36,998 nucleotides of DNA from Candidatus Beckwithbacteria bacterium GW2011_GWC1_49_16 (lineage in GTDB: Bacteria > Patescibacteriota > Microgenomatia > UBA1400 > CG1-02-47-37). The translations under genes and the position numbers were made by a program. Below are positions 1 through 36,998 of this stretch, piece after piece (position 1 is the first letter of the stretch; each line of letters opens with the position of its first letter). The DNA is taken from NCBI GenBank assembly GCA_001029675.1, contig CP011210.1:1012891-1049888 (forward strand). Direction: 5' to 3'. The notes beneath the pieces were generated by a model. It worked only from the letters and a program-made list of their open reading frames with translations, did not search any database and was not told the origin of the DNA.

Positions 1-1858
1 CGGTTTTCTGCTTTTGGGCGATTAGTTCCTCGGGGCTAGAGGTAATCAAGGCGTGCTCTTCGGGCGAGGCGACGACTTCCAGCGCCACGTGGTTGGCGCC
101 GGCAAAGATCAGGCCGTGGCCGACGCCCGAGGCTAGAAGCAGATGTTTTTCTCCTTCAGAAAGGTAAAAGACTTGAGCCAGTTTGTCGATGGCGGCGGAG
201 GACTGCTTCATCAAAATCTGGATCGAAGAGTTGGTGACGATGGCCTTGCCGTAGTCGGAGTTTAAAAAGTCTTCGACGTCCTGGGTGATGGTGGTTAAAC
301 CTAAGTAATATTTTCTGGCGCGTTTGGCCATGGAGAACATGAACGAGGCAGAGTCGGGGTAGCGCATCATATACCAGGCCTCGTCGACGATAAGCAATCG
401 GCGTTTTAAATCCTTTTTAATTCTGGTCCAGATGTAATCTAAGATCATGAACATGGCGATGGGCCGGAGAGCGTCTTCAAGTTCTTTGATGGAAAAGACG
501 GTGAAGGTGTTACTAAGGTCGACGTTGGTGTGCTGGTCAAAGATGCCCCGGAAAGAACCCTTGACGTATTTTTCCAAGCGGGCGGCCAGGTTTAAGGCCA
601 CGTCCTCTTCCATGCCGACCAAGACCTTGTAAAGGTCTTCTAAAAGCGGCGGTTCTTTTTTCTGGGTGGCAGGATCCGGGGTGATGCCCTTTTGCTTGTA
701 AGTCAAAATAATCGCCCGGTCCAGAAGCGCCTCTTCCTGGGGAGCCAGGTCGCCCATCATGGTTTTGAAAAGCGAGTGGAGCGACAAAACTTTTTGCCCC
801 AGTTCGTTTTGGCCTTCTTCGTAGACTTGGGATAGGTCGAAGGGGTTGATTTTAGCTTTGGACTGGTAGGAGAAAACAATGTACTCGCCGCCGACAGCGT
901 TGCACAGAGCTTGATACTCGTTTTCCGGGTCGATGACGAGGACTTCGGTGTCAAACATCAGGGAGCGTAAGGCCTCTAATTTTATTAAATAGCTTTTTCC
1001 CGAACCCGACTTGGCAAAAACAACCGAGTTGGCGTTCTCCAAAGAAAAGCGGTCGAGGATCACCAGAGAGCCGTTGTGTTCGTTTAAGCCGTAGAGGACG
1101 CCGCGGTTTTGGGTTAGCTCCGAGCTGGTGAAAGGAAAGGTAGTGGCCAAGCTGGTGGTGTCCATGTTGCGGTTGATCATGAGTCTGTCCTGGGCCAAGG
1201 GCAGGGTGGTTTTAAAGGCGTCTTCCATTTGGAGGGCCGCGACCTTGGAGATGATTAAGAGCGACCCCAAAGTGGACTGGACTTGTTGGGTGATTTTGTT
1301 TAGTTCGTCGACAGAGTTTGAGGGAATGGTGACGTAGAGGCCGAACTGGTAGAAACGCTCGGCGCCTTTGGCCAGCTGCTCCTGGAGGGTTTTGGCGTCT
1401 TCGAGTTTGACCTTGGTTGACACTTGGGCGATGCGGCCGCGCTCGACGTCGGATTGAACCTCGGCCTCCATTTCGCCGATTTTTCTTCTTAAATCGTCCA
1501 TAATGCCTTTACCTTCGACCGGGTAGATGAACATGGAGATATTAAGCGAACGCTCGAAGTTGATTAGGGGCGCCAGCCAGTTGGCGTTGACGAAGCGGGG
1601 GTAGCCGGAGATAAACAGGGTTCTGAAATAAGTGTTGCCGATTTTGACGTGAGAAAAGTCGACTTCAAGCGCCGCCGGGGCGATGATGTCCGCCACAGAA
1701 GTGATGCCCCGGGCGAGTTGGTCGACTTTAGTCGGGGCGGGTCCCGGCGCCCCGGTGGTCACCGGGGCTGCCGTGGATCCTCGGTCCGGCTCCTGGCGGG
1801 ACCGGGGAGAGTCTTCGGGGACCTTTTTAGGCTTAAGAAATGGCAGGTTTAACTTCAT
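1..1858 (-). CDS. virB4: VirB4/TraC-family T4SS ATPase, C-terminus cut by window edge
   Basis: Cytoplasmic ATPase that powers assembly or substrate transfer in type IV secretion systems. The frame reads from an ATG at 1858 without a stop to the window edge, about 619 codons. Translating the minus strand gives a Walker A motif (AKSGSGKSY, about residues 282-290) and a Walker B motif (LLIVDEAW, about 485-492). They are followed by the conserved RKYYLGLTTITQDVEDFL stretch and TNSSIQILMKQ, all typical of the VirB4/TraC family. The first 60 residues are a Pro/Arg-rich linker carrying a palindromic repeat that is also present in the PrgI-type gene (see 1770-1809). The start overlaps the preceding gene's stop as ATGA, so the two are translationally coupled. 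The family assignment is firm; the substrate (DNA, protein or pilus) cannot be told from this gene. Confidence 0.93.
   Translation of the reverse strand, partial: MKLNLPFLKPKKVPEDSPRSRQEPDRGSTAAPVTTGAPGPAPTKVDQLARGITSVADIIAPAALEVDFSHVKIGNTYFRTLFISGYPRFVNANWLAPLINFERSLNISMFIYPVEGKGIMDDLRRKIGEMEAEVQSDVERGRIAQVSTKVKLEDAKTLQEQLAKGAERFYQFGLYVTIPSNSVDELNKITQQVQSTLGSLLIISKVAALQMEDAFKTTLPLAQDRLMINRNMDTTSLATTFPFTSSELTQNRGVLYGLNEHNGSLVILDRFSLENANSVVFAKSGSGKSYLIKLEALRSLMFDTEVLVIDPENEYQALCNAVGGEYIVFSYQSKAKINPFDLSQVYEEGQNELGQKVLSLHSLFKTMMGDLAPQEEALLDRAIILTYKQKGITPDPATQKKEPPLLEDLYKVLVGMEEDVALNLAARLEKYVKGSFRGIFDQHTNVDLSNTFTVFSIKELEDALRPIAMFMILDYIWTRIKKDLKRRLLIVDEAWYMMRYPDSASFMFSMAKRARKYYLGLTTITQDVEDFLNSDYGKAIVTNSSIQILMKQSSAAIDKLAQVFYLSEGEKHLLLASGVGHGLIFAGANHVALEVVASPEEHALITSSPEELIAQKQKT
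1770..1809. repeat. 40-bp palindromic element in the VirB4 gene
   Basis: Identical to 2907-2946 at 37 of 40 positions and in the same reading frame. Encodes RSRQEPDRGSTA. Arms CGGTCC and GGACCG form the stem. Confidence 0.85.
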
Positions 1859-2553
1859 AGTTTTTTATTGCCCTCATCTTCGGAAACGGCGGCTTCGATG
1901 ATGGGAGCGTCGTAGCCGGCTTTGTCGGCAAAGTCTGCCGACCCGGCGTCGGGGTTGTAGTAGCCAAAAAGGAGTTTGATTAGCTCCGGGGTGGTTAGTT
2001 GTTTGGCTTTTAGCCCCAAGCGGGTCAATTGGCCGACCAGGTGGTCTCTTTTGGGCACCAGAGCGGTGGCGGCTTTTTGGATGATGTAGTCTTTGTCAAA
2101 GGGGAGGCCTTTTGATTTTCTGACTACAGAAGAAAGGGTGGAGCTGACGCCCAGTTCCAAAGCCGAAAAAGGGATGACGATGTAGAATTTTTTATCCAAA
2201 ACGTCGTTTTCCTTAACGGTTTGGGTGATAAAGTCGCGGTATTTTACCAGCTGGCCTTTGAGTAACGGGTTTTTGATTTTTTGCTCCTGGGTGTTTAAAA
2301 GGGCCAGATAGCTTTGGATGTTTTTTTTCTGGGAGTGGATTAAGATTTGTACCGGAAAAGTCAACGAGTTTAACATTCCGGCATAAGCGTAGATGGTGGC
2401 GTCTTGTTCGCCTTCGGACAGAAGCGAAAAGTTGACGGCGGTGGTTTGAAGAATTAGGCAACAAGAGCCGTCTTTTAAAATCACCAGGTCGTTTCTGATG
2501 TCCTCGATGTCGAGGTGGTCTTGGGTGCTGGCTTTGATGGGGGCAGGGGGCAT
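1855..2553 (-). CDS. TraC/VirB4 N-terminal-domain-like protein without ATPase domain
   Basis: A 232-residue protein with no Walker motif and no membrane segment. Its order of segments (DLVILKDGSCCLIL, then NFSLLSEGEQDATIYAYAGMLNSL, then FPVQILIHSQKKNIQSYL) resembles the N-terminal domain of TraC/VirB4 ATPases, which docks the ATPase to the inner-membrane complex. It lies between the PrgI-type gene (1-nt gap) and the VirB4 ATPase (4-nt ATGA overlap), so it is almost certainly co-translated with both. I infer that it acts as a docking or regulatory partner of the VirB4 ATPase. The resemblance is by eye only. The downstream ATPase keeps its own N-terminal region, so this is a separate paralogous domain rather than a simple frameshift split. 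Confidence 0.75.
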   Translation of the reverse strand: MPPAPIKASTQDHLDIEDIRNDLVILKDGSCCLILQTTAVNFSLLSEGEQDATIYAYAGMLNSLTFPVQILIHSQKKNIQSYLALLNTQEQKIKNPLLKGQLVKYRDFITQTVKENDVLDKKFYIVIPFSALELGVSSTLSSVVRKSKGLPFDKDYIIQKAATALVPKRDHLVGQLTRLGLKAKQLTTPELIKLLFGYYNPDAGSADFADKAGYDAPIIEAAVSEDEGNKKL

Positions 2554-2554
2554 G

Positions 2555-3730
2555 TTATTGGGCTTGAATTTTTAATGGCGGTATTACTTCGCCTTTGGCT
2601 TCGAGTTTGATTATAGCAAAGGCGTGGTCAGGGTGGTCGGCCTCGATCTGGTAGATGCCGTCGGGTAAGGGGGTGGCGATAAAAAATTGGCCGAGCTTAT
2701 TTGATTTTAGAGCCCGGACGGGGTGACCCTGGTTGTCTTTTATTTCCAAAATGACGTTGGGGGCGATTTTGCCAAGTTTGTCTAAAGTGACACCGGCCAG
2801 CAGGTTGGGTTTTTCCGGGGTTTGGGGCAGGATGACGTCTTTGGCAAAAGTAGGAGTAGTGGTGGGTTGAGGTTGCGGCGCTGGTCCCGACCCGACTGTA
2901 GTCGTGGCCGTGGATCCTCGGTCCGGCTTCTGCCGAGACCGGGGAGGGTTTTTAGCCGGAAGTTTTTTAACAGGTTTAGCTGGTTTGGCGGGAGCCGCCG
3001 CCGTGGAAGCGGTAGGGGGTTTGGTGGTTGCTGGGGGCGGAGGAATTGGAGTGGGGGCCCCGACGTTGCGGTCGGGGTAAACAGGCATGGCGGCCGTTTT
3101 TGGCTCGGCGGGGGCCTGGTAAAGGCTGGCGTGGGGTAGTAGGCACATTTGCGGGTGCAAAAGCTTTCGGACTCGAACGCCTTTAAGGCCGGGTTTGACC
3201 GGAGTTTGGGGTTGGCCGGGGTGGCTCGGTTCTGCCGGCGACGATGGCGGCAGGCCCAGGGCGCCAAACAAACTGGCGATGTGTTGGAGGTACTTTTTTT
3301 CGGCTTGTTCGAAGCTGGTTTCCGGAGTTTGGGGCAGGGTTTTTAAGTATTCAGCTAGTTTTTCCGGGTGGCCGCGTAAAGTCCCAGTGTCTACTGGGAC
3401 ACGCGGTAAACCCTTACTTGGGGCAAAGAAGTCGAGTTTTTTGGGTTTTTGGCGCCATAAGTATTGGGTGGGGGCGTAGATGGAGCGGAAGAAGTTAATA
3501 ATCCACTGGTCAAGCGGCCGGTCTTCGATAGGTAAAAAAGCCAGGGCAAAGCCAAAAAAGGCTAAGATCGGTCCCAAGGTCCAGCGGAGAAGCAGGTTCC
3601 AGCTGGAGTTGAAAACAAGGTAGGCAGTAACGACGCCGGAAGCCAGCTCCAAAAACTGCTTCAAGGTCATGTCACCTACCAACCGGAATTGGTAGGTGGT
3701 GATGTTTTGGGGGACGGGGTGTTGTTCCAT
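2555..3730 (-). CDS. PrgI-family T4SS membrane protein with C-terminal carboxypeptidase-regulatory-like domain
   Basis: The N-terminus (MEQHPVPQNITTYQFRLVGD) and the two membrane helices at about residues 28-70 match the PrgI family, a VirB3-like component usually encoded beside VirB4. Residues about 165-300 are a Pro/Ala/Lys-rich linker. The last 85 or so residues (GVTLDKLGKIAPNVILEIKDNQG, ending with LPDGIYQIEADHPDH) look like a carboxypeptidase-regulatory beta-sandwich domain, here predicted on the cytoplasmic side or exposed depending on topology. I chose the ATG at 3730 rather than 3739: the 3739 ATG overlaps a TATAAT box, and the conserved family N-terminus begins at 3730. The linker contains three dispersed or palindromic repeats (2907-2946, 3058-3082, 3372-3406). 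It is the first gene of the PrgI-TraC-VirB4 operon. Confidence 0.85.
   Translation of the reverse strand: MEQHPVPQNITTYQFRLVGDMTLKQFLELASGVVTAYLVFNSSWNLLLRWTLGPILAFFGFALAFLPIEDRPLDQWIINFFRSIYAPTQYLWRQKPKKLDFFAPSKGLPRVPVDTGTLRGHPEKLAEYLKTLPQTPETSFEQAEKKYLQHIASLFGALGLPPSSPAEPSHPGQPQTPVKPGLKGVRVRKLLHPQMCLLPHASLYQAPAEPKTAAMPVYPDRNVGAPTPIPPPPATTKPPTASTAAAPAKPAKPVKKLPAKNPPRSRQKPDRGSTATTTVGSGPAPQPQPTTTPTFAKDVILPQTPEKPNLLAGVTLDKLGKIAPNVILEIKDNQGHPVRALKSNKLGQFFIATPLPDGIYQIEADHPDHAFAIIKLEAKGEVIPPLKIQAQ
2907..2946. repeat. 40-bp palindromic element in the PrgI-family gene
   Basis: Second copy of the element at 1770-1809. Encodes RSRQKPDRGSTA in the Pro-rich linker. Stem CGGTC/GACCG with inner GGC/GCC. 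Confidence 0.85.
3058..3082. repeat. 25-bp palindromic repeat, copy in the PrgI-family gene
   Basis: Stem CCCCGAC/GTCGGGG with a 6-nt loop. It is an inverted copy of 22588-22612. Here it encodes VYPDRNVGA, a different peptide from the copy in the Clp gene because orientation and frame differ. Confidence 0.75.
3372..3406. repeat. 14-bp-stem hairpin in the PrgI-family gene
   Basis: GTCCCAGT/ACTGGGAC (3381-3400) with a 4-nt loop, extended by CCGCGT (3372-3377) and ACGCGG (3401-3406) after a 3-base bulge. It encodes PRVPVDTGTLRG. No partner copy seen in the window. Confidence 0.8.
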
Positions 3731-3737
3731 TAGAGTC

Positions 3738-3767
3738 ATTATAGAGTTGATTAAGGGAAGATGACAA
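3738..3767 (-). promoter_or_regulatory. Promoter of the PrgI-TraC-VirB4 operon, predicted leaderless
   Basis: On the minus strand TTGTCA (3767-3762) is followed after 18 nt by a perfect TATAAT (3743-3738). The start codon at 3730 lies only 7 nt past the -10 box, so transcription would begin at or next to the ATG. No ribosome-binding site is present. Confidence 0.65.
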
Positions 3768-5257
3768 GGAACGGGTTGAGTGATAGATTAATATATATGG
3801 ATGCCGTAGGAGTAGAGTTGCCACCAGGAAGAGGCCCGGATATTAAAGAGAAAATAACTAGAACTGCCCCGCGGAGCAGAGTAGGAATATTGGCTCAAGC
3901 CTTGTTTGCTAAAGAATCAGAACACCTGACTTTAATCAAAAGACAAAAAGGTAAAGAAAAAGGCGGAGTTAATTTAGAACGTGTTGGGGCCAGCAAATTA
4001 GTGATAGGACCCATGGTGGCGGAGATGGATCGACTAAAAAACGTCGCCAGAGCCGAAAAACAGGATAAAAGTGACCAACTAGTCAGGAAGGGCGGAGCAT
4101 ACGAGATGGTAACCCGGAATTCTGGTGAGGGAGTCGTTTTATCTAATGAAGCCACGGTGGCGCTTGACGCCTGGACTCCAGAAGGGATGGCGACTTGGTT
4201 TAACCAGGCTCTTAGCAGTTACCAGATGCCTCCTAGACTGGTGGATGTGTGGGGATACCCTGGAGAGTGGAAGTTTGACTTCTCAGCTTTCTCTAAAGGG
4301 GGGGGTATGAAGGTTGAGATCAACGGACAGGAGTTAAAGCTTAGTTATAAAGAGGCAACCAATTTAAGACGGGTGTTTTACACCAGGCTGGGAGTGGCTT
4401 TGGCTCACTATATTTTTGCCGCCCGGGGAGAAGTAGAAGGGGCCATCGCCCAGAGTTATAAAAAAACTCTAGAACGTTTAACTGAAGGGGGAGAATTAAG
4501 TTGGTGGAACTTAAACCAGAATGCGGCCCTGACAGCCGGGATTCAATGGCCGGACCTACCCGGTGACTGGTTAACTTGCGACCCCGTTCAACTTAAGGAT
4601 TGGAAAGAGTTGGCTTCGACCAGTCGTTCGTTCGGCAACAAGGCCGACAAGTTATTAAAACCTAAAGGCGAGCAGGCTAAAAAAGAAATTAGACCAGTGG
4701 CCTATACTAAAAAACAACAGCGCCAAGCTGGAAGAAAACTTTTGGAGCTGTTGGCAGTTTACCCAGAAGATTTTAAGAGCGTTTTAGAAGAAGTTAGGGT
4801 CGGTGACACTCCCGAATCAAAAGGCATGGATTGGTTAGTGGAGATGAAACCAGAAGTCTTGAGGGTTCTTTCGGAAGGGCGTTTAGCTCAATTAAAACAG
4901 GAGGTGGCCAAGTTGTCTGGGTCAGAAGCGGTGGAGAAACTGGATGAAGAGTTAACCAGGAGGGTCGAGCTGTTGCGTTCTTTAGCGAATGACCTTGAGT
5001 CGATTTCGACTGACCTGGAGGATAAAAAGCTTCAACTTCAGTTTGCTGAGGCTCAAAGGGAAAGAGGGGCGTTGGAAAGTGAGCTTAATAAAAAAAAGAG
5101 CGGGAAATACAAAGATGTAGAAGTTGACGTAGAGGATTTAGAGGCTCAAATTGCTGGCGTTGACCGAGAGATTTCTCGGTTAGGGCAAAGACTAGAGCAA
5201 CCAAGAGAGGAAGAGGTGGAGAAGGATAAAAGCAGCAGGAAGGATATGAGTTTTTAA
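3761..5257 (+). CDS. Unrecognised 498-residue protein with C-terminal coiled coil
   Basis: Not recognised. It is soluble, with no signal peptide or membrane helix. The first 120 residues are Lys/Arg-rich; the middle is aromatic-rich (WTPEGMATWFNQAL, LSWWNLNQNAALTAGIQWPDLPGDW); residues about 375-490 are a Glu/Lys/Leu-rich coiled coil (LTRRVELLRSLANDLESIST, then LQFAEAQRERGALESELNKK) ending in a charged tail. It is the first gene of the plus-strand three-gene block, 8 nt before the giant gene, and divergent from the PrgI operon with only 30 nt between starts. The start is uncertain: the ATG at 3761 has a weak purine stretch (AAGGGAAG) directly before it, and a later ATG at 3797 is possible. 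The block sits inside a T4SS locus, so I infer a structural or adaptor role for that machine, not demonstrated. Confidence 0.7.
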   Translation: MTRNGLSDRLIYMDAVGVELPPGRGPDIKEKITRTAPRSRVGILAQALFAKESEHLTLIKRQKGKEKGGVNLERVGASKLVIGPMVAEMDRLKNVARAEKQDKSDQLVRKGGAYEMVTRNSGEGVVLSNEATVALDAWTPEGMATWFNQALSSYQMPPRLVDVWGYPGEWKFDFSAFSKGGGMKVEINGQELKLSYKEATNLRRVFYTRLGVALAHYIFAARGEVEGAIAQSYKKTLERLTEGGELSWWNLNQNAALTAGIQWPDLPGDWLTCDPVQLKDWKELASTSRSFGNKADKLLKPKGEQAKKEIRPVAYTKKQQRQAGRKLLELLAVYPEDFKSVLEEVRVGDTPESKGMDWLVEMKPEVLRVLSEGRLAQLKQEVAKLSGSEAVEKLDEELTRRVELLRSLANDLESISTDLEDKKLQLQFAEAQRERGALESELNKKKSGKYKDVEVDVEDLEAQIAGVDREISRLGQRLEQPREEEVEKDKSSRKDMSF

Positions 5258-5265
5258 AAATTAAT

Positions 5266-8200
5266 ATGGCAGACGAAGCTAAAGAAATACAAATTTTAAG
5301 AGAAACTAATAAAGTGTTGGCCGATGAAGCTGAATTGTGGGGTAGTTACGAAAAATTGTTGGCCGATCCAACAGCCAATCCAGCCGGATTCAAGCGCTAT
5401 CTGAACGGAGTTAACCAGTTGTTTCGGGCGTGGCAACTAGATAGTTATTCAGAAGGGGAAACCGGGATGACCGGGCCAGACTTATACTGGGTAAAACCAG
5501 AACAGGGGTTGACGCGGCAAGAATTTGAGCGTCAGTTGAAGGAAGACTTAGAGATGGAAGAGGAAAAAATAAAAGAGGTGACCGAAACTATGTTTGGGCC
5601 CAAGGAGGGCAAAGAGGCCTTAACAGAAACAGAAATCAAAGAATTTAACAGTGATCAACTAGGAAAATTTTTAAAAGAGTTAACTGGTTTAGACGTTGTC
5701 AGCCAAGGATCTAAAAAGGACCAATTGGGTTTAGACGAAGTTTGGAAAGATTATATTGGTAATAGGATAAAGGCGATAAGACAAATAGAACAGCCGAGTA
5801 AAGACAGGCAGGAGTTGGTGGGCAGGTGGCTTCAATTCTTTGAGGCAGCCAAGGTTGAAGCCGAAGGGGGTAGCTATAAGCATATGAAAAGACTACAAGA
5901 GTATTTAGGTATTGGCAGATCACCAGTCGACCAATCAAATTGGCAGCAGCGGGCAGAGTTAGTTAAAAAACAGGTTGACAAGGGTGTGACCCGAGAAGAA
6001 GAACTGGTTCGGGAAATAGACGGGTACTTAAGGAAGCCATTACAAGGAGGAAGGCACACAGAAAAATTGATAAGAGAATTTAAACAGAGTGTTGAGTTAA
6101 AAGGAGAGGCGGCGACCCCAGAAGAAAAGCAGTATCTTAGTTTTTTAAATACTCGTTTCGATCTACAGCAAAGATTTCCCCCCAAAACTTTTATAGAAAA
6201 AATAAAACAGGTTTTTCCCAACCGTTGGCTAAAAGGTGAGAACTTAACCGAAAGATTAGATAGAGCAGCAGAATTGTTTTATTGGGCTGATATTGATCCG
6301 GAAAGCTTGTTAACCGGAGAGGGGGCAAAAAGCCTTGATGGTCAGCATATTTTCCTTGCCCGAAATCGGCAGACGTGGCCGTTGATGCAGTTTTTACTGA
6401 CGCAGGCACAAGAAAGAAAAGTTACCCTGGTGAGGAAGTTCGTCGACGAACTGGTGGCAAAGGGGAGAATCGCTTTTGAGGTTAAGGGTAGCGATATTAT
6501 CATGGCCAATATTAGCCGAGAAGCGGGCGGGGTGGGTCCTGATAGTGAGGGTTTGGCGGTGCAGGATCTGTTAGATGAGATCAGCAAGGCTAAAGAGATG
6601 CAGCAAAGGCACAAGCTAGGGAATATAGATTACGACTGGTTAGAGCTTTTGGCAAGGCTGACGACAGCAAACGAAATTAATAAACAGATGATTGACGATT
6701 TTGGTCTTTATCGGGACGAAAGCAGGCTTCCTGACGTAGGCACTTTGGTTGACGGAAAAACTATTGGTCGGCTTCTGGCTGACGAGGGGTTTGTACAGAT
6801 CATCAACGAAGAGGTTTGGTATCCCCAAAAAGACCCCCTTACCGGGGAAATTTCCCTAAAGAAATACGATCAAGTTATAGAAGAGGCCACAAGAGAGCTT
6901 CAGGGGAAATACCCTGGTTTCAAAATTAAAGCGGCGGGGATGTTTTTAGAACAGGCTAGTTCGGTGAGAGCCAGTTATTGGAACTTAATCAAAATGAAAG
7001 ATTTGGAAGATTATTACTCAAGAAACATGGGAATTTTAGGCTCCGGTCTGCCAATTGTTGAGTTACCGGATGGTTGGACTGATTCGGAAAAAAGGGTTGG
7101 CAAGTCATTTTTAAAACTAATGTCGGTGTTTTCTTTGCAGGACAGGTCTTGGAACTTGATGTTTCAAAGAAGTGTTTTAAACCCCGAAGAGATAGAAGCG
7201 GGCGTGAGAAGACATGGAGTGCCTTACGTAACGATGAAAAAATGGGATTGGGAAAAAGGGGGCGCGATTTTAGATTTAGAAGAAAGCCTTGATCAAGACA
7301 AGGTTTTGGAGGTAGCTGACTTAGCGGGCAAGGAAGTTGGGGTGGACGCAGAGGCGGTACTAGATAAAGTAAAAATTTTAGCCATAAGAAGAGAGCAGCT
7401 TAAATGGCAGGTATTTTCGTGGTTGACCGGCAAGCATGGCAAAAGAGTGATCGGGGAAAATGTGTTTATCGGCGAAGAAGGGGGGACGAGGCTGCCTTTT
7501 GGTTATACCCAGAAAGACCATCGGGAGAGGTTGCTTAGTTTTTTGAGAGACGAGAAGGAAAAGGGTAGGGCCAACTTAGAGAAAGTTGATTTTGACACAG
7601 ACTTTATCGATGGCGGATGGTTGGAAGCAACCTTGATGGACATTTTTAGGCATGAGTATAGGGAGGGGGAAAAGACGAAAGAGCTAAGAAACCACTTAGT
7701 TGCTTGGGTGGGCATGGGATTAAGGGCCTCAAGACAGGAAGCCCATGATAAAAAGGCGGAAATTCCAGGGAAGCGAGAGCGGCTAAGAAGTGCCAGAGAA
7801 GAAGCGGGCAATGGCAACTTTACCGTCTTAAGCCAAATGGTCAGCGACCACAAGTTTGCCGACAAAGAAGTTGACGTTGGCAATTGGCAGAGACAAGCTA
7901 GGGAGTTGGAAGATTTATTTAACAGGATTGAGCAAGGTTCGGAAATAACTTTGGATGATGTCAGAATTGCCGGACTTGAGGCATTTACTTTGGGGCTAGC
8001 GTATTTGTTGCGTCCGGAAAACGAGGCAACGTTAAGGCAGTTGGGGCTAGACAGCGAGGCGGGAAGAAGATGGTTGGAGCAACTTCAATCCGACCCCCGC
8101 GAAGCAGACGAGGCGACGAAATTGGAACAAGAAAGGTTCGTTCGGGCAGTAAAACTTGAATTAACCCTTGAAGACATAACCACTTTTGGCATCGGTAGTA

Positions 8201-11200
8201 AATGGCAAAGATATGTGCCGGCGGACGAAGGAGAGAAAGACATTGATTCTTATTTGAAAGAAGCTAAAAAAGAAACTGGTTGGCCAGGTTTACGCCGGTT
8301 GCATTACTATCAGGCTTATCTAGAGGATTATTTTAAATATATCGCTAAGAATTTAAGGGGTTGGCGGCCGCAGGTAAGAATTCCCAGAAGAAAAGGAACG
8401 GCGCCGCGCTACACAAACATAAAACCCTGGGAATGGGTGAAAGAAGCGATGGGGCATATGAGAGACACCTCGCCCCATGACGATATTTATTTTCAGCCCC
8501 ACTTTACCACCGGTTACGCTTTGTCAAAGCTGTGGGCTAACGTAGCTAAAAAAGATATTGCCGAAGATCCAGTATCGGTCACCCAAAAAATGGTTGATCA
8601 ATGGTTGAATGACGGTATGTTTACCGAAGCCATGGTGCCGGTGCCGTGGTTGATCGGCGAGGGGGTGGAAAATCGCGGAGAAGACCCCGAAGGCTATCTT
8701 AAATCAACAGAAAGATTTTTAACCCTGCAGAAGAACCTGTTGAGGGTTACAGTATCTCAAGGTTTCTTTAGGGAGCTGGCGACTCTACCGGTGGTGACAG
8801 CCGAACAGGCTTACGGCCGGCTGATTAATGACCGGATGTTTTTCCATGCGGCGCCACTATTAAATGAAGGCTTGTTGCGACCGATGGAGAGAACGCCTTA
8901 TATATTAGGGATTATCGACATTGAAGATGAAGTTAGAAACGGCAACATTCAAATTATTTCCGATGAGCGGCTGACCAAAGATAATGAGGGGAACTTGATT
9001 GAGGTGTATGACTCGAGGTTTAGAAAAGTCCAAATGGAGTTAATAGGCGGTTTGCTAACAGCGGGGAGCGATCGGGTGTTTGCCCAGATACATTTGTTCG
9101 GCTGGAACAAAATGCAGATGCCCTGGGACGAGTCGGAGCAGCCGTTAAACCAAGGGTTGTATTTGTGGGAAACGATGCAAAACTGGGCCGGATTGGACAA
9201 CTTAACTAACCCTCGGGTACAACTGCAGAGCATTAGGCAACAGTTGTTTGAGGCAGCCTCAGACCCCTTTATTTGGGACACGGAAATAATCGACGGTAAA
9301 GTGCAGTATTCCTTTGTGCCGGAGGCGTGGGTAGCGATTTGTGAGCGGTTTTATGGCTTCAACTTAAGAGACCACGAATCACTAGTTGAGAGATTTGGTG
9401 AAAATGGGGTTCAAGAGTTTAGGAGCAGGTTTGAAGAGGCGATGTTTGCTTATCAAGAGGGAGTAATGAAGGCGGTGTGGGGGGTGGATTTCGAAGGCCT
9501 TGAAGGAACGCCAGAGCTTTTAGGCGTATTTTCTACCTACATAAAAGGAGTGGTGTGGAGAATTTTGGGTTATTATGGAGCGGAAACAGAGTTTGGTCAG
9601 AAACCATCAGAAGCGCCTGAAAGGATAGTTATTCCGCCAGTCGAGTTAAGATGGGTTGACGAGAACGGAAACCAAAGGAGTGACAGTTTGCCTGCGATTA
9701 TCATGGGGTCAACCCCAAACCCAGCAGAGATCGCTAAGGACGTAGCCGAGGGGGAAGACAGAAAGTTAGTAGATATAGAGATTGACGGGCGTATTCAAAA
9801 GGCTGTTGAAGTAAGATACGCTTTGGCCCGGGTTTATCACCGGGATCCTTATTATCGAGAACTGCCGGTTTTCTCAGGACAAGAGTATGAAGAAGCGGCT
9901 AAATTGGCATTTTTGAATTTGCCTCAGCCAAGATCAAGGAATAGGGAAGAGCGCGAGCCGGGTACGGTTGCAGAACAGTTGGTACGAAAGTTGGCCCTTA
10001 TTGCCAAATTGTTAGATAAAGATATGGTCCCGGACCGGGAGGCGGCAGTAGCGGATGAAGACCAAAACATGGTTAGATTGGTGGAAGAACTAGAACAATT
10101 TGCCATTAATATCGGCATTGGCAGAGAGCCGGCGGTGTTGGCAAATTTGATTTACGGGGCCTTAGAAAGCGAAAAAGTAATAGATCCAAGGACTAATGAG
10201 GAGAAGGTAGTTAGGTACAGGAAGAGCAACTTGGAGATGCGGGGGCGGGCCTTTGAAGCAATTAGAGAGTTTTTGGCAAAACCCGAGGGCTTAAGAGCCT
10301 ATTTGAAGCTGATGTACTTTTATGATATTGGGCAAATGGCCTCCGAAGTTGTGGACGGAGCAGTAATAGAAAGAGCGATGAATCTTGTAGGTCAAGAAAG
10401 GCCGCTACAGATGAAAGTTGAAGACTGGTTGGGGGCGGTGGAGTTCATGAACGTTGTGCCTAATAAGCCGGAAGAGTTGAAGTTGATTACACATGAAATG
10501 GTGAAGCGCGCCAACTGGCGGCGGGAAGGGCTAGTTGACATGGTGGATGAGAAATGGGAGTCGGTGGGGATTCTGTTTAAGATGAAGCGGGTGGTGCAAA
10601 AGCGGCTGTATTACTATTTGACCCAAGAGCCGGTGAGGAGGATTAAGGCCTTAGGGATAGGCATAAGTATAAAACTCAAGCGCGATATTTTAAAAACAGC
10701 CATTGAGGCCCAAGATCCGGAATCTGCCAGAATGGCCACCAGACAGCTATCGGAAAAAATCGGCACAATTAAACAGATGTTTGAATTAATGTCCGAACTA
10801 GCAGAGGCACGGCTAGGAGATTTAGCCAAGGAAGTGTTTACCTTAAAGGGTAAAGAGATATTTATTGGTTGGTTGGAAAAGAAGGATGTGCAGACTTTAA
10901 GGGCAGACTTGGTGCCTTATTTCTGGAGCACGTTGGGGGAAAGGTTGGCTAAGAGAGGAGAGAAGGGTCTGGTTAGGGTGTTCTTGGAAACATTTTGGCA
11001 TTGGAGAGAGGGTTGGGATGGTTTGAACTGGAAAGCTCACCTATGGCGACACGGGAGATATCCGATTTGGTCTACGATTTTCGGTTGGCCTTTTGAAAAG
11101 ATGGGAGCACCTGGAGTCAAAGAGTGGATAAAGAAGGTGTGGGATCCCGTCCGGGGGCCGTTGGCATTCTTTGAGTTTGTCCCGCCTACTACTACTTTGG

Positions 11201-11634
11201 TACAACTTTTATCAACGGCTGAGGCAGTAAGCCAAAACTTTGCTTATTTAACTACCCTTGAGAAGTTTCTCCAAAATGCCGACCTAGTGACATTGGCCAA
11301 AGTGGCCGAGGGTATTAATGGAGTTTTATCAAGTGCTGGGGGTCCGGTTTTGGGGTTTGTCATCGCCTACATCCCCTGGCACTTCGGGGTTAAGTTGGTT
11401 AACTATTTAGCCTATAATTTAATTGAGCACGTGGTGAGAAACGGTGGGATTAATATAAACTTGAGAGATATCCCAATTCAGATTCCAATATTGAATAAGA
11501 TTAAAATTCAGATCCCAATTCGGAAGTTATTCAGGCCAGGTGGACAGCCACCCGATTGGACTAAGGGCAATCCGGATTATAATATGAAAAACTCCGACGA
11601 GTTTGTGGAGATTGAGAAAGAGCATAAGCTTTAA
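5266..11634 (+). CDS. Giant 2,122-residue protein of unknown function, C-terminal membrane segment
   Basis: Not recognised. An uninterrupted 6.4-kb frame without signal peptide, P-loop or tandem domain repeats that I can see. The protein is Glu/Lys/Leu/Trp-rich and looks mostly helical through residue about 1950. Then comes a hydrophobic region: GPLAFFEFVPPTTTLVQLL near 1963 and GGPVLGFVIAYIPWHFGVKL near 2025-2050. It is followed by a short amphipathic repeat (IPIQIPILNKIKIQIPIRK) and a charged tail. This suggests a very large cytoplasmic body tethered to the membrane by its C-terminus. It starts 8 nt after the upstream gene, at ATTAATATGGCAGA with no Shine-Dalgarno, and the next gene starts 1 nt after its stop. 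It lies between T4SS modules on the other strand; a scaffold or effector role is only a guess. Confidence 0.72.
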   Translation: MADEAKEIQILRETNKVLADEAELWGSYEKLLADPTANPAGFKRYLNGVNQLFRAWQLDSYSEGETGMTGPDLYWVKPEQGLTRQEFERQLKEDLEMEEEKIKEVTETMFGPKEGKEALTETEIKEFNSDQLGKFLKELTGLDVVSQGSKKDQLGLDEVWKDYIGNRIKAIRQIEQPSKDRQELVGRWLQFFEAAKVEAEGGSYKHMKRLQEYLGIGRSPVDQSNWQQRAELVKKQVDKGVTREEELVREIDGYLRKPLQGGRHTEKLIREFKQSVELKGEAATPEEKQYLSFLNTRFDLQQRFPPKTFIEKIKQVFPNRWLKGENLTERLDRAAELFYWADIDPESLLTGEGAKSLDGQHIFLARNRQTWPLMQFLLTQAQERKVTLVRKFVDELVAKGRIAFEVKGSDIIMANISREAGGVGPDSEGLAVQDLLDEISKAKEMQQRHKLGNIDYDWLELLARLTTANEINKQMIDDFGLYRDESRLPDVGTLVDGKTIGRLLADEGFVQIINEEVWYPQKDPLTGEISLKKYDQVIEEATRELQGKYPGFKIKAAGMFLEQASSVRASYWNLIKMKDLEDYYSRNMGILGSGLPIVELPDGWTDSEKRVGKSFLKLMSVFSLQDRSWNLMFQRSVLNPEEIEAGVRRHGVPYVTMKKWDWEKGGAILDLEESLDQDKVLEVADLAGKEVGVDAEAVLDKVKILAIRREQLKWQVFSWLTGKHGKRVIGENVFIGEEGGTRLPFGYTQKDHRERLLSFLRDEKEKGRANLEKVDFDTDFIDGGWLEATLMDIFRHEYREGEKTKELRNHLVAWVGMGLRASRQEAHDKKAEIPGKRERLRSAREEAGNGNFTVLSQMVSDHKFADKEVDVGNWQRQARELEDLFNRIEQGSEITLDDVRIAGLEAFTLGLAYLLRPENEATLRQLGLDSEAGRRWLEQLQSDPREADEATKLEQERFVRAVKLELTLEDITTFGIGSKWQRYVPADEGEKDIDSYLKEAKKETGWPGLRRLHYYQAYLEDYFKYIAKNLRGWRPQVRIPRRKGTAPRYTNIKPWEWVKEAMGHMRDTSPHDDIYFQPHFTTGYALSKLWANVAKKDIAEDPVSVTQKMVDQWLNDGMFTEAMVPVPWLIGEGVENRGEDPEGYLKSTERFLTLQKNLLRVTVSQGFFRELATLPVVTAEQAYGRLINDRMFFHAAPLLNEGLLRPMERTPYILGIIDIEDEVRNGNIQIISDERLTKDNEGNLIEVYDSRFRKVQMELIGGLLTAGSDRVFAQIHLFGWNKMQMPWDESEQPLNQGLYLWETMQNWAGLDNLTNPRVQLQSIRQQLFEAASDPFIWDTEIIDGKVQYSFVPEAWVAICERFYGFNLRDHESLVERFGENGVQEFRSRFEEAMFAYQEGVMKAVWGVDFEGLEGTPELLGVFSTYIKGVVWRILGYYGAETEFGQKPSEAPERIVIPPVELRWVDENGNQRSDSLPAIIMGSTPNPAEIAKDVAEGEDRKLVDIEIDGRIQKAVEVRYALARVYHRDPYYRELPVFSGQEYEEAAKLAFLNLPQPRSRNREEREPGTVAEQLVRKLALIAKLLDKDMVPDREAAVADEDQNMVRLVEELEQFAINIGIGREPAVLANLIYGALESEKVIDPRTNEEKVVRYRKSNLEMRGRAFEAIREFLAKPEGLRAYLKLMYFYDIGQMASEVVDGAVIERAMNLVGQERPLQMKVEDWLGAVEFMNVVPNKPEELKLITHEMVKRANWRREGLVDMVDEKWESVGILFKMKRVVQKRLYYYLTQEPVRRIKALGIGISIKLKRDILKTAIEAQDPESARMATRQLSEKIGTIKQMFELMSELAEARLGDLAKEVFTLKGKEIFIGWLEKKDVQTLRADLVPYFWSTLGERLAKRGEKGLVRVFLETFWHWREGWDGLNWKAHLWRHGRYPIWSTIFGWPFEKMGAPGVKEWIKKVWDPVRGPLAFFEFVPPTTTLVQLLSTAEAVSQNFAYLTTLEKFLQNADLVTLAKVAEGINGVLSSAGGPVLGFVIAYIPWHFGVKLVNYLAYNLIEHVVRNGGININLRDIPIQIPILNKIKIQIPIRKLFRPGGQPPDWTKGNPDYNMKNSDEFVEIEKEHKL

Positions 11635-11635
11635 A

Positions 11636-13105
11636 ATGGCGGAAGATATAGGAGCAAGAATAGAGGGCGAGGGTGGGTGGGGAGAAAAACCATTGCAGCC
11701 GATTAATTTGTCTAGGATAGACGTGAGCGAATTTCGGGATTTAGGTTTAGGCGATGAGGGTGAGGTTGGTGAGGGCAGCCTAGAGATGATTAGGCCCGGG
11801 GAGGTGATTGATGAGGCAGTTGAAACTGTAAAAGATGCCTTGAAGACCAAAAAGGCCACCGTTGGTCAGTTAAAATCAATGGTTCCGCTTATGGCTCAAG
11901 TTTTTTTACAAGAAGGTGGTAATTCATCTTCTTGGAGCGAACCAAAATCAAGCGAGGAGTTTGTGCCGTGGGTGTTGATGGCGGCGGCGGGGATCGGTTT
12001 GGCTTTGGCGTTGTGGAAAAAAGATGAGATTGGACAGTTTATGAATAAACTAAGTCAGAGGGGGGCGATAAAAGAACTAAAAAGAGCGGGCCTAGAAGAG
12101 ATTGCGGGAGGACCGGCTGGTCGAGTTGAAATTCAAGAACCGGCGGGGTTGGAAACTAAAGAAGAGAAAGCGCGAAAAAAGAAAGAAAAAAGAAAGAAAA
12201 GGGTAAAAGCGATAAAGAAAGCGACACGACAGGCGATGATTCTTATTACAATAGCAGGCAGCGTGGGGGGCGCATTCTGGTTAGGAGTAGATAAGGTTAT
12301 GGGGATGATTGATGTTTGGAACGAAGTTAACCCTGTTAGGGAGCAAGCAGTGGAAGAAGGGTTGATCTCCGGCATTCCCGGGGTGGACGAGATTAGCCCC
12401 CAAGCTACAGGGGAGATGATTCAAAAAAGTCTCGAGATGAGAAAAATGCTGGCTTATTATGATGATTATAGCGAGCCCTCGACGTGGGGAGGAGAAATGG
12501 CGTGGGGGGTAAATAAAAGCGAACCGCTTTTAAAACTGGAAAATATCGATGACGAGAAAACCCAACAGTTTTCTGCCTGGAAAGGGGCGAGTTGGATTTT
12601 TGGGGTTTATACCGAAGGCTATTTGTCGGAACCAAACCCTTTACTGGTTGACTATTGGTCTGAGCAGTGGCAGCTTAGTGCGATTGAGAGGTTTGATTTG
12701 GAAAATAGCTGGTTAGAATTTAGCCGAGACCGAAAGGCAGCCTATGGTTACTTAGAGGAGTTGAATATAAAAAACAGGCTTGGCGATAAAGGCGAGGAGA
12801 TAATTAAATTTTATAGCGAGGCCAACAGGTTGTTTGAGGTTTATCCGGGAGAAGCCGGCTGGGAACAAAGATGGCAAGCTTTGAAAGCATGGGTGGAACA
12901 GCAAAAACAGACAGAGCCAACTCCGACAGCAGAGGCTTCGACAGGAGAAACTGTCTCTTTGTCCAGGATGCTGGCGTTGGCGGGGTTGGCTCACATGGGA
13001 GGAACCAGGAGGGATTTTTTAAATGGGTTGACGTTGTTGGTAGGAGCGGCGGCGCTAGGGCCGTTGGGGAAAACACAGATAAAGGCTGACGAAGAAGAGA
13101 TTTAA
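11636..13105 (+). CDS. Unrecognised two-helix membrane protein with C-terminal twin-arginine-like hydrophobic tail
   Basis: Not recognised. With the start at 11636 (MAEDIGARI, 1 nt after the giant gene's stop) the product has 489 residues. An ATG at 11603 would overlap the giant gene by 32 nt and is less likely. Residues about 108-127 (FVPWVLMAAAGIGLALAL) and 199-220 (AMILITIAGSVGGAFWLGV) are membrane helices. A very basic stretch (KKKEKRKKRVKAIKK) precedes the second helix and should stay in the cytoplasm. The segment after helix 2 is Trp/Glu-rich. The last 35 residues contain TRRDFLNGLTLLVGAAALG, which resembles a Tat signal (RR at 458-459) but sits at the wrong end of the protein. Its stop overlaps the convergent VirB6-like gene by 4 nt. 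It probably works with the two genes before it. Confidence 0.7.
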   Translation: MAEDIGARIEGEGGWGEKPLQPINLSRIDVSEFRDLGLGDEGEVGEGSLEMIRPGEVIDEAVETVKDALKTKKATVGQLKSMVPLMAQVFLQEGGNSSSWSEPKSSEEFVPWVLMAAAGIGLALALWKKDEIGQFMNKLSQRGAIKELKRAGLEEIAGGPAGRVEIQEPAGLETKEEKARKKKEKRKKRVKAIKKATRQAMILITIAGSVGGAFWLGVDKVMGMIDVWNEVNPVREQAVEEGLISGIPGVDEISPQATGEMIQKSLEMRKMLAYYDDYSEPSTWGGEMAWGVNKSEPLLKLENIDDEKTQQFSAWKGASWIFGVYTEGYLSEPNPLLVDYWSEQWQLSAIERFDLENSWLEFSRDRKAAYGYLEELNIKNRLGDKGEEIIKFYSEANRLFEVYPGEAGWEQRWQALKAWVEQQKQTEPTPTAEASTGETVSLSRMLALAGLAHMGGTRRDFLNGLTLLVGAAALGPLGKTQIKADEEEI

Positions 13106-14505
13106 CCCAAGAGGCTGCCGATAATAGGAATTTTTCGCAGAGTGCCGGAAACATCGGGTGCGGCGGCGCTGGTGATGCCGGCTTTAACGCTTAAGAGTTG
13201 GTCGAGAGCCTGGGGGATTTGGGCGGAGGCCATGAGGATGCCTAGGCCGATAAGTGGCTCGAGAACTCTTGGGTCGGCAGTAGTAATGACTTGGGCTGAC
13301 CCAGGAGCAAGAACGCCAGTCTTATTTAATGGAGGAAGGCTCGGGAGGTTTAAGCCGATATTAGAATCGACAATATAGGCGGCCAAATAGAACATAAAAG
13401 CCATGGCTGGGAAAGTAAGGGCGGCAGAAAGCATTTGCCGGAAAAAGTTACTGACTACTTCTTGGCGACCCGGAATGGCAGAAAAAAGAAAGACAAAAGG
13501 AGAAAAGATGGTTTGAAGAATTAGGGTGACGTATTTAGTAATCAGGGCAAAGAAGATTTTGATGCCGGTGCCAAGAAGCGTAAAGGCAAAAATCAAGGGA
13601 ATAATTTTGTCGGTGATGGTTAAAGTGGTCTTGGCGCACTTACTGCCCGGAAGTTTATTTATTCCAGGTATTTCACAAATAAGTGCAAAAAGGGTTCTAC
13701 CCAGACCACCGATAAACTCGCCCAATTTGTTAATAACGCCTGCTCCGCCAAAACTCCTTCCGGTTAAAAGGTCACCGACAAAGTCAAGGGTATAAGGATC
13801 TGGATTGGGATCAAGTTGGTTTAAAGGAAATTCTTTATAGTAGATGGTGTTGATTAGGTTGTGACCAAGATAAACCGTGTCGATAATCAGGCCGGCAATG
13901 GCAAAGCTAAAGGTGACTAAAATGAGCCCAACGACGATTCGGGGTAGGGCGAGTTGGACATTGATGACGGTTTGAGGGTTTAAGCGGGTGCGGAACATGA
14001 TCATCAAGCCGATAACCACTAAAACGACTACAAACAAAAGATAGGCGACGTTGCGGCTGATAGTCCAGAGTTCAAGGATGGCCTGGTCAGAGTCACCGGT
14101 GAGAAACTTACTGCCTTCACCGATGGCAATGGCCGGTTTGGCTATGCCGGCATTTTTTCTTAAGTAGGCTAAATAGTCCAGAGAAGATAGGGGGCGTTGG
14201 TCGTAGAGTTTGGCAATGAGGCTGGCTGTTACGCCAGTGGCCCCCCCGGCGATGGGGTTGCCGTTTTCGTCATAAGCGCCAACAATGGCAACGTTAAGCG
14301 AATCCATTAAGATGGGGATCATGCCCGAGCTGCCGTTGGGGGTGAGCTTGCCTGCCATAAAGCTTTCCAGGTTCATTTCCGGCGAGGTGACGGCCTGGAT
14401 GAAAGTATCGGAGGAGGGGGCAGTTTGGGCGTGAACCGCGACCGTAAAGCGTAAGCCATAAACCGCAATCAGCAAAACCAAGAAAAATTTGAGCAGGCGG
14501 GACAT
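13102..14505 (-). CDS. VirB6/TrbL-like T4SS polytopic membrane protein
   Basis: A 467-residue protein with a signal peptide (MSRLLKFFLVLLIAVYGLRF, cleavage likely after VHA-Q at about 26-27) and an exported N-terminal segment of about 120 residues. It then has at least five or six hydrophobic helices: about 152-171, 188-214, around 290-325 (PLIFAFTLLGTGIKIFFALI) and near 370-395 (MLSAALTFPAMAFMFYLAAY). This arrangement and the flexible loops fit VirB6/TrbL inner-membrane channel proteins of type IV secretion systems. It lies 18 nt downstream of the 1,239-residue membrane protein and is probably co-transcribed with it. The signal peptide contains a 7-bp-period repeat (14442-14462). Family recognition rests on topology and locus, not on a strong motif. 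Confidence 0.75.
   Translation of the reverse strand: MSRLLKFFLVLLIAVYGLRFTVAVHAQTAPSSDTFIQAVTSPEMNLESFMAGKLTPNGSSGMIPILMDSLNVAIVGAYDENGNPIAGGATGVTASLIAKLYDQRPLSSLDYLAYLRKNAGIAKPAIAIGEGSKFLTGDSDQAILELWTISRNVAYLLFVVVLVVIGLMIMFRTRLNPQTVINVQLALPRIVVGLILVTFSFAIAGLIIDTVYLGHNLINTIYYKEFPLNQLDPNPDPYTLDFVGDLLTGRSFGGAGVINKLGEFIGGLGRTLFALICEIPGINKLPGSKCAKTTLTITDKIIPLIFAFTLLGTGIKIFFALITKYVTLILQTIFSPFVFLFSAIPGRQEVVSNFFRQMLSAALTFPAMAFMFYLAAYIVDSNIGLNLPSLPPLNKTGVLAPGSAQVITTADPRVLEPLIGLGILMASAQIPQALDQLLSVKAGITSAAAPDVSGTLRKIPIIGSLLG
14442..14462. repeat. 7-bp-period repeat in the VirB6-like signal peptide
   Basis: Three related 7-mers (CCGTAAA, GCGTAAG, CCATAAA) encode YGLRFTV at the end of the signal peptide hydrophobic core. 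Confidence 0.5.
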
Positions 14506-14523
14506 AAGCTTAGGTTAGCACAA

Positions 14524-17500
14524 TTACTGGTTAAAGTTAATAGTTTCGTTGGCGCGGCAGACGCCGGAACCAATCGGTTGAGCTAAGTAAACGCTGTTGG
14601 TAATGGAAAAGGGCTGGTCGGTGAGCGAGTGGGCGGTGTAGCAGACTTCGTAGATGGTGCCGCCGGGGATAAAGTAGAGGAGTTGGTCAAAAAGATATGG
14701 GAAGAACTCGGCCAGAGCGGCGTTGATTTGTTCCTGGGTGAGGGTAAAGAAATTTTTAAACGGCTCAAGCAGCGAGCTGTCAACGTCGATGTCTTTGATG
14801 GCCTCGATATCCTGTTTGAGTTGGTTTTTGACCGCTTCGTCGTCGGTAGCTTCAAGCTGGGCTTCAAGTTCATCGATAATCGCTTGTTTTTCTTGTTCGG
14901 GGTCGGCGGCTGTGGCGATGCGGACCAGGATACCGACATAGTATTGAGTGATTTGGGTGGCGACGCCAGGGAGTTCGGTAAGGGGCTTTGGCCCTTCGGG
15001 GGCAGACAGGGCAACGTCGAGAGTATTCCAGATAAAGCCGGCCAAATTAAATTCCGGCCAGCCGGCGACATAGTATTCGTCGTTCTCCAGGGTCGGGGCG
15101 GATTTGCTTTGAACAAAAGTGGGGTTGGGGCGGAGCTTTAGGGGAATAAGCGACGGGTCGGTGGGAGTTTGGCGGGAGGCCGCGACCGAGTTTCTGTCGA
15201 TTTCAACCAGCTGAGGATCAACAAAGGCCTCAAACATGATGTAGGAGTATTGGATGATCTGATCGTTGGTGACGACAAACTGAGGGCAAAGCCTGGCCGA
15301 TTCAGAGGCGGTCAGGGAAGTGGGAGCTTCGGTATCAAGGTTAAAACAGGCAGAAACAGGGCCGGTAGCCAGTTCCTGTTGGGCGCTCCAGAATGAGGAA
15401 AAGATGATAAAGCCGGCAATGACGGTAACGGCGACAACCGAAGCCACGGCTAGGGCGGTAGATAAGACAGCCATGGTGATGGCGCCTGCGCCCAAGCCTG
15501 CCAGGACGAAGTTGATGCCTGAAAGAACGGCTTGGCCGACAAAAGCCCCCAGGCTTCCCAAGAAAGCGCCGATGGAGGGAATCAGGGCGGACAAAAGAGG
15601 CAGGCCGATAGTCCAGGCAAAGACGTACCAGGAAGGCAGGGCGACTCCAAAAAGGCCTAAGACAAATTGGGAAATGGTGCCGATGAAGAAGCCAGCCCAA
15701 GCAATGTAGTTGGCTTGGGCAAAGGGGAGTTTAAGAGTTGACTGGAGAGCTTTGTAAAACAGCAAGAAGCTGGCAGAGCCGGCCAGCGGTCCGGCGATCC
15801 AGGCCAGGGGAGCCGGCACGCCGGCGGCGATTAAGGGCTGGATCAGGCCAAAGCCGGCAAAAAAACCAGGGTTGAAGAAGTTTTGAAAGTAGGGACTAAT
15901 TCGGGCCCAGGAGTTTTTAAGAAAGCGGGTCACGTCTTGGGCAATTCTGAACCAAGCTCTTTCCGAGCCAGCACGAATGACGCCTTCCGGAGCGCCGTAG
16001 GCGATTCTAAGCCAAGTACGATAAATGACATTTTGGTAAAAACGCGAGAAAACAGAGCTGGGGTTTTTCAGGCTTAAATAGCGCCAGTGGGGAGAGGAGA
16101 AGGTTTTGCCAAGAATATTCCACTGCCTTTGAGTCAACTTTTCTACTAAGAGCTTAAAAAGGTTGCCTTTGACTTGCCAGAGATAGTCGGCGGCGGCAAA
16201 AGTGGCGGTAGTTCTAAATGGACTCCAGCCGAAAAATTCCTGAAATAAAGGGCTTAGTAGGCTGCCGATAGCCAGACCGTTAAAAGGAACTCTTAGCCAC
16301 CAGTTGTTGTAAAGAAAGTTGGCAAGACGGTTGATGGGGCCGGGTTTTAAACCGGGAACGTAGCCTCTGCGAATGGCTTGTAATTCCGTTTGTCTTAATT
16401 CTAGTGACGCTTGTTTTAACTGTTGACCGAATTGTCTGGTGTAGGGAGATTCCATTAAAGTTTTTGATTCGAGCAGCATGGCTTCGGATTTGACCCCGCG
16501 GATAAGGTCAAGATATTCTTTGGTCCAGGCAACTGGAGTTGGACCGAACTTGGGGTGAACGTAATTACCTAGTCTGGCGATTCTGGCGGCGGTGTTATAA
16601 AAAGCGCCGACGCCGGTGCCTAGTCCGGCAAAGCCAGCCCCGGCGGCATTTACCGGCAACCCAAACCAGCTGGTGAAAACGGCGTTGGGGAAAAGAGCGC
16701 TGCCGAGTTGGTAGCCGAGATAACCGGCAGAGACAGTGGTGGGGCTGAAGACACCGCGGGCAAATTGGGAAGCAGTGGTGCCGCCAACGCGATAGGCATT
16801 AAGCCAGCGGTTGGAGGTAAAGAATTCTAAAACCTTGGCTCTTAAAATTTTGACGCCGGGGATGTAGTCCAGAAGAGAAGTCAGACCCAGGCCAACGGTG
16901 TTGATAGCCAAGCCGAGGGTAAGATCGATTAAAAAGCCGGCCAGAAGCTGGGCGGCAAAGCTGAAAGGATCTTTATCGGTGTCTCGCAGTCTTTTGGCGG
17001 TGTTTCTAAAGAACTTACCGAAAATGTTTCTGAAGCCGGGGGTATCGTGTTTGGCTAAAAGCCCGGTGAGTTGTCCGTCGATTTGGCCCAGAGTTTTTTT
17101 GTCGTTTTTTTTGACTGCCTCTTGGCGGTTTTTAAACAGTTGATTGAGGCGGTAGTTTAGTTGCCTGGTGTCTTCGTCGGTTCTGCCCGATAACTTGTCC
17201 AAAAAGTCGGCGGCCGAGTGGCTGGCTTGGGAAGCGGCAAGAATGGGGGTGAAGACGGCTTTGGTGACATTTTCTCCGTTGTAACCTGCGTAGGTGATTC
17301 TTGACAGTAGCGGGGCACCGCCTTTGGATAGGACCGCCATAACGCCCCGGGTAGGCAGAGCCAAAAACTCAAAGGCGCTTGTTTCCGGCAAGGTTTTCAT
17401 GTAGTAGTAAATCGACATGGCGTTTAAAGGGTTTTTCATCCAGGCCATTTCAAAGGCGATTTTTTTGTGTTCCATTTGTTTCATCAGGTCGCCAGCCGGG

Positions 17501-18243
17501 CCAAGAAGGGTGAAAAGAAACAAGTTAGTGGCTTGGTGAAGTTGAAAGTTTAATAGCCCGGCGCGATAGAGTTTGAGGTAAGCCCAGGTGTTTTGACCGA
17601 ATCTGGCTGCGCCGAGTTTGGCATCTGGTGAAGCAAAATGTTCAAAGTAGCCAGTTTTAAAAGAGTTAAGGTACTTTTCGATTTTTTCTTGGTTGTTTTT
17701 GAGGTCTTCTTGGATGGTTTGCCATTTTTGCTGGGGGGTCTGTTCGGCGGCGGGCTCGACAAGCTCTTCGGCGGTTTTAACCGGAGGCGCTTCGGGCAGG
17801 GCCTCGGGCTGGGGTTGACGCTGAAAGGGTGGGGCGTTTAGGGTTCGGTCGAGAAGGGGCTTTAGGTCTGGATTTTTTTCGATGAGGCGATCAAGGCGGC
17901 GTTTTTGGGCGCTGTCGCGTTCCTGCCACCGAATTCGGTCTAAGACGTAGTAAGGGTCGGAGCGAAAAGCGGCGATTAACTCGTTGTCTTTAACTTGAGA
18001 TAGACGACGTCTTTCGAGAGCTTGAGAGGCAGGGGTGACGGCCACTCTTTGACCAAAGAGGCCCTCTTCTAAGCTGCTTGGTTGAAACGGTGCGGCAGCT
18101 GGGGCGCCTTTGGGCGGTTTTTGCGGAGGTTCTCCAGGTGGTGTGGCGGTAGCGGTCTTTTGGTCCGGCGGCTTTTGCGGCGGCGGCACGGCCGTGCCGG
18201 TTTGGGTTTTGGTGGTTTGATCGGTGTCGGGCAGAGCGGCCAT
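14524..18243 (-). CDS. Large (1,239-residue) polytopic membrane protein of the T4SS locus
   Basis: Residues 1-60 are Pro/Lys/Thr-rich and disordered (PPPQKPPDQK, PGEPPQKPPKGAP). Residues about 60-400 are mostly soluble and helical. Hydrophobic segments follow around 435-470 (LLAGFLIDLTLGLAINTVGL), around 500-560, and a dense helical cluster at about 815-985 (for example GFFAGFGLIQPLIAAGV and AITMAVLSTALAVASVVAV). The C-terminal 250 residues look exported: they include several cysteines (SACFNLD, ARLCPQF, YEVCYTA, SGVCRAN) that could form disulfides. I do not recognise the family, but size, topology and its place directly upstream of the VirB6-like gene suggest an extended VirB6-type channel or scaffold protein. 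A predicted promoter lies 6 nt before the ATG. Confidence 0.7.
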   Translation of the reverse strand: MAALPDTDQTTKTQTGTAVPPPQKPPDQKTATATPPGEPPQKPPKGAPAAAPFQPSSLEEGLFGQRVAVTPASQALERRRLSQVKDNELIAAFRSDPYYVLDRIRWQERDSAQKRRLDRLIEKNPDLKPLLDRTLNAPPFQRQPQPEALPEAPPVKTAEELVEPAAEQTPQQKWQTIQEDLKNNQEKIEKYLNSFKTGYFEHFASPDAKLGAARFGQNTWAYLKLYRAGLLNFQLHQATNLFLFTLLGPAGDLMKQMEHKKIAFEMAWMKNPLNAMSIYYYMKTLPETSAFEFLALPTRGVMAVLSKGGAPLLSRITYAGYNGENVTKAVFTPILAASQASHSAADFLDKLSGRTDEDTRQLNYRLNQLFKNRQEAVKKNDKKTLGQIDGQLTGLLAKHDTPGFRNIFGKFFRNTAKRLRDTDKDPFSFAAQLLAGFLIDLTLGLAINTVGLGLTSLLDYIPGVKILRAKVLEFFTSNRWLNAYRVGGTTASQFARGVFSPTTVSAGYLGYQLGSALFPNAVFTSWFGLPVNAAGAGFAGLGTGVGAFYNTAARIARLGNYVHPKFGPTPVAWTKEYLDLIRGVKSEAMLLESKTLMESPYTRQFGQQLKQASLELRQTELQAIRRGYVPGLKPGPINRLANFLYNNWWLRVPFNGLAIGSLLSPLFQEFFGWSPFRTTATFAAADYLWQVKGNLFKLLVEKLTQRQWNILGKTFSSPHWRYLSLKNPSSVFSRFYQNVIYRTWLRIAYGAPEGVIRAGSERAWFRIAQDVTRFLKNSWARISPYFQNFFNPGFFAGFGLIQPLIAAGVPAPLAWIAGPLAGSASFLLFYKALQSTLKLPFAQANYIAWAGFFIGTISQFVLGLFGVALPSWYVFAWTIGLPLLSALIPSIGAFLGSLGAFVGQAVLSGINFVLAGLGAGAITMAVLSTALAVASVVAVTVIAGFIIFSSFWSAQQELATGPVSACFNLDTEAPTSLTASESARLCPQFVVTNDQIIQYSYIMFEAFVDPQLVEIDRNSVAASRQTPTDPSLIPLKLRPNPTFVQSKSAPTLENDEYYVAGWPEFNLAGFIWNTLDVALSAPEGPKPLTELPGVATQITQYYVGILVRIATAADPEQEKQAIIDELEAQLEATDDEAVKNQLKQDIEAIKDIDVDSSLLEPFKNFFTLTQEQINAALAEFFPYLFDQLLYFIPGGTIYEVCYTAHSLTDQPFSITNSVYLAQPIGSGVCRANETINFNQ

Positions 18244-18249
18244 AAGATT

Positions 18250-18258
18250 ATCTTAGCA
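18250..18258 (-). promoter_or_regulatory. Extended -10 promoter of the large membrane protein gene
   Basis: The minus strand reads TGC directly before TAAGAT (18255-18250), an extended -10 element, and the ATG at 18243 follows 6 nt later. No clear -35 box or ribosome-binding site. A leaderless transcript is predicted. Confidence 0.45.
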
Positions 18259-18274
18259 AGGATTAAATCTGGGG

Positions 18275-18301
18275 GCTAGCGGCGGGCTTGCCCGCCATAG
18301 C
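18275..18301. repeat. GC-rich perfect hairpin between two minus-strand genes
   Basis: GGCGGGC and GCCCGCC (18281-18296) pair around a TT centre, with outer arms GCTA (18275-18278) and TAGC (18298-18301). It lies between the stop of the HExxH peptidase gene and the promoter of the next gene. On the minus strand no T-run follows, so a classical terminator is unlikely; a dispersed palindromic element is more plausible. Confidence 0.6.
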
Positions 18302-18302
18302 T

Positions 18303-19001
18303 TTAGCGGCGGCGAGGGGTGAGGAATCTAAGCGGCAGGAGAAGAGCGAGATTGAGAATAAGGATAAGGGCGAAAAGAGAAGCTAAAAGCCAAAACAGGT
18401 TGGCGGTGAATTGGGGGATGGCGGCTGGTAGGTTTAAGTTGGCGAGCTTGAAAACGCCGAGGAGAATTAAGATTAAAACCACGGGGACGCCGGCGGCTTG
18501 AAGGTCGGAGGGGGAGGAGAACATGGTGTTGGCGATGGCAAAGACCAAGTAAAGGGTGAGGGCGAGGCGGTAGAAGGGGAGAAAGGCAGAAAGGGTTTGG
18601 AGTTGGGACAGGAGGTTTTCGGCCAGATTCAGATTTAGCCCCACACGGATTAAAAGGTAGAGGACAATTAGGCCGACGACAAAGGGCGCGGTGCCGATGA
18701 GGGTGAGGCGGATCGGGTCGGTGGCGGCGATTTGAGCCGAGCCCAAGCGGAGCTCCCCCTCACGAAGCTGGGGTTTTAAGGATAGCTCGCCGGTGGGGAC
18801 GCGCAGGAGTTCAGCAGATAAAATATGGGAGAATTCGTGCAAAAAAACTCCGGGCAAAAGGAAGAAAAACAGCAAATTGACGGTGGCTTCCTGGGAGTGA
18901 GTCAGGCGCATCAAGAGCTTGATCAAGTGGCCGATGAGAGCGCGGGAGGAAAGATAAAGGAGAATGGCGGTGAGGATGAAGGCGAGAAGAGATAAAAGCA
19001 T
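18303..19001 (-). CDS. HExxH integral-membrane metallopeptidase, M50/site-2-protease-like
   Basis: A 232-residue, strongly hydrophobic protein with about five or six membrane helices. FLHEFSH places the zinc-binding HExxH motif (H55, E56, H59) at the end of a membrane helix, as in M50 intramembrane or membrane-embedded peptidases. TDPIRLTLIGTAPFVVGLI at about 95-115 resembles the loop and helix after the active site. The usual NPDG-type third-ligand motif of canonical site-2 proteases is not evident, so this would be a divergent or minimal member. It starts 5 nt before the Fic gene's stop on the same strand and so may share that transcript. Likely role: cleavage of membrane-embedded or signal-peptide remnants, possibly of the pilin-like proteins nearby; that link is inference. 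Confidence 0.65.
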   Translation of the reverse strand: MLLSLLAFILTAILLYLSSRALIGHLIKLLMRLTHSQEATVNLLFFFLLPGVFLHEFSHILSAELLRVPTGELSLKPQLREGELRLGSAQIAATDPIRLTLIGTAPFVVGLIVLYLLIRVGLNLNLAENLLSQLQTLSAFLPFYRLALTLYLVFAIANTMFSSPSDLQAAGVPVVLILILLGVFKLANLNLPAAIPQFTANLFWLLASLFALILILNLALLLPLRFLTPRRR

Positions 19002-19006
19002 AGAGA

Positions 19007-19948
19007 TTATCGTTTCCTTTCTCGGCTATCAAGGTAGCGTTTTACCGCTGCCAGCGAAGTCAACCAGTTGCGTTTTTCTTTGTATGCCGCCAGCTTGCCT
19101 TGGCGGGCCAGCAAATTAAGATACTTGGCGGAAAAAGAGGTTTTTTTAGCAATAATGGCTAAGGGGTAAAATTTTTCTCTGGGTTTAGTCGTCGGCGTTA
19201 GGGTTTTCAAATAAATGTCTAAAGACCTTTCCACCGTTTGAGCAGCAAAACGGATTAAAGGCTGATAATTATTCTTGTCTGCCTCCTGTAGTACCCGATA
19301 ATATTTTTGGCGGTCGTTTTTCAAAATGACAGCTAAAGGGTAAGCTTTTCTCATTAAGATTAGATTCATCACTAGTCTGGCAGTCCGGCCGTTCCCGTCT
19401 AAAAAAGGATGGATAAAGACCAACTGGTGGTGGAGTCTTGCCGCCAGCTCAATTGGGTGGAGGCGATGGCGGTTTTTTCCAAGCCAGCTGATTAATTTAT
19501 TCATGGCTGCGGAAACCGCGCTGGCATCCGGCGGGGTGTGGTTACTACCGGCAATGAAGACATTAGTTTTACGGTAGCGTCCAGCCCAATCAGCCTCGGT
19601 TTTTTTCATGATTAGACTGTGGAGCTCGCGGACTAATTTTTCGGAAACAGTCACCTTTTTTTGCGGCCGAACCAGTTCATATAAAAACTCCAGGGCCTCG
19701 TGATGATCTTTGGCTTCCAAGTGATCTTTTAGAGGTTTGTTTTTAACGGTAATGCCCTCATTGATCACCCAAAAGGTTTCTTTAAGAGTTAAGCTGTTAC
19801 CTTCAATAGCGTTGGAGTTGTAGGTCATTTCTATCTGGAATTTTTCCTGGAGTTTTTTAACGGCCACTGGCGGCAAGGGGCGTAGTCGGCGCAGTCTTAC
19901 TAGTTTTTGGTCAACTCTGGAGAATAAAGCATTAATATGGTTTACCAT
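19007..19948 (-). CDS. Fic-family protein with C-terminal winged-helix-like domain
   Basis: Fic proteins usually transfer AMP from ATP to hydroxyl groups of target proteins. The active-site signature HPFLDGNGRTAR is complete at residues 180-191 (catalytic H180, GNGR loop). An inhibitory-helix motif SNAIEGN (S45, E49, G50) lies upstream of it, which marks a class II, self-inhibited Fic protein. Residues about 250-305 (FSAKYLNLLARQGKLAAYKE) look like a DNA-binding helix-turn-helix or winged helix, as in Fic-HTH proteins. An inverted repeat overlaps the promoter and start codon (19932-19972), consistent with autoregulation. Length (313 residues) is normal. The substrate is unknown. The upstream zinc-finger gene ends 44 nt before this start, and this gene has its own promoter. 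Confidence 0.92.
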   Translation of the reverse strand: MVNHINALFSRVDQKLVRLRRLRPLPPVAVKKLQEKFQIEMTYNSNAIEGNSLTLKETFWVINEGITVKNKPLKDHLEAKDHHEALEFLYELVRPQKKVTVSEKLVRELHSLIMKKTEADWAGRYRKTNVFIAGSNHTPPDASAVSAAMNKLISWLGKNRHRLHPIELAARLHHQLVFIHPFLDGNGRTARLVMNLILMRKAYPLAVILKNDRQKYYRVLQEADKNNYQPLIRFAAQTVERSLDIYLKTLTPTTKPREKFYPLAIIAKKTSFSAKYLNLLARQGKLAAYKEKRNWLTSLAAVKRYLDSRERKR

Positions 19949-19972
19949 AGTTTTAATGATATACCATATTAA
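19932..19972. promoter_or_regulatory. Operator-like inverted repeat over the Fic gene start
   Basis: TTAATATGGT (19932-19941) and ACCATATTAA (19963-19972) are perfect inverted copies. A third half-site, ACCAT (19944-19948), is the start codon region itself. The outer repeat spans the -10 box and the ATG, an ideal place for repression, perhaps by the Fic protein's own C-terminal domain. Confidence 0.6.
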
Positions 19973-19983
19973 GAGTTTGTCAA
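19956..19983 (-). promoter_or_regulatory. Promoter of the Fic gene, predicted leaderless
   Basis: Consensus TTGACA (19983-19978), 16-nt spacer, TATCAT (19961-19956), then 7 nt to the ATG at 19948. Transcription should start at or beside the start codon. Confidence 0.65.
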
Positions 19984-19992
19984 GGACTAGGA

Positions 19993-20466
19993 TTATTGGG
20001 TTTTGATGGCGGAGAGAAAATCGTTCGGTTCTTGGAGCTTAAAAAAAGGCCGGGTCCAGGCGAGGCGGGTGCCGATTAAAGTCAGCAGAGTAACCAGGCC
20101 GAAGAGGAAGGGTTTTAAAGTTTTTAAAAAATAGAGGCTGGCGTAAGCCGCACCCGATAAAATCGACAAAAAGGAAAAGGCAATAAGGCCGGAGACAGTG
20201 GTCGACAGGGTGGACTGATTAAGGCCGGTTAGGGTCTGGATGATGCCCGGGCCGGAAGGTTCTCTCCACCTCGCAGGAGTCGGCTCCGGCTGGAAGCCGG
20301 CCGTCACCTCCGAGGAGGATCCAGTTGTTTGGGGAGAGAGTTGGCCGACCATGGATTTTAATTTTTGCAGCTGGTCGGCGGCGACCCTAACCTTGCCGGT
20401 ACCCTGGCAGGTGGGGCAGCCAACGCCGTTACAATTTGGGCAAGTTAGGATCTGATAATCTGCCAT
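19993..20466 (-). CDS. Membrane protein with one DnaJ-type zinc-binding module
   Basis: A 157-residue protein. Two CxxCxGxG motifs (C9, C12, C17, C20: CPNCNGVGCPTCQGTGKV) would bind one zinc, as in half of a DnaJ cysteine-rich domain; no J domain is present. A flexible segment follows, and then two hydrophobic helices at about 90-145 (VSGLIAFSFLSILSGAAYAS and PFLFGLVTLLTLIGTRLAW). The linker at about 48-75 is GC-rich and palindromic at the DNA level (20265-20325), and resembles other repeat insertions in the window. The gene lies downstream of the Clp ATPase, and a similar but smaller zinc-finger membrane protein lies just upstream of that ATPase. I infer a membrane tether or substrate adaptor for the AAA+ unfoldase. 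Confidence 0.65.
   Translation of the reverse strand: MADYQILTCPNCNGVGCPTCQGTGKVRVAADQLQKLKSMVGQLSPQTTGSSSEVTAGFQPEPTPARWREPSGPGIIQTLTGLNQSTLSTTVSGLIAFSFLSILSGAAYASLYFLKTLKPFLFGLVTLLTLIGTRLAWTRPFFKLQEPNDFLSAIKTQ
20265..20325. repeat. GC-rich palindromic insertion-like segment in the zinc-finger gene
   Basis: The segment holds nested inverted repeats such as GCCGGCTT next to AAGCCGGC-type arms and CCTCCTCGGAGG. It encodes the hydrophilic linker GSSSEVTAGFQPEPTPAR. It begins on the coding strand with GGATCCTC, also the core of the element shared by the VirB4 and PrgI genes. The relation to that family is suggestive only. Confidence 0.4.
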
Positions 20467-20598
20467 ATTAATTTCTAATTGATCTAATTTCTAACTAATG
20501 TCTAATAACTCAATGTCAAATTAACTATTAGTTATTGATATTTGTGAATTGGTATTTGTTTAGGTCAATTAGGTTAATTAGTAATTAGGTTAATTTTA
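20467..20598. other. AT-rich intergenic region of short repeats
   Basis: This 132-nt region separates the Clp gene from the downstream zinc-finger gene. It is made of variants of TTAATTAG, AGGTCAATTAG and TTAGAAATTA. It includes one copy (20469-20494) of a 26-bp sequence repeated at the start of the Clp gene (22815-22840). No gene or clear hairpin terminator seen. Confidence 0.6.
20469..20494. repeat. 26-bp direct repeat, copy 1
   Basis: Matches 22815-22840 at 25 of 26 positions in the same orientation. Each copy is composed of two TTAGAAATTA-type units and lies directly before a start codon on the minus strand. Confidence 0.7.
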
Positions 20599-22814
<2,216 letters not shown>

Positions 22815-22815
<1 letters not shown>

Positions 22816-22840
22816 AATTTCTAATTGACCTAATTTCTAA
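22815..22840. repeat. 26-bp direct repeat, copy 2
   Basis: Second copy of the AT-rich sequence at 20469-20494 (one mismatch). It extends into the first base of the Clp start codon, so it is the whole upstream leader of that gene, and it overlaps the end of the preceding small gene. Confidence 0.7.
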
Positions 22841-23102
22841 GTAATATTTGATAAGAAAAAAGAATAATGCCTACGGCAACGGACAGAAGAATGGCGCGTT
22901 TGATTAAGAAAAAACGCTTCAAAAACTTTCTGGTTTTAAGGTCGATAAAGTCGGGGAGGTTGAAGACAATCGGTTGGTCTTCCTGGAGGGCGTAGACGCC
23001 GTGGCCGTCGCAGGTTTGGCAGGCTTGACCGCCGGTTTGGCCCGTTCCCTGGCAGGCCTCGCAAGTGACGACGGCGATCGGTAGGGCAGGCTCGAAACTC
23101 AT
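22830..23102 (-). CDS. Small single-helix membrane protein with DnaJ-type zinc motif
   Basis: A 90-residue protein. C14, C17, C28 and C31 form two CxxCxGxG motifs (CEACQGTG and CQTCDGHG), enough for one zinc site of the DnaJ type; no J domain. A basic stretch (KTRKFLKRFFLIKR) precedes one membrane helix at about 66-86 (AILLSVAVGIILFSYQILL), so the zinc module should face the cytoplasm. Its stop lies 14 nt before the Clp start. With the paralogous zinc-finger protein on the other side of Clp, it suggests a membrane-recruited unfoldase. A promoter-like extended -10 box sits 6 nt before its ATG. The CDS is likely real given its composition and packing; function is inferred. Confidence 0.7.
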   Translation of the reverse strand: MSFEPALPIAVVTCEACQGTGQTGGQACQTCDGHGVYALQEDQPIVFNLPDFIDLKTRKFLKRFFLIKRAILLSVAVGIILFSYQILLRN

Positions 23103-23108
23103 GAGTTT

Positions 23109-23117
23109 ATGATAGCA
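23109..23117 (-). promoter_or_regulatory. Extended -10 promoter before the zinc-finger/Clp operon
   Basis: TGC precedes TATCAT (23114-23109), 6 nt before the ATG at 23102. The sequence TTCTGTGCTATC here recurs upstream of the first pilin-like gene (29781). No -35 box seen; leaderless initiation predicted. Confidence 0.5.
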
Positions 23118-23123
23118 CAGAAG

Positions 23124-24173
23124 CTAGGGGGTGGCGGGGAGATAGGCGGTGATTTCGGCTGTGTTACCAGTTTCTAGCTGGGCGGTGCCGGTGAGCTGAA
23201 AGACGGGTAAAAGCATCCCTTGATTGGCTTGGGCTTGGTAGCCGAGGTTTAGGTGTTGGTAATCAGCGGAGGTAACTTTAGTAGCGGTGGTAGGATAGGC
23301 GCGGGGGCCGGTTTTTAATAAAGTGACGGTGGGGAGGCCGGCTTGAATGTCTTGACTAACTTGGTCGGCGGTTTTTAAAGGATAGGTAGTGGTTTTGAGT
23401 TCGCCCGGATTGGTTAGGTAAGTAGAGTAAAGCAGGGCGGGGAGTTGATAGTCAACGATAAAGATGTTGCCGGCGCTGGTGACGGAAATAGCGATGGGAG
23501 CGTTATCGAGGTTGGTAGAAAAAAGCGGCAGGCGGTTTAAGGTGGGGAAAAAGGAAAATTGGTAAGTGTCGGCAAGAGCAGGATCAGCGACCGGTTCTAG
23601 CTGACCTTCATGGCTTTGGTAGTAGCTGGTTTGGTGGGGCGTATCTTGATCCATCAGGCGGTGGTCGGCCAGCCAAGTTTTGGCTATGGTGAGAGCATCT
23701 GGTTCTATCACCGGAGTAGAGTCGGAAAATTCAGAGGCAGAGACTTTTATGTAAAACTGGCCGGTTTGGAGATTGAGGCTTAGGGTGCTGGTGCCTTTTT
23801 TCCAGACAAGGTGGGGAACGGAGTTAAAAACCATTTCCTGGGGGGGTTCGATAAAGTTTAAGCTTTGGGCCATGGGGTTAAAAAAGTTTTGCAGGTCGAG
23901 GGAGGAGGCAGAATGTTGATAGACGGCGATGCTGGTTTGATCGCTTGGCGGGGGAGCTTGAAGTTGGTTTTGCCCAGGGCGAGAGAATTGATAAATGGGG
24001 TTATATGATGGTGGTGGCAGAAGTCCTTGTTGACTGGGTTTGGATTGGCGCAGGGCCGGAAGCAAAATAACCAAGGCTATCAGGAGAACTCCCAAACCGA
24101 TACCGAGGGCGGTTTTGGGTTTGGCTTTGAGCCAAGAGGTAAGCTGGTTCATGGTGTCAGATAATTTTAGCAT
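23124..24173 (-). CDS. Membrane-anchored exported protein, unknown function
   Basis: Not recognised. The product has 349 residues from the ATG at 24173; this ATG overlaps the upstream gene's stop as TGATG, which favours it over the ATG at 24182. One N-terminal membrane helix (about residues 22-42, ALGIGLGVLLIALVILLPAL) follows a positively charged start, so the rest is outside the membrane. The exported part begins with a Pro/Gln-rich spacer and continues as a mixed beta-rich domain (QTSYYQSHEGQLEPVADPA, then RLPLFSTNLDNAPIAISVTS). Translational coupling to the M23 peptidase suggests both act together at the cell wall or in the secretion machine. No enzyme motif seen. Confidence 0.7.
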   Translation of the reverse strand: MLKLSDTMNQLTSWLKAKPKTALGIGLGVLLIALVILLPALRQSKPSQQGLLPPPSYNPIYQFSRPGQNQLQAPPPSDQTSIAVYQHSASSLDLQNFFNPMAQSLNFIEPPQEMVFNSVPHLVWKKGTSTLSLNLQTGQFYIKVSASEFSDSTPVIEPDALTIAKTWLADHRLMDQDTPHQTSYYQSHEGQLEPVADPALADTYQFSFFPTLNRLPLFSTNLDNAPIAISVTSAGNIFIVDYQLPALLYSTYLTNPGELKTTTYPLKTADQVSQDIQAGLPTVTLLKTGPRAYPTTATKVTSADYQHLNLGYQAQANQGMLLPVFQLTGTAQLETGNTAEITAYLPATP

Positions 24174-26560
24174 CAGTTGCATAAGGGTTCTCCGGTGTTA
24201 CAGGAGCAGCCTGGGATGGCGGCGCAAGGGTCGGCGGTCAAGCCAGAGTAGTAGAAGTTGTAATAAGCACCGCCTTGGGATAGGCCGAGGTGGAGGTGAG
24301 ATTCAGAGCTTTGACCAGTATTGTCTTGGATGCCGACTTGGGTGGCGGTATCGACCTGCTGGCCGACGCTGACAAACTGGCCGTCGGAGAAGCTGTCCAT
24401 GTGGCCATAGAGGGTAAACGAGCCGTTGCAGTGGTCGATGATGACGCAGGCGCCAAAGTCGCCGCAGCCATTGGGCGAGCCATTGGTATAGTAGATTTGC
24501 CCGGAGCCGGCGGCGTAGACAGGTAAGGTGAAGGGAACATTGTCTTTAGCGTTGGGGCCACCCGGGTCCATGTCCAGGCCGCCGTGGCAGTAGGCACCGC
24601 GTTCTTCTTTATAGCAGGAGGTAAGGTAGGCGTTGTCGACGTCAAAAGCGTAGGGCCAGTCGAGCCAGGTTCCTGACGGGTTGGGGCCGCCGCTGCAGGT
24701 GGGCGGAGTCGGGCTGCCTCCGCCTGGAGGCGGGCTGCCTCCGCCAGGCGGAGAAGAGGCGCCAGGAGTTTGGGCCAAATCGCCGGCGGTGCCAAAGCCG
24801 CACTGGTCGCTGAAGGGTTGATAGGCTTGGCCGGTAACGAAGGGTTGGAGTTTAGCCAGGATGCGTTCCTTTTGGCAATGAATGTAGCCTAAGTATTTGT
24901 AGTAGAATTTGGCTGGTTTGGGCGGTTCGCGGTAGCCGGCTTCGGCCCTGCCGGGGGTAAAGTCATACTCAATGTTGGTTTCGGTGGGGTTGCCGACTCC
25001 AAGCCAGTTTTCCGGAGGCGGGTTGTCTTCAAGTAAAGGTTTAAAGATGCCAAAAAGAGCTCCGGGGCCGGTAACTAAGCGAGTCATGAGAGTGTCTAGA
25101 AACGGGGTGTAGGTTTTAAAGTAAGTCGGATCATAGCGGAGGTCTTGTTTGATAAGGCAACCGGTGTAGTCAATGCCGGCGATTCCTGCTATTGGGTTGA
25201 CGCACCTTTCGCACGAGTAGAGGTCACCGCAGGCAGAAGGTTGACTAGCCGGGCCGACGTATTCGGGGTTATCAATAGTTTTATACACCAGAGTGGTGAC
25301 GACGTCTTCTTGGGCAAAGTCACCCGACGAGGGGATTTGGGTATTGCCGGGATCGCAGACCGGGCCGAGGCCATCCCATTGAGACTGGTTTTCATCGGAA
25401 ATGATCCACCAGGGTTCCTCTGATTTAAGATACCAAGGGGCGGGGGTGAACCACTGGTCTGCCAGTTGGGGATCTTGGTCGTAATCGTGGGTTTCTTGAG
25501 GAGAAAGTAAAAAAGCCAAGGAGCTGCCGACTTCATAAGCGCGGGACAGATGAGGAAAAATTACGTCCTTGGTGTCGGCGTTGCTGATCTGACCCGGTTC
25601 GTCGATGACCTCGATGAAGCCCTTGGTGTCTTCGCGGGTAAACATGGGTACATACTCCCAGAGTTTAAACCATTTGCCGTTGTCTTTTTGCTGCCACTCG
25701 GCAGAGGCAGAGGCGTAGGCTTGAGCCGTGTCAAACTCTTCCGGCAATGGCGCCCAGTTTTTGTCATAGTCGTTGAGATAAATTTCTTGCCCGGCGCCGT
25801 AAGGAGCAACCTCGTTATTAACAGGGTTCCAATAACCGACTAAGTAGTCGTGGACTTCTTGGGTAGCGGGCTCAAAGCCGTAGGGGTTGTCGTTCAAGTC
25901 AAATTGGCCGGTGGCGCGTTTAATCAGGGCGCGGCGGAGGCGGTCTTGATAGGTTTTGGGGGCAAGCTCTCTGAAGACTCCTAAACGGGAAGGGATAAAG
26001 GCATTATAGATAGTGTTAAGAATGGGGTTGCCGGGGACGATGGGGTATTGTTGGCGCTGAAAATCTTCCTGAAAAGCGGGGTCGGCAGGGTCTTCGGCAA
26101 ACTCTTCATAGTAGGCGCGGCCTTCAAAGTAGTCAAGAAGATAGCGTCTGATTTTTTCGTCGTTGGGTAGAGTAAAGTCGTACTTGCTGTCGTCGGTGAT
26201 CGATAAAAGCGGAGTGACAAAACTTTGAAAGTTAGAAACGAGGATGCCGGCGGCGGTGAGCTTTTGGCTGCGGCGATCGACGACGTTAAAAGTTGGGGGG
26301 CGACCGACGACGGCGTTTACCGGCGGCGGCTGGACGATAGTCGGGCGTTGGGCGCAGTAGAGAGTCAGCGTGGGGTCGTCGATGGTTTTGGCTTCTTCTT
26401 CGGCAACCAACTCGAATGGGTTGGGCCGAAGAGGGTGGGGGTTTTGAGATGGGGTTTGGGCGGAGACGGAGCCACTAAAAACCAAAAACAAAAGACCAAA
26501 TAAAAATAGTATTGTGGGTATCAGCCAGAGGCTGATCGTCCTGTGGACGAGGCGGGACAT
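24173..26560 (-). CDS. Secreted M23 (LytM-type) peptidoglycan endopeptidase with large N-terminal region
   Basis: Zinc peptidase domain at the C-terminus (about residues 640-795 of 795). Metal ligands are visible in HGGLDMD (H at about 659) and HLHLGL (about 755), with the usual YGHMDSF between them. Such enzymes cut peptide cross-links in peptidoglycan; in a T4SS locus they can replace the VirB1 lytic transglycosylase in opening the wall. The N-terminus has a signal peptide (ISLWLIPTILFLFGLLFLVF, cut after VSA-Q). About 600 residues with many Trp and Tyr and some cysteines follow, with no recognised domain. A Pro/Gly linker (SPPGGGSPPPGGGSPTPP) encoded by DNA repeats precedes the peptidase domain. 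The start at 26560 (MSRLVHRT) is preferred to 26599, which would overlap the previous gene. Confidence 0.88.
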   Translation of the reverse strand: MSRLVHRTISLWLIPTILFLFGLLFLVFSGSVSAQTPSQNPHPLRPNPFELVAEEEAKTIDDPTLTLYCAQRPTIVQPPPVNAVVGRPPTFNVVDRRSQKLTAAGILVSNFQSFVTPLLSITDDSKYDFTLPNDEKIRRYLLDYFEGRAYYEEFAEDPADPAFQEDFQRQQYPIVPGNPILNTIYNAFIPSRLGVFRELAPKTYQDRLRRALIKRATGQFDLNDNPYGFEPATQEVHDYLVGYWNPVNNEVAPYGAGQEIYLNDYDKNWAPLPEEFDTAQAYASASAEWQQKDNGKWFKLWEYVPMFTREDTKGFIEVIDEPGQISNADTKDVIFPHLSRAYEVGSSLAFLLSPQETHDYDQDPQLADQWFTPAPWYLKSEEPWWIISDENQSQWDGLGPVCDPGNTQIPSSGDFAQEDVVTTLVYKTIDNPEYVGPASQPSACGDLYSCERCVNPIAGIAGIDYTGCLIKQDLRYDPTYFKTYTPFLDTLMTRLVTGPGALFGIFKPLLEDNPPPENWLGVGNPTETNIEYDFTPGRAEAGYREPPKPAKFYYKYLGYIHCQKERILAKLQPFVTGQAYQPFSDQCGFGTAGDLAQTPGASSPPGGGSPPPGGGSPTPPTCSGGPNPSGTWLDWPYAFDVDNAYLTSCYKEERGAYCHGGLDMDPGGPNAKDNVPFTLPVYAAGSGQIYYTNGSPNGCGDFGACVIIDHCNGSFTLYGHMDSFSDGQFVSVGQQVDTATQVGIQDNTGQSSESHLHLGLSQGGAYYNFYYSGLTADPCAAIPGCSCNTGEPLCN
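24711..24752. repeat. Tandem GC-rich repeat with hairpins in the M23 gene linker
   Basis: Two 21-bp units that start GGGCTGCCTCCGCC (24711 and 24732). The second contains a perfect CTCCGCC/GGCGGAG hairpin with a one-base loop. It encodes the Pro/Gly linker before the peptidase domain. Confidence 0.7.
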
Positions 26561-26564
26561 GATG

Positions 26565-26581
26565 CTTCTAGTATATAGAAG
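26565..26581. promoter_or_regulatory. Palindrome over the -10 region of the M23 gene
   Basis: CTTCTA and TAGAAG pair across a 5-nt centre. On the minus strand the palindrome contains TATACT (26575-26570), 9 nt before the ATG at 26560. It could be a promoter with an operator; no good -35 box was identified. Confidence 0.35.
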
Positions 26582-26582
26582 T

Positions 26583-26975
26583 TTATTGGGGAACGGCAAA
26601 CTGTAATAGGTCCAGGCCAGTGATGGTGTTTAAAAGCCTAAAGATAAACCAGACGCCGACGGTGGCGGCAATTCCGATGATAGCGCCGGTGATGATTGAT
26701 TGAGCTTTTTGAGTTTGTTTGGGGTCGCCGGCGGAAGTTAAGTATTGAAAACCCCCGACGATCAAAACGACAAAGGCGGCGACTCCGGCCAGGGGGATGA
26801 TAAGGCGGAGGAGGTTGGCGACGATTTGCTCAAAACATTGAAGAGTAGCAGCGCCTTGCTCGATACAATCTTGAGGCCAAGGTTCGGTTTGGGCGTGGGC
26901 CGCAGTAGCGGCAGATCGTAGATAGTAGATCGTCGACAGTAGAAAGAAGAGAAGTTTTTGGGGGCGTTTGGGCAT
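26583..26975 (-). CDS. T4SS pilin-like (VirB2/TrbC-type) protein with signal peptide
   Basis: A 130-residue small membrane protein, last of the nine-gene pilin-like array. It carries a true signal peptide (cleavage after AHA-Q), a short exported segment with two cysteines (DCIEQGAATLQC), helix 1 (LLRLIIPLAGVAAFVVLIVGG), the array's shared loop motif (FQYLTSAGDPKQTQKAQ) and helix 2 (GAIIGIAATVGVWFIFRLL). This two-helix hairpin with a polar loop is the VirB2/TrbC pilin layout. Stop to the M23 start: 22 nt. The signal peptide DNA holds a 7-bp-period repeat (26911-26936). It is one of the more likely major subunits because it has both a signal peptide and possible disulfide cysteines. Confidence 0.82.
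   Translation of the reverse strand: MPKRPQKLLFFLLSTIYYLRSAATAAHAQTEPWPQDCIEQGAATLQCFEQIVANLLRLIIPLAGVAAFVVLIVGGFQYLTSAGDPKQTQKAQSIITGAIIGIAATVGVWFIFRLLNTITGLDLLQFAVPQ
26911..26936. repeat. 7-bp-period repeat in a pilin-like signal peptide
   Basis: Three related 7-mers (TCGTAGA, TAGTAGA, TCGTCGA on the plus strand) encode STIYYLRS of the signal peptide. Related to the thiolase repeat at 33472-33499. Confidence 0.55.
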
Positions 26976-26978
26976 GGG

Positions 26979-27308
26979 CTAGCCGCCGGCAGAGGGGATG
27001 TTGAAGGAGAAGACATCAATGCCGAAAAAGAAGCCGATGACTTTCATCAGGGCCCAGGCGGCGGCGACGATGCCTAAACCCACCAAGGCCATGGTGATGC
27101 GGTCACGGGCTGCCTGGGTTTGTTGTTTGTCGCCTCCGGACAGAATCCACTGGATGCCGCCCCAAACCAGGAAAGCAAAGGTTAAAATGGCGGCGATGAT
27201 CATAGCCACTTGGATTAAGCCGGAAAGGAGTTTGCTGATGTCCTTGATACCGGTGGGGGGTTCCTGGATGGTGATGGCTTCCTGGGCGCGGGCGATAAAG
27301 TTAAACAT
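26979..27308 (-). CDS. T4SS pilin-like two-helix protein
   Basis: From the ATG at 27308 the product has 109 residues. The short N-terminus (MFNFIARAQEA) looks like a very short or degenerate signal with an ARA-Q cut site. Helix 1 is VAMIIAAILTFAFLVWGGI, the shared loop is QWILSGGDKQQTQAARDRI, and helix 2 is MALVGLGIVAAAWALMKVIGF. An in-frame ATG at 27344 was rejected because the reading frame above 27311 is occupied by a promoter (TTGACA-N17-CATAAT) that ends 7 nt before 27308; 27311 is a close alternative. A separate promoter inside the array implies that the last two pilin-like genes can be expressed apart from the first seven. Confidence 0.8.
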   Translation of the reverse strand: MFNFIARAQEAITIQEPPTGIKDISKLLSGLIQVAMIIAAILTFAFLVWGGIQWILSGGDKQQTQAARDRITMALVGLGIVAAAWALMKVIGFFFGIDVFSFNIPSAGG

Positions 27309-27315
27309 CATTACT

Positions 27316-27344
27316 ATTATGAAAACGTTGCTCGAGTTTGTCAA
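27316..27344 (-). promoter_or_regulatory. Internal promoter in the pilin-like array, predicted leaderless
   Basis: Consensus TTGACA (27344-27339), 17-nt spacer, CATAAT (27321-27316), 7 nt to the ATG at 27308 (4 nt to the one at 27311). This decides the start of the downstream pilin-like gene. Confidence 0.7.
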
Positions 27345-27367
27345 TCCCGGTGGCCACAGGGATTAGG

Positions 27368-27700
27368 CTAGGGGGAAGGGATGATAAAGTCTAACGGGCC
27401 TTGGGCAGACTCGGATAGGCCTAAGAAAAAGATAATTAGGCGCCAGATGATCCAGACGGCGGCTAAAATGACCAGGCCGAAGGTGGAGCTGGTGATTTTG
27501 GATTTGGCGGATTTGGCGCTTTCTTGGTTGCCGCCGGAGGTAATGAACTCGACGGCGCCCCAAATGAGGTAGAAGAGGGCGGCGATGGAACCGACGAAAA
27601 GGGCGACTTGGATGAGGTTTTGGAGGAATTGACCTAAGGAATCGAATTTAAAAAAATTAAAACCTTGGATTTGGTGTCTGATGTTGGTGTTGACTGCCAT
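27368..27700 (-). CDS. T4SS pilin-like two-helix protein
   Basis: A 110-residue protein without a recognisable signal peptide. An amphipathic N-terminus (HQIQGFNFFKFDSLGQFLQN) leads into helix 1 (QVALFVGSIAALFYLIWGAV), the loop motif (EFITSGGNQESAKSAKSKI) and helix 2 (FGLVILAAVWIIWRLIIFFL), with a short acidic/Pro tail. The stop of the preceding array member lies 3 nt upstream, so it is co-transcribed. It shares fold and loop pattern with its neighbours but little exact identity, so the duplication is old. Confidence 0.8.
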   Translation of the reverse strand: MAVNTNIRHQIQGFNFFKFDSLGQFLQNLIQVALFVGSIAALFYLIWGAVEFITSGGNQESAKSAKSKITSSTFGLVILAAVWIIWRLIIFFLGLSESAQGPLDFIIPSP

Positions 27701-27703
27701 AGT

Positions 27704-28012
27704 TTATAGCGTGGGCCAAGGAGGATTTAGTATGTCTAAACCAGTGAAAAGACTGACGAGTTGAATGATAAGATATGAGAGCACCAGGATGGCCAATCCA
27801 AAGATACCGTTGCCCATTTTTTCTTTGGCGCGTTTGAGGCGCTCTTGGTTGGAGCCGGACAAAATCCAGTCGAGAGCCCCCCAGATAAGGTTTAAGAGGA
27901 CGGCGAGCCCGCCGACGATGACTAGAACTTGCCAGATAATGGCTAAATAGCGGGCAAAGGCAACGTCGCCTTGAGTGCCGATTTTGGGGATAGCTTTGTT
28001 GACGATGGCCAT
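27704..28012 (-). CDS. T4SS pilin-like two-helix protein
   Basis: The shortest member (102 residues). The N-terminus has no signal peptide. Helix 1 is IIWQVLVIVGGLAVLLNLIW, the loop is DWILSGSNQERLKRAKEKM, and helix 2 is GIFGLAILVLSYLIIQLVSLF, followed by a TGLDILNPPW tail that also occurs in similar form (TGLDI or GLDLL) in three other members. Upstream is a 28-nt AT-rich gap with TGC-TATATA and TATACT boxes, so a promoter is possible here. It ends 3 nt before the next gene. Confidence 0.8.
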   Translation of the reverse strand: MAIVNKAIPKIGTQGDVAFARYLAIIWQVLVIVGGLAVLLNLIWGALDWILSGSNQERLKRAKEKMGNGIFGLAILVLSYLIIQLVSLFTGLDILNPPWPTL

Positions 28013-28040
28013 GTCTATCTAATAGTATATAGCATTAATT

Positions 28041-28412
28041 TTATTCTGGTTTGAGACTGTTAATCAGCCTTTCAAGGTTGATAATGTCTAGACCGGTGAC
28101 GGCGCTTAAGATAAAGGTGATGGCGTAGGCGGCGACGAGCACGGCCAAGCCGGCGATAGCAGTGCTGATTTGCTTTTTAGCTTTGTCGAGTTGTTCGGGG
28201 TTGCCGGAAGAGGTGACCCAGGTGACGGCGCCGATGACAAACCAGGTTAGAAAAGCCAGGCCGCCAAAAATGGTAAAGACGGTGATGATGTTGCTAATAA
28301 TGGCGGTAAAGCGGTTTTCCGGGTTGGCTCCGGGCGCGGCGGAGAAGCCGGAAAGAAAGCCTTGGATTTGGCCGAGGGTTTGGGCAGAGTCGGCGAGTAG
28401 TTTAGGGTCCAT
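28041..28412 (-). CDS. T4SS pilin-like two-helix protein
   Basis: With the start at 28412 (MDPKLLADSAQ) the product has 123 residues and overlaps the upstream gene by 11 nt; an ATG at 28448 would lengthen the overlap to 47 nt. An N-terminal helix (SAQTLGQIQGFLSGF) precedes helix 1 (IISNIITVFTIFGGLAFLTW), the loop (TWVTSSGNPEQLDKAKKQI) and helix 2 (AIAGLAVLVAAYAITFILSA), ending TGLDIINLERLINSL. No signal peptide. Member five of the array in transcription order. Confidence 0.8.
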   Translation of the reverse strand: MDPKLLADSAQTLGQIQGFLSGFSAAPGANPENRFTAIISNIITVFTIFGGLAFLTWFVIGAVTWVTSSGNPEQLDKAKKQISTAIAGLAVLVAAYAITFILSAVTGLDIINLERLINSLKPE

Positions 28413-28752
28413 AGATAGTGGGCGAGATAATGGCGGTGGCGCTGCCAAAGAATATCAAGCCGATGACGGCAGCGGCAACGGTTGAAGCGGCAATAAGCAG
28501 TAGTCCTAGCATCGAGATCCAGATGCGCGAAGAGGCTTTTTTGGCGACCTCCGGGTTTCCGGCAGAGCCGATATATTGAATACCTGATATGGCGAAGTTA
28601 ATTACGGCCAAAAGCCCGCCGCCATAAATGGCGACCCTGAAAATGTTATTTAGAAGCAGGATGAGACCTTGAGGGTCAGAGCCGTAAGTTTCTACTCCCG
28701 GAGGGGGTTCTAAGTTGGAGCCGAAAAAATCAGAAAGGCCGGGAACGGGCAT
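28402..28752 (-). CDS. T4SS pilin-like two-helix protein
   Basis: A 116-residue protein. The N-terminus (MPVPGLSDFFGSNLEPPPGV) is Pro-rich and lacks a signal peptide. Then come helix 1 (IFRVAIYGGGLLAVINFAI), the loop (QYIGSAGNPEVAKKASSRI) and helix 2 (MLGLLLIAASTVAAAVIGLIF). Its SAGNP loop is closest to that of the member at 29110-29442, and both end in a SPT(I/L) tail after a glycine/serine-rich stretch, so these two may be a paralogous pair. It starts 2 nt after the stop of the preceding gene. Confidence 0.8.
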   Translation of the reverse strand: MPVPGLSDFFGSNLEPPPGVETYGSDPQGLILLLNNIFRVAIYGGGLLAVINFAISGIQYIGSAGNPEVAKKASSRIWISMLGLLLIAASTVAAAVIGLIFFGSATAIISPTIYGP

Positions 28753-28754
28753 AG

Positions 28755-29108
28755 TTAAAAGATTAAGTTATTAATAAATTCGGCGGGCTCGGCAAAGGGA
28801 ATGCCGACGAGTTGGGCTAAAACAAAAGCCATGGGATAGGCTAAGACGGAAACGGTGAGGCCGATTAGGGCGCTGGTGATCATGGCCCGGGCTTTTTGGG
28901 CCTTTTGGGCTTCACCGCCGGCGGTGATCCAGTTGATGGCGCCGAGCATAAAATAAATTAAAAAAACCACCCCGGCTACCAAGGAGATGATACCGATAAG
29001 GTTGGAAAAGATATTAGAAATGTTGCCGGCCAGTCCAGATCCGGAAAAGCTATAGCCTTGGGGGTTTCTCGAGAAAAAATCGCCGATTGATTTGGGTTCT
29101 GAAGCCAT
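28755..29108 (-). CDS. T4SS pilin-like two-helix protein
   Basis: A 117-residue protein. The N-terminus (IGDFFSRNPQGYSFSGSG) is Gly/Ser-rich and polar. Helix 1 (LIGIISLVAGVVFLIYFMLG) is followed by the loop (NWITAGGEAQKAQKARAMI) and helix 2 (ALIGLTVSVLAYPMAFVLAQ). The loop keeps the small-residue pair and the regularly spaced Lys/Ala pattern of the array. It starts 1 nt after the preceding stop and has no signal peptide. Confidence 0.8.
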   Translation of the reverse strand: MASEPKSIGDFFSRNPQGYSFSGSGLAGNISNIFSNLIGIISLVAGVVFLIYFMLGAINWITAGGEAQKAQKARAMITSALIGLTVSVLAYPMAFVLAQLVGIPFAEPAEFINNLIF

Positions 29109-29109
29109 A

Positions 29110-29442
29110 TTATTTTAGCTTGAATAAAGTGGGGCTAAGCAGGCTAGCGGCGTCGCCGTAGAGCACAAAGCCGACCAGGCCGGCAATAATAAAGGCGGCG
29201 GCGATGACCACGAGACCGATAATCGACTGGAGAATTTTGTTGCCGGCGGCGGCCAACCTTTGGGGGTCGCCCGAAGCAGACATATATTGGTAACCGGCGA
29301 TAATGAAGTTGATTAAGGTGAAAATGCCAGCCAAAGTGATGATTAAAGCCACTAAGTTGTTTAGAAATGAAACCAGACCGCCCTCCAGAAGTTTACCGTA
29401 AGGGTTTTGACTGGTCTCGAGTTGACCGACGACGTTTGCCAT
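29110..29442 (-). CDS. T4SS pilin-like two-helix protein
   Basis: A 110-residue protein. A polar start (MANVVGQLETSQNPYGKLLE) leads to helix 1 (LNNLVALIITLAGIFTLINF), the loop (QYMSASGDPQRLAAAGNKI) and helix 2 (SIIGLVVIAAAFIIAGLVGF). It starts 3 nt after the stop of the first array member and ends 1 nt before the next start. No signal peptide. Second in transcription order. Confidence 0.8.
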   Translation of the reverse strand: MANVVGQLETSQNPYGKLLEGGLVSFLNNLVALIITLAGIFTLINFIIAGYQYMSASGDPQRLAAAGNKILQSIIGLVVIAAAFIIAGLVGFVLYGDAASLLSPTLFKLK

Positions 29443-29445
29443 AAG

Positions 29446-29781
29446 TTATAAACCTTGAATTAAGTTGATACCGGTTAAAAATTCGATAATGCGGATGACC
29501 CAAAAGGAGGAAAAAAGAATTAAAAAGCCGATGACGGCAGAGGAGAGGGTTTTGGAGGAGTTTTTTAATTTTTCGGCGTTGCCGGCGTTTAAGATCATTC
29601 CCAGTCCACCGACGACGATAAAGATAAATAAGATGATGCCGGCAATGACAAAAACGTTTCTTAAAACCACAGACAAAACAGCAAACAAGCCCTCCTTGGT
29701 ATAGGCTGTGCCGGCGATAGGGATGGGATTGCCGCCAGGGTCGGTGCCAAGAGAGAATTCGTCCTTGAAGATTACTGGCAT
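29446..29781 (-). CDS. T4SS pilin-like two-helix protein, first of the array
   Basis: From the ATG at 29781 (MPVIFKDEFSLG) the product has 111 residues; an ATG at 29814 would read through the promoter region and is less likely. Helix 1 (VLRNVFVIAGIILFIFIVVGG), loop (GMILNAGNAEKLKNSSKTL), helix 2 (AVIGFLILFSSFWVIRIIEF), and tail TGINLIQGL. It is the most divergent loop of the nine (NAGNAEKL). It lies divergent from the sigma-factor gene with 41 nt between start codons, so the two promoters overlap. Confidence 0.8.
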   Translation of the reverse strand: MPVIFKDEFSLGTDPGGNPIPIAGTAYTKEGLFAVLSVVLRNVFVIAGIILFIFIVVGGLGMILNAGNAEKLKNSSKTLSSAVIGFLILFSSFWVIRIIEFLTGINLIQGL

Positions 29782-29785
29782 AGTA

Positions 29786-29815
29786 AGTATTAGGATAGCA
29801 CAGAAATGGTACAAT
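29786..29815. promoter_or_regulatory. Overlapping divergent promoters of the pilin-like array and the sigma-factor operon
   Basis: Minus strand: TTGTAC (29814-29809), 17 nt, AATACT (29791-29786), 4 nt to the ATG at 29781; alternatively TGC-TATCCT (29797-29792), 10 nt before the ATG. Plus strand: TACAAT (29810-29815), 7 nt before the ATG at 29823, with no good -35 box. The -35 of one and the -10 of the other share bases, so the two promoters may exclude each other. Confidence 0.5.
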
Positions 29816-29822
29816 AGGCGAC

Positions 29823-30395
29823 ATGGATAAAAAGGAAGCGAGGCGGTTTTGTTTAGAATGGCGGCCGCGATTGATGAGGTTTGTAGCCCAAAAAGTAGGC
29901 AGGCACGAGGACGTGGAAGAGATAGCCCAGGATACTCTGATGAGCGTTTTGGTAAGTTTGCCCCGGTTTAAGGGAAAAAGCAAGCTGTCCACTTTTGTCT
30001 TTGCCATTGCCCGGCACGAGATCGCCGATTTTTACCGAAAGCAAAAGATTAAAAAAGTGCTGTTTTCTAAACTGCCGTTTTTGAAAGAATTGGTCAGCAA
30101 AGCCTTGGGCCCGGAACTGGCTTTTCAGGAATTGGAGACCAAAAGGCGGATTTTGGCGACTTTGAAAGATATTCGCGAAGGATATGCCCAGGTTTTACGA
30201 CTAAAGTATATGGAGGGACTATCGATGCGCCAGATAGCCGACAGACTAAACATCACGGTTAAGGCGGTAGAGTCGCGACTCACCCGAGCCCGAGCAGCCT
30301 TTCAAGAAGTTTATGGAGATAACGCAAAACTCAAAACGCAAAACTCAAAGTTTTTTGAAGAGATGGAGCCGGATTGGGCTGCTGTTGGCGATTAA
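29823..30395 (+). CDS. Sigma-70 family (ECF-like) RNA polymerase sigma factor
   Basis: A 190-residue protein with region 2 at about residues 25-78 (DVEEIAQDTLMSVLVSLPRF, then FVFAIARHEIADFYRKQK) and region 4 at about 120-168 (YAQVLRLKYMEGLSMRQIA, helix-turn-helix ending AVESRLTRARAAF). There is no region 1 or 3, as in ECF sigma factors. It leads the plus-strand operon, followed by a small membrane protein and then the mevalonate genes. The next gene's membrane helices could make it an anti-sigma factor, but it has no recognisable anti-sigma domain. The C-terminal tail is encoded by a 14-bp tandem repeat (30321-30348), which may extend the protein relative to relatives. Autoregulation or control of the pilin array across the shared promoter region is possible. 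Confidence 0.92.
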   Translation: MDKKEARRFCLEWRPRLMRFVAQKVGRHEDVEEIAQDTLMSVLVSLPRFKGKSKLSTFVFAIARHEIADFYRKQKIKKVLFSKLPFLKELVSKALGPELAFQELETKRRILATLKDIREGYAQVLRLKYMEGLSMRQIADRLNITVKAVESRLTRARAAFQEVYGDNAKLKTQNSKFFEEMEPDWAAVGD

Positions 30396-30705
30396 GGAAA
30401 GCTACTTACTGACCAAAAACGTCTTGGGTCTTTGGTTTCACCCTTATAAAACCTTAAAGCTGATTTTTACTGAAAAAGACCGGTCCCAGCAGCTTTTGGT
30501 TTTGGGGTTGCCGGCTTATCTTTTGGCGGTGGGGACGTTTGTGGTCTGGTTGGGAAGAAGGCTTTGGGCTACCACGCCCGAGTGGGGCCGGCCGGCCAAG
30601 CTGACCGCGGCAGGGGTAATCGGCCTTACTGCCGCTCTGGGAATATATTTGGTTTTCTGGCTGATGGAGATGGTTCGCACCGAGAGGCGCTATGGCAAGT
30701 CTTAA
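30313..30705 (+). CDS. Small membrane protein between sigma factor and HMG-CoA reductase
   Basis: A 130-residue frame from the ATG at 30313, which overlaps the sigma-factor gene by 83 nt. Part of that overlap is the 14-bp tandem repeat, so the true start may be later, for example a TTG at 30385 (11-nt overlap). Two membrane helices are clear: QLLVLGLPAYLLAVGTFVVW and LTAAGVIGLTAALGIYLVFW, preceded by an amphipathic segment (NVLGLWFHPYKTLKLIF). The end overlaps the HMG-CoA reductase start by 14 nt. The family is unrecognised. Position directly after a sigma factor suggests an anti-sigma role, unproven; the HPYKTLKLI segment resembles that of some Yip1-like small membrane proteins only loosely. 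Confidence 0.65.
   Translation: MEITQNSKRKTQSFLKRWSRIGLLLAIKESYLLTKNVLGLWFHPYKTLKLIFTEKDRSQQLLVLGLPAYLLAVGTFVVWLGRRLWATTPEWGRPAKLTAAGVIGLTAALGIYLVFWLMEMVRTERRYGKS
30321..30348. repeat. Tandem 14-bp repeat (7-bp period) at the sigma-factor C-terminus
   Basis: Two identical copies of AACGCAAAACTCAA, each of two related 7-mers. Encodes NAKLKTQNSK in the sigma factor, close to KLETRNSK encoded by the repeat in the mevalonate kinase gene. Confidence 0.75.
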
Positions 30706-31777
30706 ACCCAAACAAGTCGAGGGGAGAAACATCGAGAACATGATCGGCGTCACAGAGGTGCCTTTGGGTCTGGCCGGGCCCCTAAAGATTAAAACCCGCA
30801 ACTATAGCCTTCCCTTGGCGACGACCGAAGGAGCCTTGGTAGCCAGCATCAACCGGGGGTGTAAGGCAACCAGGCTGGCGGGGACAGTTACAGTTAAAGT
30901 CGAAGAGGTGGGAGCCACCCGAGGACCGGTGTTTAAAGTGAAGGATTTGGCTCAAGCCGAAAAGCTGGTAGCTTGGCTTGACCAGCACTTTAATCACTTA
31001 AAGCGGTTGGCTAGTGCCAAAGAAAAACACCTCAAGCTAGTGGCGTTTCAGCCTCAAGTGGTTGGCAGGAGCGTTTACGTCCGTTTTGTCTTTGACACCC
31101 AAGAGGCCATGGGCATGAACATGGTGACAATGGCCACCGACGCCATCAGCCGCGAAATTAAAAAGAAACTTGGTATCGACTGTGTGGCTTTGTCCGGTAA
31201 TTTTTGCGTGGATAAAAAGGGAAGCTGGCTCAACTTTGTCGGGGGCAGGGGCAAAAAGGTTTGGGCCGAGGTGGTTCTGCCCAGAAAGGTAGTAAGGTTG
31301 GTGTTAAAGACTACGCCGGAGAAGATCGTCGAGGTGGTGTATCGCAAGCAGCTTTTGGGGTCGGTGGTGTCCGGGTCGATGGGTGCCAACGGCCATTATG
31401 CCAACATTGTCGCGGCGCTGTTTTTAGCCACCGGCCAGGACATGGCTCATGTGGTCGAGGGGAGCTTGGGCATAACCACGGCCGAGATTACTCCTCGGAA
31501 GGTGGCGCGAAGCGACCCCTCCGAGGTGGAATCGGCTTTATATTTCTCCGTCTATCTGCCGGATGTGATGGTGGGGACGGTGGGGGGAGGGACGCACCTG
31601 CCGTCACAGCAGAAGGCACTGAAAATGTTGGGTTTGGGGAATAAAAAAGGCGATGCAGTCAGACTTGCCGAAGTCGTCGGCGGGGCGGTTTTGGCCGGGG
31701 AACTATCATTGACGGCGGCGTTGGCGTCGGGGGATTTAGCCCGAGCGCACCAGAGATTGGGCAGAGGGAAAAAATAA
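30692..31777 (+). CDS. hmgA: Class I hydroxymethylglutaryl-CoA reductase
   Basis: Reduces HMG-CoA to mevalonate with two NAD(P)H, the committed step of the mevalonate pathway. Only the soluble catalytic domain is present (361 residues, no membrane anchor). Visible signatures are ENMIGVTEVPLGLAGPL near the start, TTEGALVAS with catalytic E46, MGMNMVT, SGNFCVDKKGSWLN with catalytic lysine K175, GQDMAHVVEGS with D250, and a C-terminal histidine (H353 in AHQRLGRG). The DKK pattern and insertion layout are those of class I (archaeal/eukaryotic) enzymes, not the class II bacterial form. The start overlaps the preceding membrane-protein gene by 14 nt, and HMG-CoA synthase begins 1 nt after its stop. 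Confidence 0.95.
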   Translation: MASLKPKQVEGRNIENMIGVTEVPLGLAGPLKIKTRNYSLPLATTEGALVASINRGCKATRLAGTVTVKVEEVGATRGPVFKVKDLAQAEKLVAWLDQHFNHLKRLASAKEKHLKLVAFQPQVVGRSVYVRFVFDTQEAMGMNMVTMATDAISREIKKKLGIDCVALSGNFCVDKKGSWLNFVGGRGKKVWAEVVLPRKVVRLVLKTTPEKIVEVVYRKQLLGSVVSGSMGANGHYANIVAALFLATGQDMAHVVEGSLGITTAEITPRKVARSDPSEVESALYFSVYLPDVMVGTVGGGTHLPSQQKALKMLGLGNKKGDAVRLAEVVGGAVLAGELSLTAALASGDLARAHQRLGRGKK

Positions 31778-31778
31778 T

Positions 31779-32825
31779 ATGTTAAATAAGTTTAAATTTA
31801 AAAACGTCGGGGTGATCGGTTTTGGGGCGCACGTGCCAACTTACAGGATCACGGTTGACGAGATAGCTAAGGTGCACGAGAAAGACGGCCGGGCCATTGC
31901 CGCGTCTTTGGGGGTAAAAGAAAAAGCGGTGGCCGACCGCGACGAGGATACGGTCAGTTTGGCGGCGGCGGCGGCCCTTCACTCGCTCAAGCGAGTTCAG
32001 GGTAAACTTTTTAAGCCGAAAGATTTGGGGGCGGTGTTGGTGGGCAGTGAGAGCCATCCTTACGCGGTCAAGCCGACGGGGTCGGTGGTGGCCGAGATTT
32101 TGGGAGTGGGTAGAGAGTATCTGACGGCAGATTTGGAGTTTGCCTGCAAGGCCGGGACAACGGCGATGATTGTGATCGCCTCTTTAATCGAGGCGGGTTT
32201 AATCGAGGCGGGGTTGGCGATCGGCGCCGATGTGGCTCAAAGCCGGCGGGGGGACGCCTTGGAGTACACGGCCGGGGCAGGAGCGGCGGCAGTGGTCTTG
32301 GGCAGTAAAAAATATCCCTGGCAGGCAAAATTTGAGGCGGCGAGCAGCTTTAACTCGGACACGCCGGACTTTTGGAGGAGGGCAGGGCAGAAGTTTCCGG
32401 CCCACGCGGGCAGATTCACCGGCGAGCCGGCTTACTTTGCTCATGTAGAAGAGGGTACCAGGCAGTTTTTGAAAAAATTCAGGCAGAAGATAGGCTGGTT
32501 TAACCATGTGGTGCTGCATATGCCCAACGGCAAGTTTCCCAAAAAAGCCGCTGCCAGGTTAGGGGTAACGGCTGGGCAGCTTAAAACAGGTTTTATCGTC
32601 GAAAAGATCGGCAATCCTTACTGCGCTTCGGCGATGACTGGGTTGGTGAAAGTTTTGGAAGAGGGGAGAAAAAACCAGAAGATTCTGATGACCAGCTATG
32701 GCTCGGGGGCGGGCTCAGACAGCATCAGTTTGACGATTTTGCAGAAAAACTCGATTGGTAAAGATACTGATGTTTCAGAGCAAATAAAGAAGTTTGAGTA
32801 TATTAGCTATTCAAAGCTATGTTAA
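31779..32825 (+). CDS. Archaeal-type hydroxymethylglutaryl-CoA synthase
   Basis: Condenses acetyl-CoA with acetoacetyl-CoA to HMG-CoA. The 348-residue length and motifs are those of archaeal HMGS: GSESHPYAVKPTG with the general-base glutamate (E91), DLEFACKAGTTA with the acyl-accepting cysteine (C123), ALEYTAGAGAAAVVLG, HMPNGKFP with histidine (H247), GNPYCASAMTGL and YGSGAGSDSIS. In archaea this enzyme forms a complex with a thiolase and a DUF35 protein, and the same three genes follow here in that order. A perfect 15-bp tandem duplication (32183-32212) encodes LIEAGLIEAG. It overlaps the thiolase start by 7 nt. Confidence 0.95.
   Translation: MLNKFKFKNVGVIGFGAHVPTYRITVDEIAKVHEKDGRAIAASLGVKEKAVADRDEDTVSLAAAAALHSLKRVQGKLFKPKDLGAVLVGSESHPYAVKPTGSVVAEILGVGREYLTADLEFACKAGTTAMIVIASLIEAGLIEAGLAIGADVAQSRRGDALEYTAGAGAAAVVLGSKKYPWQAKFEAASSFNSDTPDFWRRAGQKFPAHAGRFTGEPAYFAHVEEGTRQFLKKFRQKIGWFNHVVLHMPNGKFPKKAAARLGVTAGQLKTGFIVEKIGNPYCASAMTGLVKVLEEGRKNQKILMTSYGSGAGSDSISLTILQKNSIGKDTDVSEQIKKFEYISYSKLC
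32183..32212. repeat. 15-bp perfect tandem duplication in the HMG-CoA synthase gene
   Basis: Two exact copies of TTTAATCGAGGCGGG, in frame, encoding LIEAGLIEAG. By eye the protein length matches archaeal homologs here, so it may be conversion between similar codons rather than an insertion. Confidence 0.7.
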
Positions 32826-33967
32826 TTACCGGAGCCTATCAAACCAAGTTCGGCGAGCTGTGGGATAAGAGTTTGTCCGACCTGATTTTTGAAGCCGGAA
32901 GTAACGCGATGAAGGACGCGGGGGTTAAGCCGGCGGAAGTTGATTTGGTGCTGGTAGGAAACATGCTTTCCGGCCAGCTTGAAGGGCAGGAACATTTGGG
33001 GGCGGTGGCGGCGGAAGCGCTCGGAATAAATCAGGCGGCGGCGATGCGGGTGGAGGCGGCTTGTGCTTCGGGAGGGGTGGCGGTCAACCAGGCAGTCAAC
33101 GCCATCAAGGCAGGGGCGGCCAAAACGGCGCTGGTGATCGGGGCGGAAAAAATGACGGATAAATCAAGCGGCGAGGTGGCTTTGAGTTTGATGGGGGCGG
33201 CAAGCGAGGCGGAGCGGCAGGCGGGGTTGACTTTTGTGGGGCTTTACGGCCTGATGGCCCGGGTTTATTTTGACCGCTTTGGTTTGAAAAAGGACGATTT
33301 GGCGCACGTGGCGGTGAAAAATCATAGGCATGCCAGTTTGAACCCCAAGGCGCAGTACCCGTACGCGGTGGATTTGGAGACGGTGTTGAAGTCGAGCTGT
33401 GTGGCCTCGCCTTTACACCTTTTTGATTGTGCCCCGATTACCGACGGGGCGGCGGCAGTGGTGATCCAAAATCGACGATCCACAAGCCACGATCAGAAAA
33501 GAGTCGTCGCCATCGCTGCCAGCCAGGTGGCGACAGACAGCGTCAGCCTGACCAAGAGGCAGTCTTTAGTGGAAATTGGCGCCACCAAGACAGCGGTAAA
33601 GAAAGCTTATCTTGAGGCCGGAGTCGAGGCAAGCGAGGTTGATGTGGCTGAAGTCCATGATTGTTTTTCGATTGCCGAGATTATGGCGGTGGAGGATTTG
33701 GGGTTTTGCAAAAAAGGCGAGGGGGCCAAAGCGATAAAACGGGGTGAGTTTGACTTTGGCGGCAGGCTGCCGGTGAATTTATCGGGCGGGCTTAAGGCTT
33801 GCGGACACCCGGTGGGGGCAACCGGGGTCAAGCAGGTGGTGGAGTTGGCGTTGCAGCTTCGGGGTGAGGCGGGAGAACGTCAAGTAAAAGGAGCCAAAGT
33901 GGGTTTGGCTCACAATGTCGGAGGCAGCGGGGGGACGGCGGTCGTCCACCTGTTAAAGAAGATATGA
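32819..33967 (+). CDS. Archaeal-type acetyl-CoA acetyltransferase (thiolase)
   Basis: Joins two acetyl-CoA into acetoacetyl-CoA, the first reaction of the pathway, whose unfavourable equilibrium archaea overcome by channelling to HMGS. Of 382 residues, the nucleophile is C82 in EAACASGG, with the HDCF motif (H280, VAEVHDCFS) and GGLKACGHPVGATG with H330. This is the SCP2/archaeal thiolase pattern rather than the bacterial AtoB type. At about residues 219-228 a short basic stretch (NRRSTSHDQKR) is encoded by a 7-bp-period repeat (33472-33499), where archaeal homologs have a surface helix. It overlaps HMGS by 7 nt and the DUF35 gene by 4 nt (ATGA), so the three are translationally coupled. Confidence 0.93.
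   Translation: MLITGAYQTKFGELWDKSLSDLIFEAGSNAMKDAGVKPAEVDLVLVGNMLSGQLEGQEHLGAVAAEALGINQAAAMRVEAACASGGVAVNQAVNAIKAGAAKTALVIGAEKMTDKSSGEVALSLMGAASEAERQAGLTFVGLYGLMARVYFDRFGLKKDDLAHVAVKNHRHASLNPKAQYPYAVDLETVLKSSCVASPLHLFDCAPITDGAAAVVIQNRRSTSHDQKRVVAIAASQVATDSVSLTKRQSLVEIGATKTAVKKAYLEAGVEASEVDVAEVHDCFSIAEIMAVEDLGFCKKGEGAKAIKRGEFDFGGRLPVNLSGGLKACGHPVGATGVKQVVELALQLRGEAGERQVKGAKVGLAHNVGGSGGTAVVHLLKKI
33472..33499. repeat. 7-bp-period repeat in the thiolase gene
   Basis: Four related 7-mers in a row (first TCGACGA, then TCCACAA, then GCCACGA). The first 25 bases match the complement of 26911-26936 in the pilin-like gene at about 20 positions. Encodes RRSTSHDQK. Confidence 0.6.
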
Positions 33968-34269
33968 AAGCAGTCAGCGTTTGGCGCAGGCAAAAAACTA
34001 ACTACCAAAATTTGGGGATAGTCGGCAAGGTAGTTTCTAAAACCAGGATTATCGAAGCGCCCCAAGGATTTGTCGGGCCTTACTGGGTGGTGATGGTGGC
34101 CGCCCCACTTCGCTCGGAGAGCTTCGAGGGGCAAGAGAGGGTGGTGGGGCAGTGGGCGGATGTGGTGGAGCCAAAGATTGGGATGAAAGTAGTCGGGGTG
34201 TTGCGCCGGATTGGCGAGGCGGGGAGTTCAGGAGTGATTGAGTACGGAGTCAAATGGAAACAGCTATGA
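33964..34269 (+). CDS. DUF35 OB-fold protein without its zinc ribbon, HMGS/thiolase partner
   Basis: A 101-residue protein. The C-terminal OB fold is recognisable: GKVVSKTRIIEAPQGF, PYWVVMVAA, VEPKIGMKVVGVLR and the end SGVIEYGVKWKQL, as in DUF35 proteins that bridge thiolase and HMGS in archaea and share the CoA site. The usual N-terminal rubredoxin-like zinc ribbon (two CxxC pairs) is missing; only about 18 residues (VWRRQKTNYQNLGIV) precede the first strand and there is no cysteine in the whole protein. A stretch at 34102-34132 (encoding APLRSESFEGQE) looks like an extra loop with GCCCC/GGGGC ends. Start overlaps the thiolase stop as ATGA. Confidence 0.85.
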   Translation: MKAVSVWRRQKTNYQNLGIVGKVVSKTRIIEAPQGFVGPYWVVMVAAPLRSESFEGQERVVGQWADVVEPKIGMKVVGVLRRIGEAGSSGVIEYGVKWKQL

Positions 34270-34384
34270 AGTCTTGGCTCGACAGAGGGCACTGCGACGT
34301 GCTCACTCCTCTTCGTTCTATTTTAAATCTTAAAGGTACTCGAGATCTTGCGCGCGACGTTGCCCGTCTGTCTGCGCCAACTAT
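34270..34384. other. Intergenic gap inside the mevalonate operon
   Basis: The only gap over 100 nt in the operon. It has no convincing reading frame; it holds AT-rich ATTTTAAATCTTAAA and palindromic pieces such as CTCGAG and GCGCGC. No terminator with a T-run and no strong promoter. May be a remnant or a repeat copy. Confidence 0.4.
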
Positions 34385-35230
34385 ATGACCAAAATTATAG
34401 TATCAGCGCCAGGGAAGGTGATTCTTGCCGGCGAGCACGCGGTCGTTTACGGTTACCCGGCGCTGGTGGCGGCCATAGACAAGAGGTTAACCTTGGCGGC
34501 TCGATTCGGGCCGACAAAAAAGCGTTACTCCGGTTTGGTTAAGTACGCCTTGAGCCAAATTTTGTCTCCAGGGGAAAAGGCGGATATAAAGATAGACTCC
34601 CAAATACCCGTTGGCAGCGGCCTGGGCAGCTCGGCGGCATTGGCGACGGGCTTGGTTTGGGCACTATTGCCGGATCAGTCGGAAGCAATAAAAAACAGCG
34701 TGGTGAGAAAAATAGAAGACAAGCAACACGGCCAGTCGAGCGGAGTAGACCAGACGGTGGTAAGGGAGGGTGGGGCAATAAAGTATGTTAAGGGGGAGGG
34801 GTTTGAGAAGGTGGAGCTTAATTTAGCAAAAGCGGTTTTGGTAGACAGCGGCCGGCCGGTGGAAACAACCGGAGAGATGGTGGCTGCGGTAAGGCGCAAG
34901 CTCGAAACTCGAAACTCGAAACTCGAAACTATTTTTAAACGCATTGGCGAAATTGCCGAGGATTGGCGGCCGGAGTTAATCCGGGAAAATCAGAGATTGT
35001 TGGAAGCGATCGGCGTGGTGGGGGAGAAAGCCAAAAAAGTGGCGCGAGAGATTGAGGCGATTGGCGGGGCGGCCAAGGTGTGCGGGGGAGGGGGAGTGAA
35101 AAGGGGCTCGGGAATGATGCTTGCCTATCATGAAGATCCGAATAAGCTGGCGGAGTTTTTAAAGGAGAAGAAATGGTCGTTTATGGAAGTTGGCTTGGGG
35201 GCAGAAGGGGTAAGACATGAAAGTGTTTAA
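34385..35230 (+). CDS. mvk: Mevalonate kinase (GHMP kinase family)
   Basis: Phosphorylates mevalonate at the 5-hydroxyl with ATP. Of 281 residues, APGKVILAGEHAVVYGYPAL at 8-27 is the mevalonate-kinase N-terminal signature. The ATP-binding loop is PVGSGLGSSAA at 75-85, HGQSSGVDQTVV carries the catalytic aspartate D122, and a glycine-rich third motif (KVCGGGGVKRGSGMM) is near 235-250. This last motif departs from the usual GAGGGGC form. A 7-bp tandem repeat (34901-34930) encodes LETRNSKLET at about 173-182. It follows the longest gap in the operon, and its end overlaps the next kinase by 14 nt. Confidence 0.93.
   Translation: MTKIIVSAPGKVILAGEHAVVYGYPALVAAIDKRLTLAARFGPTKKRYSGLVKYALSQILSPGEKADIKIDSQIPVGSGLGSSAALATGLVWALLPDQSEAIKNSVVRKIEDKQHGQSSGVDQTVVREGGAIKYVKGEGFEKVELNLAKAVLVDSGRPVETTGEMVAAVRRKLETRNSKLETIFKRIGEIAEDWRPELIRENQRLLEAIGVVGEKAKKVAREIEAIGGAAKVCGGGGVKRGSGMMLAYHEDPNKLAEFLKEKKWSFMEVGLGAEGVRHESV
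34901..34930. repeat. Perfect 7-bp tandem repeat in the mevalonate kinase gene
   Basis: Four identical copies of CTCGAAA followed by CT. Three units equal seven codons, giving a heptad-periodic peptide (KLETRNSKLET). Such perfect copies in coding DNA point to a recent expansion. Confidence 0.9.
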
Positions 35231-36071
35231 AGCCACGGCTGTGGCGCCGGGGAAACTGTTACTTTTAGGCGACCACGCGGTGGTGTATAACCGGCCGTGT
35301 TTGACGGCGGCGGTTAACCGGTGGGTGAAGGTGGGGGTGGTGGGAAGAAAGGGTAAAGAGTCGGTTTTTGTGGCCGGAGTGAGGCGGTTGTTTGAACGCC
35401 TTTACGGTTCGGTAGCAGAGGGTTTTGCGGTCGAAGGGTTTGACAGCTATTTGGGTTTAGGGTCGTCAGCGGCCACCACGGTGGCGGTAGCCAAAGCCAT
35501 GTTTAAACTAAAAAAAATCAAAGTGAGCCAAAGAGAGCTATTTGATTTTTGTTATCAGGTGGTGAGGCAAGTTCAAGAGCTGGGAAGTGGTTTTGACGTG
35601 GCTGCCAGCATCTATGGTGGAGTGATTTACTTTGTTACCGGAGGTAAAAAAATTAATCGTTTAAAAGTTGACAGTTTACCCTTAGTGGTGGGTTACAGCG
35701 GGGTTAAGGCCGAAACGGCGACCATGGTTAAAAAGGCCGCCGCCAAAGTGACGGAGCGGTTTTTACATAGTTCAGAGCAGATTGTTAAGCAAGGGAAGCG
35801 GGAGATGGAAGATAAAAATTGGCCCAAGTTGGGAAAACTAATGAACCAAAACCAAAAACTTTTAAGACAGCTGGGAGTGAGCACGGTCAAGTTGGATAAA
35901 ATGATCGAAGCGAGTTTAAGGGCGGGCGCGTATGGAGCCAAGCTATCAGGAGCCGGCGGGGGCGACTGTATGATTGCTCTTCACCCTGACGGGATTCAGG
36001 GTAAACGCTTAGTGGAAAAGGCAATAGAGCGAGTCGGCGGTCAAGTTTTAAAGGTAAAATTAGCTTTATGA
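35217..36071 (+). CDS. Phosphomevalonate kinase (GHMP kinase family)
   Basis: Converts 5-phosphomevalonate to 5-diphosphomevalonate. The N-terminus VAPGKLLLLGDHAVVYNRPCL is the GHMP substrate-binding strand. GLGSSAA (80-86) is the ATP loop. GSGFDVAASIYGGVIYF (123-139) and KLSGAGGGDCMIAL (near 250) are the combination typical of phosphomevalonate kinases rather than mevalonate kinases. At 284 residues it is shorter than most family members (usually above 330). It overlaps the preceding kinase by 14 nt and the decarboxylase by 4 nt (ATGA). A second mevalonate kinase is the main alternative, but the position between MVK and decarboxylase and the GSGFD motif argue for phosphomevalonate kinase. 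Confidence 0.85.
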   Translation: MKVFKATAVAPGKLLLLGDHAVVYNRPCLTAAVNRWVKVGVVGRKGKESVFVAGVRRLFERLYGSVAEGFAVEGFDSYLGLGSSAATTVAVAKAMFKLKKIKVSQRELFDFCYQVVRQVQELGSGFDVAASIYGGVIYFVTGGKKINRLKVDSLPLVVGYSGVKAETATMVKKAAAKVTERFLHSSEQIVKQGKREMEDKNWPKLGKLMNQNQKLLRQLGVSTVKLDKMIEASLRAGAYGAKLSGAGGGDCMIALHPDGIQGKRLVEKAIERVGGQVLKVKLAL

Positions 36072-36997
36072 AAGCGACTGCTTTTGCACCGGTCAATGTT
36101 GCCGCGATCAAATATTGGGGTAAAGCCGATGCTGACTTAAGATTGCCGGCCAATAGTTCACTATCGGTAAATTTAACTAATTTGGGTACAACGACTACGG
36201 TCGAGTGGGATAAAAACTTAACTGCAGACATTGCTGATAATAGAATGGTTGAACATTTAGACAGAGTAAGAGAAATTGCCAAGTTTAATTTAAAAGCCCG
36301 GGTCGAAACCAAAAACAATTTTCCGGCCTCGGTAGGATTGTCCTCTTCGGCTTCGGGAATGGCCGCTCTGACTCTGGCGGCGACTGCTGCCGCCAACTTA
36401 AAACTTAAAACTAAAGACTTAAGTCGTTTGGCTAGACTAGCTTCTGGTTCGGCCTGCCGGAGTATTCCTGATGGTTGGGTCGAGTGGGTTAAAGGTAATG
36501 ATAAAACTTCTTATTCAAAGACCATTTTTCCAACCAACCATTGGGATTTGAGAATTTTGGTGGTGATTTTAAGTCAAGAAAAAAAGAAGGTCAGCTCCAC
36601 CGCAGGTCAGAAAATGGCCTTTACCAGTCCGTTTTATAAGGCGAGGGTTGCCGCTATTCCAGCAAAAATTACCAAGATCAAGCAAGCAATAGCCAAAAAG
36701 AATTTTTCCTTGCTGGGTCAAATTATGGAAGAGGACTGTTTAAATATGCACGCGGTGATGTTGACGCAACGGCCGCCCTTAGTCTACTGGTTGCCGGAAA
36801 CGGTGAGGGTAATGCAGGCAGTAAGGCAATGGCGGCGGCAGGGTTTAGAAAGTTACTTTACGGTTAACACCGGCCAGAATGTGTTTGTTTTTTGCCGCCC
36901 GCGCGATGAAGTCAGGTTGACGGCGAGACTAAGAAGGCTTGAAGGAGTGAAAGAGGTGCGACGTGATCAGATCGGCTCCGGGGCGAAGTTGCTTTAG
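36068..36997 (+). CDS. mvaD: Diphosphomevalonate decarboxylase-like protein with catalytic Asp replaced by Asn
   Basis: The enzyme normally phosphorylates and decarboxylates diphosphomevalonate to isopentenyl diphosphate. Of 309 residues, NVAAIKYWGK at 10-19 holds the conserved lysine, SLSVNLTNLG follows, GLSSSASG at 90-97 is the ATP loop, and SGSACRS at 126-132 includes the conserved arginine R131. The C-terminal motif, which reads FTxDAGPNV in characterised enzymes, is here YFTVNTGQNV: the catalytic aspartate (Asp283 in Staphylococcus epidermidis, Asp302 in yeast) is asparagine N267, and Ala and Pro are also changed. The rest looks intact. It may be a slow decarboxylase or a 3-kinase; see findings. 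The gene is complete and ends 1 nt before the window edge. Its DNA is more AT-rich than the preceding kinase gene. Confidence 0.9.
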   Translation: MKATAFAPVNVAAIKYWGKADADLRLPANSSLSVNLTNLGTTTTVEWDKNLTADIADNRMVEHLDRVREIAKFNLKARVETKNNFPASVGLSSSASGMAALTLAATAAANLKLKTKDLSRLARLASGSACRSIPDGWVEWVKGNDKTSYSKTIFPTNHWDLRILVVILSQEKKKVSSTAGQKMAFTSPFYKARVAAIPAKITKIKQAIAKKNFSLLGQIMEEDCLNMHAVMLTQRPPLVYWLPETVRVMQAVRQWRRQGLESYFTVNTGQNVFVFCRPRDEVRLTARLRRLEGVKEVRRDQIGSGAKLL

Positions 36998-36998
36998 T

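What the first reader, a model, noticed from the sequence alone, without database searches (positions are those of the whole stretch)
26583..29781. Nine tandem pilin-like genes with diverged sequence and one shared loop pattern
Nine consecutive small genes all encode two membrane helices around a polar loop of pattern small-small-x-(S/A)-x-G-(N/D/E), followed by Lys/Ala residues. Typical T4SS loci have one VirB2. Only one member, and perhaps the next, carries a signal peptide. The loops differ strongly, so the genes are not recent duplicates. They may make a heteropolymeric pilus, a set of alternative tips, or several membrane-ring subunits.
Basis: partly seen in the sequence, partly recalled or inferred. 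Interest (0 to 1): 0.65.

Follow-up and report, generated by a model that had tools for sequence, protein, structure and literature searches.

The report
Fixed-order pilin set of a T4SS
Nine different pilin-like genes in a row turn out to be an ancient, fixed-order set found across a whole class of ultrasmall bacteria, with one member carrying its own conserved promoter, which suggests that their type IV secretion apparatus is built from one main subunit and several specialised ones rather than from interchangeable spares.

Summary
Confirmed: nine tandem genes (26583-29778, minus strand) encode diverged two-helix T4SS_pilin (PF18895) proteins. Such arrays in Patescibacteria were reported in 2025 (PMC12102498) and read there as Bartonella-like versatility. 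My tests point elsewhere. In relatives the array is a fixed, colinear set of seven slots: HMMs trained without the test family place 189/196 members in the right slot, and 63/65 named arrays are strictly in order. The only two exceptions are close relatives of this genome; like the window, they carry slots 2 and 3 twice as a doublet (nine genes). Two further slots (p1, p2) lie 1.5 kb beyond the window end and are contiguous with the array in other orders; p1 has a signal peptide, a cysteine pair and often a long ectodomain. Slot 6 (window W8) is the most conserved and is preceded by a sigma-70 promoter (>=10/12 in 49/79 arrays; 26/395 for the other slots; 5% in shuffles), replicated in other orders (9/18 against 8/100). 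Best explanation: a heteromeric T4SS pilus or channel with W8 as major subunit and the others as non-redundant minor subunits. Fixed set: about 0.85. Slot 6 as major subunit: about 0.6. Extracellular filament rather than membrane ring: unresolved.

The parts
29446..29778 (-). W1, slot 1 pilin-like hairpin (ORF extends to TTG 29814)
   Evidence: PF18895 28.8 bits; slot HMM s1 88 bits, own family not in training
29110..29442 (-). W2, slot 2
   Evidence: PF18895 44.9 bits; s2 105 bits; clade with L129/L130 W2, SH-aLRT 99
28755..29108 (-). W3, slot 3
   Evidence: PF18895 25.6 bits, just below cut-off; s3 96 bits
28402..28752 (-). W4, second copy of slot 2
   Evidence: PF18895 17.8 bits, below cut-off; s2 103 bits
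28041..28412 (-). W5, second copy of slot 3 (ORF extends to TTG 28448)
   Evidence: PF18895 34 bits; s3 100 bits
27704..28012 (-). W6, slot 4
   Evidence: PF18895 27.7 bits; s4 103 bits
27368..27700 (-). W7, slot 5
   Evidence: PF18895 39.4 bits; s5 100 bits
26979..27311 (-). W8, slot 6, most conserved member, candidate major subunit (ORF extends to TTG 27344)
   Evidence: PF18895 41.5 bits; s6 137 bits; 83% identical to L129 where the other slots are 42-67%
27316..27344 (-). Predicted sigma-70 promoter of W8, TTGACA-17-CATAAT, 11 of 12
   Evidence: same promoter before slot 6 in 49/79 arrays and before the penultimate gene in 9/18 independent arrays
26583..26975 (-). W9, slot 7, with signal peptide and a Cys pair in the N-tail
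   Evidence: PF18895 36 bits; s7 108 bits; Cys pair in 72% of slot-7 proteins
24173..26560 (-). Large secreted M23 peptidase-domain protein directly downstream (VirB1-like role inferred)
   Evidence: PF01551 55 bits; a large protein lies here in most relatives
13102..14505 (-). Polytopic protein g467, candidate diverged VirB6
   Evidence: Best PDB fold matches are TrwI/VirB6 (7o3v, 8rtd), E 0.18, prob 0.90; weak TrbL in 3/37 members
2555..3739 (-). PrgI/VirB3-like
   Evidence: PF12666 26.0 bits, cut-off 27
1855..2553 (-). TrsD-like (VirB4 N-terminal-like)
   Evidence: NF041427 E 1.7e-5, below cut-off
2..1858 (-). VirB4 ATPase, CD1110 family; only copy in the genome
   Evidence: NF045971 414 bits, cut-off 325; one copy
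29823..30395 (+). ECF sigma factor, divergent from W1
   Evidence: TIGR02937 90 bits; upstream of slot 1 in many loci of the order

Best explanation
The array encodes a fixed, non-redundant set of VirB2-like hairpin subunits of the single T4SS of this Patescibacterium (class Microgenomatia). SHOWN by comparison: seven slots of ancient origin keep the same order across the class; slots 2 and 3 were doubled as a doublet in this family; two more slots (p1 with signal peptide, Cys pair and often a long ectodomain; p2) belong to the same ancestral array; slot 6 is the most conserved and has its own conserved promoter-like sequence. INFERRED: proteins enter the membrane as hairpins with the Lys/Arg loop inside and both tails outside. 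W8 is made in excess from its own promoter and is the major subunit. The other slots, read from upstream, are minor subunits with set positions (base, junctions, tip) in one heteromeric pilus or channel, assembled by VirB4 on a VirB6-like platform (g467). p1 and W9, the first and last slots, bear disulfide-capable outer tails and may cap or tip the structure. The machine serves contact with the host cell, as the T4SS pilins of Southlakia epibionticum are essential.
For: Slot identity is predictable across families: 189/196 with the test family left out, chance 14%. The window's nine genes read s1 s2 s3 s2 s3 s4 s5 s6 s7 with HMMs that never saw its family. Order is strict in 63/65 named arrays; slot labels need 10 changes on the tree against 81 when shuffled, and adding the window genes adds none. 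p1 p2 s1 s2 s3 s5 s6 s7 is contiguous in other orders. pN is well below pS in every slot, none decayed. Slot-6 promoter: 49/79 against 26/395 for other slots, Fisher p 5e-27; hexamers 82% but spacers 30-37% identical; replicated on other genomes, 9/18 against 8/100, p 7e-5. Upstream spacing of slot 6 is 196 nt against 91-112 for p2 and slots 1-5. Cys pair in p1 92% and s7 72%, others at most 20%. N-tail negative, loop positive in every slot except p1. VirB4 absent in 6/10 pilin-less genomes and 0/8 others; the complete genome G085 lacks both while same-genus G067 and G099 have both. S. epibionticum: pilin series essential by Tn-seq (PMC10633639).
Against: No expression, stoichiometry or structure data. 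The promoter is a consensus match and is missing in 38% of arrays. A single-chain model cannot show a filament, and PDB searches with W8 gave no significant match. Slots have been gained and lost (s4 missing in Gottesmanbacteria, s2 or s6 doubled elsewhere), so the set is not absolutely rigid. Outside this class the slot HMMs do not discriminate. Four of ten pilin-less genomes still have VirB4.
Confidence: 0.6

Rival explanations
1. The same fixed hetero-oligomeric set, but as a ring or channel in the cytoplasmic membrane of a monoderm cell, with no extracellular filament.
For: Monoderm T4SSs are generally held to lack pili (PMC12857230, PMC12102498). Hairpins resemble any two-helix membrane protein; F-type ATPase subunit c is among the weak fold matches. 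Tails of p2 and s1-s7 are short, about 35 residues.
Against: A separate promoter for one slot points to unequal stoichiometry. p1 often has a long ectodomain, up to 908 residues before the hairpin. The family is annotated as pilin and all nine weakly match the mycoplasma ICE pilin-like model NF045849.
Confidence: 0.25
2. Antigenic or host-range variation: interchangeable pilins of which different members are exposed, as proposed for Bartonella trwL and Anaplasma virB2 and, by analogy, for Patescibacteria (PMC12102498).
For: High divergence within arrays (31%). Tandem pilin copies vary in Bartonella quintana (order L1-L5-L3-L7-L8 in macaque strains, PMC11091102) and Anaplasma phagocytophilum (8-15 copies, PMC3556328).
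Against: Those arrays vary in number or order between strains of one species; here order and slot identity hold across a class, with purifying selection on every slot.
Confidence: 0.1
3. Redundant duplicates kept by chance or for gene dosage.
For: Some slots are doubled in some lineages (slots 2 and 3 here; slot 6 in L161, L192, L206).
Against: Seven slots have stayed distinct and ordered across many families; no decayed copies were seen; genomes of about 1 Mb would be expected to shed redundant genes.
Confidence: 0.03

Closest known systems
VirB2-like pilin arrays of Patescibacteria (Quinonero-Coronel et al. 2025, PMC12102498)
   Same: Same phylum, same Pfam family PF18895, tandem arrays of 2-11 diverged genes linked to an MPF-FATA-type VirB4, abundant in Microgenomatia; this array is one of that kind.
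   Different: The passages I read suggest versatility by analogy with Bartonella and Anaplasma; I found no mention there of slot-by-slot orthology, fixed order, a promoter before one slot, or the p1 ectodomain.
Essential pilin series of Southlakia epibionticum (Wang et al. 2023, PMC10633639; six pilins per PMC12857230)
   Same: Several sequence-diverged VirB2-like pilins in a T4SS cluster of an epibiotic Patescibacterium.
   Different: Other class (Saccharimonadia); I did not map its pilins to these slots, and slot HMMs did not discriminate outside this class.
Mbov_0395 family pilin-like conjugal transfer protein of mycoplasma ICEs (NF045849)
   Same: All nine window proteins match weakly, W2 best at 9e-9, always below the cut-off; the window's VirB4 also matches the mycoplasma ICE VirB4 model NF045975 below cut-off.
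   Different: To my knowledge a single-copy gene there; not tested here.
Bartonella trwL and Anaplasma virB2 paralogue arrays
   Same: Tandem VirB2 paralogues in a T4SS locus.
   Different: Copy number or order varies between strains of one species (PMC11091102, PMC3556328); here order is constant across a class.

Membership tests
PF18895 T4SS_pilin | Score over the curated cut-off of 26.6 bits | tested here: met
   7 of 9 pass; W3 25.6 and W4 17.8 are below, but both group with passing orthologues
PF18895 T4SS_pilin | Two membrane helices joined by a short polar loop | tested here: met
VirB2/TrbC pilin (PF04956) | Score over the curated cut-off of 27.9 bits | tested here: not met
   Best 15.7 bits, W9
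Patescibacteria VirB2 array (PMC12102498) | 2-11 tandem pilin genes, low identity, in a genome with a VirB4 | tested here: met
   Nine genes, low within-array identity, VirB4 in the same window
MPF-FATA-type T4SS | VirB4 of a monoderm conjugation family | tested here: met
   NF045971 414 bits over cut-off 325
MPF-FATA-type T4SS | PrgI/VirB3 and TrsD partners | tested here: inconclusive
   PF12666 26.0 against 27; NF041427 24.7 against 200, right place and size
Conjugative T4SS | Relaxase and VirD4 coupling protein | tested here: not met
   No PF03432 and no PF02534 match in the complete genome; other relaxase and coupling families not searched
Antigenically variable pilin array (Bartonella/Anaplasma type) | Copy number or order varies between close relatives | tested here: not met
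   Order constant across families and orders; strains of one species were not available
Extracellular T4SS pilus | Filament made of these proteins | not testable with these tools
   Needs microscopy or proteomics

The most novel reading that the evidence does not exclude
The Microgenomatia T4SS builds an obligately heteromeric pilus: a major pilin (slot 6) transcribed from its own promoter, five or more minor pilins in set positions, and an ectodomain-bearing hairpin subunit (p1) at the tip as host-binding device. To my knowledge characterised T4SS pili use one main pilin.
Probability: 0.4. Interest if true: 0.8.

Novelty: new variant of a known kind. Interest (0 to 1): 0.6.

Why it matters
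[quoted passage not shown] The published suggestion for these arrays is flexible host recognition. A fixed, ordered set with a separately promoted most-conserved member changes the question to how a multi-subunit T4SS is assembled, and names the genes to test: slot 6 as main building block, p1 as tip or adhesin, W9 as signal-peptide-bearing end subunit. It also offers a candidate for the VirB6 reported as scarce in Microgenomatia.

Tried and rejected
Recent tandem duplication: rejected, 31% identity and ancient slots. Chance ORFs: rejected, PF18895 matches and conservation in 53/53 order relatives. Decay to one working copy: not seen. Fold comparison of W8 with the PDB and sequence search of solved structures: no significant match, a hairpin is too generic. 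Slot assignment outside the class: slot HMMs lose discrimination, though arrays within single families there are colinear by reciprocal best hits (L114/L118, L116/L127, L125/L126). A fixed promoter position in those other classes: none seen. dN/dS in numbers: dS is near saturation, so only pN well below pS is claimed; that script stopped on an N in the last L130 gene, after the values used. Timing of the slot 2-3 doublet relative to the split from other families is not resolved by the tree. Terminator-like hairpins: no more than in shuffles.

Full report
OBSERVATION. The window is the end of a one-contig 1.05 Mb genome, 99.7% complete. Named relatives with the same array are Microgenomatia such as Beckwithbacteria, Chisholmbacteria and Collierbacteria. 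Nine consecutive minus-strand ORFs between 26583 and 29778 encode small two-helix proteins. All nine match PF18895 T4SS_pilin, two of them below the curated cut-off. I number them W1 (29446-29778, first transcribed) to W9 (26583-26975). Neighbouring genes overlap slightly or lie a few nt apart (up to 28 nt, or about 56 nt before W8 if it starts at ATG 27311), so they look like one operon followed by a secreted M23-domain protein.

ALREADY KNOWN. PMC12102498 (2025) reports 441 arrays of 2-11 VirB2-like genes in 383 Patescibacteria assemblies, mean identity within arrays about 25%, and suggests versatility by analogy with Bartonella and Anaplasma. In Southlakia epibionticum the pilin series is essential (PMC10633639; six pilins per PMC12857230). 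In my samples PF18895 occurs in 53/53 relatives of the order, 103/109 genomes of the class and 187/192 of the phylum, with a median of about 6 hits per genome in the other classes (my hand count's table).

SLOT TEST. I took the array loci of 38 relatives plus the own genome's start and the window. 28 arrays have exactly seven genes. Slot HMMs trained with the test family left out place 189/196 genes in their true position; chance would be 14%. Applied to the window, whose family was not in training, they give s1 s2 s3 s2 s3 s4 s5 s6 s7: slots 2 and 3 are present twice as a doublet. The two relatives in the same family (G001, G002) read the same. Loci of named genomes gave 65 arrays with at least five slots; 63 are strictly in order and the two exceptions are L129 and L130, with the same doublet. 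Some of these named genomes overlap with the training set, so one search is the independent test; Gottesmanbacteria and other orders were not in training. On a tree of 17 seven-gene arrays plus window, L129 and L130, slot labels need 10 changes (minimum 6, shuffled 81), and adding the window genes adds none. Slots s1, s2 and s7 each form one side of a branch; s3-s6 are not fully resolved with so few columns.

OUTLYING SLOTS. Two further genes, p1 and p2, lie at C1:1552-2060, about 1.5 kb past the window end across the contig junction. In other orders p1 p2 s1 s2 s3 (s4 or s5) s6 s7 is contiguous (L097, L098, L105) and in G005 of the own order too. In the own genome the ECF sigma and mevalonate genes (29823-36997) sit between p2 and s1. 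p1 differs from the rest: 92% have a Cys pair in the N-tail and 57% have over 100 residues before the hairpin, up to 908. In Woesebacteria-type loci the p1-like hairpin ends the large protein encoded after the array (L149, L170).

SLOT 6. W8 is the most conserved member: 83% identical to L129 where the other eight are 42-67%; between families slot 6 averages 57% against 36-45%. Just before its likely ATG (27311) lies TTGACA-17-CATAAT (27344-27316). Over 79 arrays, a match of at least 10/12 precedes slot 6 in 49, against 26/395 for all other slots and about 5% of dinucleotide shuffles; hexamers are 82% identical between loci but spacers only 30-37%. I noticed the window promoter first and then tested the rest, so I repeated the test on 18 arrays of other orders that share no near-identical DNA with the first set: 9/18 before the penultimate gene (slot 6 in the full arrays), 8/100 elsewhere. 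The stretch from the previous stop to the hairpin is about twice as long for slot 6 as for p2 and slots 1-5 (196 nt against 91-112; slot 7 has 180). In the window the promoter would leave almost no leader before ATG 27311; whether the first or a later start is used is open.

TOPOLOGY AND CONTEXT. N-tails are on average negative and loops positive in p2 and s1-s7 (p1 loop -0.35), which by the positive-inside rule puts the loop in the cytoplasm and the tails outside, as in VirB2 and TraA (established knowledge). VirB4, TrsD-like and PrgI-like genes lie at 2-3739; VirB4 is the only copy in the genome and no relaxase PF03432 or coupling protein PF02534 was found. g467 (13102-14505) has R388 TrwI/VirB6 chains as six of its nine best PDB fold matches, none significant alone (E 0.18, prob 0.90). 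Of ten genomes without PF18895 matches six also lack VirB4, against none of eight controls (p 0.013); G085, complete, lacks both while G067 and G099 of its genus have both.

MECHANISM. Shown: fixed order, slot identity, purifying selection, slot-specific features, conserved promoter-like site. Inferred: W8 as major subunit, the others as minor subunits with set places, p1 as tip or adhesin, g467 as platform, host contact as purpose. Not decided: filament or membrane ring. The variation reading is disfavoured because arrays that vary do so within a species (Bartonella quintana, PMC11091102; Anaplasma, PMC3556328), whereas here a class keeps one order. I had no strains of one species to test that directly.

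Noticed in passing
G000 C1:1552-2060 (L079): Two more T4SS_pilin genes (p1 with signal peptide and Cys-rich N-tail, and p2) lie just past the window end across the contig junction, part of the same ancestral array.
   Followed up: yes
29823-36997: An ECF sigma gene and a mevalonate-pathway cluster (HMG-CoA reductase and synthase, thiolase, kinases, decarboxylase) sit between p2 and slot 1 in this order, splitting an array that is contiguous in other orders.
   Followed up: partly
13102-14505: Conserved polytopic protein whose best PDB fold matches are TrwI/VirB6: a candidate for the VirB6 reported as scarce in Microgenomatia.
   Followed up: partly
L149 8672-11542, L170 8672-11554, L144 8643-11597: A p1-like pilin hairpin forms the C-terminus of the 956-984 aa protein encoded after the array, as if the hairpin were a docking module for large ectodomains.
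   Followed up: partly
3761-13105: Three plus-strand genes (498, 2122 and 500 aa) with no Pfam match interrupt the minus-strand T4SS cluster between g467 and PrgI.
   Followed up: no
L129 (MHCJ01000008.1): A Chisholmbacteria MAG holds, besides its own seven-gene array, a short contig with a nine-gene array whose W8 is 83-88% identical to the window's; either a mis-binned contig or a second T4SS.
   Followed up: no
L187 (CP011212.1), L160 (JAMWCT010000112.1): Records titled TM6 and Omnitrophota carry Microgenomatia-type arrays; probably misnamed or mis-binned.
   Followed up: no
26583-29814: All nine proteins weakly match the mycoplasma ICE pilin-like model NF045849, which bears on the view that monoderm T4SSs have no VirB2.
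   Followed up: no
19007-22815: A Fic-domain protein and a ClpB/ClpC-like AAA protein are encoded within the T4SS stretch between the array and VirB4.
   Followed up: no
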